This document shows, piece by piece, positions 1-44,691 of a stretch of 44,691 nt of DNA. This stretch comes from a virus: IMG/VR virus record IMGVR_UViG_3300032562_000056, positions 1 to 44,691 of that record; one strand, given 5' to 3'. The translations under genes were made by a program, and so were the position numbers. The stretch's first letter is position 1, and the number at the start of each line of letters is the position of its first letter. Below the pieces are notes generated by a model. It ran no database searches, was not told where the DNA came from, and worked only from the letters and a program-made list of their open reading frames with translations.

Positions 1-11
1 CTGCCGCTCAT
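1..11 (-). CDS. Start of a further minus-strand gene, cut by window edge
   Basis: An ATG on the minus strand at 11-9 overlaps the TGA of the 5' nuclease gene (ATGA overlap). Only three codons lie in the window, so nothing can be said about the product. The overlap pattern, used by many gene pairs here, suggests a translationally coupled downstream gene. Confidence 0.4.
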
Positions 12-841
12 CGCCGTCTAGTCTGGTACTCCTCGTAGACGCGGCTGTACAACAGGCCGATGTTGGGGATACCGAGCGATTTGGCTTCCGCCACGGGAGC
101 CAGCTGCAAACGTCCCGGATCAGGTACATCCGGGACGTTGGTTTTTAAGCGGGTCAGCTCCAGGCACGCCAGGAACTGCTCCTGATGCTCCGGCTGCATC
201 TGGCTCAGCAGGGCCGCCTTGGCCTCCTCGAACGTCATGTCGGGATTTACCTTACGGAACAGCTCGCGGCACTTTTTTGGACCCCAGCCGTGAACGCCCT
301 TGATGTTGTCCACCGGGTCGCCGGTGATGGCCTGGACCAGAGCCACCTGGCTGGCCCGGGCCACGCCCCACTTCCGCCGGATGTAGTCCGGTGAAAGGAT
401 GGTCTTGGTGTTCAGGCAATAGTAATGGATGTTCCCTCGCTGGAGCTGTTGCAGGTCCTTGTCGCCTGAGACCACGTAAACGTCGTCCGTTTGGGCGGCG
501 CGTACTGCGGCGGTCGCCACGACGCTATCTGCCTCGTACTGGTCGTGTTCAAAGTTGACAGTTCCAAAGAGGAACGCCAGAACATCTTTAACGGCTTCCT
601 TGGTGTCATGATATACCTTTGGTTTGGTTTCTCGGCCCTTGTTGCTGGAAATGTTTTTGGGGTCCCAGCCGAACAGGGTCCGGTCTACGTACACCCCAAG
701 TTTGTCGATGTCGGGATTCAGCAGGATCAGCAGTGAGCGCACCATCAGACTGACCGCGTCCAGCGGTTCCCCGCCGCTGCGCTCGGCGGCGTACCAGGAC
801 CGGGCAAAAATACTATTTGCGTCAAAGCAGGCTGTTATCAT
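8..841 (-). CDS. 5'-3' exonuclease / flap endonuclease (FEN, T5 D15 / T4 RNase H type)
   Basis: A 277-aa structure-specific nuclease that removes RNA primers or flaps during replication. The acidic metal-binding set is visible: D7 in the N-terminal FDAN, E103/D105 in YEAD, and D127/D129 in SGDKD. A helix-3-turn-helix DNA-binding motif follows at about residues 174-190 (GDPVDNIKG then GWGPKK), as in Pol I 5' nuclease domains and phage T5/T4 enzymes. No polymerase domain is attached, matching stand-alone phage versions in length. It starts at ATG 841, only 14 bp from the divergent HNH gene, and its stop overlaps the next minus-strand start. It is the replication gene closest to the baseplate genes, a mix usual in large phages. 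Recognition of the family is firm; which T4/T5 subgroup it belongs to is not settled. Confidence 0.93.
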   Translation of the reverse strand: MITACFDANSIFARSWYAAERSGGEPLDAVSLMVRSLLILLNPDIDKLGVYVDRTLFGWDPKNISSNKGRETKPKVYHDTKEAVKDVLAFLFGTVNFEHDQYEADSVVATAAVRAAQTDDVYVVSGDKDLQQLQRGNIHYYCLNTKTILSPDYIRRKWGVARASQVALVQAITGDPVDNIKGVHGWGPKKCRELFRKVNPDMTFEEAKAALLSQMQPEHQEQFLACLELTRLKTNVPDVPDPGRLQLAPVAEAKSLGIPNIGLLYSRVYEEYQTRRR

Positions 842-855
842 GTGTAGGTACTGGT

Positions 856-1659
856 ATGAAAAAGCTAACGGTGCTTAAAAATAAATTTCCACCAGGCACT
901 AGAACAGGAAAGCTAGTCGTCAAAGGCTACGAAAAATACGGCAAACCTCCGTATTTTTGGATGCTCGTTTGTCGCTGTGACTGCGGCAATATAATTAGGG
1001 AAAGGCCGCACAGACTCATGGCTCGAACAGTTAAAAGCTGCGGCTGTAGTTTTGCTGGGTGCGCAACTGACAGGTTCAAGTCTACGTATCCAACAGGCTT
1101 AAAGTTCGGACAGCTTACGGTGATTGGCTATGATATTAAACCTTTTGAAACTGCGCAGCGCAATGGAAGTACAGTTGAACGACGCGTCATCTGTGTCTGC
1201 GCGTGCGGCAAGAAAAAGTCAATAGCGGTAAAATCGTTAAAATGCGGAGGAACCATCAGCTGCGGCTGTGTGGGGATCAAGAACAGGGTAGCGGCGGCAA
1301 AACGAGCATGGTCGTTACCTCCTGGTACCGCCTCGTTTAACGCAGTCTACGGTCAAGTCAAAAGACAGGCGGTGAACCGGGGTATAGCGTGGGTTTTGAC
1401 CCCGGATGAATTTAAGCGCGTCGTAGCTGAAAAATGTTTTTACTGCGGAGCGCCGCCGTCAAAGTCGTACCGTACTCGTACATCAATCGTAGATTTTGTA
1501 TACAACGGTATTGATCGTCTGGATTCTGGCTCTGGCTACACTGTCAGCAACTGCGTGCCCGCGTGCAAAGTGTGCAATTATGCCAAAAACACAATGAGTG
1601 TAGACGAATTCAAAACATGGATTCGCAACATATCAGCTCATTTTCTCGGGCTGCGCTGA
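856..1659 (+). CDS. HNH endonuclease with two zinc-finger-like DNA-binding repeats (homing type)
   Basis: A 267-aa protein, start chosen at ATG 856 because an earlier in-frame codon (817) would lie inside the divergent nuclease gene. Residues about 13-65 and 83-139 are two copies of a unit ending in a CxCxCG ... SCGC cysteine cluster, known as a DNA-binding module of phage homing endonucleases. The C-terminus carries the nuclease: CFYCG at 194-198, GIDRLDS at 218-224, NCVPACKVCN at 232-241, then a DEFKTWI helix, the pattern of a common phage HNH family. The gene is clearly richer in A+T than its neighbours and is the only plus-strand gene between minus-strand genes, both signs of a mobile intruder. 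Its stop (1657-1659) abuts the stop of the opposing reading frame at 1660-1662, so it interrupts no gene. It probably cuts DNA of competing phages lacking the insertion. Confidence 0.88.
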   Translation: MKKLTVLKNKFPPGTRTGKLVVKGYEKYGKPPYFWMLVCRCDCGNIIRERPHRLMARTVKSCGCSFAGCATDRFKSTYPTGLKFGQLTVIGYDIKPFETAQRNGSTVERRVICVCACGKKKSIAVKSLKCGGTISCGCVGIKNRVAAAKRAWSLPPGTASFNAVYGQVKRQAVNRGIAWVLTPDEFKRVVAEKCFYCGAPPSKSYRTRTSIVDFVYNGIDRLDSGSGYTVSNCVPACKVCNYAKNTMSVDEFKTWIRNISAHFLGLR

Positions 1660-1834
1660 TCATCGCAATTTCGAGTTTCTCTCGTTTTCCTGCTCTACTT
1701 TTTCGTTGCGCCAGTGGACCATCTGGCGCAGGATGTCGTCGGGCACGCGGCTTAGCTCCAGCGTCAGGCCCTTGCCATCCCAGGCCAGTTCAAACAGGGT
1801 TCTCCAGCGGTCTTGGCGGCTAATATAAGCCGCC
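1660..1834 (-). CDS. Out-of-frame extension of the gp26-like gene (candidate +1 ribosomal frameshift product)
   Basis: Immediately after the UGA of the upstream 254-aa gene, the +1 frame is open for 59 codons and stops at 1662-1660, exactly abutting the HNH stop. The peptide reads VEAAYISRQDRW ... HWRNEKVEQENER, a sensible amphipathic composition. No ATG, GTG or TTG lies in this frame between its last in-frame stop, inside the upstream gene, and the extension, so independent initiation would need a non-standard codon such as ATT. The junction reads GAG TTT TTT CGT TGA. A tRNA-Phe on the second TTT could re-pair with TTC after a +1 slip, which leads straight into this frame and bypasses the UGA. 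The fused product would be about 312 aa. By analogy, tail assembly chaperones (lambda G/GT, P2 E/E') are made by frameshifting, though usually -1. The frameshift is inferred, not shown. Confidence 0.6.
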
Positions 1835-2599
1835 TCAACGAAAAAACTCCTGACCCAGGTCCAGCACGTGGTCGAAGGTCTTCAGGCACTCGTCGCACTT
1901 GTGTGGCACGGCGGTGTTCAGATGCGGCGTGATGCGGCGGCCCTCCTTTTCGAGAAATTTGGAATCCGCTGGCGACAGCGCCCGAAACCATTGGATCAGC
2001 TCTTCCAGCGCGTCGGGTCGGGTGTCGTTGATGGTGACGACCCGCATCAGGGTGCGCAGCAGTGTGTCAGGCACCCGGGCGCGCTCCACGGTGGGTCGGC
2101 CCACGATGGCGCGCTCGTCCTTGACCAACAGCGGGCGCACCTTGACGACGTCCTGGACGTCCGGCAGGGTGATGACATCGAAACCGGGATAATCCGGCTC
2201 CTTGACCCCCACCGGCTCCAGCTCGTCAGGAATGGCGATGGTTTCGTCCTTCTTGGCCCCGCAGTGCGGACACACGGAGGTGTAGCGAATATGGTCGTTG
2301 GCCAGGCGCGCCCGGGACACCAGCAGGATCAGGTTGATCTCGTCGGCGACAAAATCGTCCAGCCTGCCGCCGTTGAGGTTGCAGCAGCGCTCGAACAGGC
2401 TAAAGATCAGCTCCTCCTTGGTCAGCTTGCGGGCGTTCTCCACGAACCAGTCGTCAACTTCATTGTCCCAGGGGTAGACGGTCAATTTGCCGCCGGGCCA
2501 GGCCGTGGGGCTGGTGTAGCCGCGCGAGAGCAGGGTGATTTCCCGCTTGTACGCGTCTCGGCGCGGGACCAGTGATTTCAGGTTGGTGCGAATAGCCAT
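1835..2599 (-). CDS. Baseplate hub/assembly protein, T4 gp26-like, with zinc site
   Basis: A 254-aa protein that I read as a member of the T4 baseplate protein family (gp26-like), thought to act in baseplate hub assembly. It has two CxxC pairs, C110/C113 (CPHC) and C235/C238 (CDEC), likely forming one zinc ribbon split across the protein, with a helical region between. The N-terminus carries the LTKEELIFSLFERC region typical of such phage tail chaperones. It lies directly behind the tail spike gene (stop at 2621, start at 2599). A CGTTCTTAG element sits 6 nt upstream of the start, shared with the phosphoesterase gene at 21208. The 3' end contains a TTTTTTC run before UGA that may direct a +1 frameshift into the following 59 codons. 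Family assignment rests on overall pattern and context rather than strong identity. Confidence 0.62.
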   Translation of the reverse strand: MAIRTNLKSLVPRRDAYKREITLLSRGYTSPTAWPGGKLTVYPWDNEVDDWFVENARKLTKEELIFSLFERCCNLNGGRLDDFVADEINLILLVSRARLANDHIRYTSVCPHCGAKKDETIAIPDELEPVGVKEPDYPGFDVITLPDVQDVVKVRPLLVKDERAIVGRPTVERARVPDTLLRTLMRVVTINDTRPDALEELIQWFRALSPADSKFLEKEGRRITPHLNTAVPHKCDECLKTFDHVLDLGQEFFR

Positions 2600-2620
2600 A
2601 GGCCACTAAGAACGCAAAAC

Positions 2621-3598
2621 TCAGTCTGCCACGGTGACGGTCTGCGAAAGCAGCTGCGTGGCCTCCGGGGTGATCGAGGACGTGGGCTGCGTGGGCGGCG
2701 ACGTCGGGTTCCCTGGATTGCTGCTGGTGTGCGTGTGAACGGCCAGCCAGACGAACAGGGAATTGATCCATTCCACCAGGTAATTGCCCAAAACGGCCTG
2801 CTGGGTAGCCCCAATGCCCAGCGTCAGGTTGGTGAAGCCCAGCACCATTTCCCCGACGGTGGTCAGGTTCAGGTCGCTCAGGCTGTCGATGGTGATGTCG
2901 CCGACGGTGGAAATGTCAATGTTGTCGAAAGCGGTCAGGGCGATGCCGCCGCCGCTGTCTACACTGAAGTCATCGGCCAGGGTCTGCCAGGAAAAGCTGT
3001 TGGAGATGCCGGTCACGCCTTCGTAGACATTGAAGTACAGGTCCTGGAGCACGTTGAACTTGACCGTGTCGTCCAGATCGTCGAACTGGCAGTAGTTGCC
3101 GTTGGGCGTCGTGACCATGATGTTGCCGTCCGAAGAGCCGACCTCGGTGTCGTCGGTCAGAACAATGCGGTACCCGGCGCTGGTGGTGGCGATCAGCGAA
3201 CCCTCGTTCATCTCGATGGCGTGGCTGTAGCGGGTCCAGACGGTGCGGTTGGGCTTGCCCACGGGCGTGCCGATGTCATAGGTGTGCAGCTTCAGTTTCT
3301 GCGCCCCGTTCATGGTTTGCATGCCCCACTCCCAGATGGGCTTTTCCGGCTCCCCATCCAGGAAGCGAACCCAGACGGGATCGCCCGGCTCCGGTATCTG
3401 GGAGAAGCCCCCGCTCAGGGCACTGCCACCGGCAGGCATGCCTGCTGGCATGGCCCATGGCAGGTCGCCGGTGCCGATGTAGCCCGAGCCGGTGGCGCTG
3501 GTGCCATAGACGTGCGGGACGCGAACCTTCAACCGGCCAAGTTTCAGCGGGTCCTGGTTTAGCTCCACCGTTCCGGCATACGTAAAGTTAAGGTTCAT
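2621..3598 (-). CDS. Baseplate central spike protein, OB-fold plus beta-helix (gp5/gpV/VgrG-like)
   Basis: A 325-aa protein (ATG 3598; an in-frame TTG at 3604 would add two residues). The N-terminus contains GRLKVRVPHVYG followed by EPGDPVWVRFLDGEPEKP, the hallmark order of phage gpV / T4 gp5 OB-fold domains. The middle consists of short alternating beta stretches (about 130-250: GYRIVLTDD, NIDISTVGDITI) as in the beta-helix needle. The end has an HTHT motif and a Pro/Thr/Ser-rich tail as in VgrG-like spikes. There is no lysozyme domain of the T4 gp5 type. It is the puncturing tip under the tail tube. The gene is divergent from the tail tube-like gene at 3618, with overlapping 5' regions; a GGTTCTTATT element lies on the minus strand at 3645-3636. 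Confidence 0.82.
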   Translation of the reverse strand: MNLNFTYAGTVELNQDPLKLGRLKVRVPHVYGTSATGSGYIGTGDLPWAMPAGMPAGGSALSGGFSQIPEPGDPVWVRFLDGEPEKPIWEWGMQTMNGAQKLKLHTYDIGTPVGKPNRTVWTRYSHAIEMNEGSLIATTSAGYRIVLTDDTEVGSSDGNIMVTTPNGNYCQFDDLDDTVKFNVLQDLYFNVYEGVTGISNSFSWQTLADDFSVDSGGGIALTAFDNIDISTVGDITIDSLSDLNLTTVGEMVLGFTNLTLGIGATQQAVLGNYLVEWINSLFVWLAVHTHTSSNPGNPTSPPTQPTSSITPEATQLLSQTVTVAD

Positions 3599-3605
3599 GC
3601 TCAAG

Positions 3606-3612
3606 GTAGTTA
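3606..3612 (+). promoter_or_regulatory. GTAGTTA start-proximal motif
   Basis: GTAGTTA begins 12 nt before the ATG at 3618. This supports 3618 rather than 3597 as the start of the tail tube-like gene. Function unknown. Confidence 0.4.
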
Positions 3613-3617
3613 CTCAA

Positions 3618-4487
3618 ATGTCGCGTGACGCTGATAATAAGAACCTGGTTAACCTTTGGGGACGGCAGACGGACGCCAACACGTCCAGCGTGCTGGAACC
3701 GCAGCGCTCGGACTTGTTCCTGGTGGACCTGACCCTGGCGGCGGGCGGCATCCAGAGCGCCGCCAACGTCAAGCTCAACGCGCAGCTGCGCCAGTTTGTG
3801 CGCAGCGTCAGCCTGCCTGAAGTCAGGCTCAAGGCGGAAGTGTTCCGCCGGGACTCGGTGCCGTACAACATGCCCAACTGGGACGACCCGGTGGAAGCCG
3901 CTAAAATCACCTTTGTGGTGGACACCTGGGAGGGCACCGACCGCAGTGACACGGCGGACCTGCTGGACGCCTGGGTGGCGCTGACGCGGGCGGGGCGCGG
4001 GGCACGCTACGGCGGGTTTGCGGGCCTCAGTCCCCAGGGATATTTCACCCTGGACAGCAATTTTAGCACGACTTGCCGGTTCGACATCAACGTCAGCTTG
4101 CTGCGCGGCAACATGCAGAATATCGTCCAGGGGCTGAGCGGCACGACGACCACCGGCCAGGTAAACGGTGCCCAGCTCGCTGCGGTGGCCAAGTACAACA
4201 GCCTGCTGAAGCAGCAGGCGGCCAGGCAGTCGAACCAGGGCGCGGCCACCAGCACGCCCGCTGGTCCGCAGGGCGCACCGTCCGCCACGGCGGCAGCCAC
4301 CCTGCCTCAGATGGAGGAACACACCAAGTGGGTGCTGCGGCAGTGCTGGTGCGCCGGGTACAAGCTGTCGGACCTGAATTACACCGAATCCCAGCTGCTG
4401 ACCCTGGAAGCCACGTTTTACCCGGAAGCGGTGGAACGGTACACGTCCACCCTCAACTTTAACGGCGCACCGACGATACCCTCATGA
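3618..4487 (+). CDS. Tail tube / tube-initiator-like structural protein
   Basis: A 289-aa protein from ATG 3618; ATG 3597 is possible but overlaps the divergent spike start. The region QRSDLFLVDLTLAAG ... FVRSVSLPEVRLKAEVF ... AAKITFVVDTW, about residues 30-110, resembles the tail tube fold of phage tube and tube-cap proteins (T4 gp19/gp54/gp48 type): a first beta strand, a central VSLPE turn, then a strand ending in an acidic hinge. An Ala/Gln/Thr-rich linker at about 200-235 precedes a C-terminal domain with two cysteines in CWCAGY. It is larger than a plain tube protein, so a tube initiator or baseplate collar role is more likely. Its stop overlaps the next start (ATGA). Assignment is by fold-level pattern and spike neighbourhood, so only moderate. 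Confidence 0.5.
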   Translation: MSRDADNKNLVNLWGRQTDANTSSVLEPQRSDLFLVDLTLAAGGIQSAANVKLNAQLRQFVRSVSLPEVRLKAEVFRRDSVPYNMPNWDDPVEAAKITFVVDTWEGTDRSDTADLLDAWVALTRAGRGARYGGFAGLSPQGYFTLDSNFSTTCRFDINVSLLRGNMQNIVQGLSGTTTTGQVNGAQLAAVAKYNSLLKQQAARQSNQGAATSTPAGPQGAPSATAAATLPQMEEHTKWVLRQCWCAGYKLSDLNYTESQLLTLEATFYPEAVERYTSTLNFNGAPTIPS

Positions 4488-5623
4488 GCAACCTTTCGCA
4501 GTCGGTCATCAACCTGGTCACCCAGTTTCGACCGCCGTTTTCCCGGTCAGCCACCCTGCTGTACGCGTACACCGCCGAGGGCAGCGTCAACCTGGGCATC
4601 ACCGTGCAGCTGGCGGCGGGAGAGAGCGCCATCGCTCCGGCCACGGGGACGGTCAGCCGGATATGGACGTCGCTCCCGGAGTTTTACACGGAAGACCCGG
4701 TGCTGCTGGCCACGTACGCCACCAACGTCACCATTGACTGCGGCCTGGGCGTGCTGGTGACGCTTAGTGGCCTGGCTTCCACCGGGCTGGTCACGGGGCA
4801 GCCCGTTACGCGCGGGGCGCTGGTTGGACCGCCGAAAACCAGCCAAATCTGGATGGGAGTGCTCGTCGGCACCGTCCCGTTGGACCCTCTGCGGCTAAAT
4901 CCAACCTTTTTGGTGCAAGATGGGGCCGAGGTCCTGGGCCAGTACGACATGATCCGGTTCGCTCCTGACGTCCTGCCGCGCGATCTGAGTGGTGGCACGG
5001 CAGCCACCCTGGTCGGCGGGAAGCGCTATTTTACGCCGGACGCGACGCAGCTGCTGGTCAATGTCGATTTTAACGGCACGGGTCTCAAGCAGGGTCCGGC
5101 TCAGGTCGGCAAAACCGCCAGCGACTACTGGAATGTCTACACTCCCGCCAGTTATACGGCAACGGTGGACCATACCTGCGGCTACGGATACGGGTATGGT
5201 TGGGTGTTTTCCAGTGCTCCGCTGATTCCGCTGCTGAATTACGACCGCAGCCTGAGCGTCGTTTATTTGGAACGGGTTGCGCCGCTGACATCGGCGGCAG
5301 GCACCCAGAGCACTTTTGATCCCATGTTGAACACGTACGCAGGCGGTCCGTCCGTGCCCAACACGTTCAACCTGCGCAACATCCCGCCCGGCAGCTACAC
5401 CCTGTACGTCTATTCGGCAGCCGCCTCGGGCACCAGCAGCGTCTACATTGGAGTTAATGGCGGTGCTCCTGTCTTGCACACGGTCAACAACACGGCAGCT
5501 ACGTCTTTTGTAGCCGGTCAGAACTACGTGGCCGTTTCGGCGGCGGTCAACAGCACGGGAAAAATGAGCTTTGCGGTCTATGGGTACCTGTCGGGACTGC
5601 AACTACTCCGAACCGGCAGCTGA
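4484..5623 (+). CDS. Virion structural protein with inactive M23-like fold and C-terminal beta domain
   Basis: A 379-aa protein. Residues about 35-145 follow the strand order of M23/LytM endopeptidases: GITVQLAAGESAIAPATGTV, then NVTIDCGLGVLVTLSGL, VTGQPVTRGALVG, and a final PLDPLRLNP. The zinc ligands of M23 enzymes are missing: the His/Asp after the first GI, the HL position (here LSGL) and the final HLH (here IWM). It is therefore probably a structural descendant. The C-terminus (about 295-375) has NTFNLRNIPPGSYTLYVYS, a beta-sandwich signature seen in surface proteins of Planctomycetes/Verrucomicrobia and phage tails. A Gly/Tyr run (GYGYGYGW) lies between. It overlaps the tail tube-like gene by four bases and is the last structural gene before the glycan island, so it is a candidate substrate of those enzymes. 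The exact role is unknown. Confidence 0.55.
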   Translation: MSNLSQSVINLVTQFRPPFSRSATLLYAYTAEGSVNLGITVQLAAGESAIAPATGTVSRIWTSLPEFYTEDPVLLATYATNVTIDCGLGVLVTLSGLASTGLVTGQPVTRGALVGPPKTSQIWMGVLVGTVPLDPLRLNPTFLVQDGAEVLGQYDMIRFAPDVLPRDLSGGTAATLVGGKRYFTPDATQLLVNVDFNGTGLKQGPAQVGKTASDYWNVYTPASYTATVDHTCGYGYGYGWVFSSAPLIPLLNYDRSLSVVYLERVAPLTSAAGTQSTFDPMLNTYAGGPSVPNTFNLRNIPPGSYTLYVYSAAASGTSSVYIGVNGGAPVLHTVNNTAATSFVAGQNYVAVSAAVNSTGKMSFAVYGYLSGLQLLRTGS

Positions 5624-5626
5624 TTC

Positions 5627-5633
5627 AGTTCTA
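5627..5633 (+). promoter_or_regulatory. GTTCTA element before the glycan island
   Basis: AGTTCTA sits 14 nt before the ATG of the first glycan-island gene, in the 17-nt gap after the preceding stop. It is one of the start-proximal GTTCTW elements and could mark a new transcription or translation signal for the island. No Shine-Dalgarno-like sequence is visible. Confidence 0.3.
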
Positions 5634-5640
5634 AAGCTGC

Positions 5641-7746
5641 ATGGCATGGCCTGAACATCGTTTTGTCTCGGCGGTAATGGTGGTGCGCCCCTGTGATTTA
5701 CGGGACGCGGCGCTAAACTCGATTTACTGCTTTATTCGCCAGACCTGGCCGGTAAAAGAGTTGATCGTGGTTAACAGCACCGGTGTCGCCCTGGCTCCGC
5801 CGAACGCCGATATTCAGGAAGTGGTCGGTCTCCCTCTGCCCTACGGCGAATTGCGCAACCAGGCGCTGGCGCTGGCCACTGGCGAGTGGATTTTTAACTG
5901 GCTGCCGGACGCCTGGTATGCGCCTGAATACCTCGACACCCTGCTGGGCAAAGCCAACGGCGCAAACGTGCTGCTGTATGGCCAGGACCGGCGCTTCTGC
6001 GGCTACGCCAAGGCAGCTCTGGGCAAGATTCGTTATGACGACCACGGCTACGAGCACCTGTTTCTGGGTCAGTTGGGAACCCCGGTAGCGGTGCATTCCG
6101 ACCGCGTCCTGGCCCACCACGTTAAGTCGGAGACCAAGGTCCGAGACGCGGAAGCGCCCAAGCTGACGGTCGCGTCGCCCAAGCCGGACGGCTCAGTAAT
6201 CGTAAATTTGGGGCGCATCGGTGACATCATTAACGTGCTGCCGGTTTGCCGGGCGCTCTTTCTGCGCAGCGGCATCGCGCCCAAAATGATGGTCTGCCCG
6301 GAGTTTGCCGCCATACTGGAACGGGTAAGCTACGTGGAGCCAGTGTTGTTTCAAGGCAGCCTTCACGACGCCGAATCGGCGGTAAAGGAAGTCGAGGGCA
6401 CCGGGCTTAAGGCGACCAACTGCATGTTTTTTGGAACGTCTAAAAATCGCAAGACCGGCGCTAACTTTCTGAAAGCCCAGTGGGAGAAGCTTGGCTACCT
6501 GGAGCAGTGGGGCAAGCTGCCGCTGGTGTTTGACCGTCGAAACGCGACCGCCGAGACGGCGGTGTTCGACCGGTTCAACCCCGACTCGCCGTACGTGGTC
6601 ACCTGCTTAAAAAGCCATTCCTCGCCGCCGACCGATGCTGAGGCTGCCTGGGTGCAAAAGTTGCTGGCCGAACTCTGCCGGGAATGGGGCTGGTCGGTTG
6701 TAGACATTTCTGAGGTACGGTTGGACAACTTTGCGGATTTTCTGCTGCTGCTGGAAAATGCGAAACTGCTAGTCTGTGCCGACACGGCCATTTTGCACCT
6801 GAACCGGGCGACCAACACGCCGTCCATACACTTCGGAAGGCCCAAGTGGGAATGCTCGGGCCGGGTGGAGAACGTGGTCTTTCATTGTCCCTGGATCGAG
6901 CTTACGCTGTGGGAGAATAGCATCCGCGAAGCCTTCCTTTCCGTGGCCCGGCCCGATCTGCCCTCCGTTCCGCTCCTGATCCACGGTAAACCGCGCCTGG
7001 TCAGTATCTGCTATCTGCCGCCGCCGGAAGTCGGGCACAATGACGTGTTTTTCCGCAATTTAAGCGCCAATCCCCCGACGTTCCCGGTGCATTACGTCAG
7101 CGAGACCCCGGATTATCAGCCGCAGCACCTGCTGGCCGAGCCGATCAGGTGCGGAGCCAACACCCACGTTACCGGCATTGGTATTTTCAACGAGGTGATC
7201 AAAGTGGCGGAACAGTTGGACGCCGAGTTTTTCATGCCCATTGAACCCGACTGCCGGGTCAAAGGCGGGGCCTGGGACGAGCGCCTGCTGCGCGAGGCGC
7301 TGGCCCACAACCCGGACTTTTTGCTGGCAGGCACCCCGGTGCCCTTTCACACTCAATTTGCCGGTCCCGGGGTGCGCACGATATGCCGCTTGATTGTGCG
7401 CGAGTATAACCGGGTGACCGGTGCCCACATTTACTCCCTGCGCGACGAGTGGCTGCCGCGCGAGCAGTGGACGCTGTTTCCCAACGGATGCTTCGCCATT
7501 TACCGGACCAAGGAAGTGGTTGCCGCCTGGAAAAGCGGAATCTACACCGACAAGCCCTGGGACATGCGCGTCGGCCTGGAGCTGGCGCGGACCTACGGCC
7601 TGGAGTACCTGGAGCGCTTCTCGCCCGTCACCCAGGCGCTGTCCTTTAACGGCGAGTGCTTTATCCAGCGCGACTACCAAAAGCGAAGGCTCGTAGCCGG
7701 AGCGGTCGCCGGAATACACAACATTAAAGACACATGGACACCCTAA
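5641..7746 (+). CDS. Multidomain glycosyltransferase: degenerate GT2-like + GT9 + third GT-A-like region
   Basis: A 701-aa protein. Residues 1-150 resemble a GT2 (GT-A) domain (FIRQTWPVKELIVVNSTG, then GEWIFNWLPDAWYAPEYL), but the DxD metal motif expected before the PEYL-like helix is replaced by LPD, so this part may not be catalytic. Residues about 184-450 are GT9-like (ADP-heptose transferase fold): GSVIVNLGRIGDIINVLP at the front and VCADTAILHLNRATNTPSIHFG at the nucleotide-sugar site. Residues about 460-690 form a further region with EPDCR and NGCFAIYRTKEV, perhaps another GT-A domain. It is cytoplasmic, with no membrane segments. A 908-aa paralogue at 9132 shares the first two parts, including the opening MAWPE. 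It overlaps the methyltransferase gene by 13 bp. Donor and acceptor are unknown; heptose or another NDP-sugar is possible from the GT9 family. Confidence 0.75.
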   Translation: MAWPEHRFVSAVMVVRPCDLRDAALNSIYCFIRQTWPVKELIVVNSTGVALAPPNADIQEVVGLPLPYGELRNQALALATGEWIFNWLPDAWYAPEYLDTLLGKANGANVLLYGQDRRFCGYAKAALGKIRYDDHGYEHLFLGQLGTPVAVHSDRVLAHHVKSETKVRDAEAPKLTVASPKPDGSVIVNLGRIGDIINVLPVCRALFLRSGIAPKMMVCPEFAAILERVSYVEPVLFQGSLHDAESAVKEVEGTGLKATNCMFFGTSKNRKTGANFLKAQWEKLGYLEQWGKLPLVFDRRNATAETAVFDRFNPDSPYVVTCLKSHSSPPTDAEAAWVQKLLAELCREWGWSVVDISEVRLDNFADFLLLLENAKLLVCADTAILHLNRATNTPSIHFGRPKWECSGRVENVVFHCPWIELTLWENSIREAFLSVARPDLPSVPLLIHGKPRLVSICYLPPPEVGHNDVFFRNLSANPPTFPVHYVSETPDYQPQHLLAEPIRCGANTHVTGIGIFNEVIKVAEQLDAEFFMPIEPDCRVKGGAWDERLLREALAHNPDFLLAGTPVPFHTQFAGPGVRTICRLIVREYNRVTGAHIYSLRDEWLPREQWTLFPNGCFAIYRTKEVVAAWKSGIYTDKPWDMRVGLELARTYGLEYLERFSPVTQALSFNGECFIQRDYQKRRLVAGAVAGIHNIKDTWTP

Positions 7747-8519
7747 ACGAAGAAGCCCTGCGGGTCAGAGTGAACAAGGTTAAGTGGTACCACACCATGG
7801 AAGTGCCGGGCACCAGCATCGTCACCCACGGCCACAGTCTCGGACTGGAGAAATCCTGGAACTGGATCAAGGAGCAGCTGAACGATTTGCACGCGCGCAA
7901 GCTGCTTAAAGGTCCGGCCCTCGACATAGGCTGTCGCGACGGCATGTTCAGTTTTTGGCTGGAGGACAACGGCATCGAGCCAGTCACCGGCATTGATAAC
8001 AACATCAGCGAAGGCATTGGCCTGATGCGCGAACTACGCGGGTCCAAGCTGACGATCCGGGAAAAGTCCGTGTATAGCTTGGATCGGGACAACCAGTTCC
8101 GCACCGTGCTGTTCATGGGCGTCCTGTACCACCTGCGGTATCCAATCAATGGCATATCTGCCGTCGTGGGCGCGACCCAGACCGGCGGCATCATTGTCGT
8201 GGAATCTGGATTCTACGGGCCAAATGACGAGCCGCTGATCCACTGCCCGGTCACGACGTCGCCGTGGGACGCGACCAGTTGCACTTTCTTTAATCTGAGG
8301 GGGCTGGACGAAACTTTCGCGTCCTTTGGCTGTAAACGGGTTGGTGAAGCTGTTTTCATGGACCACGGCAAGGATGACCATACCCTGCGCGGCATGGCGG
8401 TCTACACCAAGTGCCGGGAGATGCGCTTTGATTACTGGGAAGGCATTCACCGCGACTACACCAACCTGGACGAAAGCGCCAGCAGCCGACTTATTCGGTC
8501 GGAAGTTGCCGAGCTATGA
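7734..8519 (+). CDS. SAM-dependent methyltransferase, CmoB-like (DUF1698 type)
   Basis: A 261-aa class I methyltransferase. The opening KVKWYHTMEVPG matches the WYH region of CmoB-type enzymes, the SAM-binding loop is LDIGCRDGMFSFWLE (about residues 63-77), and VLFMGVLYHLRYP around 125-137 matches the GxLYHxxxP motif of that family. True CmoB modifies tRNA wobble uridine using carboxy-SAM. Here the gene is embedded between glycosyltransferases with overlaps on both sides (13 bp with the previous gene, ATGA with the next), so methylation of a sugar (capping or tailoring of a glycan) is more likely. In host polysaccharide loci, CmoB-like methyltransferases of this type often sit among glycosyltransferases. 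The enzyme class is well supported; the substrate is inferred. Confidence 0.82.
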   Translation: MDTLNEEALRVRVNKVKWYHTMEVPGTSIVTHGHSLGLEKSWNWIKEQLNDLHARKLLKGPALDIGCRDGMFSFWLEDNGIEPVTGIDNNISEGIGLMRELRGSKLTIREKSVYSLDRDNQFRTVLFMGVLYHLRYPINGISAVVGATQTGGIIVVESGFYGPNDEPLIHCPVTTSPWDATSCTFFNLRGLDETFASFGCKRVGEAVFMDHGKDDHTLRGMAVYTKCREMRFDYWEGIHRDYTNLDESASSRLIRSEVAEL

Positions 8520-9145
8520 ACGTGAAGCTGCTTACGCTATACGACGCGGGCTACGCTCAGGTGGGCGATCAGTGTGCCAAGTCGCTGCGGACGCACGCGG
8601 CGGCCATGGGTGTTGGCTTGGACGTATACACGGAGTTATTGGACCCAGGGGTGCATCCGTCCTGGAACAAAATAGCCGCCCTCCAAACGACGCTGTCGGA
8701 TTTACAGGATGGGGACTGGGCGGTGTGGATTGACGCCGACTGCCTGCTGCTTCGTCCGTTTGCGCTGGTGGACGACTTGGGCGACAAACTTCAGTTTGAC
8801 CTGCTGGGAGCCTCCGACTGGAACGGCCTGTGCGCCTGCGTGCTGGCGGTTAAGAAGTGTGCCTGGACCGACTGGTTTTTACCTACGCTTAGCCGGTGCG
8901 GAGACGTCAAGGACGACGACCGCTACGGGGCGGCTTTAGGGCCTAAGTGGGAGCAGAACACCATTAAGGGGCTGCTCAACGAGTTTCCTGCGGTGGCCCG
9001 CCGGATTTCCTTTTTGGACTCGAACTGGATAGCAGACATGCCGTGGTACGATCCAGAGCGGCTAAAGCCGCTGCACCACTTCGGAGCCTTAACCCAGAAT
9101 CAGCGTTTAAGCATGATGCGAGAATACCCTTATGGCGTGGCCTGA
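8516..9145 (+). CDS. Glycosyltransferase, GT34/GT-A-like (galactosyltransferase type)
   Basis: A 209-aa GT-A enzyme. WAVWIDADCLLLRPF (about residues 68-82) gives a DxD motif at D73/D75 for Mn-nucleotide-sugar binding, and the preceding SWNKIAALQTTL helix matches the GT34 (GMA12/MNN10-like) layout where a lysine and conserved helix precede the WxDxD strand. The C-terminus has WYDPERLKPLHHFG, resembling the His-containing end of such enzymes. It is short for the family but internally complete. It overlaps the methyltransferase stop by 4 bp and runs 14 bp into the next gene, so it is translated in one operon. It keeps the metal site that the neighbouring giant proteins lack. Sugar specificity cannot be read from sequence. 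Confidence 0.72.
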   Translation: MNVKLLTLYDAGYAQVGDQCAKSLRTHAAAMGVGLDVYTELLDPGVHPSWNKIAALQTTLSDLQDGDWAVWIDADCLLLRPFALVDDLGDKLQFDLLGASDWNGLCACVLAVKKCAWTDWFLPTLSRCGDVKDDDRYGAALGPKWEQNTIKGLLNEFPAVARRISFLDSNWIADMPWYDPERLKPLHHFGALTQNQRLSMMREYPYGVA

Positions 9146-11858
9146 ACAACCCTCGGTAAACGGACTCATGGTCATCGGACCGGATGACCTGAAGGAAAAC
9201 GCAATGAACGCGGCCTTCTGCTTTATCCGGCAAACCTGGCCGCTCAAAAGCTTGATCGTCATCAACGGCAGCGGACGCGCCATAAGCCTGCCGCCGGAGG
9301 TAAAGGTGGTGGAGTCCGGCGGCAGCATCCAGGAGCTTAAGAACGCCGCCCTGGAGCTGGCCCAGGCCGAGTGGTGCTTCCCCTGGCTGCCAAACTACTG
9401 GTACGACCCCGACTACATCGACTTTCACATGCGGGCAGTCACCAACAGTCTCCACCTGGTCAGCAGCGCTTCCGGCGTCGAGCAGCCGGACGACAATGCC
9501 GCCTGCTTCGCCTTTTTCCGCTCTGCGCTGGGTCTGATCCGCTACAACGCTGAGGGAAATGAGCGTACCTTCGCGGAACAGTTTGTGCCTTCGATTACGC
9601 TGATTCAGACGAAGCGTTTAAGCTACCGGATAGGACTTATTACTCACCCGTTCAAGGTCGGGCCTTTCCCGCCAGAGATAAAGTACAGCATCCGCTGCTA
9701 CCTGGTTTTAGGCCGGTACGGTGACTTGCTGAACGTGCTGCCGATCTTCAAGCATTTGTTCGACGCTACCGGCGAAAAGCCCAACGTGGTGATCAGCCAG
9801 GACTTTGCGGATGCGGCGGCCTGGGTCAGCTACTGGAATCCGGTCATTTATCCCGGTAAGTTCGACTTGACGCAACCGGCGCTGGAATGGGCGTCGACAC
9901 GGTATACCGAAGTGGTGGTCATGCAGCCCTGTACCCGTGATTTCACGATGGACTACAGGTGCCGGAGCTACTGTGAAGAACCCTGGGCCGCGCTGGGCCT
10001 GCTGCCTTTGCGCGGAAAGCTGCCGCTGGTGCTGGATGGCCGTGACCTGGCGGGCGAACTGGAGCTGGCCAAGCTTCACCTGCGCAACCGCACGCCCACG
10101 ATCCTGGTGGCCCTGCAAGGCAAGTCCAGCCCGTTTCCGCACGCCGTCCGGCTGCGGGAATGGATCGCCACCAAGTACGGATCGGCGGTAGTCTGGCTGG
10201 ATGACGTCAAAGCGTCCACGCTGACTGATTTCCTGACCCTGATGGACGCGGCTGACCTGTTGATAACCGTGGACACCGCCTTCCTCCACCTGGCGCAGGC
10301 AGTTAAGATTCCAGTGATTGCCTACTTGAACACCCTGGCAGGCTCCTGGAGCGCCACCGTGCCCTGCTGTAACCTGGCCAAGACTTTTCGCTACACGGAC
10401 GCCTTGGACACGGACGCCTTGGACACTGCCGTTAATCGCGTGATGTTCCGCCTGTTCTGGCACGTGCATCCGGAAGTGGTAAACGAGCAGGCGTCCAATA
10501 CCTGGCCGCCCTGGCAGCTGTCAGGCAGCAACACACTGGCGGACATCGCCAAACTGACGTCAGCAGAACCGATTGATGTTATTGTCTACACGCCCGGTGA
10601 CACGTATTTCGTGCCGGATGTTGAGCGCATTCTGCGGGCCAAGCTGTGCGAAGCAGACTGTTTCTATGGCCTGCGCCGACAAGTGGCCATGCCGGGAACG
10701 CATACCTCGGCGGATTTGGAGCGCAATTCTGTGCCCAGCCCGGAGGTGGAGTTTTACGCTTTCACCTACGGCTGGTGGCAGCGGCACCGCAGCCTGCTGG
10801 AAACGGCGGACGTGGACATTCGCCAGCTCATGGAGGCGGAGGACTGCGCCAGCGCCGACCTGTTGGCGTACCGGCTGTTCCGCCAGGAAACCGTTGCAAG
10901 GTCCAGCTTGCGCCGGACCAGCCACAAGCGCAAATCCCGCGAAGTAGTGGACCACATCCGGAATTACTATCGCCGGATGAAAGCGGCACCGAAAGAGCCG
11001 CTCATTGACTTGACCAATTACGCGCTGTCCAATTACCAGAGCGGCATCGGCGACATGTTGGTCATGTCCTCCCTGCCCCGGGTCTCTACGGAGCAGGGCG
11101 GCTATACGCATATCTTTCACGCCGATGCCAAGTTTGAGACGTTGATCAAGCACAACCCCTGGTACAAGCCGTACGACGGCAGGCCGCCGGTGTCTTCCGA
11201 CTTTTTGCAAAAGACCTTCGACCTGGGCAACGGCCATTTGATGCAGCGCCTGCAACGGGCATGGGGCTATCGGGCCGACTTGCTGCCCCGGGCCACGGTG
11301 GTCTGTCCCCAGGACAAGGTGCCGGGCCGCTGCGTGCTGCATTTTGAACCCGGGGCGCACGCCCAGTGGCAGCGGCGGCGCGTGCATGGCCGGGCGCGCG
11401 AAGTGTACCCGTCGACTTTCAAGGTGATCCAGGAGTTTGTGGACGCCCACCGCGCCGACATGTCCTTTGTGGAGATAGGCCAGACCTGCCACAACCTGAA
11501 CGGGGTGGAGGACCGCACCGGTCGCAGCCTGGATGAATCCATTGCCTTGATGTCCGGCAGTGAATGGTTTTTAGGCATTGTCAGCGGGCCAATGCACCTG
11601 GCTTCCGCGCTGGGGCTTAAGTGCGTGGTGGTGCTTAACTTCCCCAGCGCCAGGGAAATCATGCTGCCCACGCTGGTGGATATAAACCAGGTGGAGAGTG
11701 AATGGCTGTACCCGCAGGCGTGCCACTTGCACCAGGACTCCGAAGGACCGCTGGTGAAACTTTTCAGCCTGCGCAACCTGGAACTGGCTTTTGCCGGTGG
11801 ACTGTACCCGTACTGGTCCAACGAGTATCTGTCTTTGATCGACGAGCCGCTATGGTGA
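9132..11858 (+). CDS. Giant fused glycosyltransferase: degenerate GT2-like + two GT9-like domains
   Basis: A 908-aa paralogue of the 701-aa island protein. Residues 1-170 repeat the GT2-like module (FIRQTWPLKSLIVINGSG ... WLPNYWYDPDYID), again without a clear DxD. Residues about 186-440 are GT9-like (YLVLGRYGDLLNVLP; ITVDTAFLHLAQAVKIPVIAYLN). After a middle region of uncertain fold (about 480-640, ending in the basic SSLRRTSHKRKSRE), a second GT9-like domain runs from about 650 to 890 (NYQSGIGDMLVMSSLP; GIVSGPMHLASALGLKCVVVLN). The sequence DALDTDALDT comes from a 15-bp tandem duplication. Chain length is far above single GT9 enzymes (about 350 aa), indicating stepwise domain fusion. It may build two linkages or use one GT9 domain as an acceptor-binding scaffold. 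Its end overlaps the GT17-like gene by 7 bp. Confidence 0.75.
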   Translation: MAWPEQPSVNGLMVIGPDDLKENAMNAAFCFIRQTWPLKSLIVINGSGRAISLPPEVKVVESGGSIQELKNAALELAQAEWCFPWLPNYWYDPDYIDFHMRAVTNSLHLVSSASGVEQPDDNAACFAFFRSALGLIRYNAEGNERTFAEQFVPSITLIQTKRLSYRIGLITHPFKVGPFPPEIKYSIRCYLVLGRYGDLLNVLPIFKHLFDATGEKPNVVISQDFADAAAWVSYWNPVIYPGKFDLTQPALEWASTRYTEVVVMQPCTRDFTMDYRCRSYCEEPWAALGLLPLRGKLPLVLDGRDLAGELELAKLHLRNRTPTILVALQGKSSPFPHAVRLREWIATKYGSAVVWLDDVKASTLTDFLTLMDAADLLITVDTAFLHLAQAVKIPVIAYLNTLAGSWSATVPCCNLAKTFRYTDALDTDALDTAVNRVMFRLFWHVHPEVVNEQASNTWPPWQLSGSNTLADIAKLTSAEPIDVIVYTPGDTYFVPDVERILRAKLCEADCFYGLRRQVAMPGTHTSADLERNSVPSPEVEFYAFTYGWWQRHRSLLETADVDIRQLMEAEDCASADLLAYRLFRQETVARSSLRRTSHKRKSREVVDHIRNYYRRMKAAPKEPLIDLTNYALSNYQSGIGDMLVMSSLPRVSTEQGGYTHIFHADAKFETLIKHNPWYKPYDGRPPVSSDFLQKTFDLGNGHLMQRLQRAWGYRADLLPRATVVCPQDKVPGRCVLHFEPGAHAQWQRRRVHGRAREVYPSTFKVIQEFVDAHRADMSFVEIGQTCHNLNGVEDRTGRSLDESIALMSGSEWFLGIVSGPMHLASALGLKCVVVLNFPSAREIMLPTLVDINQVESEWLYPQACHLHQDSEGPLVKLFSLRNLELAFAGGLYPYWSNEYLSLIDEPLW
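10394..10423 (+). repeat. Perfect 15-bp tandem duplication inside the giant glycosyltransferase
   Basis: CACGGACGCCTTGGA is present twice in a row. It keeps the frame and encodes a duplicated DALDT pentapeptide at the end of the first GT9-like domain. A perfect copy at nucleotide level suggests recent slippage. Confidence 0.9.
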
Positions 11859-12682
11859 TCAACGCATCCATCCTGCTTAATGAGCTGGAGCTGCTCAAGC
11901 TGCGGCTGCACGAGATGTACCGCGTGGTTGACCGCTTCTACGTGCTGGAGAGCCGGGTCACCTTCGCGGGCAGGCCCAAGCGGCTCAGCTACCAGGAGCA
12001 CGCCGACGAGTTCGAGCAGTGGCGCGATAAAATTGTATACATAGAGGTGCCGCCCTGCCCCAACCTGCCGGAAGATGCCCAGGCCGCCTCCTGGGCGCGC
12101 CAAAACTACCAGCGCGATTACTTGAAGGAAGTGCTGCCAAGGCTAAAGGAATTCGACGTGTTTAGCATCTGTGACGCTGACGAAATCATCAGCGCGCAGA
12201 CGATTCTAAACTACCGGCCTCGGGACGGCGCAGTCGGCCTGGAGCTGGCGTTCTTTCACTTCTACCTGAATTACGGGTGCGTCAACAAAGTCTGGAAGGC
12301 TCCTTATCTAGTACCCGGGTCGCTGTACAACCAGTATCCGGTGCATCGGCTGCGTCCGTTTGAACACTTCAGCTACAAGAGCGACCCCTATCCGCTGGCC
12401 AAGCGTTTGGAGCGCGCGGGCTGGCACTTTTCCTACTTGTTGGGTCCGGAAGGTCCTGGCCGGGTTCAGTACAAACTCAAAAATTACTCGCACTGCTTCG
12501 GGCGGCACACGCTGCCGATCCTGTACGCCCTCCAAGGCGACGTGCCGGTGGACATGCGGCGGCTGGGCAGGCAGGTGGACCCTAAAGGTGGCTTCATCTT
12601 CGACCGGATGCCGGACGCGCCGCTGCCGCGCTGGGTGACGGATAACCGGGCCGTGTACGAAAGCAAGGGGTACCTGCTGTGA
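11852..12682 (+). CDS. GT17-like glycosyltransferase (N-acetylglucosaminyltransferase family)
   Basis: A 276-aa protein; start ATG 11852 overlaps the preceding stop, and earlier in-frame codons lie inside the upstream gene. The front reads NELELLKLRLHEMYRVVDRFYVLESRVTFAGRPKRL in family order (residues 10-44, given here only as the signature start and end NELELL and GRPKRL), which is the diagnostic block of GT17 (beta-1,4-mannosyl-glycoprotein GlcNAc transferase family, widespread in bacteria and giant viruses). FDVFSICDADEI at 101-112 supplies the DxD (D108/D110). The C-terminal half has Trp/His-rich blocks (GWHFSYL, NYSHCFG) typical of the family. Bacterial GT17 members often act on surface glycans or glycoproteins. 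The family call is firm; the acceptor is unknown. Confidence 0.85.
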   Translation: MVINASILLNELELLKLRLHEMYRVVDRFYVLESRVTFAGRPKRLSYQEHADEFEQWRDKIVYIEVPPCPNLPEDAQAASWARQNYQRDYLKEVLPRLKEFDVFSICDADEIISAQTILNYRPRDGAVGLELAFFHFYLNYGCVNKVWKAPYLVPGSLYNQYPVHRLRPFEHFSYKSDPYPLAKRLERAGWHFSYLLGPEGPGRVQYKLKNYSHCFGRHTLPILYALQGDVPVDMRRLGRQVDPKGGFIFDRMPDAPLPRWVTDNRAVYESKGYLL

Positions 12683-13428
12683 CCTTGATCCTGACATTGC
12701 ACGACCGGGTTGAGCTGGTGCCGTACGTGCTGCGGTACTACACGCGGATGGGCGTAACGCGAATTGTCTACGCGCTGTGCAACGGCATCCGTCATCCGGT
12801 GTACGCTCAGGTTGCCGCCCTCAGCGGCGCGCTGGACTGGCACGTGCGACCGACCGTGCTGTGCTCCGAGTCAGACTACGCTTACAGCGAAACGGATGGC
12901 CTCAACGAAATCAGGCGCGAATTTGTCGAGCCGGAAGAATGGTACGTGCTGGCGGATGCGGATGAATTTCATTATTACGACGGGAAAAGCCTGGCGGAGG
13001 CTGCGGCCATGGCGGAGAGGGCGGGCTTTCGCTGCGTTCAAGGCGAGTTTAGGGACCGGTTTGCCGCTGACGGCGCGCTGCCGGTCATCCAGCCGGAGCG
13101 GACGTTAGACGAGCAGTTTCCGACCATGACCCAGTTTACCCGCTGGATGGGAGCCTGCTACCTTAAGGTTAGTCTATGCCAGGGCGGCCTGCCCATCCGC
13201 AGCGGTCACCATGAGTGCGACGAGGTGAGCTTTCCGTTTGGGTATACCCATCATTTTAAGTGGGTCAGCGGCATAAAGGAAATCTTGAAGAGCAGGCACG
13301 AGCGCCAGCTGGCCGCGCACATCAACTGGGCCTGGGAGCAGGCTAAAGCCTTGAGCCTGCTGGAAACACCGGATTACCTGAGCGACCCAAAGTGCAAAAG
13401 TGAACCGGCAAGTCAAATAGGAGTATGA
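12679..13428 (+). CDS. GT-A glycosyltransferase (GT2/GT92-like), first of a tandem pair
   Basis: A 249-aa protein starting at GTG 12679, which overlaps the previous TGA by 4 bp. LADADEFHYYDG (D93/D95) is the metal-binding DxD, in the style of the Glyco_tranf_2_4 / GT92 families, where a short LTLHDRVELVPYVLRYYTRMGV front replaces the usual GT2 beginning. Later conserved blocks shared with its neighbour are DWHVRP (53-58), IRSGHH and THHFKW. The shared blocks show that this gene and the next arose by tandem duplication. It is probably a cytoplasmic enzyme adding one sugar to the island's glycan. Confidence 0.75.
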   Translation: MTLILTLHDRVELVPYVLRYYTRMGVTRIVYALCNGIRHPVYAQVAALSGALDWHVRPTVLCSESDYAYSETDGLNEIRREFVEPEEWYVLADADEFHYYDGKSLAEAAAMAERAGFRCVQGEFRDRFAADGALPVIQPERTLDEQFPTMTQFTRWMGACYLKVSLCQGGLPIRSGHHECDEVSFPFGYTHHFKWVSGIKEILKSRHERQLAAHINWAWEQAKALSLLETPDYLSDPKCKSEPASQIGV

Positions 13429-14165
13429 CGCTGATAATACCCGTATACGACCGCACCTACCTGCTCCCGTTCCTGCTGAAGTACTACCAGCAGCGCGGAG
13501 TGACGCGGTTCGTGTACGCCGCGTGGCGAGGGATTAAGTGCCCCGTCTACGCTGAGCTGGCGAAACACAGCCAGGGACTCGACTGGCACGTGCGGCCAAA
13601 CCAGTTTTGCGCGTACAACCTGTACAACTCAACCGACGAAACAGTGGCGCTCAACCGGGCGCGCCGGGAGTTCGTGGCGGCTGACGTATGGTTTCTGGTG
13701 GCCGACCTGGACGAACTGCACGACTACGGCGGCAAATCCTTTCCGGACATGGCCGCCCAGGCCCAGCAGGAAGGCTATAAGGTCGTGCGCAGCCGGTTTG
13801 TGGACCGGTTTGCGCCGGAAGGGGCGCTGCCGCCGGTGAAGCTGGACGTCAGTCTGGATGCGCAATTCCCGTGGGCGACTTCCATGACCAAATGGTCCGG
13901 CGCAAATGTCCACAAGATTGGACTGCACCGAGGGGACGTGACGATCCGGTCGGGACACCACAACAGCATGGAAATACCGCTTAATTTTGGAGATACGCAC
14001 CATTTCAAGTGGTACGACGGAGTTCGGCCTTCGCTGCTGGCCCGGGTTCGGTCCAACATCTACTGCGCCTGGGAGCGCGAACGGTCGCTGGCCATACTCG
14101 ACAGCCCAAACTTTTTTCAGAATCCGAAGCTGGAAGTCAGACCAGCTGCCGTTCTTGGGGTTTAA
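13425..14165 (+). CDS. GT-A glycosyltransferase (GT2/GT92-like), second of a tandem pair
   Basis: A 246-aa paralogue of the preceding gene, co-linear over its whole length (MTLII/MTLIL starts, DWHVRP, DRFAxxGALP, IRSGHH, THHFKW, and ends VLGV/QIGV). The metal motif is VADLDELHDYGG (D94/D96). It overlaps the previous stop by 4 bp and has GGAG just before ATG 13425, one of few Shine-Dalgarno-like sequences here, though too close to the start to be ideal. Divergence of the residues around the DxD (FHYYDG versus LHDYGG) and of the region 60-80 suggests different sugar or acceptor choice. It closes the island: its stop overlaps the stop of a convergent small gene. Confidence 0.75.
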   Translation: MTLIIPVYDRTYLLPFLLKYYQQRGVTRFVYAAWRGIKCPVYAELAKHSQGLDWHVRPNQFCAYNLYNSTDETVALNRARREFVAADVWFLVADLDELHDYGGKSFPDMAAQAQQEGYKVVRSRFVDRFAPEGALPPVKLDVSLDAQFPWATSMTKWSGANVHKIGLHRGDVTIRSGHHNSMEIPLNFGDTHHFKWYDGVRPSLLARVRSNIYCAWERERSLAILDSPNFFQNPKLEVRPAAVLGV

Positions 14166-14350
14166 CTGGCCATCGGCACGATGGGCGGCATCGGCTTGGG
14201 CGCGTCCACCGGCTGCTGGCTGCGCTGGGCGGCGCGGCGGGCCATGTCCAGACCGAAGTCAGCCTGGGCGGAGCGGTCGATCACCGGCAGCCCGTCCGGC
14301 CTGGGCGCGGTGAACTGCTGAGCCGTCGCTATAGATTTATTCAAGTCCAT
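14162..14350 (-). CDS. Small Pro/Ala/Gln-rich protein of unknown function
   Basis: A 62-aa reading frame from ATG 14350 to TAA 14164, filling the gap between the glycan island and the primase gene and overlapping the island's last stop. The sequence is hydrophilic, mostly disordered, with an ADFGLDMARRAAQ helix and a proline-rich end (DAPKPMPPIVP). No family recognised. The precise fit of the frame into the gap is the main support. A TTTAGG lies upstream of the start as a possible weak ribosome binding site. Confidence 0.5.
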   Translation of the reverse strand: MDLNKSIATAQQFTAPRPDGLPVIDRSAQADFGLDMARRAAQRSQQPVDAPKPMPPIVPMAS

Positions 14351-14380
14351 GGCCTAAATACAACAGAGTAGGATCAGATT

Positions 14381-15460
14381 ATGATCGGACCATTGTTAAA
14401 ACGAGAGATCGAAAGCATGTTTACGGTGGTGGCGGACAAGTCCTCCGCCGAGGAACTGGTGTTCCTTTGTCCGGAATGCGGCGACCATTCCGGCCACCGG
14501 TCGGTGAACCTGCGCACCGGCTTCACCTTTTGCTTCCGGTGCAACAAGGGCGCGCACAACAAGGGCAATTTCATGGCCTGGTCCAAGGCCCTGGGCTACC
14601 AGTTCCTGAACTCCGACAACGGCTACAGCAACGTGCCGCTGGAGGAGCTGCTGAACAATCCGCCAGCGGTCAGGACCAAGATGCCGGTGCTCAAGCCGGT
14701 GGACCTGCCGGTGGGCTTCACCCGGCTGGAGGATGACCCCGACAGCGCCTACACGGAGCTGATCCGCCGCATGGCCAAGCGAAAAAATCTGGACCTGAAA
14801 GCGTTCATCGAGGCGGGCGCGGGCTTCACGGAGCAGGGCCTGTGGGAGCCGTACTGCATTTTTCCCGTCTACGATTCCAAGATGCCCGTCTACTATCAGG
14901 GCCGCACGTACGTGGACGTGCCGGGCGAGCCGACCAAGCGTTTCCCCAACCGCAAGGACGTGACCTACGGTGCGTCCTACTGGGTGTACAACATCGACGA
15001 GGTGCGGACGGTCAAGCCCAATGTCATCATCATGGTGGAATCCATCCTGAACGTCCTGTCGCTGAAGCGCAAGCTGCGCGCGCTCCACCTGGAGCACAAG
15101 TACGTGCCGGTGTGCGTGTTCAAGCACTTTGTCAGCCAGGTGCAAGTGCAGAAGCTGCTGCTCTGCGGCGCGGAGGAGTTCTGCCTGCTGTTCGACCACG
15201 ACGCCATCGCCCTGACCTGGAAGTCGGTGGCCGCGTTTAGCAACCTGACCCGGGTGACGATTGCGGAAATGCCGCAGCTGGAGGGCAACAAGAAGGCCGA
15301 TGCCAACGATGATGTAGACGCCGCCTGGGACGCCATCCGCAACCGCAAGCGCTACAGCGCGGCGGCGGTGACGGGCAATCTGGTCACCGTGGACCCGCTC
15401 CGGGCCATGAAGCAAGCCTGTGACATAACCAAGCTCCGAATCGGTTCTATACCGGTATGA
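14381..15460 (+). CDS. DNA primase (zinc ribbon + TOPRIM, no helicase domain)
   Basis: A 359-aa primase that lays RNA primers for lagging-strand synthesis. The zinc ribbon is C30-PE-C33 with H36/H39 nearby and C51-FR-C54. The TOPRIM core shows VIIMVESILNVLSL (catalytic E220) and LLFDHDAIAL (D272/D274), followed by the NDDVDAAWDAI region. The chain ends without a RecA-type helicase domain, unlike T7 gp4, so the replicative helicase must be encoded elsewhere. It overlaps the GroES-like gene by 4 bp. The gap before it contains no Shine-Dalgarno core closer than AGGA at about 12 nt from the start. Assignment to the DnaG/T7-type primase family is firm. Confidence 0.9.
   Translation: MIGPLLKREIESMFTVVADKSSAEELVFLCPECGDHSGHRSVNLRTGFTFCFRCNKGAHNKGNFMAWSKALGYQFLNSDNGYSNVPLEELLNNPPAVRTKMPVLKPVDLPVGFTRLEDDPDSAYTELIRRMAKRKNLDLKAFIEAGAGFTEQGLWEPYCIFPVYDSKMPVYYQGRTYVDVPGEPTKRFPNRKDVTYGASYWVYNIDEVRTVKPNVIIMVESILNVLSLKRKLRALHLEHKYVPVCVFKHFVSQVQVQKLLLCGAEEFCLLFDHDAIALTWKSVAAFSNLTRVTIAEMPQLEGNKKADANDDVDAAWDAIRNRKRYSAAAVTGNLVTVDPLRAMKQACDITKLRIGSIPV
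15443..15458 (+). promoter_or_regulatory. GGTTCTA element merged with palindrome ATACCGGTAT over a start codon
   Basis: GGTTCTA (15443-15449) is directly followed by the perfect 10-bp palindrome ATACCGGTAT (15449-15458), whose last bases are part of the ATG at 15457 of the GroES-like gene. It could be an operator or part of a start signal lying inside the primase 3' end. Seen in sequence; function is a guess. Confidence 0.3.
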
Positions 15461-16071
15461 ATGTAAAAATGTTTGGTTTTCGCTGCCTGGTGGAACACTA
15501 CCGGCCCAAGTCCTCCTCGTCGCAGATCATCCTGCCTGACGCCGCCCAGCAGGCGGATACGCACCGGATGGGCAAAGTGGTCTCCGTGGGCACCGATCCC
15601 AAAAAGACGTCGGTCGTCAAGCCCGGCGACATCGTGATGTTCCAGATCAACTCGGTCATGGAGAACACGCAGAAGTACGTGCTGGACGGCAGGCACTACA
15701 TGAATCTGCACCAGGGCGACATCATCGGTCGGCTGACCGGCGACGAGGTCACGCTGCCAAATTTCGAGATGGTGGGCGACTACGTCCTGCTCAAGCACTT
15801 TTTCCGCGAGTCCGGCTCACCAATCATCCTGCCGGAACATGTCATGCGCCAGTCCACGCCGGAGTTCATCTACTTCAAGGTGCTCAAGAAAGGGTCGACC
15901 GTGACCAAGCCGGTGGAGGAGGGCGACGAAGTGGTGGCCAACCTCGGCAAGCTGACTCCGATTTTCTTCGTGGAGCGGCTGAAGGACGGCACTTCCAACA
16001 ATCAGGAGTTCTGCTACACGCACCAGGACTGGCTGGACGGCAAGGTCATAAAAGACAGCGCCGAACCGTAG
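15457..16071 (+). CDS. Co-chaperonin-like protein with two GroES-type domains
   Basis: A 204-aa protein. Residues about 5-95 follow GroES: RCLVEHYRP, SSQIILPDAAQ (mobile-loop position), GKVVSVGTD, VKPGDIVMFQI, then YMNLHQGDIIGRL. A second, more divergent copy covers about 105-190: VGDYVLLKHFF, SPIILPEHV, FKVLKKGS, VEEGDEVVANLG. GroES is about 95 aa, so this is a tandem fusion. Phage GroES analogues (T4 gp31, RB49 CocO) replace host GroES to fold the major capsid protein; a two-domain form like plant Cpn20 would make an unusual ring. It is coupled to primase by a 4-bp overlap. The alternative is a beta-barrel virion or regulatory protein sharing the fold. Confidence 0.68.
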   Translation: MNVKMFGFRCLVEHYRPKSSSSQIILPDAAQQADTHRMGKVVSVGTDPKKTSVVKPGDIVMFQINSVMENTQKYVLDGRHYMNLHQGDIIGRLTGDEVTLPNFEMVGDYVLLKHFFRESGSPIILPEHVMRQSTPEFIYFKVLKKGSTVTKPVEEGDEVVANLGKLTPIFFVERLKDGTSNNQEFCYTHQDWLDGKVIKDSAEP

Positions 16072-16074
16072 TTA
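16068..16074 (+). promoter_or_regulatory. GTAGTTA start-proximal motif (before 1119-aa gene)
   Basis: GTAGTTA starts 11 nt before GTG 16079 and overlaps the stop codon of the previous gene. With the following GGG it could also serve as a weak ribosome binding site. Confidence 0.4.
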
Positions 16075-16078
16075 GGGC

Positions 16079-19000
16079 GTGGTCATTGAACTGCGCTATA
16101 ATAGCAGGCCCCTGCCTGCCACCCTGGTCTGTCAGCACCGCTACGAGCTTAAGGCGTTCGTCAACAACGCCCAAGTGGTTCCGAAGCGCTGGTTGGTGCT
16201 GTGCAACAACGCCACGCTTGCTTCCGGCGTCAGCAGCCCGATTGTTTTCACGCCCGTACAGGCGCTGCCGCACACGATCACGGTCACAGTGCCGGTTGAG
16301 TTCGGCTACCAGAACGCGGTGTTTACCGTCAACGCCGCTTCGACCGTCGGTTCCACCTATGTCGGCGTGACCTGGAGCAAGGTCAGCTTCGACCCGGGCG
16401 ACCCGGGCGAGGCGGCCATTGTCGCCGCCAGCGCTTCCGGGCAGGCGGCAGGGACCTTCTCCTGGACGCTGCTGCTCAACAACACCCAGGTGCAGACCGG
16501 CAACGGTCCCGGGGTCTCCATCCAGTCGATGGAAAGCGGGCTGTACCGCCTCCAGGGCACGGCCACTTGCTCTGACGGCACCGTGCTGGCGTTTGACAGC
16601 GCCGTGACCGTCTCCGGAGCCGTGACGAACCGCTCCGCCGTTCCTCTGCCCGCCCCCAGCACCTCGCTGGTCTATCTGGGTGACGTTTACAGCGACGAAT
16701 TCAACGGCGGTCCAGGTACGGCCACCTACTTCCCCTATCAGCTGATTTCGCACACCCAGGACACGTACTTGCTCCCGGGAACCACCCACTATGCCGCCGC
16801 CGTGGTCAACTTGGCGGACGGCACGATCCCGCCGGAAGTGGTGCTCCGGACCAAGGCGGCCAACTGGGCGCTGCTGGGCTTCCCGGCGGGCTTGCAAGGC
16901 GAGGATGTCGGCTACGATTACGGCATCGGCATGCCGCCCGTGCCCGCGCCCGCCGATTACCGCGTCCAGTCCACGGTGGACGCCTGGCTGCCCCGGGCCA
17001 CGGACGCCGGGTCGGCCAGCTGGCTGGCGTTTAACTTTCGGGTGCGCCTGAGCTGCTACCGGCAAGTGGCAAACATTTACCAGTATACCAGGTGCCCCTA
17101 CAGCGCTTATCCCGGCGGGTCCGGGCTGCGGGCACGCCGGTTGGCGGCCCTGTTCACCAACGCCGATTTGCAGCTGGACGTGAACTACGGTAAAAACCGG
17201 CTGGGCACAGGCGATGCGATCATTTCCTACTCGACGCCGCTGACCACCAACATTCCGCTGATGACGCTGGACGTTGCAGGCAGCCCCAACTCGACGCCGT
17301 ATTACACGAACACTTTCTTCACAGACAGCAACAACTACGCGATTTATGAGGCGTACGGCCAGCCGAATGTATACGCCAAGGCCGTGGCAGGCATTGAAGG
17401 CATCCGGCCAGCCTATTTTTCGCTGCTGACTTATGACGGCTACCCGCTTATCTGCAACCGGGTCAAGCGTCTGTACGGCAGTCTGGTGGTTTACCTGGTG
17501 GACGGGGCGCTGTACGCCGGGTCGGTGGTCACTGTCACCGTGTGGAAAACCGGCTCCAGCGCCAGCGCGACCTTCAGCGGCACGGTGCCGGTGACGGTGT
17601 ATGCGAACACCGCGTCCACGTTTGCCCAGGCGCTGGTGATCCCGGTGAACTTGAGCGACTACCAGTTCGACGAAACGGGGGTGGTCATTGACTTTGCCGT
17701 GTCCGAGTCCGGGGCGGTGCAAACCGCGCTGCCGTCGCCCGTGCCGGTGCCGGTGACCAGCGCCACGTCCTTGTACTCCACGGCCTACCATCCTACCGTC
17801 GCCTTTGACGGAGCCTGCTATTCTAATCCGGTGCCGGTGCCTATCTTCGTAGACGGACAGAGCGGGCCGGTGGTGGTCGTCACAGGCTGCCAGGACCCGG
17901 CGTGCGGACCGCAAGGGCTGTACTGTTACGCCCCGGTCTATGGCGCGGGCGCGCCGGTGCAGCTGATCCAGCCGCTGGGCTTTCCTGCGCCCTACGTCTC
18001 GTACGGCACCCAGCCGTACTCCTGCTACCGGCTGTCGTCGTTCCTTTCCGAATACAGCGGCACCGGTCCGGCGCTGGTGGCGTACCCAAACAGCGTTCCA
18101 TGTGGAACACCGTATCTCTACACGGAGTGCCCGGTGGTCCCGGTGCCCAATCCCAGCGAGTCTGGAGCGGACCTGGAGTACCAGCCTGCGCCCACCCAGA
18201 TGCTGGTGATTTATCCGCCCAGCTCGTCCCCGCACGCGGCGGTGGAGTACAACAATCGGTACTACAGCTACACCGGCACTTTGCTTCCGTCCAGCTACGA
18301 GCTGGTGGTCAGCGCAGGCAGCGTGACTCCCAGCCTGAATTGTTACGGCGCGGCCTACAGCGGCACGACGCAGGGTTCAACCTACCTCTACCGCGACGCG
18401 GAAACCGGAGTGCCGGTCTCAGTCAGCTTCCCGCACCTGGATGTCGGCTTGCCGGTGTATGGCGTGGCGGCCTCGGCGCTGGACGAGGGCCTGGTCGGTG
18501 CGACCGCTGGGTCGGCCACGGCGGTTTTCAACGGGGACGAGACATACCTTTTTACCTCCACCGGCACGGTCACTATGGCCGTAAACGTCGGACTGCCGGG
18601 CGTCTACAAAGAGCTGGTGGTGGACCACAACGGAACCGAAATCAGCCACAACTTGGGTGTGTCGACGGTCAAGGTTTTGCCCTTGTTTCCCAGCGATACC
18701 GTGAGCTTGGTGCTGTCCGACCAGAACGGCATGACTGGACAGTTCCGAGGCATGCCGGTGGACGTAAGCTGGACGCCGCAGATCACGCTGCCGCGCCTCT
18801 ATGCTTCGGTGATCTACCGGCTGCCCTCTGCCAGCGCGCTGAAAGCCCTGGGATTTTGCGGCTATACGGAGCAGGCTTCCTACGCGTTTTACGACAGCCT
18901 GCCCGCCACCGAGCCAGTCTCCGGGCTGCTAAATCCGGACGGCCTGGTGACCGTGGTCAGCCAGGGCACGGAATACCTGCTGGTGGCCATGTCCGGCACG

Positions 19001-19438
19001 GGCGACTTTGGGCTGCCGATGCCGCCGAACGTGACGGCGTATGCCGGGCAGCTGCTGAGCGGGCGGGTGCAGTTCAACTTTTACACCGGCAGGTCCGCGA
19101 CCGGCGCGCACGGCGAGATGGACGCTTGGTTCAGCTACAGCGGCAGCGTGCCCGCGACTTTGTACACACAGTACCACACCCTGAACAGCGCGGGCGTGGC
19201 CATGCAGGCGGCCATCACCGACACGACCCGGAATGCGTATACCGTGCTGAGTGGCGGCTTTGGCCACAGCCCGAGTCGCTACAGCAGCAGCGCGGGCCAG
19301 TTGATCTCGGCGGAGAATACGTCGGACTCGGTGGTCGTGAACGGCACGCAGTACAGCTACGTGGCACCGGACTATGGTCTGGCGTACAACGTGGTGTCCG
19401 CGTCGGCGGTGACAGCGGAGGCAATCAGCCCGGACTGA
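16079..19438 (+). CDS. Large beta-rich virion/tail fibre-like protein (1119 aa)
   Basis: Start GTG 16079, 8 nt after the previous stop. The protein is Ser/Thr/Tyr/Val/Gly rich and reads as repeated beta-sandwich units: an Ig-like N-terminus (RPLPATLVCQHRYELKAF; VPVEFGYQNAVFTV), then a second unit at about 95-180 (SWTLLLNNTQVQTG; GLYRLQGTATCSDGT). A cysteine- and proline-rich middle (about 580-720, with CQDPACGPQGLYC and CGTPYLYTECPVVPVPNP) may be disulfide-bonded. The end (about 950-1119) has lectin-like stretches (FSYSGSVPATLYTQYHT; NAYTVLSGGFGHSPSRY). No signal peptide or membrane segment is evident. It is not related at motif level to a named fibre. The composition suggests an adhesin or whisker, and a possible glycosylation substrate. 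Confidence 0.55.
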   Translation: MVIELRYNSRPLPATLVCQHRYELKAFVNNAQVVPKRWLVLCNNATLASGVSSPIVFTPVQALPHTITVTVPVEFGYQNAVFTVNAASTVGSTYVGVTWSKVSFDPGDPGEAAIVAASASGQAAGTFSWTLLLNNTQVQTGNGPGVSIQSMESGLYRLQGTATCSDGTVLAFDSAVTVSGAVTNRSAVPLPAPSTSLVYLGDVYSDEFNGGPGTATYFPYQLISHTQDTYLLPGTTHYAAAVVNLADGTIPPEVVLRTKAANWALLGFPAGLQGEDVGYDYGIGMPPVPAPADYRVQSTVDAWLPRATDAGSASWLAFNFRVRLSCYRQVANIYQYTRCPYSAYPGGSGLRARRLAALFTNADLQLDVNYGKNRLGTGDAIISYSTPLTTNIPLMTLDVAGSPNSTPYYTNTFFTDSNNYAIYEAYGQPNVYAKAVAGIEGIRPAYFSLLTYDGYPLICNRVKRLYGSLVVYLVDGALYAGSVVTVTVWKTGSSASATFSGTVPVTVYANTASTFAQALVIPVNLSDYQFDETGVVIDFAVSESGAVQTALPSPVPVPVTSATSLYSTAYHPTVAFDGACYSNPVPVPIFVDGQSGPVVVVTGCQDPACGPQGLYCYAPVYGAGAPVQLIQPLGFPAPYVSYGTQPYSCYRLSSFLSEYSGTGPALVAYPNSVPCGTPYLYTECPVVPVPNPSESGADLEYQPAPTQMLVIYPPSSSPHAAVEYNNRYYSYTGTLLPSSYELVVSAGSVTPSLNCYGAAYSGTTQGSTYLYRDAETGVPVSVSFPHLDVGLPVYGVAASALDEGLVGATAGSATAVFNGDETYLFTSTGTVTMAVNVGLPGVYKELVVDHNGTEISHNLGVSTVKVLPLFPSDTVSLVLSDQNGMTGQFRGMPVDVSWTPQITLPRLYASVIYRLPSASALKALGFCGYTEQASYAFYDSLPATEPVSGLLNPDGLVTVVSQGTEYLLVAMSGTGDFGLPMPPNVTAYAGQLLSGRVQFNFYTGRSATGAHGEMDAWFSYSGSVPATLYTQYHTLNSAGVAMQAAITDTTRNAYTVLSGGFGHSPSRYSSSAGQLISAENTSDSVVVNGTQYSYVAPDYGLAYNVVSASAVTAEAISPD

Positions 19439-19440
19439 CA

Positions 19441-19469
19441 ACAAAAAGGCGCTCCCTTGCGGGAGCGCC
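19441..19469 (-). terminator. Rho-independent terminator for the minus-strand 186-aa gene
   Basis: A perfect 9-bp stem (GGCGCTCCC at 19448-19456 with GGGAGCGCC at 19461-19469) and a 4-nt loop. Read on the minus strand it is followed by TTTTTGTTGT, so it is a canonical intrinsic terminator for the gene ending at 19491. Read on the plus strand there is no U-tract, so it should work poorly after the 1119-aa gene. It is the clearest terminator in the window. Confidence 0.85.
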
Positions 19470-19490
19470 CATGTCAGAGGCTAGACCAAA

Positions 19491-20051
19491 TTAGAGCGTG
19501 GGCGTGGTCGGATCGAGCAGGCCGGAACCGGCTTGCGTGGTCGTCGCCGTGTTGGGCAACACGTTGGCCGCAAAGCCACCCCACTTCTTGATCAGTTCGT
19601 TGCGATTCCAGCCGTCATCGTAGCCCCAGCTCCGACGGCCCACCGCGACGATGTCGATCTGCGCCCCGCGCAAATCGCTCTTGTTGCGGAGCACGGCGGA
19701 GATGTTGACCGTGGTGTTGCCGGAGCCGAAGAAGCAGACGCGCTTGTTCAGCAACGCGTAGTGGCGGGTGGTTGTGCCACCGGGAGCCACCACGAAGCCT
19801 TGGAAGTTCTGCTGGGAGGCGTTCGGGGAGTAGTTCACGCCCGCCGAGCTGGAGACGTACGTGGTGTCGATGGTCGCGAAGCCGGAGGGCGACGTTTTGC
19901 CGTCGTACTGGGCCAAGCGGATCACCGCGTAGTTGGGACCGGTGTTCTCGAACACGAAGTCAATCGCGCCCAAACGGTCGTTAGCCGACTCGGCGTACCC
20001 CTGGAACTGGGTGGCGTCCGTGCCGAAGGGGACAGAGCTTACTTGATTCAC
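19491..20051 (-). CDS. Probable abundant virion protein (decoration or minor structural)
   Basis: A 186-aa protein from GTG 20051, preceded by AGGAAA at a proper 6-nt distance, the best ribosome binding site seen. Beta-rich and polar: GAIDFVFENTGPNYAVIRLAQYDGK, then FQGFVVAPGGTTTRHYALLNKRVCFFGSGNTTVNISAVLRNKSDLRGAQIDIVAVGRRSWGYD are recognisable only as beta strands (positions about 28-155). No family recognised. A stand-alone gene with a good ribosome binding site, a 130-bp leader region and a strong terminator is what is expected for a highly made particle protein such as a capsid decoration protein. The role is inferred from these expression features only. Confidence 0.55.
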   Translation of the reverse strand: MNQVSSVPFGTDATQFQGYAESANDRLGAIDFVFENTGPNYAVIRLAQYDGKTSPSGFATIDTTYVSSSAGVNYSPNASQQNFQGFVVAPGGTTTRHYALLNKRVCFFGSGNTTVNISAVLRNKSDLRGAQIDIVAVGRRSWGYDDGWNRNELIKKWGGFAANVLPNTATTTQAGSGLLDPTTPTL

Positions 20052-20182
20052 AATTATTTCCTATGGTTGTTGGTTATTGTTTCAGGCTCAGCCTAGCTAC
20101 AGCGAGGATTGCGCCTTTATTTGCACACCATAACCACCTGTGTCCTCCCCACTGCGGCTATTAAAATTGAAGTGCAATTTGC

Positions 20183-21208
20183 TTAGATGTCAGCCAGCAG
20201 CTTTCCCATGGCCAGCAGCTCGTCCGCAGGCAGGTCGACACCCTCCGCCGGGACCAGCTCCAGATAGCGGCGCAGGACGCCGTCGAAGCTCCAGTCCTTT
20301 TCTTCGACCTGCTCCACGGACTGGGTGTCGTAATTGTAGACGCCAAGGCCGCGACTGAAAGCCGGGTGGGCGAAAAACTGCTCCGCCTCCTCGTGCGAGG
20401 TCAGGTTGACCCGGTAGCGGTGCTCGTCCAGCGTGCTCGTCAGGGCCTGGAACTGCTTGAGCGTCACTTCCCGGTATTCCGGGTAGCCGAGCAGAGGCAC
20501 CCACTCGACGCTGAAGTCCTTGGTGTCTACAATCGCCAAGCGCTTGGCCTGGCCGCGCTCGCCCCAGTCCTGCTCAAAGGGGCTGCCGACGTAGTGTATC
20601 CGGTCCGTCAGGCTCTGGGGCTGGTGGATGTGGCCCAGCAGCACCAAGTCAAAGCCAGTGAGTGCGTCCTTGGGGATGCCAGTGGCCGCCTCCGTGTTGT
20701 TCAGCTTGGCTCCCTTGACCTGGAAATGGCCGAACAGGATTTTGCGTCCGCGATGCTTGCTGGACTCGGCGGCGATCCAGGCGGCCAGCTCCTTGTGGTC
20801 CGCCGGGTAGGAGCAAAAGAAGAGCTTGCAGCCGTTGACGGTCAGGATTTCCCGGTCCTGGGTGACGTTGAAGTAGGGGGCAAACAGCCGCCAGACGCTG
20901 ATGGTAGTGTCTCGCATGAACTGCTCGTGGTTGCCGATCAGCTTGTAGTTGTAGGCGTAGTTGGTCTCGTTCGGCAGCTGGGCCAGACCGGCGCACAGCA
21001 CGTCCAGGGTGGGCACCGGCAGGGAGGACCGGTCGTCGGTGGTGTCGCCCAGATCGACCACCCCGTCGCATTTGTGCTCTTTGTAGACACGTACCAGGTC
21101 GCGGTAGAACCGCTCGATCCGGTAGTGTTGCAGCGGCGTGTCCGGCTGGGTGTAGCACAGGTCGGAACCGTCGGTGGCTTGCAGGTCAGCGTAAACAAGT
21201 AGGCGCAT
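20183..21208 (-). CDS. SbcD/Mre11-like metallophosphoesterase (T4 gp47-like)
   Basis: A 341-aa nuclease-type metallophosphoesterase for DNA end processing and recombination, normally paired with an SMC-like ATPase (gp46/SbcC). Motifs run in order: ADLQATDG (motif I, D8), DGVVDLGDTTDDR (GD), LIGNHEQF (GNH), LFGHFQVKG (H), and LLGHIHQP (GHxH), then YVGSPFEQDWGERG, typical of Mre11/SbcD. Motif I usually reads DxH; here it is DLQ, a His-to-Gln change that would alter one metal ligand. No gp46 partner lies in the window. CGTTCTTAG ends 4 nt before the ATG at 21208. The C-terminal 100 aa match the capping domain region in position only. Confidence 0.85.
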   Translation of the reverse strand: MRLLVYADLQATDGSDLCYTQPDTPLQHYRIERFYRDLVRVYKEHKCDGVVDLGDTTDDRSSLPVPTLDVLCAGLAQLPNETNYAYNYKLIGNHEQFMRDTTISVWRLFAPYFNVTQDREILTVNGCKLFFCSYPADHKELAAWIAAESSKHRGRKILFGHFQVKGAKLNNTEAATGIPKDALTGFDLVLLGHIHQPQSLTDRIHYVGSPFEQDWGERGQAKRLAIVDTKDFSVEWVPLLGYPEYREVTLKQFQALTSTLDEHRYRVNLTSHEEAEQFFAHPAFSRGLGVYNYDTQSVEQVEEKDWSFDGVLRRYLELVPAEGVDLPADELLAMGKLLADI

Positions 21209-21283
21209 GGGACTAAGAACGTGGCGGCAAGGTTTGATTGAAAATCAACCGGCGGAGCGGCATTTCAGGCTTTTACGCAGTTT

Positions 21284-21290
21284 GGTTCTT
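21284..21290 (+). promoter_or_regulatory. GGTTCTT element upstream of a three-gene run
   Basis: GGTTCTTATT starts 27 nt before ATG 21311 in the intergenic gap between the divergent phosphoesterase gene and the small genes. It matches the element before 30133, 38348 and others. Confidence 0.35.
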
Positions 21291-21310
21291 ATTCGCGTGA
21301 TGGTTAATCT

Positions 21311-21514
21311 ATGACACTGTACGCCCTGTCGGTAAACGGTAAAGAGGTCTGTCGGGTGTCCACAGTGGACCGCCCCTGGATGCCCTTGGCTACGAAGTTG
21401 CCGCCAGTCTGGCTGCGCGGCCTGGTTACGCGCGCCTGGCGGAGCCACTTTCGACAGGATACCGTGTATTTAGGCTGGAATGAACGAAGCACAACTGGCA
21501 CGGCTGCTAATTGA
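21311..21514 (+). CDS. Small protein of unknown function
   Basis: A 67-aa frame from ATG 21311 that overlaps the next gene by 35 bp. The first 55 residues look protein-like (MTLYALSVNGKEVCRV, PVWLRGLVTRAW) with a small beta start and a Trp/Arg-rich middle; the last ten lie in the overlap. No family recognised. It fills the only gap between the divergent phosphoesterase gene and the 122-aa gene, and a GGTTCTT element lies upstream. The long overlap lowers confidence. Confidence 0.4.
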   Translation: MTLYALSVNGKEVCRVSTVDRPWMPLATKLPPVWLRGLVTRAWRSHFRQDTVYLGWNERSTTGTAAN

Positions 21515-21848
21515 AGATTTGCCCCAAAAGACCGGAAAACTCGACAAGAAAGTCGGTGTTCTGGGGACGCGCATGCTGCTTCAGATTCAGTCGGTTCCCT
21601 CTCTGCTGGCGCACCTGGTTGACTTTTCCGTGGGCGATCCCGGGCCGGAAGGCAAGGTCAAGATTCAGTTCGATTTCCTGAAGCTGCCCAAGGAGATCAT
21701 CCCGGAGCTGGAAAAGCTCCTGTCGGTGGACTACTTCAAAGGCTACCGGCTGCTGAAATACGTCAAAAACGGGCAGGCGCGCACCGGCCTGGAGGTGGAA
21801 GTATCACCGCAGGACCTGCCGGGCAGCGCTTACGACTACTCCAACTGA
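21480..21848 (+). CDS. Conserved-looking small protein of unknown function (122 aa)
   Basis: A 122-aa alpha/beta protein starting MNEAQLARLLIEDLPQK. It has a helical middle (TRMLLQIQSVPSLLAHLVDF), a KIQFDFLKLPKEIIPELEKLLS block and a C-terminal strand pair (YRLLKYVKNGQARTGLEVEV). No cysteine cluster or catalytic motif. TTTAGG lies 8-13 nt before the start as a possible ribosome binding site. Its stop overlaps the next start (TGATG), so the two are probably co-translated. Function not recognised. Confidence 0.7.
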   Translation: MNEAQLARLLIEDLPQKTGKLDKKVGVLGTRMLLQIQSVPSLLAHLVDFSVGDPGPEGKVKIQFDFLKLPKEIIPELEKLLSVDYFKGYRLLKYVKNGQARTGLEVEVSPQDLPGSAYDYSN

Positions 21849-22156
21849 TGTCGCTGCTGGCTAAAAAAGTGGCGGGAACCTTCGTGCCGGACGAGTCCAG
21901 CAAGCTGCCCGCTACCTTGGCCTGGGCCACGGAAAATTGCCGCACAGGCCGCCTGGCCTCTTCGGTGCGCACCTTTTGCCAGGAGCAGGCGGAGCCGCTT
22001 GATCCGGCGCTGGTGCTGGTGGAGAGCCTGGAGTCGGACCGGCTGCACTGTCGCATCTCGTGTCGCTGCTGCGATCACGAGTCGGCGGAGACTTTCCCGG
22101 TGGACGTGCGCTTTACGCTGGACCCCCGAACCGGGAAAGCCTGCCGCGTAGACTAG
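21848..22156 (+). CDS. Small cysteine-containing protein of unknown function (102 aa)
   Basis: A 102-aa frame whose ATG shares one base with the previous stop. A cluster CRISCRCC around residues 70-77 and further cysteines (C32, C45, C99) suggest a metal or disulfide site. The rest is mixed (SSVRTFCQEQAEPLDPALVLVESLE, then FPVDVRFTLDP). Its stop overlaps the stop of the convergent ribbon-helix-helix-like gene by 4 bp, which supports the frame. No family recognised. Confidence 0.6.
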   Translation: MSLLAKKVAGTFVPDESSKLPATLAWATENCRTGRLASSVRTFCQEQAEPLDPALVLVESLESDRLHCRISCRCCDHESAETFPVDVRFTLDPRTGKACRVD

Positions 22157-22386
22157 CTTGCGCTGGTTTCGGCGTGAATGTCCAGGTCCACCAGGGCGTG
22201 CTTGGGATTGGCGAATTTGAGCCGTCCCTCAAGGAAGTCACAGACCCACTTGCGGCACAGGCTCTTTTCACTCTTAACGTACGACACCGGCTGGCGCTTG
22301 AAGACCTCCTCCAGTTTCTTTTTCTGGGCGGTAGTCAGGCGGAAGCTGATGACGTTTGATTTCAAAAGGACTTTCTTTTTCTTCAT
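22153..22386 (-). CDS. Ribbon-helix-helix-like small DNA-binding protein
   Basis: A 77-aa basic protein from ATG 22386; a longer frame reaching 23169 runs antisense through the portal gene and is not credible. The N-terminus is KKKKVLLKS, then NVISFRLTTAQKKKLEEVF, where a short beta strand followed by two helices fits the Arc/MetJ ribbon-helix-helix pattern, and a second helix (SLCRKWVCDFLEGRL). Such proteins bind operators as dimers. It is transcribed divergently from the portal gene with a 69-bp shared upstream region that holds TGTTCT elements in both directions, so it could control structural gene expression. Start has no clear Shine-Dalgarno sequence. Fold is inferred from pattern. Confidence 0.58.
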   Translation of the reverse strand: MKKKKVLLKSNVISFRLTTAQKKKLEEVFKRQPVSYVKSEKSLCRKWVCDFLEGRLKFANPKHALVDLDIHAETSAS

Positions 22387-22431
22387 ACGTCTACAGAGAA
22401 CAGGATCGCGCGCGCCTTGGACAGAGAAATT

Positions 22432-22450
22432 TGTTCTTTTTCTGTAGTTA
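22432..22450 (+). promoter_or_regulatory. TGTTCTT plus GTAGTTA double motif before portal
   Basis: TGTTCTT at 22432-22438 and GTAGTTA at 22444-22450 precede ATG 22456; the second lies 12 nt from the start. This is one of two sites (with 39958-39990) where both recurring motifs occur together. Confidence 0.4.
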
Positions 22451-22455
22451 AGACT

Positions 22456-24441
22456 ATGGCGAACACACAAACCAGCGGGTTGCTGAAATACATGGGCCTG
22501 ATCGGCACCAGCGGGGTGCGGACCGGCTCCTTGGTCCCGCGCGCCCAAACCCCGGACGCCGACCAGCGGCTCTGGAGCGAGTTCCAGCAGGCCGGTCAGA
22601 TCGCGGACCCGGACATCTGGACCAAATTCAACAGCGTGATGAAGCGCCCGACCACGTTCGAGGCGATGCTTCAGCTGTGGGACGAAATGAGCCAGTGGGA
22701 CTTGCTGGCCGCCGCCCTGGTGGAAATTGTAGACGAAGCGACCCAGGCTGACTCCAGCTCCCCGGGCACGCTGTGGTACCAGTGCAACGATTCCGCCTTC
22801 GAGGAGGAGCTGAACGACCTGCTGGTCCGCCTGGAGGTGGAGCACATCCTGCCGTCCCAGGTCTGGCACGTGGCCAGCCTCGGCAATCACTTTGAAAAGC
22901 TGGAGTACGCGCCCCAGGAGGGCGTGATGGGCATGAGCTTCGTCCACCCCATGGACATGCGCCGGTACTGGCTGGAGCGCAACCGCAAGTGCATCGGGTT
23001 CCGCTGGCTCAACCACAAGCCCAACAAGGAGGACGTATTCGTCATGCCCGACAACCGGACGCCCGTTGAGCGGGTCAGCCTGGCCTCCGGGCAGTACACC
23101 GAGGACCTCTACTATCCCTGGGACTTTATGCACTTCCGGCGCATGTTCCGCATGCGCATCAGCGAGCACGGCGAGCCGATTTTCGCCGAGGCCGACGGCA
23201 TCTACAAGAAACTACGCATGGCCGTCGACCAGATGGTCGTCTGCCGCGCCCAGGTCCAGCCGGACCGGTACGCCATCAGCATCGACGTCCAGGAGCAGCC
23301 GCCCATCGAGCAGATGAAGACGGTGCAACGCTGGCGGCAGGCGCTGCGCAGCAAGCTGGCCTTCGGCTCGGCAGGCACCCCGGGCGAGTTGAGCAGCGCG
23401 GCGGACTTCACCAGCTACTACAACGCGCTGGCGCTGGACACGATCATTTACCTGGCCCAGCCCAAGGGCTTCAACAACGTCATCACCAAGCTGCCCGGTA
23501 CGCCGGACGTGCCGGATGTCTACGACATTGAGTTGTTGACGGACTTGTTTTACTCGATCATCGGCATGCCCAAGGCGTGGTTTGGCGGCCAGGGCGACGG
23601 CGAAAACTTTCCGTCGGGCAAGGCCCTGCTGGCCCAGGACATCCGGTTCCTGCGCAAGATCAAGTCCATCCGCCGCCCGATCACCGCGTCGTACCAGTGG
23701 CTGGCGTACTTCCACGCCGTGCTCAAGGGCAAAAACGTGGAGGAGCTGGACATCAAGGCGATGATGCCGCCCATCGGCTCCCTGGAGGAGCAGATGAAGA
23801 TGGAGATGCTCTCCATGCAGGCTGACGTGATGGCCAAGCTCGGCGACGTGATGGAGCAGTACAATTTGCCGAAGGAAGCCTGGATCGAGACTGTGTTCAA
23901 GCGGTACATGCACCTGCCCGACGAGGTGGTCAACGTGTTCCTGACGGCGCTGCCCAAGGAGGTAGACCAGGAGCAGGAGGAGAGCCTCCAGCGCAAGCCC
24001 GCACCGACTACGGCCAAGCTGCTCAACCAGATTCACGATTCGATCAAGAACATGCCCGGCGGCCTGGAGAGCATGCGCCAGCTGCGCGAGATCGTCAGTG
24101 GCGACCGCACCGCCGCCCAGGAACCGAAGCCCCGCAAGTGGACCAGGCAGGAGGTGCTGACCCGCGCGCCCATGCAGGAAAACGACGTGGTCGTGTCCAG
24201 CTTTGGCCGCCACCCGTTTTCGTTCCGACGGCCCAAGAATTCCGTCAAAGAATCCGCCGGTGAAAAAGGGGATTACACCGGCACCATCCAGGCCATGGTC
24301 GACGGCAAGCATACCGGCAAATGGGACGACGATGGCGCGACGCCGCCCCTCGCGGAAACCGCCACCACCGTGGCCGGTCTCGGCACCGACGGCGGCAGCG
24401 AGAACGGCAACTGGGACAAGTATCGCAAATTTGTAGGCTGA
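22456..24441 (+). CDS. Portal protein (T4 gp20-like)
   Basis: A 661-aa portal, the dodecameric ring at the head vertex for DNA passage and tail joining. Start ATG 22456 is preferred over an upstream in-frame TTG because it follows the GTAGTTA motif. The chain shows the T4-type order: an N-terminal alpha region, SFVHPMDMRRYWLERNRKCIGF, a PWDFMHFRRMFR stretch, the DGIYKKLRMAVDQMVV helix, and the long stem/clip section ending FYSIIGMPKAWFGG, then RFLRKIKSIRRPI. The C-terminal 150 aa are charged and Pro/Thr/Gly rich. Length is like other T4-type portals (500-650). It heads a run with gp25-like, HU-like and fibre genes at 1-2 bp spacing or overlaps. Terminase and protease genes are not in the window. 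Confidence 0.88.
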   Translation: MANTQTSGLLKYMGLIGTSGVRTGSLVPRAQTPDADQRLWSEFQQAGQIADPDIWTKFNSVMKRPTTFEAMLQLWDEMSQWDLLAAALVEIVDEATQADSSSPGTLWYQCNDSAFEEELNDLLVRLEVEHILPSQVWHVASLGNHFEKLEYAPQEGVMGMSFVHPMDMRRYWLERNRKCIGFRWLNHKPNKEDVFVMPDNRTPVERVSLASGQYTEDLYYPWDFMHFRRMFRMRISEHGEPIFAEADGIYKKLRMAVDQMVVCRAQVQPDRYAISIDVQEQPPIEQMKTVQRWRQALRSKLAFGSAGTPGELSSAADFTSYYNALALDTIIYLAQPKGFNNVITKLPGTPDVPDVYDIELLTDLFYSIIGMPKAWFGGQGDGENFPSGKALLAQDIRFLRKIKSIRRPITASYQWLAYFHAVLKGKNVEELDIKAMMPPIGSLEEQMKMEMLSMQADVMAKLGDVMEQYNLPKEAWIETVFKRYMHLPDEVVNVFLTALPKEVDQEQEESLQRKPAPTTAKLLNQIHDSIKNMPGGLESMRQLREIVSGDRTAAQEPKPRKWTRQEVLTRAPMQENDVVVSSFGRHPFSFRRPKNSVKESAGEKGDYTGTIQAMVDGKHTGKWDDDGATPPLAETATTVAGLGTDGGSENGNWDKYRKFVG

Positions 24442-24442
24442 T

Positions 24443-25174
24443 ATGCTTCACATCTACAGCCCCGCCGGTCTGGACCTGACGGCCTTTCCGCCTGCCGAGC
24501 AAAACCTGCGTGTCACCGTCGCCGGAGAAAAGGCGGAGCTGGCGGTGGACTGCTGGATCGGCGAGGACGAGGCGTACACGTTCAACCGGCTGAACGGCAC
24601 GGTTTACTTTGACGACGGCCAGGTGCCGGTTGTCTACGTTTCCACCGGCACGATCCACGTGCAAGCCAGCCGGTTTGTCGGCCCGGGACTTTACAGCGTC
24701 CGGGTGGAAGCCTCCGACTACAACCTGCCTACGCCCAACCAGGCGGCGGCCACCTTCCCCTTCCTGGTGGTGGTGGCCACCAGCGGCAACACGGCGACGC
24801 CGATTGTCTACGGTCCGATTCTGCCCAAGGACGAGGGCTACCCCAACGCGGAGCAGTGGAGCTTTAACAGCAGCACGGACCTGGACATCCTGGCGTCCTC
24901 CGTCAAGATGCTGCTCACCACCAACAAGGGCGAGCGGGTCATGCTGCCGGACTACGGCACCAACCTGCGGGCCATCCTGTTCGAGTTCGAGGCGACGGGC
25001 ATTGAAAACATGGTCCAGCATGAGATCGCCACCGCCTTGACCGCCTGGGAGCCGAGGGTGGCTTTGCAGTTCTTGTCCGTAACCAAAACGGGCGACCGGG
25101 AGTACACGGTAGTTGCCAACTTTGTGAGCAAGCTCAACCAGGAGCCGTTTTCGTTGAACTTGACCTTTACGTGA
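24443..25174 (+). CDS. Baseplate wedge protein, gp25/gpW-like, with extra N-terminal beta domain
   Basis: A 243-aa protein. The C-terminal 120 aa form a GPW/gp25 domain: DLDILASSVKMLLTTNKGERVMLPDYG, given here as the key residues RVM-PDYG, then LRAILFE and the helix HEIATALTAWEPRV, a standard baseplate wedge module that connects sheath and baseplate. Residues 1-120 are an added Ig-like beta domain (LRVTVAGEKAELAVDCWIGEDEAYTF; GLYSVRVEASDY), which T4 gp25 (132 aa) and P2 gpW lack. The gene starts 1 nt after the portal stop and overlaps the next by 4 bp. Confidence 0.83.
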   Translation: MLHIYSPAGLDLTAFPPAEQNLRVTVAGEKAELAVDCWIGEDEAYTFNRLNGTVYFDDGQVPVVYVSTGTIHVQASRFVGPGLYSVRVEASDYNLPTPNQAAATFPFLVVVATSGNTATPIVYGPILPKDEGYPNAEQWSFNSSTDLDILASSVKMLLTTNKGERVMLPDYGTNLRAILFEFEATGIENMVQHEIATALTAWEPRVALQFLSVTKTGDREYTVVANFVSKLNQEPFSLNLTFT

Positions 25175-25545
25175 AATTAGAAAAGAGCACCTACGAGCGG
25201 CGCGCGTTCGTCAACCGTTTCATGCGGGAGGGTGGCCTGTCCTACACCCAAGCCACCCGGGTGTACGAAGCCATGTGCGGCGTGTTCTGTGACGCCATAG
25301 TCACCGGCAACCGGGTAACCATCGGGCGCGTGGGCGCACTGATGCCAGTCTGGAGGCCGCCCCGGGAGGTCAATATGCACTTTCGCCGCAAGCCCGGCAA
25401 TGTGCTGGAGCGGGTTCACCGCACCTTCTTCATGGATGGCCGCTACGACTTCAAGTTCCGGCTGTACCGCAAGTTCATCGAGCAGCACGAGCTGCATTGG
25501 TACACCCAGGAGTCCCCCGAACCAACCGTAGTTAAGGCACCATGA
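25171..25545 (+). CDS. HU/IHF-like DNA-binding protein
   Basis: A 124-aa protein, start GTG 25171 overlapping the previous TGA. Residues about 10-75 follow the HU fold: RRAFVNRFMREGGLSYTQATRVYEAM (helices), AIVTGNRVTIGRVGALMPVW (beta start), then an arm-like REVNMHFRRKPGN with arginines. HU family proteins bend DNA; viral HU-like proteins can be packaged or act in replication. Here it lies among baseplate genes, so it may instead be a repurposed structural or connector protein. The tail (about 80-124) is aromatic and basic (FMDGRYDFKFRLYRKF). The match is fold-level only. Confidence 0.55.
   Translation: MKLEKSTYERRAFVNRFMREGGLSYTQATRVYEAMCGVFCDAIVTGNRVTIGRVGALMPVWRPPREVNMHFRRKPGNVLERVHRTFFMDGRYDFKFRLYRKFIEQHELHWYTQESPEPTVVKAP
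25528..25534 (+). promoter_or_regulatory. GTAGTTA start-proximal motif (before collagen-like fibre)
   Basis: GTAGTTA starts 14 nt before ATG 25542, inside the end of the HU-like gene, and runs into AAGG, which may be a weak ribosome binding site. Confidence 0.4.
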
Positions 25546-26960
25546 TAGAGCCAGTTGATCTTCCGACCGCAGCAGGCCAGGACTACGGCAGCGGCGACGT
25601 GCGCCACTTCGCCCAGGGCGACGCCGTAGACGTACCCGGCATGTCCAACCCCACCCGGCAGCTGGCGCAGCGCGACAATATCCTGGCGGAGAAGGTGAAC
25701 GAGGTGGTTGAGACGGTGAACAACCACGAGCAGTTCGTGCCGTTGCCGGTGATGCGCACCATCGTCGCTCCCGGGGATCAAACCCTGGCCAGCAACTACC
25801 GGATTCCGTTGGGCTTTGAGGCCCGCGTGCTGAATGCCACCGTGGGAGCGTCTCCCGCCAGCACGGACGCGCAGCTGGACATCTACTACAACACCACTTT
25901 CGGCAATTCCACCGGCACGGACATCGTGACCACGACCTCGGGCGCGGAATTCACCGGGGAGACGAGCTTTCATCCGTCCGGCGAGTTCATCATCTCGCTC
26001 AAGAACCGGGGTGCCCTGACCTTGGAGATCAGCGCCAGCGTCCTACTGACCATGCGCCCGGTTGGCTCCACTGGCTCGCTCCTGGTGGGCAACACCGCCG
26101 TGGTTGGACCGTCCGGGCCTCCTGGACCGACTGGGCCTCCCGGTCCTCCTGGACCTGCGGGCAACGCTTCCAGCGGGTCCGCCGGAATGACCTGGCGCGG
26201 GGTTTGGTCGTCTACGACCGCCTATGTCGCCAATGACGTCGTTCAATTTACGAGGACCTACGGCGCTCTGACAGGGGCGGTTTCCTCGTTCATTTGCATT
26301 CAGTCAAACACCGGTCAATCCCCGGACGACACAATCAGCGGCCCTTCAGCCTACTGGAGCGTGGTGGCCGAAGGTGGCTTGCCGGGTGCTCAGGGTTCGC
26401 AGGGCGTGCCCGGGATCGGCACGCAGCCGTACATTGGGCAGCAGACTGTAAATGGAACGCTAATCACGTTGTCTTCCTTCGTTGGTTACCGCAATACCCT
26501 GCCGGTGGTGGGGGATCACTTCTCGGCCTACGACATTGATCAGGGTGGCCTTTACGTCGCTAACGGCACGTATTTGTTTACCTGCAACGAGAGCCTGGTT
26601 TTGGACGTGGCGGCCCAGTCTGGACCTGCTGGGCCTGCCTGGTACAAAGGGATGGCGATTTTGAATTCCAAATTTGGCCTGACTTTCCAGGGCGCGTGCC
26701 TGGTCAAGCTGCCGTCAATCGTAGACGGGGCCTTTGCCAATTATACGTTCTACAATGCGGGTGTCTCGGTGGTTCCGCAGGGCACTTTCTACGACTGGGG
26801 AACACTGTCGGGAACCAGTGTGTTTGCCTGTCCGTTGACGATTAACACTCTCATGGCCGGTCCGAACCAAAGTGTGACGAACGAGTTTTACGTGATCAAC
26901 GAAAACCAGGGACCTATCGTCGCGGAGTTCGTCGTTGCCGGTGTGGCCATGATCAGCTAA
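25542..26960 (+). CDS. Collagen-like virion fibre protein
   Basis: A 472-aa structural protein. Residues about 30-65 form a helical start (coiled-coil-like DNILAEKVNEVVETVNN). A beta domain follows (about 75-175). Residues 189-207 are six Gly-X-Y triplets rich in proline, the collagen triple-helix pattern used for trimeric phage fibres; shorter Gly-X-Y pieces recur at about 280-295 and again near 365. After the first collagen run, WRGVWSSTTAYVANDVVQF resembles a carbohydrate-binding (CBM5/12-type) motif common in phage fibres. The end is a beta-rich head (AFANYTFYNAGVSVVPQG). It is a likely receptor-binding or head/neck whisker. It ends convergently, overlapping the opposing gene by 8 bp. Confidence 0.78.
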   Translation: MIEPVDLPTAAGQDYGSGDVRHFAQGDAVDVPGMSNPTRQLAQRDNILAEKVNEVVETVNNHEQFVPLPVMRTIVAPGDQTLASNYRIPLGFEARVLNATVGASPASTDAQLDIYYNTTFGNSTGTDIVTTTSGAEFTGETSFHPSGEFIISLKNRGALTLEISASVLLTMRPVGSTGSLLVGNTAVVGPSGPPGPTGPPGPPGPAGNASSGSAGMTWRGVWSSTTAYVANDVVQFTRTYGALTGAVSSFICIQSNTGQSPDDTISGPSAYWSVVAEGGLPGAQGSQGVPGIGTQPYIGQQTVNGTLITLSSFVGYRNTLPVVGDHFSAYDIDQGGLYVANGTYLFTCNESLVLDVAAQSGPAGPAWYKGMAILNSKFGLTFQGACLVKLPSIVDGAFANYTFYNAGVSVVPQGTFYDWGTLSGTSVFACPLTINTLMAGPNQSVTNEFYVINENQGPIVAEFVVAGVAMIS

Positions 26961-28326
26961 AGCGCGCGGCTTCCTTGGCGCTAAGGCCCATTCGGCGGTG
27001 GTAGAGTTCACTTGAGCCGCTTTCCAGCGGCCAGTGAGTGTTGACCTGTTGCAGGCACCACCAGATGTCGTAACGAGCGGCGGCTTCAAGACCCTCAGTC
27101 CGGGCAATCGTCAGCAATTCCTGGACATAATGCACGTACACGTCAGAAGTAACTCCATTTTGGCGCATGCGCGCCACCAGCTCCTTGCCGAACCGGATAT
27201 AGTTGGCCGTCAGGCGGGGAGCGGCCTTAAAACAAGCGACCCGTATTTGCCGGACCAGCGCCCACTCTTCCGGGCTGAAAGGCTTCGTCCGGTTTGCTTC
27301 CGAGCAGAACCAGGTGTCGTCATCGTCGTCCACGTAGTTCAAGGAAAAGGTAAATGGCTGGCTGGTAACCGTCTGGTTGGTCGCGGAAGCAGTCACTATG
27401 AATCGAACCGTCAGCGTGTTGATGTCGCCCTCATTCCAGGCTCCGTAGATGTAGGTTATCCCAAAGGTAATTCCGTCAGTCCCGGTTACGGCGCAGGTAA
27501 AGGACGCGAGTGGATTGTTGGTACACGTGATATGGGGCGAGCTTGGATCAAAGTTAGTCCAGTTGCCGCCGCCCCCTTGATACTGCCACTGCAAAGTGAT
27601 GGGAAAGGTGCCGGTGAAACTGGCGGTGACGGTGTTGTGGTTGATCGGGGTAGCGTTGGTGGCCAGCGGAGCGCTGCCGTCCTTGGTACAGCTCATGGAC
27701 AGGGCCACGTGGTTGGAGTTCCAGGGTGCGACCTGCAACAACCGCATCATGCCGCCGATGCGCGGCGTGCAGGGAATCTGGTACTGCTGGCCGCTGAAAT
27801 AAAAATTGGCGACGTGGGTGCCGATCTGATTGCCGGTGGAGTCGTAAGTCGGCTGCACCCAGACGGTGATTGCGCCGTGGGCTTCCCACATACCCAGCCG
27901 GGAGTGGGGAACTAGCAACGTGTCGTTGATCGTGTCGGACGTAGCCGCTGACTCGTCCAGCTCGGTGATCCAGGCGTCCTGGGAAACCCCGGCATTGACC
28001 GGCACCCCGTAGCCCGGGTCTACCATGCCGGTGAAGGCGTTTTGGGCTGGCAGCGTGGAGTCCAGCGCCGGGGCATAGAAGATATTTTCCGGGTTCAGGC
28101 ACGGAATCACCAGGGAGTAATCGCCGATGGCGTTGCCGTGATCGTCGTAGTATTTGTCGATGGGATTGCCGAAGCTGTCCGTCGTGCCGGACGCGATCCA
28201 CAGCAGGTTCCAGCCGTGCGCCCGGGACATTAGCATGTTGGCGTGCGCCGCCAGGTTGTCGGTATCCTGTTGCAGTGAAAACTGCACGGCTTGCAGGACG
28301 CTCTGGGTGATGATGCTGCTGTCCAT
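26953..28326 (-). CDS. Virion-associated protein of unknown function with conserved C-terminal helical domain
   Basis: A 457-aa protein. The N-terminal 130 aa contain a helical start (ITQSVLQAVQFSLQQDTDNLAAHANML) and a DYSLVIPCLNPENIFYAP region. The middle (about 150-330) is a beta-sandwich-like section with NFYFSGQQYQIP and TGTFPITLQWQY. A DDDDD run marks a hinge near 338. The end, about 345-457, is helical and distinct: EEWALVRQIRVACFKAAPRL, NYIRFGKELVARMRQNGV and VQELLTIARTEGL. It starts with a TAATG overlap with the upstream gene's stop, so it is translated with it. It is probably a tail or neck component; no family named. Confidence 0.55.
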   Translation of the reverse strand: MDSSIITQSVLQAVQFSLQQDTDNLAAHANMLMSRAHGWNLLWIASGTTDSFGNPIDKYYDDHGNAIGDYSLVIPCLNPENIFYAPALDSTLPAQNAFTGMVDPGYGVPVNAGVSQDAWITELDESAATSDTINDTLLVPHSRLGMWEAHGAITVWVQPTYDSTGNQIGTHVANFYFSGQQYQIPCTPRIGGMMRLLQVAPWNSNHVALSMSCTKDGSAPLATNATPINHNTVTASFTGTFPITLQWQYQGGGGNWTNFDPSSPHITCTNNPLASFTCAVTGTDGITFGITYIYGAWNEGDINTLTVRFIVTASATNQTVTSQPFTFSLNYVDDDDDTWFCSEANRTKPFSPEEWALVRQIRVACFKAAPRLTANYIRFGKELVARMRQNGVTSDVYVHYVQELLTIARTEGLEAAARYDIWWCLQQVNTHWPLESGSSELYHRRMGLSAKEAARFS

Positions 28327-29276
28327 TAGCTGACGAGGGTTAATTGTGCGACCAGGCTGGTGGTGCTGGCCGTGGCGGAGGAAACGGTCACCGTGTAGTT
28401 GCCCGCATTGGCGTAGACGGTAGAGTTGATGCTGTACACCGAGGCGATGGCTCCCGTGATGGCTTCACTGTTGAAGTACCACTGGTAGGCCATCTGGTAA
28501 TCGCAGATGGCGACCACGGAGAAAATGACGCTGCTGCCCACTTTGACTTGCTGCGTGTTGGGCTGTTCAATGATGATGGGCTGATGGGAGGCGGTAAACG
28601 TGCCAAGCCCGGTGAGACAGGGAACGGCGATGACCTTGGACGTGGCCGAGTGGGCCGACGGGTCTTCCACGTCCATTGCCAGGCGCAGCGTGTTGTCGGC
28701 CAGCTGGGAGTGCGTCAAGGCTGTGGACGCCAGCGTCAGACCGTTGGGGATGGCCAGTACTAGATGGCCGCCGCCCTTGTACTGAATCTCGAAATTGTGG
28801 AGTCCGACGCCCAGCGCCACCGAGAGGGAGTTGTTGGTGCTGCCTCCGCCGACATGGCCCACCAGGCTGCCATCAACGAACAGGTAGGCTTTGATGTTGG
28901 CCGTCATACTGAAGTCAAAGGTGGCGGCGTTCGTGCAACTAAGCGTTCCCGACACGTCCGCTCCGTACTTGGTGACGCCGGACACGGGTTTCCAGCCGGG
29001 TCCGAAGTTAATGGTGGTCGACGCGAAGCTGGTCAGCTCCCCGGATAGGGTGATGCCGCTGCCGTTGTCCGTCGCGGAGCCGTAGATGACCACGTTGCAC
29101 ACGCCCGTCGTCACGCTCACGCCGGACGACTGGAACGGGATGCCGTAGACGCACAGCTCCGAGTGTTCGTTCCAGTCGCCGTTGATGTGTTCAAAAACGG
29201 CGACCTCGTAGTCCAGGATGCGTTTGTCCGTGACCTGGCTGGCCACGGACGTCAAAAGCGAGACGTTGGTGTTCAT
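28326..29276 (-). CDS. Virion structural protein with C-terminal Ig-like domain
   Basis: A 316-aa protein. The first 100 aa form a beta domain. Residues about 125-185 (IKAYLFVDGSLVGHVGG, LGVGLHNFEIQYKGGG) look like the edge of a PA14/sugar-binding beta-sandwich. The last 85 aa are an Ig-like domain with VKVGSSVIFSVVAICDYQMAYQWYFN, given in key residues GSSV-FSV-YQWYF and AGNYTVTV, the pattern abundant in Verrucomicrobia and other PVC-group surface proteins. Ig-like domains on phage structural proteins aid surface attachment. The start overlaps the upstream stop (ATGA). Domain calls are moderate. Confidence 0.6.
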   Translation of the reverse strand: MNTNVSLLTSVASQVTDKRILDYEVAVFEHINGDWNEHSELCVYGIPFQSSGVSVTTGVCNVVIYGSATDNGSGITLSGELTSFASTTINFGPGWKPVSGVTKYGADVSGTLSCTNAATFDFSMTANIKAYLFVDGSLVGHVGGGSTNNSLSVALGVGLHNFEIQYKGGGHLVLAIPNGLTLASTALTHSQLADNTLRLAMDVEDPSAHSATSKVIAVPCLTGLGTFTASHQPIIIEQPNTQQVKVGSSVIFSVVAICDYQMAYQWYFNSEAITGAIASVYSINSTVYANAGNYTVTVSSATASTTSLVAQLTLVS

Positions 29277-30082
29277 TCACGCGGGGGCGGCGGCAGCTGA
29301 GCCTCCGAGCCGACATCTTCCGGCTCCGGCAGCCCCACGCTGGGTTGGGCGTTGGGCGAGTTTTGAAGCAGGCGCTCTTTGGCCGGAGTCGCGCCGCCTT
29401 TGGGCGGCTTGGGCAGCTTAGAAATGTCAGCGGCCCCGACCTTGGCGGCGGTGGGCGCTCCCGGCGGCTTGGGCAGTGGCGAATCCGATTCTTCGGCGTC
29501 CGGCGTCTCCGCGCCCGGCAGACCGGCGGCTTTGGCCGCCTTGGCGGCGGCAGCCTGGGGGTTGACGCGGGCTTCCGCTTCTTCCTCTTCCTCGCCCGGT
29601 CCAGGCAGCTTGTCCATGTAGTAGGTCAGGGTGGCCAGCAGCTCGTCGCTGACCGGGTCCGCGTGGTTGCCCTCCAGGGCGGTGCGGATCACTTCCAGCT
29701 GGCCCATGCTCATTTCAAGCTTGTACGTGTTGTACGTGCCTTTGGCCTTGGACATCTTGATGTCGCCCACCGGGCTGGAATTGTATTTGCCGGTGATGGC
29801 TCCCGTGCCTTCGGCGGCCTTCGGCTGTTCGGCGGCGTCCGGGTCGTCCAGGCCCGGGGCGGGCTGGTCATCGGTTTGCGCAGGATCGTAGTACGGCGGG
29901 CGCTCGCCACCGCCGCCTTCGCCGCCCGGCATCGGGGCGTCCATGGCGGGAGGTTCTTCCGCTTCCGGTTCCGGCAACGGCATGTCGTCTGCGCCGCCAG
30001 CCTGCGGCGGCGGAGTGTCTTGGGCTTCCGCCGGATCGTCCAGGGGAATCGGAGCTTCAAAAATTCGCTTGGTGTTTTTCAT
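29273..30082 (-). CDS. Acidic Pro/Glu/Ala-rich protein with a short folded core
   Basis: A 269-aa protein from ATG 30082. Residues 1-95 are disordered (PPPQAGGADDMP, GGEGGGGERPP). A folded core spans about 96-160: GKYNSSPVGDIKMSKAKG and then YKLEMSMGQLEVIRTALEG, NHADPVSDELLATLTYYMDKLPGPG. Then EEEEEAEAR and a second Pro/Lys/Ala-rich stretch to the end. The layout resembles a linker protein with a small helical domain; it might be a scaffold, internal head protein or tail assembly factor. It heads the three-gene minus-strand operon (overlaps ATGA then TAATG). No family recognised. Confidence 0.6.
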   Translation of the reverse strand: MKNTKRIFEAPIPLDDPAEAQDTPPPQAGGADDMPLPEPEAEEPPAMDAPMPGGEGGGGERPPYYDPAQTDDQPAPGLDDPDAAEQPKAAEGTGAITGKYNSSPVGDIKMSKAKGTYNTYKLEMSMGQLEVIRTALEGNHADPVSDELLATLTYYMDKLPGPGEEEEEAEARVNPQAAAAKAAKAAGLPGAETPDAEESDSPLPKPPGAPTAAKVGAADISKLPKPPKGGATPAKERLLQNSPNAQPSVGLPEPEDVGSEAQLPPPPRE

Positions 30083-30116
30083 ACAAAATTTGCGCCGTCC
30101 ACGTAACTACGCATTC

Positions 30117-30123
30117 GGTTCTT
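30117..30123 (+). promoter_or_regulatory. GGTTCTT element before GT9 gene
   Basis: GGTTCTTTCAGG lies 16 nt before ATG 30133 in the 50-bp gap between divergent genes. A GTAGTTA copy is also present here on the minus strand (30109-30103), 21 nt before the divergent start at 30082. Confidence 0.35.
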
Positions 30124-30132
30124 TCAGGCATT

Positions 30133-31266
30133 ATGATGCAGCTTGTCACGTTTAACGAACCCTTGACCCTGGGCTTCAAAAAGAGCGCCGGTGGGGTGAC
30201 GCTCACCTTCGAGGCCAACCGGCCCTACGTGTTCACCCATTCGCAGATGATGAACATCATGAAGGACCCCAAGGTCCAGCAACGGACCCAGCGGGTGTCG
30301 CTGCTCAACCCGCGCATCCCAAACTTTCACATCGCCGCCCTCAAGAAGAACCAAAGGGTGCTCGTCTACAACGGTTCGGGCGGCTACGGCGACCAGATCA
30401 TGACCTGGCCCCTGGCCCAGTACCTGCATGAGCACGGGGCGCAGGTGCATGTGGCCACCGATCCGGGCAACAATCTGTGCTGGTGGAACCTGCCGTTTGT
30501 GGCGTCGGTGAACATGTTCCCGCTGGCGCTGGCCACCGTCAAGATGTTCGATCACTTTGTGGCCTTTGAGGCGGTGGTCAACATGGACGAGCATCAGGAC
30601 CAGGAGCACCCGCTGGACGCCCTGTTTCGCCGGATCGGCGTCGACCCCGACAGCGTGCCTGCGGCCAAAAAATGCGTCCGCCCGGCTTTCACTCCCAGCG
30701 AACTGGGCACCCTGGTCAAGTACCGCGACCGCCGGATCGGCCTGTACCAGCTCACCAGCGCCAACCCGGTGCGGGGACTGCCGGTCAACGACAGCGTGTT
30801 CATGGCCGTCAAGCTGGCGGAGGCGTGCCCGGAGCAGCACTGGCTGTGCCTCTACGACGAATTTGTTCCGGAGGCGTATACCCGGGCGCTGTTGGAAGAA
30901 GTCAACCGGCGCAAGCTGACCAACATCGAAGCCTTCACGGCCCTGAATCTGCGCGAGCTGTGGGCGCTGACGGAGCACGTGAGCGTCGTGGTCTCGCCCG
31001 ACTCCATGATGGCGCACGTGGCCGGTATGTTCGGGACACCCTGCGTCGGCCTGTGGGGTCCGATGTCCCCGGACCGGCGGGTGACGTACTACAAAAACCA
31101 TTACCCGGTGCATCACACCGAGTGCTGCCCGCAGTCGCCTTGCTTCACCTACGGCGGCACCTTCCCCCGCTACTGCCCGCCGCGCCCGGGGCGCACGGTA
31201 TGCGACGTACTGGCGGCGGCCAGCCACGCTGAGGTCATCGAGTTGGTCAAAAAGGTGGCTAGATAA
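30133..31266 (+). CDS. GT9-like glycosyltransferase (heptosyltransferase fold), outside the island
   Basis: A 377-aa protein. After a 70-aa N-terminal addition (TLGFKKSAGGVTLTFEANRPYVFTHSQ), the GT9 fold begins with RVLVYNGSGGYGDQIMTWPLAQYL, where the glycine-rich GSGGYGD turn is the usual acceptor-side loop, and continues to VVVSPDSMMAHVAGMFGTPCVGLWGP (about 285-315), the nucleotide-sugar site. The end is cysteine rich (TECCPQSPC, RYCPPRP, VCDV). No DxD, as expected for GT-B enzymes. It is 16 kb from the glycan island and more standard in length than the fused island proteins. It could supply a sugar to the same glycan. Stop is followed by an intergenic promoter-like sequence. Confidence 0.8.
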   Translation: MMQLVTFNEPLTLGFKKSAGGVTLTFEANRPYVFTHSQMMNIMKDPKVQQRTQRVSLLNPRIPNFHIAALKKNQRVLVYNGSGGYGDQIMTWPLAQYLHEHGAQVHVATDPGNNLCWWNLPFVASVNMFPLALATVKMFDHFVAFEAVVNMDEHQDQEHPLDALFRRIGVDPDSVPAAKKCVRPAFTPSELGTLVKYRDRRIGLYQLTSANPVRGLPVNDSVFMAVKLAEACPEQHWLCLYDEFVPEAYTRALLEEVNRRKLTNIEAFTALNLRELWALTEHVSVVVSPDSMMAHVAGMFGTPCVGLWGPMSPDRRVTYYKNHYPVHHTECCPQSPCFTYGGTFPRYCPPRPGRTVCDVLAAASHAEVIELVKKVAR

Positions 31267-31275
31267 AATTTAAGG

Positions 31276-31304
31276 TTGACGCCTGGTCAGCCTTTGTCTA
31301 CATT
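31276..31304 (+). promoter_or_regulatory. Sigma70-like promoter, possibly giving a leaderless transcript
   Basis: TTGACG (31276-31281) and TACATT (31299-31304) are separated by exactly 17 bp. The next ATG is at 31312, so transcription starting 6-8 nt after the -10 would give a leader of at most about 1 nt. It is the best host-type promoter match noticed in the window and lies in the gap after the GT9 gene. Confidence 0.45.
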
Positions 31305-31311
31305 CAAGGGC

Positions 31312-31491
31312 ATGAAACGCGCCGCTCAGCCCGACATCCGTGAACACGCCCGCGCCGTAGGCTGCTTCGTGGAATCACGCCGCAACCGAAGCGGAGAAAA
31401 CGACAAAGCCCTGGAGATGGCGGCCTTCATGGCTGTCTTTCACCCGGAGATCAAAGGCAAGCGCCTCCGCAAACTCCTCAAACCCGCCTGA
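31312..31491 (+). CDS. Small basic protein of unknown function (59 aa)
   Basis: A 59-aa frame from ATG 31312; a longer frame from 31276 would place the start inside the promoter-like -35 box. Sequence MKRAAQPDIREHARAV then KALEMAAFMAVFHPEIKGK is helical and basic, ending in LRKLLKPA. AAGGG lies one base before the start, too close for a normal ribosome binding site. No family recognised; possible DNA- or polymerase-binding early protein by size and position. Confidence 0.55.
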   Translation: MKRAAQPDIREHARAVGCFVESRRNRSGENDKALEMAAFMAVFHPEIKGKRLRKLLKPA

Positions 31492-31495
31492 TTTT

Positions 31496-31873
31496 ATGAG
31501 CCAAGGAATCGCCTGTAAGTGTCCGGAACGGAACCGCCCGCTTGATGTGCGCCGCTGGGTGGTGCTGCAACGCAACGCCAACTGCTCGGCCTTCAACGGC
31601 TATCGCAGGCAGTGCTCGGATTATTCCAGCGTCCAGTGCCACAGCTGCGGCCACGTCTGGCGCACCAAAGCCAACTACGTGTATTCCCTGAAAGACGGCC
31701 AGAACGTCTACGATTTGCCCAAAACAGGAAAAGAGAATTTCACTCGCATTCTAAATGAGCCATCCTGGAAGAGCGAGCGCACGTCCGAACCCTGCGAGAA
31801 GTGCAACACGCCAACAATCTATACTGTCGATGTCGGCGGACGGCGTGCCCGCTGGTGTGGCTGCGGCAACTAG
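31496..31873 (+). CDS. Zinc-ribbon protein of unknown function
   Basis: A 125-aa protein 4 nt after the previous stop. Two zinc-ribbon-like sites are visible: CHSCGHVWRTKANYVYSL (about residues 49-66) and CEKCNTP with the final WCGCG, the last pair closing the fold. A further CKCPERNR lies at the N-terminus. The pattern of a CxxCGHxW knuckle is typical of proteins that bind nucleic acid. Together with the next gene (UvsW-like helicase, 2 nt downstream) it may act in replication, recombination or transcription. Function not recognised. Confidence 0.65.
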   Translation: MSQGIACKCPERNRPLDVRRWVVLQRNANCSAFNGYRRQCSDYSSVQCHSCGHVWRTKANYVYSLKDGQNVYDLPKTGKENFTRILNEPSWKSERTSEPCEKCNTPTIYTVDVGGRRARWCGCGN

Positions 31874-31875
31874 CT

Positions 31876-33627
31876 ATGATCCACGTCCGCGAAACGCCCA
31901 TCAAGCTGATCCTGGAAGGGGACTCCGACGAGCTGGCCACCCTGGCCTACGAGTTTCGGTTTCACCCCAACGGCTACTTCCATTCCGTCAAGTACCAGCA
32001 GCACGTCCTGACTGAGGGCAAGGAGGGCTGGGACGGCTACATCTATCCGCTGTGGCGGGTCAGCCGCAACTACTGCGAGAGCGCCGTGCTGCCCCGGGGC
32101 CGCAAGGTGGACCTGGAGCGCTACGCCAAGGAAAACAAGATCAAGCTGGAGTGGGAGCTGATGGAGAACCCGCTCCGGGACATTGAGCTGGACGACGTTC
32201 GGGACGACCTGATCGCGGGCGAATTCAAGCTGGATGAACGGCAGCGCCTCTGCATCCTGGAATGGCTGCGCAACGGCGTGGGCTTCTGCAAGGTGAGCGT
32301 GGGCGGCGGCAAGACCGAGACCATGGCCGGGGCGGCGGCCTTGATCAAGGAGTGGTACGACAAGGCCCGGTTCATTTACATCACGCCCAGTGAGCGCCTG
32401 GTGCGCCAGACCTCCCAGCGCATGGCGAAGCTGCTGCCGAGCTTTGAAGTCGGCCAGTACGGCGGCGGCAAGCAGGAAAAGGACGCGGCGGACATGGTGG
32501 TCTGCACGGTGAGCGTGTTGCACCGCAATTTTCAAACCCTGCTCCGCGACGGCTGGTTCGACACCTTTTCCACCCTGCTGTACGACGAGGTGCATCATGC
32601 GTCCGCGCCGTCGTCTCAGAAAGTGCTCGACGTCATTCCGGCTTTCTTCCGGCTGGGCGCGTCGGACACGGCCAAAGCCAAGGACCCGGCCAAGTACTTC
32701 GCCATCCGGGGACAGTTTGGACCGCGCCTGGTGGAGGTCACCAGCGCCCCCTTGATCAGCGAAGGACGGCTGGCTCCGCCGCACATCTACGTCGTGGACA
32801 TGCCCAGCTGGGCCAACCGGTACAGCCACGTGAAGCTGAAGCCCGCCGCAGGCAGCAAAGCCTACGTGCTTTGGGACGGCAAATGGGTGGAGGGCAAGTA
32901 CCGGGGTCCGGTCTACGAAGTGGACAAAAAGACCGGCCAGCTCAAGACCATCAAGTACAAGACGGCCAACCAGGACGACGACGGCAACTTCATCGTCGAG
33001 GACCGTCCGGTCCTGGTGGGCGGGTTGCACCAGATTGAGATCGACGAGGTGGTCTACGAAATGGAGTCGCGCTGGTGCCTGCTCGACCGGCTGATGGACC
33101 GGGCCGTTATCCAGTTCAACGAGCGCAATGACATGATCCGCACCTGGGTCGGCTACTTTCACAAAAAGGGCAAGTCCACCGTCGTGGTGGCCACGCGCAC
33201 AGCTTATGTATACATCCTGGAGGCGCTCCTGAAAAAGTCCGTGGACCCGGAGCGCGTGCGCATCCTGACCGGCCACGAAAAGGACAGCCCGGTTCAGCGG
33301 GACGAGATGTTCCAGTGGTTCAAGGACACGCCCGGCGCAGTGCTGATCACGCCGCTGGTCAAGGAGGGCATCAGCATCAATGAGATTTCCTGCATGGTCG
33401 TGGCCGACTTCGTGGCCGATCCCGAGGTGGCCCGGCAGATCATTGGCCGCGCCATGCGCCCCAAAAAGAAGGACAACCGCGCGCACGTGGTCTGGTTCGC
33501 GGAGCGGCAGCACCCGCAGCTGCTCAAGACTTCCCGGGCGCTTTTGAAGACGCTGGAGGAGACAGAAGGCTTTCAGTACTACCATCCCTGCGCCGGTCCG
33601 GAGACCGTTCAAGGCAAGCTGCTTTAG
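31876..33627 (+). CDS. SF2 helicase, UvsW-like
   Basis: A 583-aa helicase; start ATG 31876 follows the previous TAG by 2 nt (an in-frame ATG at 31801 lies inside the upstream gene). An N-terminal 110-aa domain (YEFRFHPNGYFHSVKYQQ) precedes the motor, as in T4 UvsW. Motifs: LDERQRLCI (Q-like, 119-127), GGGKT (Walker A, 143-147), DEVHH (DExH, 237-241), EVTSAPLI (motif III region), and QIIGRAMRPKK (motif VI). An insertion at about 310-380 separates the two RecA-like halves. UvsW unwinds branched DNA and R-loops and helps switch replication from origin to recombination mode. A GGTTCTA motif follows the stop and precedes the Rep-like gene. Confidence 0.85.
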   Translation: MIHVRETPIKLILEGDSDELATLAYEFRFHPNGYFHSVKYQQHVLTEGKEGWDGYIYPLWRVSRNYCESAVLPRGRKVDLERYAKENKIKLEWELMENPLRDIELDDVRDDLIAGEFKLDERQRLCILEWLRNGVGFCKVSVGGGKTETMAGAAALIKEWYDKARFIYITPSERLVRQTSQRMAKLLPSFEVGQYGGGKQEKDAADMVVCTVSVLHRNFQTLLRDGWFDTFSTLLYDEVHHASAPSSQKVLDVIPAFFRLGASDTAKAKDPAKYFAIRGQFGPRLVEVTSAPLISEGRLAPPHIYVVDMPSWANRYSHVKLKPAAGSKAYVLWDGKWVEGKYRGPVYEVDKKTGQLKTIKYKTANQDDDGNFIVEDRPVLVGGLHQIEIDEVVYEMESRWCLLDRLMDRAVIQFNERNDMIRTWVGYFHKKGKSTVVVATRTAYVYILEALLKKSVDPERVRILTGHEKDSPVQRDEMFQWFKDTPGAVLITPLVKEGISINEISCMVVADFVADPEVARQIIGRAMRPKKKDNRAHVVWFAERQHPQLLKTSRALLKTLEETEGFQYYHPCAGPETVQGKLL

Positions 33628-33632
33628 TTTTT

Positions 33633-33639
33633 GGTTCTA
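33633..33639 (+). promoter_or_regulatory. GGTTCTA element before Rep-like gene
   Basis: GGTTCTA sits 19 nt before ATG 33652 inside the 24-bp gap after the helicase. It lies in the loop of an imperfect inverted repeat (CTTTAG ... CTAAAG, 33622-33650), so it may also be part of a weak attenuator. Confidence 0.35.
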
Positions 33640-33651
33640 GGCAGCTAAAGT

Positions 33652-34641
33652 ATGCCTATATTACAAGTTACCGCCGATTTTAACGAAACTAAAACCAAGC
33701 CGGTATCCAACAACGCCATGTTGGACCTGGTCAATCAGCTGCTCCTGCGCGGCGATCACGCGGGAGCGGAGCTGGTCTTAAAGCACATCTCCGAACCGCA
33801 GACGGCCAAGGAATGGTCGGAGCGCCCCAAGTCAGAACGTAAAAGTATACTGAAGCACGACCAAAAGTTTATCCGGCGGCGCACCCGGTTTTTCGTCAAG
33901 TACATCCCCCAGCTGGGCATTCGCGGCTCCGCCCTGGTTCTGCTGCTGGCGGCCCACACCAAGCACATGCACGACAAAGGCTTGACGGGCGTCAAGGCCG
34001 CCTGGCATCAGAACGCACAGTGGTTCGCCCGTCAGCTTGGCTGCGAAATTCGCCAGTTGTTCAACTTGATTCAAACCGCGCAGGCGGCAGGCTTCCTGGA
34101 TTATCACCGAACCTCCCACGCCCTCGGGCTTTGGATCACCAAGAAAGAGGTGTTCGACTTGTACGCCGGGATCAAGGAGAACGACGACCGCAAGGTGTAC
34201 GGCTATTACGATCTGCGCCTGGCCCGGTTGCTGGGCATCAACGGCTGCCTGGTGTACAGCCTGCTCGCCGCGCCGGTGGAGGCGCAGAGCCTGTGTGTGA
34301 TGTCGCCCCGCCGCGTGGCTCACTGCCTGCCCTGGATGTCCGCTGAGGACGCCCGGTTCACGCTGCGGCAGCTTTGGGAAAAAGGCGTCATACAGCGGGA
34401 GAAGTGCGACAACCGGCTGCGGGAAGGCCGCACCGGCTACCGCTACCGCTACAGCAAGCGGCTCACGCCCGACCGGATCAAGTGGACCGACGCCTACCCG
34501 AAATCAGCAGCAGCGGCGGTGTATCGCGATCCCACGAAGCTGGCCCGGATTGAAGCCACCCGGCTATATCCGCAGGGTCGTCCGACCCGGACCGTCAAAG
34601 CGCTCTATGCTCCGGCTGAGCTGGATTTGGCTCGGTTGTAG
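33652..34641 (+). CDS. Two-winged-helix DNA-binding protein, probable replication initiator
   Basis: A 329-aa basic protein. Two winged-helix-like regions are visible: about 88-165 (GIRGSALVLLLAAHTK, QNAQWFARQLGCEIRQLFNLI, AGFLDYHR, LGLWITKK) and about 185-270 (YYDLRLARLLGINGCLVYSLL, SPRRVAHCLPWMSAEDARFTLRQLWEKGVIQRE, then RYRYSKR wing). Two tandem winged helices are the architecture of plasmid/phage Rep initiators (RepE, RepA). A repeat array of five near-identical 14-mers lies 133 bp downstream, which is where iterons for such a protein would sit. No catalytic motif. It could instead be a transcription regulator or a primosome protein of the O/DnaD type. The initiator role is inferred from architecture plus the repeat array. 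Confidence 0.55.
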   Translation: MPILQVTADFNETKTKPVSNNAMLDLVNQLLLRGDHAGAELVLKHISEPQTAKEWSERPKSERKSILKHDQKFIRRRTRFFVKYIPQLGIRGSALVLLLAAHTKHMHDKGLTGVKAAWHQNAQWFARQLGCEIRQLFNLIQTAQAAGFLDYHRTSHALGLWITKKEVFDLYAGIKENDDRKVYGYYDLRLARLLGINGCLVYSLLAAPVEAQSLCVMSPRRVAHCLPWMSAEDARFTLRQLWEKGVIQREKCDNRLREGRTGYRYRYSKRLTPDRIKWTDAYPKSAAAAVYRDPTKLARIEATRLYPQGRPTRTVKALYAPAELDLARL

Positions 34642-34773
34642 ACAAATCAAAATACCAATTCGTTTCTACCTGGTTATGAACACTTTATGCTATAACGTAT
34701 ACGCTGAAGGCAATCTGTTTTCCTGGTCTTTGGCGTCTGTTTGCGCGTTTTTTTCTGTAAACAGGCTAGTTTC

Positions 34774-34871
34774 GGAGAAAATTGCAGGTCTGGTGGAGAA
34801 AGTTGCCGATCACTGGAGAAAATTGCCGAACATACCGGAGAAAATTGCCGGGATAACGGAGGAAATTGCCG
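34774..34871 (+). repeat. Five iteron-like direct repeats, consensus GGAGAAAATTGCCG
   Basis: Copies begin at 34774, 34795, 34815, 34837 and 34858, with spacing 21, 20, 22 and 21 bp, about two helical turns, so all would face the same side of the DNA. Copies 3 and 4 match the 14-mer exactly; copy 1 ends GCAG, copy 2 has one change (AAAGTTG), copy 5 has GGAGGAAATTGCCG. Linkers between copies are unrelated in sequence, which separates true binding repeats from simple duplication. Confidence 0.85.
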
Positions 34872-34930
34872 AAAGAAATAGCCTTACAAGCCTAACAGTA
34901 ACCTTACGCCTCGCTGGCCTGCTTCGCAGT

Positions 34931-35000
34931 CCCGCTTCGGCCCCGCTAAAGCGGGTGCCTAACACTACAAGGGAGTGTCTCCCTGCGGGAGACGACTCCC
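34931..35000 (+). other. Two hairpins downstream of the iterons
   Basis: CCCGC-TAAA-GCGGG (34942-34955; an alternative pairing uses CCCGCTT at 34931) and a longer two-part hairpin at 34971-35000 with outer arms GGGAGT/ACTCCC and inner arms TCTCCC/GGGAGA around a TGC loop. No U-tract follows either, so they are not standard terminators. They may be structural parts of an origin or a structured RNA leader for the gene at 35062. Confidence 0.6.
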
Positions 35001-35049
35001 GCCGGTTCGGCTTCGCCCTCTGTCGAGAAACCGCAGCTGTTCCCGACCG

Positions 35050-35056
35050 GTAGTTA
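35050..35056 (+). promoter_or_regulatory. GTAGTTA start-proximal motif (after origin region)
   Basis: GTAGTTA begins 12 nt before ATG 35062, in non-coding sequence, so here it is not explained by an upstream stop codon. This is the cleanest example of the motif. Confidence 0.45.
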
Positions 35057-35061
35057 GCTCG

Positions 35062-35418
35062 ATGAAATTGACCGTCCAACAGCAGCAGTACCTGGCCGCC
35101 AAAGCGTGCTGGTACTTTGACGTGTACATCGGCGAGGTTCAGACGGACAACTCAGACTCGACGGTGTTCACCGGGGAAGGGGTGGCTGACCTGGACGACC
35201 TGATCGAACGGATGCAGTGGGCGTACAGTGTTCCTGGCTACGTCAACAGCAAGTCCAGGTTTCTGTGCGACGTGGGCAGCCAGTACTCCGACTGGAGACC
35301 GTTCGACGTGGATGACTTGCAGGCAATCAAGACGTACTACATCCAGAAGTGGGGCAACGTGAACAAGCCTGACGTCTACGGACCCGGGGAAACCATCGGC
35401 TTTGAGCCAGCATCATGA
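35062..35418 (+). CDS. Protein of unknown function (118 aa)
   Basis: A 118-aa acidic protein; ATG 35062 chosen because upstream frame codes through the hairpins. MKLTVQQQQYLAAKACWYFDVYIGEVQ then a DDLIERMQWAYSVPGYVN block, and a C-terminal WRPFDVDDLQAIKTYYIQKW. The frequent tryptophans and acidic patches resemble small phage host-takeover proteins, but no family is recognised. Its stop overlaps the next start (ATGA), so it forms an operon with the 978-aa and 2H/HExxH genes. Confidence 0.65.
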   Translation: MKLTVQQQQYLAAKACWYFDVYIGEVQTDNSDSTVFTGEGVADLDDLIERMQWAYSVPGYVNSKSRFLCDVGSQYSDWRPFDVDDLQAIKTYYIQKWGNVNKPDVYGPGETIGFEPAS

Positions 35419-38351
35419 GCGCTCAACTGCTGCCACACTACCTGCTGGAAGCTGACCTGGAAGGCTACACCGCCTGGGCGGATGACGAGGACTTCAACCT
35501 GGATAAGGCGGAGGAGTTCATCAAGCAGATTTTCGGCATCGGCTACGAACGCGCCAAGCAGCTGGAAGAGCTGGTCAAACCCAACCGGGACGGCAACTAC
35601 TGGATTCCCAACGCCAGTAACGGCCAGTATGCCAGCTTCGATGATCAGGCTAATCTCAAGCACATGGTGAAGAGCTACCCATGGTTGCATCAGCAGGACA
35701 GCGGTCTGGCGATTGATCCGGACAAGGCCAAGGAATCCAACGGCGATCTGGAGCGGTATCTGGCGGCAGTTGACCCGGACGACTGGGATCAGTTCATTGA
35801 AGACCTGAAGGTGCTCTGCGGCGACTACCCGGTCCTGGACGAAGACGAGGCGCAGGAGCTGGAAATGAAGGAGCAGCAGCGCTGGGCGGAAAGCGACGGC
35901 ATGCCCGAGCTGAAGAAAACGCTGATGGCGCTGGCGGCGGATTCGTTCACGGCCTTCGTGATCAGCCAGGTGCGCAGCACCAAGATTTTCTGGGAGTGGT
36001 GTCAGGAGGTGCAAACCTGGCCGGAGCGGGACGGTGAATCCAGCGTGTACATGGACGTGGAAAAACACGTGGAACCGGAGCACGTGGAATGGTTCCTGGA
36101 GCAGCTGCCCAACCTGGCTGGCTTCCAGCGCCGGTGGCAGCAGATCAAGCGGGAGTTCTGGGAGTCGCCGTCCACGGAGGATACTCCGACAGGTGCGCGC
36201 ACCCAGGGAGACGTTTTCGACGAACTGGTGCGGTCAGTGTTAGTGCCCCAGGACCCGGAGTGTCAGCGAGCGTACGCCAAGATGGACAACGAGGACCTGT
36301 ACCGCTTCTTTCTCCGGCTGACGCCGGACGGCGTATATCACGACACCACCCGTCCGCGCTGGATTCCCGTCAAGGACGATTACGGTGAGGACCCGTACTG
36401 GGTGTGCTCCATGGCGGACCCCATGGGTTTCGACAAGCTGGGCCGCAGCTGGCGGAATTACTTCAAGGACGGCATGAAGGTCCTGCTCAACCGGCCCGAA
36501 GCCGCTCAGGTGCTGCGCCAGGCGGACCGCCACGAGCCGCTGGAGCACCCTCAGCTGCCTCTGGGGGAGGCCCGCAGGCTGTTTGAGGGTAATTCCATGC
36601 CCGGCGCGCCCGCGCGCTTGGCCACGGGCAGCCAGCGCGCGGCGCTGAGCCTTAATGAAGCGGACCATGACCTGCCGCCGGACGACAATTTTGACCCGGA
36701 AGCCTGGTTGCGTCGCGGTGGTGACATGCGCATTCAGGAGCTATGGAGGGACAACTCGGTCCGAATTGTCCGGCCCTTGGACATGCCAGCTCTGAATGCG
36801 CTGCAACTAGGCAGGCCGCAAAACGGATTTGAGCGGAATCCAGGGAACCTGTACTACGGCTTTCCCGTGGTCGTGCTGACCGCTGACACCAACCGGTGCC
36901 TGGGGGCCTTCAACATCGAGGACGGCCAGATCGAACCTATCGGCATGAGCCGGACAAAGGTCTGGGAGGTGTGCGCGGATAAAGCGTACGGCAGGTCCGC
37001 GCGCCGTGGGTTGATCGCCCTCGTGCGCGGCAAGTGGCGGGCGACCGTGCGGTCCACCGACGACTATCAGAACGACAAAGTCATCCGGGAATTCGGCAAC
37101 ACCCTGGCCTGTCTCAATATCCTGGGAGGCAACGGGGAAGTCCAGCGGTTTATCAAGTCGTACGCCCGGCATCCGATAGCGCGGGAGTTGAAACGGTTTG
37201 GGCTATTCCTGGGGCTGCGGGCGGCGGTGAGCGGCGACCTGAAATCGGCGGCTGACTACCTCAAGCCGGACACAGCCAAGCTGGAGGCGCGCGGAGCCTG
37301 GCTGGGCTATTACGGCTACGAGGCTTTGGCGGTGTTGTTCGACAACGAAAACTGGGCGTCGGACGTGTTCCAGGGCGAGACGTACGACTGGTTTGATTAT
37401 CATTACGACAAACATAGTCGGCCCGACCTGGGCGACGCCCTGGACTGGCTTACGCCCAAGGCGTACGCGTATATCCGTGATTTGCTGATCAACCGGGAGG
37501 TGTTTTTCCCGGAGGGCGGTCCCACCGGCGAAGGCGCGTGGGTCGTGGTCACCCGGGACATGCTCAATGAGTACACTGATTCGGACCTGTGGGAGTGGGT
37601 CAAAGACCCCAACCCCGAGGAGGAGTCCCAAGGCACCTACGATGACATCATCGAAGCCGTGCAAAACGGCGCGGCCAACATGCTTTCCATGGTTTCCCGG
37701 GATCAGCTGGAATCCAAGGTCACGAAGCTCGCCCTCAGTGAATTGGATGCGATCAAGAGTGAGTGGGGCACGACCAGCACCGGCAAAGACGTGTTTCTGG
37801 TTCTGGTCCCCTGGAAGAGCCTGACGGAGGCGTTCGAGAAAGCCTCCGAGGATAACGGCAACGGCTTGGAATACGACAACGACCTGGCCAGCATGATGCT
37901 GGAGGCGCACAAGGGGGCGATCAGCACCGAGAGAATTGAAGCTGACGGCGGGTGGCCGGACGAGAAGGACTCGTCGGCGGACTATTATCGCGAAGAGTGT
38001 AGCACGCCGCTGCTGGAGCTGGAAATGACCCGGTTCCCGGAGGACCGCAACCAGTTGCAGCTCAAGCTGGGCGACAGCCTGCTGCGCGAGCTTCAGCCGG
38101 TGCTCGAAGCGGCGGCGGAGCGCGTGGGCGCGGAACTGTACAGCGTCCACCTGGCGGACCTGGGCGACCGGATCACCCTGGAGTGCGACGCCGAACCGGC
38201 GCTGACGGTGCCGGGCCAGGCGGCGCTTAAGGAGGCGGTGGGCCGCGAGGTCTTCAACCTGCTGGCGCAGCAGGGCGTCTACACGTCACCGGCGATCCTG
38301 GACGAAACCTCAACCGGCGCGCATCCCCGGTTCTTTTGGAGCCTGGAATGA
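35415..38351 (+). CDS. Large acidic protein of unknown function (978 aa)
   Basis: A 978-aa protein, strongly acidic and rich in Trp/Asp/Glu, without recognisable catalytic motifs. Visible features: a helical N-terminus (DLEGYTAWADDEDFNLDKAEEF, KQIFGIGYERAKQLEELV), a tryptophan-rich charged region at 185-260 (IFWEWCQEVQTW, EFWESP), a low-complexity linker near 375-440, a possible compact domain at 455-600 (GFPVVVLTADTNRCLGAFNIED, KVWEVCADKAYG, RGLIALVRGKW), and a C-terminal part (GELYSVHLADLGDRITLECD, positions about 905-935). It overlaps both neighbours by 4 bp. It could be an internal virion protein injected with DNA, or a multi-domain inhibitor; sequence alone does not decide. Confidence 0.6.
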   Translation: MSAQLLPHYLLEADLEGYTAWADDEDFNLDKAEEFIKQIFGIGYERAKQLEELVKPNRDGNYWIPNASNGQYASFDDQANLKHMVKSYPWLHQQDSGLAIDPDKAKESNGDLERYLAAVDPDDWDQFIEDLKVLCGDYPVLDEDEAQELEMKEQQRWAESDGMPELKKTLMALAADSFTAFVISQVRSTKIFWEWCQEVQTWPERDGESSVYMDVEKHVEPEHVEWFLEQLPNLAGFQRRWQQIKREFWESPSTEDTPTGARTQGDVFDELVRSVLVPQDPECQRAYAKMDNEDLYRFFLRLTPDGVYHDTTRPRWIPVKDDYGEDPYWVCSMADPMGFDKLGRSWRNYFKDGMKVLLNRPEAAQVLRQADRHEPLEHPQLPLGEARRLFEGNSMPGAPARLATGSQRAALSLNEADHDLPPDDNFDPEAWLRRGGDMRIQELWRDNSVRIVRPLDMPALNALQLGRPQNGFERNPGNLYYGFPVVVLTADTNRCLGAFNIEDGQIEPIGMSRTKVWEVCADKAYGRSARRGLIALVRGKWRATVRSTDDYQNDKVIREFGNTLACLNILGGNGEVQRFIKSYARHPIARELKRFGLFLGLRAAVSGDLKSAADYLKPDTAKLEARGAWLGYYGYEALAVLFDNENWASDVFQGETYDWFDYHYDKHSRPDLGDALDWLTPKAYAYIRDLLINREVFFPEGGPTGEGAWVVVTRDMLNEYTDSDLWEWVKDPNPEEESQGTYDDIIEAVQNGAANMLSMVSRDQLESKVTKLALSELDAIKSEWGTTSTGKDVFLVLVPWKSLTEAFEKASEDNGNGLEYDNDLASMMLEAHKGAISTERIEADGGWPDEKDSSADYYREECSTPLLELEMTRFPEDRNQLQLKLGDSLLRELQPVLEAAAERVGAELYSVHLADLGDRITLECDAEPALTVPGQAALKEAVGREVFNLLAQQGVYTSPAILDETSTGAHPRFFWSLE
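38329..38335 (+). promoter_or_regulatory. GGTTCTT element before 2H/HExxH gene
   Basis: GGTTCTTTTGGAG lies 19 nt before ATG 38348, inside the end of the 978-aa gene. The trailing TGGAG could also act as ribosome binding site. Confidence 0.35.
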
Positions 38352-39967
38352 ACGCAACGAGACTGACTGATTTGCTGCTGGAGAAGGCGTACAGCTACTC
38401 CTGCCTGATGATCGACGCGCCCACGGAGATCGGCGACCGGGTGGTGGAGTGGGGCGAGTTGAACATCCCCGACGACGTCCTGTTCGTCGGCGACAACGGC
38501 GACATGGGGCGCGAGCTGGAGGCCCACGTCACCGTGAAGTTCGGCATGACCGAGCCGATTCCCACGGCCAGCGTCTACAATATCGCGCACACGACCCAGC
38601 CCTTCCCCATCACGGTGGGCAAGGTCAGCCTCTTCCGGAACGAGAAGTTTGACGTGGTCAAGTGCGACGTGGAGTCGGACTGGCTGCGCCACCTCAACAG
38701 CCAGATCAGCCGCGAGGTGCCCAACGAGGACCGGCATCCGGAATACCACCCGCACCTGACCGTCGCCTACGTGAAAAAAGGCACCTGCGACCAGCTGGAG
38801 GGCATGGACATCTTTGAGGACGGCGCGGAGTGGATGGCTTACGGCATGGTCTGGAAGGGCGCGGGCGACGATGACCAGGCACCCCGGCACCAGGAGGTCC
38901 TGCTTTTTTCCAAGGTCAAGCAGCACGGGCTGATGCACGAGGCGGCGGTGGGACCGAGCCAGGCGGACATGGAGGAGATCAACCAGATCATCCAGCAGGC
39001 GCAGGACAGCTGCAACGACGACCCCCGGGTGTTTGTCACGCTGGCCAACGACGAGCTGTCCAAGTTTGGCGTTAAGTTCGAGCAGCATCCGGACATGGCC
39101 CTGTGTCCGGGCACGCCCGGCATGGCGACCGACACCGGCGTCTACCTGCGGGTGCCGGACCGGTACATGCTGCGCCAGCAGAAGCTGACGCGCGTATACG
39201 CGCCGGTGATCTATCACGAACTGGTCCACGGGCATCAGCTCACCAACATGTCCGATCCGGCTAAAGTCACAGCGGATGCCACCGCCTGGGTGACGCCCAG
39301 GGGACACCTGGACCAGGACCGGTATCTTCAGCAGAAGCAAGAGGTCATGGCCTGGGCGGCCAGCATGGTGGACTCCTGGCGGCGGCAGGGCTTGAACTCG
39401 GAGCAGATGCTGGCCCGGCTGCGCAACGGCCACTGGGGCATGGCCGAGAAGTACTGGTACAACCGGCAGCGGTACCCCAAGACGTTTCAACGCTTTGTGC
39501 GGGACGCCACGGACTACATCCAGCAGCACGGTCGCGCGGCGGCGCAGGAGAGCGCGGACAGCGTTGATCCACAGCGCTACGTGAACGAGCTGCCCGCCAG
39601 CGCCTGGACCTACAAGGAGGTGCCGGGAACGACCGGCAGGAACGCCTTGATCAAGTACTACGGCACGACAGTGACCCAGCTATCCGGTCCGGACAGCCGA
39701 AGCGCGGGAACTTGGGTTAACCTGTTCAACGCCTTGGAGCGCTATGCGCCCTACCACGCGCATCCGCAGCTGGGCGTGGGGACCTGGTATCAACGGTTCA
39801 GCCGCATGGCCGAAGCCCTGGCCGAAAACGGTCCCGAGAATGTGAAATTTGACCACGCGGCCAAATCCGATCCGTACGCCGATTTGCCCTTTCCCGCCAG
39901 CAGCGACGACCTGAGCCGGTTTATGCGGCACCGGAAGAAGAAACGGGCCAGCCGCCCGGTTCTTTGA
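38348..39967 (+). CDS. Fusion of 2H phosphoesterase-like and HExxH metalloprotease-like domains
   Basis: A 539-aa protein; ATG 38348 overlaps the previous stop by 4 bp. Residues about 20-190 have the 2H phosphoesterase signature, two HxTV motifs: H60 in EAHVTVKFG and H136 in PHLTVAYVK, about 75 residues apart. This superfamily includes LigT/CPDase enzymes and Acb1, the phage protein that degrades cyclic nucleotides of CBASS immunity. After a linker, residues about 200-400 hold VIYHELVHGHQ (H290, E291, H294), an HExxH zinc-peptidase motif with nearby acidic residues for a third ligand. The remainder is basic and ends KKKRASRP. A 2H-plus-protease fusion could counter host defence or process proteins, but neither activity is shown. 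Third zinc ligand not identified. Confidence 0.75.
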   Translation: MNATRLTDLLLEKAYSYSCLMIDAPTEIGDRVVEWGELNIPDDVLFVGDNGDMGRELEAHVTVKFGMTEPIPTASVYNIAHTTQPFPITVGKVSLFRNEKFDVVKCDVESDWLRHLNSQISREVPNEDRHPEYHPHLTVAYVKKGTCDQLEGMDIFEDGAEWMAYGMVWKGAGDDDQAPRHQEVLLFSKVKQHGLMHEAAVGPSQADMEEINQIIQQAQDSCNDDPRVFVTLANDELSKFGVKFEQHPDMALCPGTPGMATDTGVYLRVPDRYMLRQQKLTRVYAPVIYHELVHGHQLTNMSDPAKVTADATAWVTPRGHLDQDRYLQQKQEVMAWAASMVDSWRRQGLNSEQMLARLRNGHWGMAEKYWYNRQRYPKTFQRFVRDATDYIQQHGRAAAQESADSVDPQRYVNELPASAWTYKEVPGTTGRNALIKYYGTTVTQLSGPDSRSAGTWVNLFNALERYAPYHAHPQLGVGTWYQRFSRMAEALAENGPENVKFDHAAKSDPYADLPFPASSDDLSRFMRHRKKKRASRPVL

Positions 39968-39990
39968 AAAAGGATCGAAGCGGATAGTTA
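39958..39990 (+). promoter_or_regulatory. GGTTCTT and ATAGTTA double motif before terminal gene
   Basis: GGTTCTT (39958-39964) overlaps the previous stop and ATAGTTA (39984-39990) begins 11 nt before GTG 39995. Together with the portal upstream region this is the second place where both recurring motifs occur. Confidence 0.4.
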
Positions 39991-39994
39991 CGTC

Positions 39995-42900
39995 GTGAGC
40001 ATTGGCAATTTAATCGAAGGTCTGCTTTACAACAAGCTGCCTAACGCCGTCGTCACCGGCGACGAGAATGGTCTCGTCAGCGCGGTGATTGGCGGGTTTC
40101 AGGACCGGTTGAGCGACCTGCGGTCGTATACCAAGAAGATGGGCGATTTCTGGACGCCCGGGACGTTGCCGGAAACAGGCAACAACGCCGTCCTGGTGGA
40201 CATCACCGGGCAATGGGGCACGGTCTACACCCGCAGCCTGGACATTGATCCATCCACCCCGCCGGACGGCAGCCCGTACCTCTCAACCTGGGCGGCGTCC
40301 CAGCTGGGCCTCACCCTGTCCAGCATTGCCAACGTGCGCTACGGCGTGGACCTGCTGCGCCAGGTGGACGCGAACATCCTGTCCTACCTGGCGGCCACGC
40401 TGGGCGCGGTGCTCCACCAGAGCCAGGCCCTGACCGCCGCCGGGCAGTCGCAGGCGCACATCCAGCTGGTCAACACCTGGTTTCCCCGGCTGAAGATCAA
40501 AGGCTCGGCACAGAGCTTCGAGGTGCTGGGCCGGATTCTGGGTTTTGACGACGTCCGGTACACGCCGCTTTGGACGCGCCTGTCGCCGCGCAATCCCAAC
40601 GACGTGGGTGATCCGGCCAACGACGCGGATTTTTCCGCGCAGACGGAGTACTTTCCGGCGCAGACGATCTCGGTGTTTTATGACCCGTTCGCCTACCGCG
40701 ACGGAGCCTTCTTCAGCTGGAGCGGCACGGCCAGCAACGGCACGAGCAGCACGGGCTTTTATCCGGAGAGCATCGACGGCATGAACCCATGGGTGCAGAC
40801 CAGCATCGTCGGGCCGGTGGCCAACGGCACCATCACGCACCCATTCGCAGGCACTGATCCGGCCACCACCTACAGCGGCAGCCTGGTCCTGGCGGGCGGC
40901 CTGCCGGAGCTGCGGGCGTCGGCGACCGATCCCAACAGCGGCGTGATCTTCCAGGCGATTGCCGAGGGGGACAGCTTCAACGGAGTGGTGCTGAACTTCG
41001 CCACGACCGGCAGCCTGTGCGTGGTCAGCATCGAGGACAATCTCTCGGCGATCAAGTACCGGTCCAGCTACTTCGACCTGGGCTTGACCATGGACATGGA
41101 CCACGCCGAGGAGCTATTCGGCAGCCGGGCGACGACGACCAACGCCAACCTGGCGGCCAACCCGGTGACTGTCTACGGAACGGCGGTGTCGCCGTACATG
41201 CCCTATACCGGCGGCACGTACGCCAACAGCCCGCTGTCGGTTGACTGGCTGAGCGTGGCCGACTACGGCACGTCCGTGACCCACCCCGCTGAAGCCAACC
41301 CGGCGCTGACGCGGCAGCTGAATACGAGCTACATGGTGGCGGCGGGCGTGCAAGTGGTGCAAGCCATGGAGGAGACCCGGGCGGCCACGCGGTCGCCCCG
41401 GCGCAGCCAGGTGGGCTTCCTCAACGACGACAAAGCGCCCTACGCGGCGTACGGGACAGAGAGCCTGCTGTTCACCGCCTCGGCGGGCACGACCGTCTAC
41501 GACGGCACCATCTCGGTGCTGCCGGACTGCGTGGCGCTGGCGTCCGTCTCGCCCATTCCGTACGTGTACATGACCTGGACCGGGGTGATCGGCGTCCGCT
41601 ATGATTTTTGGTGGCTGGGCACGCGGGCCACCAACTGGACGCAGATATATGCCGGTGGCCTGCTGGCCACGCAGACCAAGTGTTCGTTGACGTTCGCGGG
41701 CGACTGGATTAACTCGGGCGGCATCGAGGTGTTCACCTCGCCGTTCACCTGGATTCAAAACTGGGACATCGTGCCGATCAGCGGTCAGCTCAGTTTTACC
41801 GCTGAGTCGTCCCCGAACAACCCGCAGCTGGGCTATTACCAGGGCGCGGACAACATCAGCGCCGGTACCTTCAACGCCGCCACCGGCGTCTACCACTGGG
41901 TCAACTCCAGCGACTGGCCGGGTGCCCAGGTGGTGGTGTACTGGGTGCCGTTTAGCACGGAAGTCATCCGGAACGAGCCGTCCCTGGCCGACAAGGAGTC
42001 CGGTACAGTGGCCTATCAGCTGCGCGCGGAGGATGAAGAGGATGATCCGCTCAACGGCACGCTGGATGCGTTCAAGTATGCGGTCGACGATTTTGCCTGG
42101 CGGCGCTCCCTGGTGGTGGGCGGCGAACTGGCGGACCTGGACATCTATCTGGCGGGCACGGAGGTCGGCATCGACATACTCAGCACGGACACCGTGTTCC
42201 GGGATCAGAGCGGGGCGGAGCTTAATGTCTACGGCGTGACCAGCCAGGCGCTGCCCTTCCGATACACCTATGACACCCGGCCCATGGACTCGACCTATCA
42301 GCCGGGCCAGCTGGCCATCGGCTACCAGGGTGTGTTTCGGGACCTGTCCGCGTATACGGTTTACGATACCAGCGATCCCAAGCCGGTGGACCCCGGCCTG
42401 GGCAGCACGCCCGGCTGCACGCGCACGGTTTACGACACCATTTTCAACGGGACCTACAGCCTCTATCACGTCGGGCTTTGCCAGGGCGTGCTGGTGGCAG
42501 ACCTGCCCGCTTTCTACGGTTCCCACCACCGGGACGGGCTGGTGTGCTGGTTGCCCTTGGACGAGCATCCCGAGGACCAGCTGCTGATGGCGGACCACAG
42601 CTACAAGGCGGATGTCAGCACCTGGGTCGGGCTGACGGCCAGCGACCGCGTGTTCGATCCATATTTCGGCTGGGTGCTGACCCTCTCCAGCGCCTGGCTG
42701 CAACAGACCAAGTTCCGGGAGATTGCGGAGGAAGCCAGCGTTGCGTTCTGGGTTAACCTGACCGTGGCTCCGCTGACGGAGCAGGTTTTCGTGCGCTGCG
42801 GCCCGCTGAAGCTGACGCTTACGCCGGGTCGCGCGGTCATCGGCTACGTGCGCCGGTTTGACGGCACCTACGTCTCGGTCGGGTCCACCACGGCGTTTGC

Positions 42901-44691
42901 GTACGGAGACTGGTATTTTGTCTACCTGACCAAGGACGCCGAGACGGCGACCCTGGGCTACGGGACCGTCTCTGGCGGCTTGGTCTCGCCCACGGCGCTG
43001 ACCGGTTCCTTCCCTTTGACCAGTCCCGACGACACGGACCAATCCCTGCTGGTCTCCGCCTCCGGGGCGAGCCTGAAGCTGCATGACTTGCGCTTGTGGA
43101 ATCTCGAAAAGAGCGCGGCGGACCTGGCCATGGTGCTCAACTACCAGCCAACGCCCACCCTGTGCCCGTACCCGCTGGGCCGGGTGCTGACCTTGGACCG
43201 GCAGGACCGCTACGGGCTGCGCGTGCTTGGTTCCGGCTGGGTGGTGCTGGACAACCTGCCCGCGTCCTATCAATCGGAGAATCTCGGCCTGGTCCGGCGC
43301 TATGACAGCATGGGCGTCTACACCGGCGAGGACCGCTACCAGGAGACCGGCCTTGGCGGCGGCAGGCTGCCGCCCGCGCAGTACACGCTGGGCCAGCAGA
43401 CGCTGGAGATGACGGCCTACGGCACGCACGCGTACAGCAACCAGTACGGGTACCTGCCCGGCACCAACACCTTCTGGTCGGCAATCACCGGCTCGACCGC
43501 GCCGGAGCTGATGGCCCAGACCAACGTGTTTCGGGACAAGATTTGGTTTTGCGATCTCGACCAGGCGACCAAGCCGCTGTACGTGGGCTGGCTGGACGCG
43601 ACCCACGCCGCGTCCACACCCACGTTAAATTATGCGCCCACCGATGAACGTGCCGGGGCGTTCGTGCTGCCGCTGCGGCTGAGCGTTTTGACCGGTGCGC
43701 ACGCTTACGACGGCCATTCCGGCTTGACGCCGATCTACATGTACCTGGAGAGTCGCGCCATCGCCAGCGTCAACCCGGCGGCCACGGCCTGGACGGACCT
43801 GGACTCGCTGACGCCCGGGGACAACGGCGTGGACCCGACAGACATGCCCAGCATCGTCGGCCTCGACGGAAACCTAAAGCAGCCGGTCATCGGCGAGAAC
43901 GGCGTCCTGGAGTTCAGCAACAGCACCAGCCTCCCGGCAGGCCAGTACAAGCTGACCATCACGAGCGGCTGCGTCGGGCTGCTGGACCAGGACTTCGACG
44001 GCTTTGTCGTCAACCTGACGCTGGGTTCAAATGTCTACGCGTACAAGCTGCTGGAGGGGCGCAGCGGCTACAACATTCAAGGTACGGATGTGTTCACGAT
44101 CAACGTGCCTACCACCATCTCGGGCGCGTACCTGTTCAGCGTGGAGCTGACCAATGCGCTGAGCGACACCAGCCGGGGCACCTCGCGCCAGCTGATCATC
44201 TACAGCTACGCATTGCGGCGGATGCACACTGAGCCGTGGGAGGTGCAGTTCTGCGTCCCCAATCCCTGCACGCCGATCCTGCTCGCCCTGGACGCCACTA
44301 ACACCGGCACCACGCCGGGCGGCTGGCTGGCGGCGATGAACAGTTACGGCACGGTGGCCAGCTCGCAGCAGGAGTCCACGTACTATCCGGCTAACGACAC
44401 CGTGGCCAGCCCGTCACCGGTGTCCGCACTGCTCACGGGTTTGACCAACGACCGGATGGAGGACATTTTCAGCACCGGCACGATTCCGACACTGGTGGAC
44501 GGCACTGTCTGGACACTGCCCACCTATACCGGGCTGGTTCTCACGCCCGACTACGGCCTCGGTTTCCAGTACCAGACCGGCTACGAGGTGACGTTCACGG
44601 CGCAGACCACCGGCGACACCAGCGGAGTGGCTGCCTATGTTTGGAAGTGGTGGGACGGCACTGGCACCGCGACGCCCGGGCCGTCGGCTAC
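39995..44691 (+). CDS. Giant tail/fibre protein, gpI-like N-terminus and LamG-like domain (3' end missing)
   Basis: An open frame from GTG 39995 to the window end, more than 1565 codons with no stop found. Residues about 1-190 resemble P2 gpI-type tail proteins: AATLGAVLHQSQ and then HIQLVNTWFPRLKIKGSAQSFEVLGRILGFDDV (key: WF-RLKIKGSA, RILGFDDV), where the KG(S/T)xxS turn and following leucine helix match. Further on are many beta repeats. A LamG/concanavalin-like domain lies around 42520-43130, with VCWLPLDE, VAFWVNLTV and LKLHDLRLWNLEKSAADL. The C-terminal portion available is Thr/Gly rich. It is probably a tail fibre or baseplate-bound adhesin, linking baseplate (N-terminus) to receptor binding. 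Start is the first GTG after the preceding stop; a true fibre may exceed 2000 aa. Confidence 0.72.
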   Translation, partial: MSIGNLIEGLLYNKLPNAVVTGDENGLVSAVIGGFQDRLSDLRSYTKKMGDFWTPGTLPETGNNAVLVDITGQWGTVYTRSLDIDPSTPPDGSPYLSTWAASQLGLTLSSIANVRYGVDLLRQVDANILSYLAATLGAVLHQSQALTAAGQSQAHIQLVNTWFPRLKIKGSAQSFEVLGRILGFDDVRYTPLWTRLSPRNPNDVGDPANDADFSAQTEYFPAQTISVFYDPFAYRDGAFFSWSGTASNGTSSTGFYPESIDGMNPWVQTSIVGPVANGTITHPFAGTDPATTYSGSLVLAGGLPELRASATDPNSGVIFQAIAEGDSFNGVVLNFATTGSLCVVSIEDNLSAIKYRSSYFDLGLTMDMDHAEELFGSRATTTNANLAANPVTVYGTAVSPYMPYTGGTYANSPLSVDWLSVADYGTSVTHPAEANPALTRQLNTSYMVAAGVQVVQAMEETRAATRSPRRSQVGFLNDDKAPYAAYGTESLLFTASAGTTVYDGTISVLPDCVALASVSPIPYVYMTWTGVIGVRYDFWWLGTRATNWTQIYAGGLLATQTKCSLTFAGDWINSGGIEVFTSPFTWIQNWDIVPISGQLSFTAESSPNNPQLGYYQGADNISAGTFNAATGVYHWVNSSDWPGAQVVVYWVPFSTEVIRNEPSLADKESGTVAYQLRAEDEEDDPLNGTLDAFKYAVDDFAWRRSLVVGGELADLDIYLAGTEVGIDILSTDTVFRDQSGAELNVYGVTSQALPFRYTYDTRPMDSTYQPGQLAIGYQGVFRDLSAYTVYDTSDPKPVDPGLGSTPGCTRTVYDTIFNGTYSLYHVGLCQGVLVADLPAFYGSHHRDGLVCWLPLDEHPEDQLLMADHSYKADVSTWVGLTASDRVFDPYFGWVLTLSSAWLQQTKFREIAEEASVAFWVNLTVAPLTEQVFVRCGPLKLTLTPGRAVIGYVRRFDGTYVSVGSTTAFAYGDWYFVYLTKDAETATLGYGTVSGGLVSPTALTGSFPLTSPDDTDQSLLVSASGASLKLHDLRLWNLEKSAADLAMVLNYQPTPTLCPYPLGRVLTLDRQDRYGLRVLGSGWVVLDNLPASYQSENLGLVRRYDSMGVYTGEDRYQETGLGGGRLPPAQYTLGQQTLEMTAYGTHAYSNQYGYLPGTNTFWSAITGSTAPELMAQTNVFRDKIWFCDLDQATKPLYVGWLDATHAASTPTLNYAPTDERAGAFVLPLRLSVLTGAHAYDGHSGLTPIYMYLESRAIASVNPAATAWTDLDSLTPGDNGVDPTDMPSIVGLDGNLKQPVIGENGVLEFSNSTSLPAGQYKLTITSGCVGLLDQDFDGFVVNLTLGSNVYAYKLLEGRSGYNIQGTDVFTINVPTTISGAYLFSVELTNALSDTSRGTSRQLIIYSYALRRMHTEPWEVQFCVPNPCTPILLALDATNTGTTPGGWLAAMNSYGTVASSQQESTYYPANDTVASPSPVSALLTGLTNDRMEDIFSTGTIPTLVDGTVWTLPTYTGLVLTPDYGLGFQYQTGYEVTFTAQTTGDTSGVAAYVWKWWDGTGTATPGPSA

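Follow-up and report, generated by a model that had tools for sequence, protein, structure and literature searches.

Gene cluster at the locus

The window, i.e. the whole stretch of DNA that was analysed, is a 44.7-kb virus record. Its final gene runs past the end in the open reading frame list and, as this gene is open, the record is evidently a piece of a larger genome. The encoded proteins include a T4-like portal, a gp25-like baseplate wedge, tail proteins, a helicase, a primase and a co-chaperonin. The co-chaperonin gene (15457-16071) is of the GroES/Cpn10 type, and several glycosyltransferase-like genes, GT9-type included, are found at 5641-14165 and 30133-31266.

Three genes on the plus strand encode proteins of 118, 978 and 539 aa, each sharing 4 bp (ATGA) with the next (Table 1). 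This agrees with a preliminary description of this DNA, which had reported an operon of three overlapping genes. The gene for a giant, probably structural protein begins 27 bp downstream of the 539-aa gene. Syntenic homologues of the three proteins are present in contig L002 (identical in sequence to L003) with identities of 49%, 29% (over 910 aa) and 46%, and synteny is partly kept in the related giant-phage contigs L004 and L005. Therefore, the three are regarded as real genes. The order helicase, replication-type gene, 118-aa, 978-like, 2H and giant gene is common to the window and L002/L003; L004 and L005 keep the cluster order, but with gene fusions, and contain 118-aa homologues at the equivalent position (31% and 33% identity). 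Residues 77-232 of the 978-aa protein match weakly (E 7e-4) an L004 protein that is directly fused to a 2H domain. The structure prediction of the 978-aa protein had a mean pLDDT of 39 and was not usable.

Table 1. Features at the locus with their positions in the window. A slash marks the predicted cut.
Feature	Position	Strand	Remarks
Five 17-nt iteron-like repeats	34771..34871	+	just upstream of the cluster; spacing 20-22 nt
118-aa protein	35062..35418	+	conserved first gene of the cluster; no leader
978-aa multi-module protein	35415..38351	+	open reading frame and L002 homologue
Leader-like N terminus of 978-aa protein, MSAQLLPHYLLE/AD	35415..35450	+	followed by acidic ADDEDFNLD
Internal phi-x-E sites of 978-aa protein, LPLGE/A, RLFE/G, LSLNE/ADHDLPPDDNFDP	36555..36662	+	residues 381-416
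539-aa putative precursor	38348..39967	+	leader, 2H phosphoesterase, linker, zincin-like metallopeptidase, C-terminal extension
Leader of 539-aa protein, MNATRLTDLLLE	38348..38383	+	predicted prohead-protease site after E12
2H phosphoesterase domain	38387..38881	+	residues 14-178; H60xT62, H136xT138
Linker site LMHE/A	38930..38944	+	between 2H and metallopeptidase; L002 counterpart EVTE/A
Zincin-like metallopeptidase region	38945..39577	+	related regions in two G004 polyproteins
HELVH motif	39215..39229	+	residues 290-294, including E291
E332, candidate third zinc ligand	39341..39343	+	context QEVMAWA; 38 residues after H294
Giant probable structural protein, N-terminal part	39995..44689	+	conserved neighbour; open at window end

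The 2H phosphoesterase domain

The N-terminal domain of the 539-aa protein is predicted to be a 2H enzyme. Residues 56-146 match Pfam 2_5_RNA_ligase2 (PF13563) with 40.4 bits (cut-off 27, E 4e-10), and both HxT motifs (H60/T62 and H136/T138) are intact. The model of the domain, with pLDDT values mostly between 72 and 91, has the bilobed fold that together with two HxT/S motifs characterizes the 2H superfamily. A fold search with this model retrieved LigT, Usb1, CPDases and Acb1 alike, LigT and Usb1 ranking first. A profile of ten 2H sequences matched Acb1 of BCSR5, an RNA-ligase-like protein of P. furiosus and Acb1 of FBB1 at about equal E-values. Against Pfam Acb1 (PF23474) the domain scores 14.6 bits, below the curated cut-off of 27. 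An Acb1 identity, to which the comparison in the preliminary description points, is thus not supported, given this score and LigT/Usb1 fold matches that are equal or better. Since the domain lies under the Acb1 cut-off and equally near LigT and Usb1, specificity for CBASS signals is not readable from the sequence, nor is any other substrate.

Relatives join the 2H domain to various partners. Leader-bearing proteins of L047 (5980-8568) and L066 (5569-8529) fuse it to a nucleotidyltransferase of the CCA-adding/polyA-polymerase type and an HD domain, while proteins of L062 and L069 fuse it to ART-like regions (below cut-off) and one of L049 to a weak nucleoside-deoxyribosyltransferase-like region. 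With these partner domains both RNA repair and removal of nucleotide signals are possible. An RNA-end healing enzyme, which would open 2',3'-cyclic phosphates to repair RNAs cut by host nucleases, is nevertheless rather unlikely. The nucleotidyltransferase fusions point in this direction, as does a 136-aa leader-bearing protein of G001 (87142-87552, minus strand), which contains two HxT motifs, weakly matches the CPD domain of fungal tRNA ligase and is a candidate for a second tagged 2H-type enzyme. RNA_ligase-family genes are carried by the giant phages W01-W05, G005, G008 and G009. However, a search for the RNA_ligase family (PF09414) and RtcB found neither in the nearest relatives G001, G004 and G015, which are fragments, and Iyer et al. 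report no association of these 2H versions with RNA ligases. An Acb1-like anti-CBASS nuclease delivered with the DNA appears less probable still. The 2H profile does match the Acb1 structures 9q2g (E 4e-4) and 7t26 (E 6e-4), and the L049 relative passes the Pfam Acb1 cut-off (32.8 versus 27 bits), but the score of the window domain, the equally good P. furiosus match and the top-ranking LigT and Usb1 folds argue against it.

The search gave no cultured phage of this 2H branch whose virion proteome is known. In L033 (LR745206, 11956-13272) a leader-bearing 2H protein continues, by eye, into a DnaQ-type exonuclease-like part.

The zincin-like metallopeptidase region

In the C-terminal part of the 539-aa protein an HExxH motif is followed by a plausible third ligand, the combination expected of zincin-like proteins. 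H290, E291, H294 and E332 are invariant in four divergent sequences, namely those from the window, L002 and two G004 polyproteins, the latter being the most distant with 20-25% identity to the window region. The fusion of a 2H domain with an HExxH protein, as proposed in the preliminary description, is therefore borne out by H60/H136 in HxT motifs and by HELVH with E291 and E332. No match to the metallopeptidase region was obtained in Pfam or by PDB sequence search, and a scan of viral contigs gave no relatives besides G001 and its identical copy; the two copies in G004 were recognized solely by a direct search and by reading. As pLDDT is below 50 over much of the region, we infer the zincin fold from the motifs.

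The G004 polyproteins of 1145 aa (87573-91010, plus strand) and 1190 aa (112251-115823, minus strand) each contain a metallopeptidase-like region and several internal tag-like sites of the form LxE-acidic-KDL. An ART-like stretch was seen by eye in the 1190-aa polyprotein. HExxH strings in L082 and L066 were considered as independent fusions of 2H and protease and rejected, since by eye they belong to a ParB-like GHxxR context and an HD domain.

Leaders and phi-x-E sites

In T4, the internal proteins and Alt are directed into the prohead by a capsid-targeting sequence (CTS) of 10-20 residues, which gp21 removes by a cut after phi-x-E; in Alt the cuts are at ITE-6 and LTE-619 (PMC5694885). The 539-aa protein begins with MNATRLTDLLLE/KAYSYSC and its L002 homologue with MTPFGLARSLLE/AEYSYSS, so both have a T4-type leader of about 10-20 aa that ends in phi-x-E. 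A linker site of the form phi-x-E/A is present in both two-enzyme versions, those of the window and L002. In L004, L005 and L042 the 2H domain is fused behind a 978-like protein, and phi-x-E is kept just ahead of the 2H strand (PLGE/TEGVHDHSC, PLEE/AYQYSC and SLCE/GREYSC, respectively). Hence all five close homologues have phi-x-E at most 14 residues upstream of the first 2H strand, compared with a background rate of 17.8% per 14-aa stretch. In L005 and L042 an acidic tag takes the place of the leader at the N terminus of the precursor.

The leader-like start of the 978-aa protein is not conserved, its L002 homologue having no leader. The internal phi-x-E sites of the 978-aa protein mark a predicted module boundary at residues 381-416. 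Scored by the G001-derived leader profile (see below), LSLNE/AD of this protein ranks first in the entire window; the window's own two leaders fall below threshold.

Leader enrichment in related giant phages

In G001, LLE occurs within residues 5-22 of 14 proteins versus 1.9 +- 1.3 in interior stretches, and in G004 of 11 versus 2.0 +- 1.3. These patterns were partly chosen after inspection of the lists, and two cleaner tests were added. For the first, 15 leaders of G001, not including that of the 2H gene, served to train a profile. In G004 this profile recognized 10 of 296 Glu sites at N termini and 8 of 3326 in the interior, rates that differ about 13-fold, and several of the interior hits fall at internal sites of tagged polyproteins. 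Among genes around 2H relatives in later-fetched loci, from which most 2H genes had been removed, the motif was found in 69 of 563 versus 22.2 +- 4.5 expected (maximum 36 in 300 draws). A tighter leader pattern without acidic residues proved overly strict in G001 and G004, where it gave weaker lists. Phi-x-E precedes the domain in 24 of 35 distinct N-terminal 2H ORFs.

The leaders vary by phage group (LLE/DE.., MIKLKSLLxE/ and MKxLKKFNES). The MIKLKxLLxE leader is almost constant within one group, and one group has an acidic DEDDFDxKDL element after the leader. Over 7 kb of G008, six genes including the 2H gene share MIKLKxLLxE-type leaders, and the matching pattern has zero interior occurrences in 105,499 residues. 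Clustering of leaders near head genes reached p values of about 0.02-0.04 only. Many neighbour genes in L033 (LR745206) begin with MKxLKKFNES. A 450-aa leader-bearing protein of G001 (109515-110867, plus strand) has a phage lysozyme domain.

Proposed packaging and injection of the enzymes

The proteins of G001 and G004 include a Peptidase_S77 of the gp21 type, which scores over cut-off, and a capsid protein resembling gp23. Of the further contigs, the five large ones in which the 2H gene has a leader-like start contain S77, and four with a leaderless 2H do not. Exceptions are L101, a contig without S77 though its 2H gene has a leader, and L045, with S77 and a seemingly leaderless 2H; either these contigs are incomplete or the rule is loose. 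No S77 gene was identified within the window fragment. Mainly because S77 and gp23 co-occur with the leaders, we read the leader as a putative packaging and cleavage tag.

Consequently, we propose, with moderate confidence and from sequence features, that the 539-aa gene encodes the precursor of a head-packaged, injected cargo of a giant T4-headed phage, which is cut by the prohead protease. The 978-aa gene probably encodes head-packaged cargo as well. The CTS-like leader would carry the 539-aa precursor into the prohead, where it would be loaded with the core. The S77 protease, cutting after phi-x-E, would remove the leader at E12, and a cut after E198 in the linker would release the 2H phosphoesterase and the metallopeptidase as two enzymes, which would then exit the head together with the DNA. 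In the new host the 2H enzyme may hydrolyse a 2',5'- or cyclic phosphodiester, either in an immune nucleotide signal or in RNA, and the metallopeptidase may cut host proteins or cargo precursors. The preliminary description had regarded the cluster as a possible anti-defence or takeover locus, in a place where early-injected or early-expressed genes are common. The takeover idea is supported in part: delivery at the start of infection is likely, presumably by way of packaging and not early expression, as the locus abuts a structural gene. The further suggestion that one protein would hit two kinds of defence is not supported, because phi-x-E sites on either side of the 2H domain predict that the two enzymes are cut apart. 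In a wider sense it is conceivable, though here we are more tentative, that a genome-wide leader address marks tens of proteins for the head in giant T4-headed phages, that their polyproteins consist of tagged modules to be released by the prohead protease as individual enzymes for injection, and that the 2H/zincin precursor is an example of a cargo with two effectors.

The metallopeptidase might instead be a maturation protease for cargo precursors, its own included, and not a host-directed effector. This is possible but not favoured: a similar region is found inside the two G004 polyproteins with their tag-like internal sites, and such a role was proposed for the zincins of P1 DdrB and N4 vRNAP (PMC5512222). 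However, the S77 protease encoded in relatives is consistent with the phi-x-E sites, and a zincin site preference is not readable from the sequence. It is improbable that the leader is no packaging signal at all, so that the tagged proteins would be cytoplasmic early proteins with N termini shared by modular recombination or as another localization signal. The differences in leader sequence among phage groups and the lack of conservation of the 978-aa leader in L002 would fit this explanation, but phi-x-E is also conserved between domains inside the proteins, a place in which a signal for the start site or for N-terminal localization would make no sense, and leaders co-occur with S77.

Comparison with known systems

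Packaging of the 539-aa protein would be similar to that of T4 IPI-III and Alt in its short N-terminal leader ending in phi-x-E, in enzymes as the predicted cargo, and in the S77 protease and gp23-like capsid protein, here encoded in relatives. In contrast to IPI-III and Alt, the cargo consists of 2H and zincin-like enzymes unrelated to them in sequence, dozens of proteins are candidates for tagging, and tag-like sites are repeated inside polyproteins. With two unrelated enzymatic domains, 2H and zincin-like, in one polypeptide that is predicted to be packaged, the protein has the architecture of the polyvalent proteins (Iyer et al. 2017; e.g. P1 DdrB and N4 vRNAP zincins). It differs from them in phi-x-E sites between the domains, which predict separation by a prohead protease, and no ArdC, MuF or portal fusion was seen. 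Acb1 of T4, FBB1 and Burkholderia phage BCSR5 is likewise phage-encoded and has the 2H fold and two HxT motifs, but the 539-aa domain scores under the family cut-off, is fused to a metallopeptidase and carries a leader. LigT/ThpR, YjcG and Usb1, the best fold matches, are enzymes of cells that act on RNA ends and have neither a leader nor a protease domain.

The occurrence of 2H and zincin domains in packaged polyvalent proteins has been predicted before (PMC5512222), and the CTS is well known from T4. In the literature searched there was no report of separable enzymes with protease sites at their junctions and a tag common to many genes, nor, in the limited CTS literature (mainly T4, P1, P22 and SPN3US), of such leaders in these giant phages. 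If the proposal is correct, a simple sequence rule predicts which giant-phage genes are injected at infection, and many hypothetical proteins become candidate takeover or counter-defence effectors. The question at this locus would then shift from an early-expressed gene to virion cargo.

Repeat array upstream of the cluster

The origin candidate noted in the preliminary description is real as a feature. It consists of the five 17-nt repeats, and L004 (5108-5184) and L005 (4435-4539) have arrays with a period of 21 nt at the equivalent place, although their sequences are different. Iteron-like arrays near replication-type genes may represent a plasmid-like origin in giant phages.
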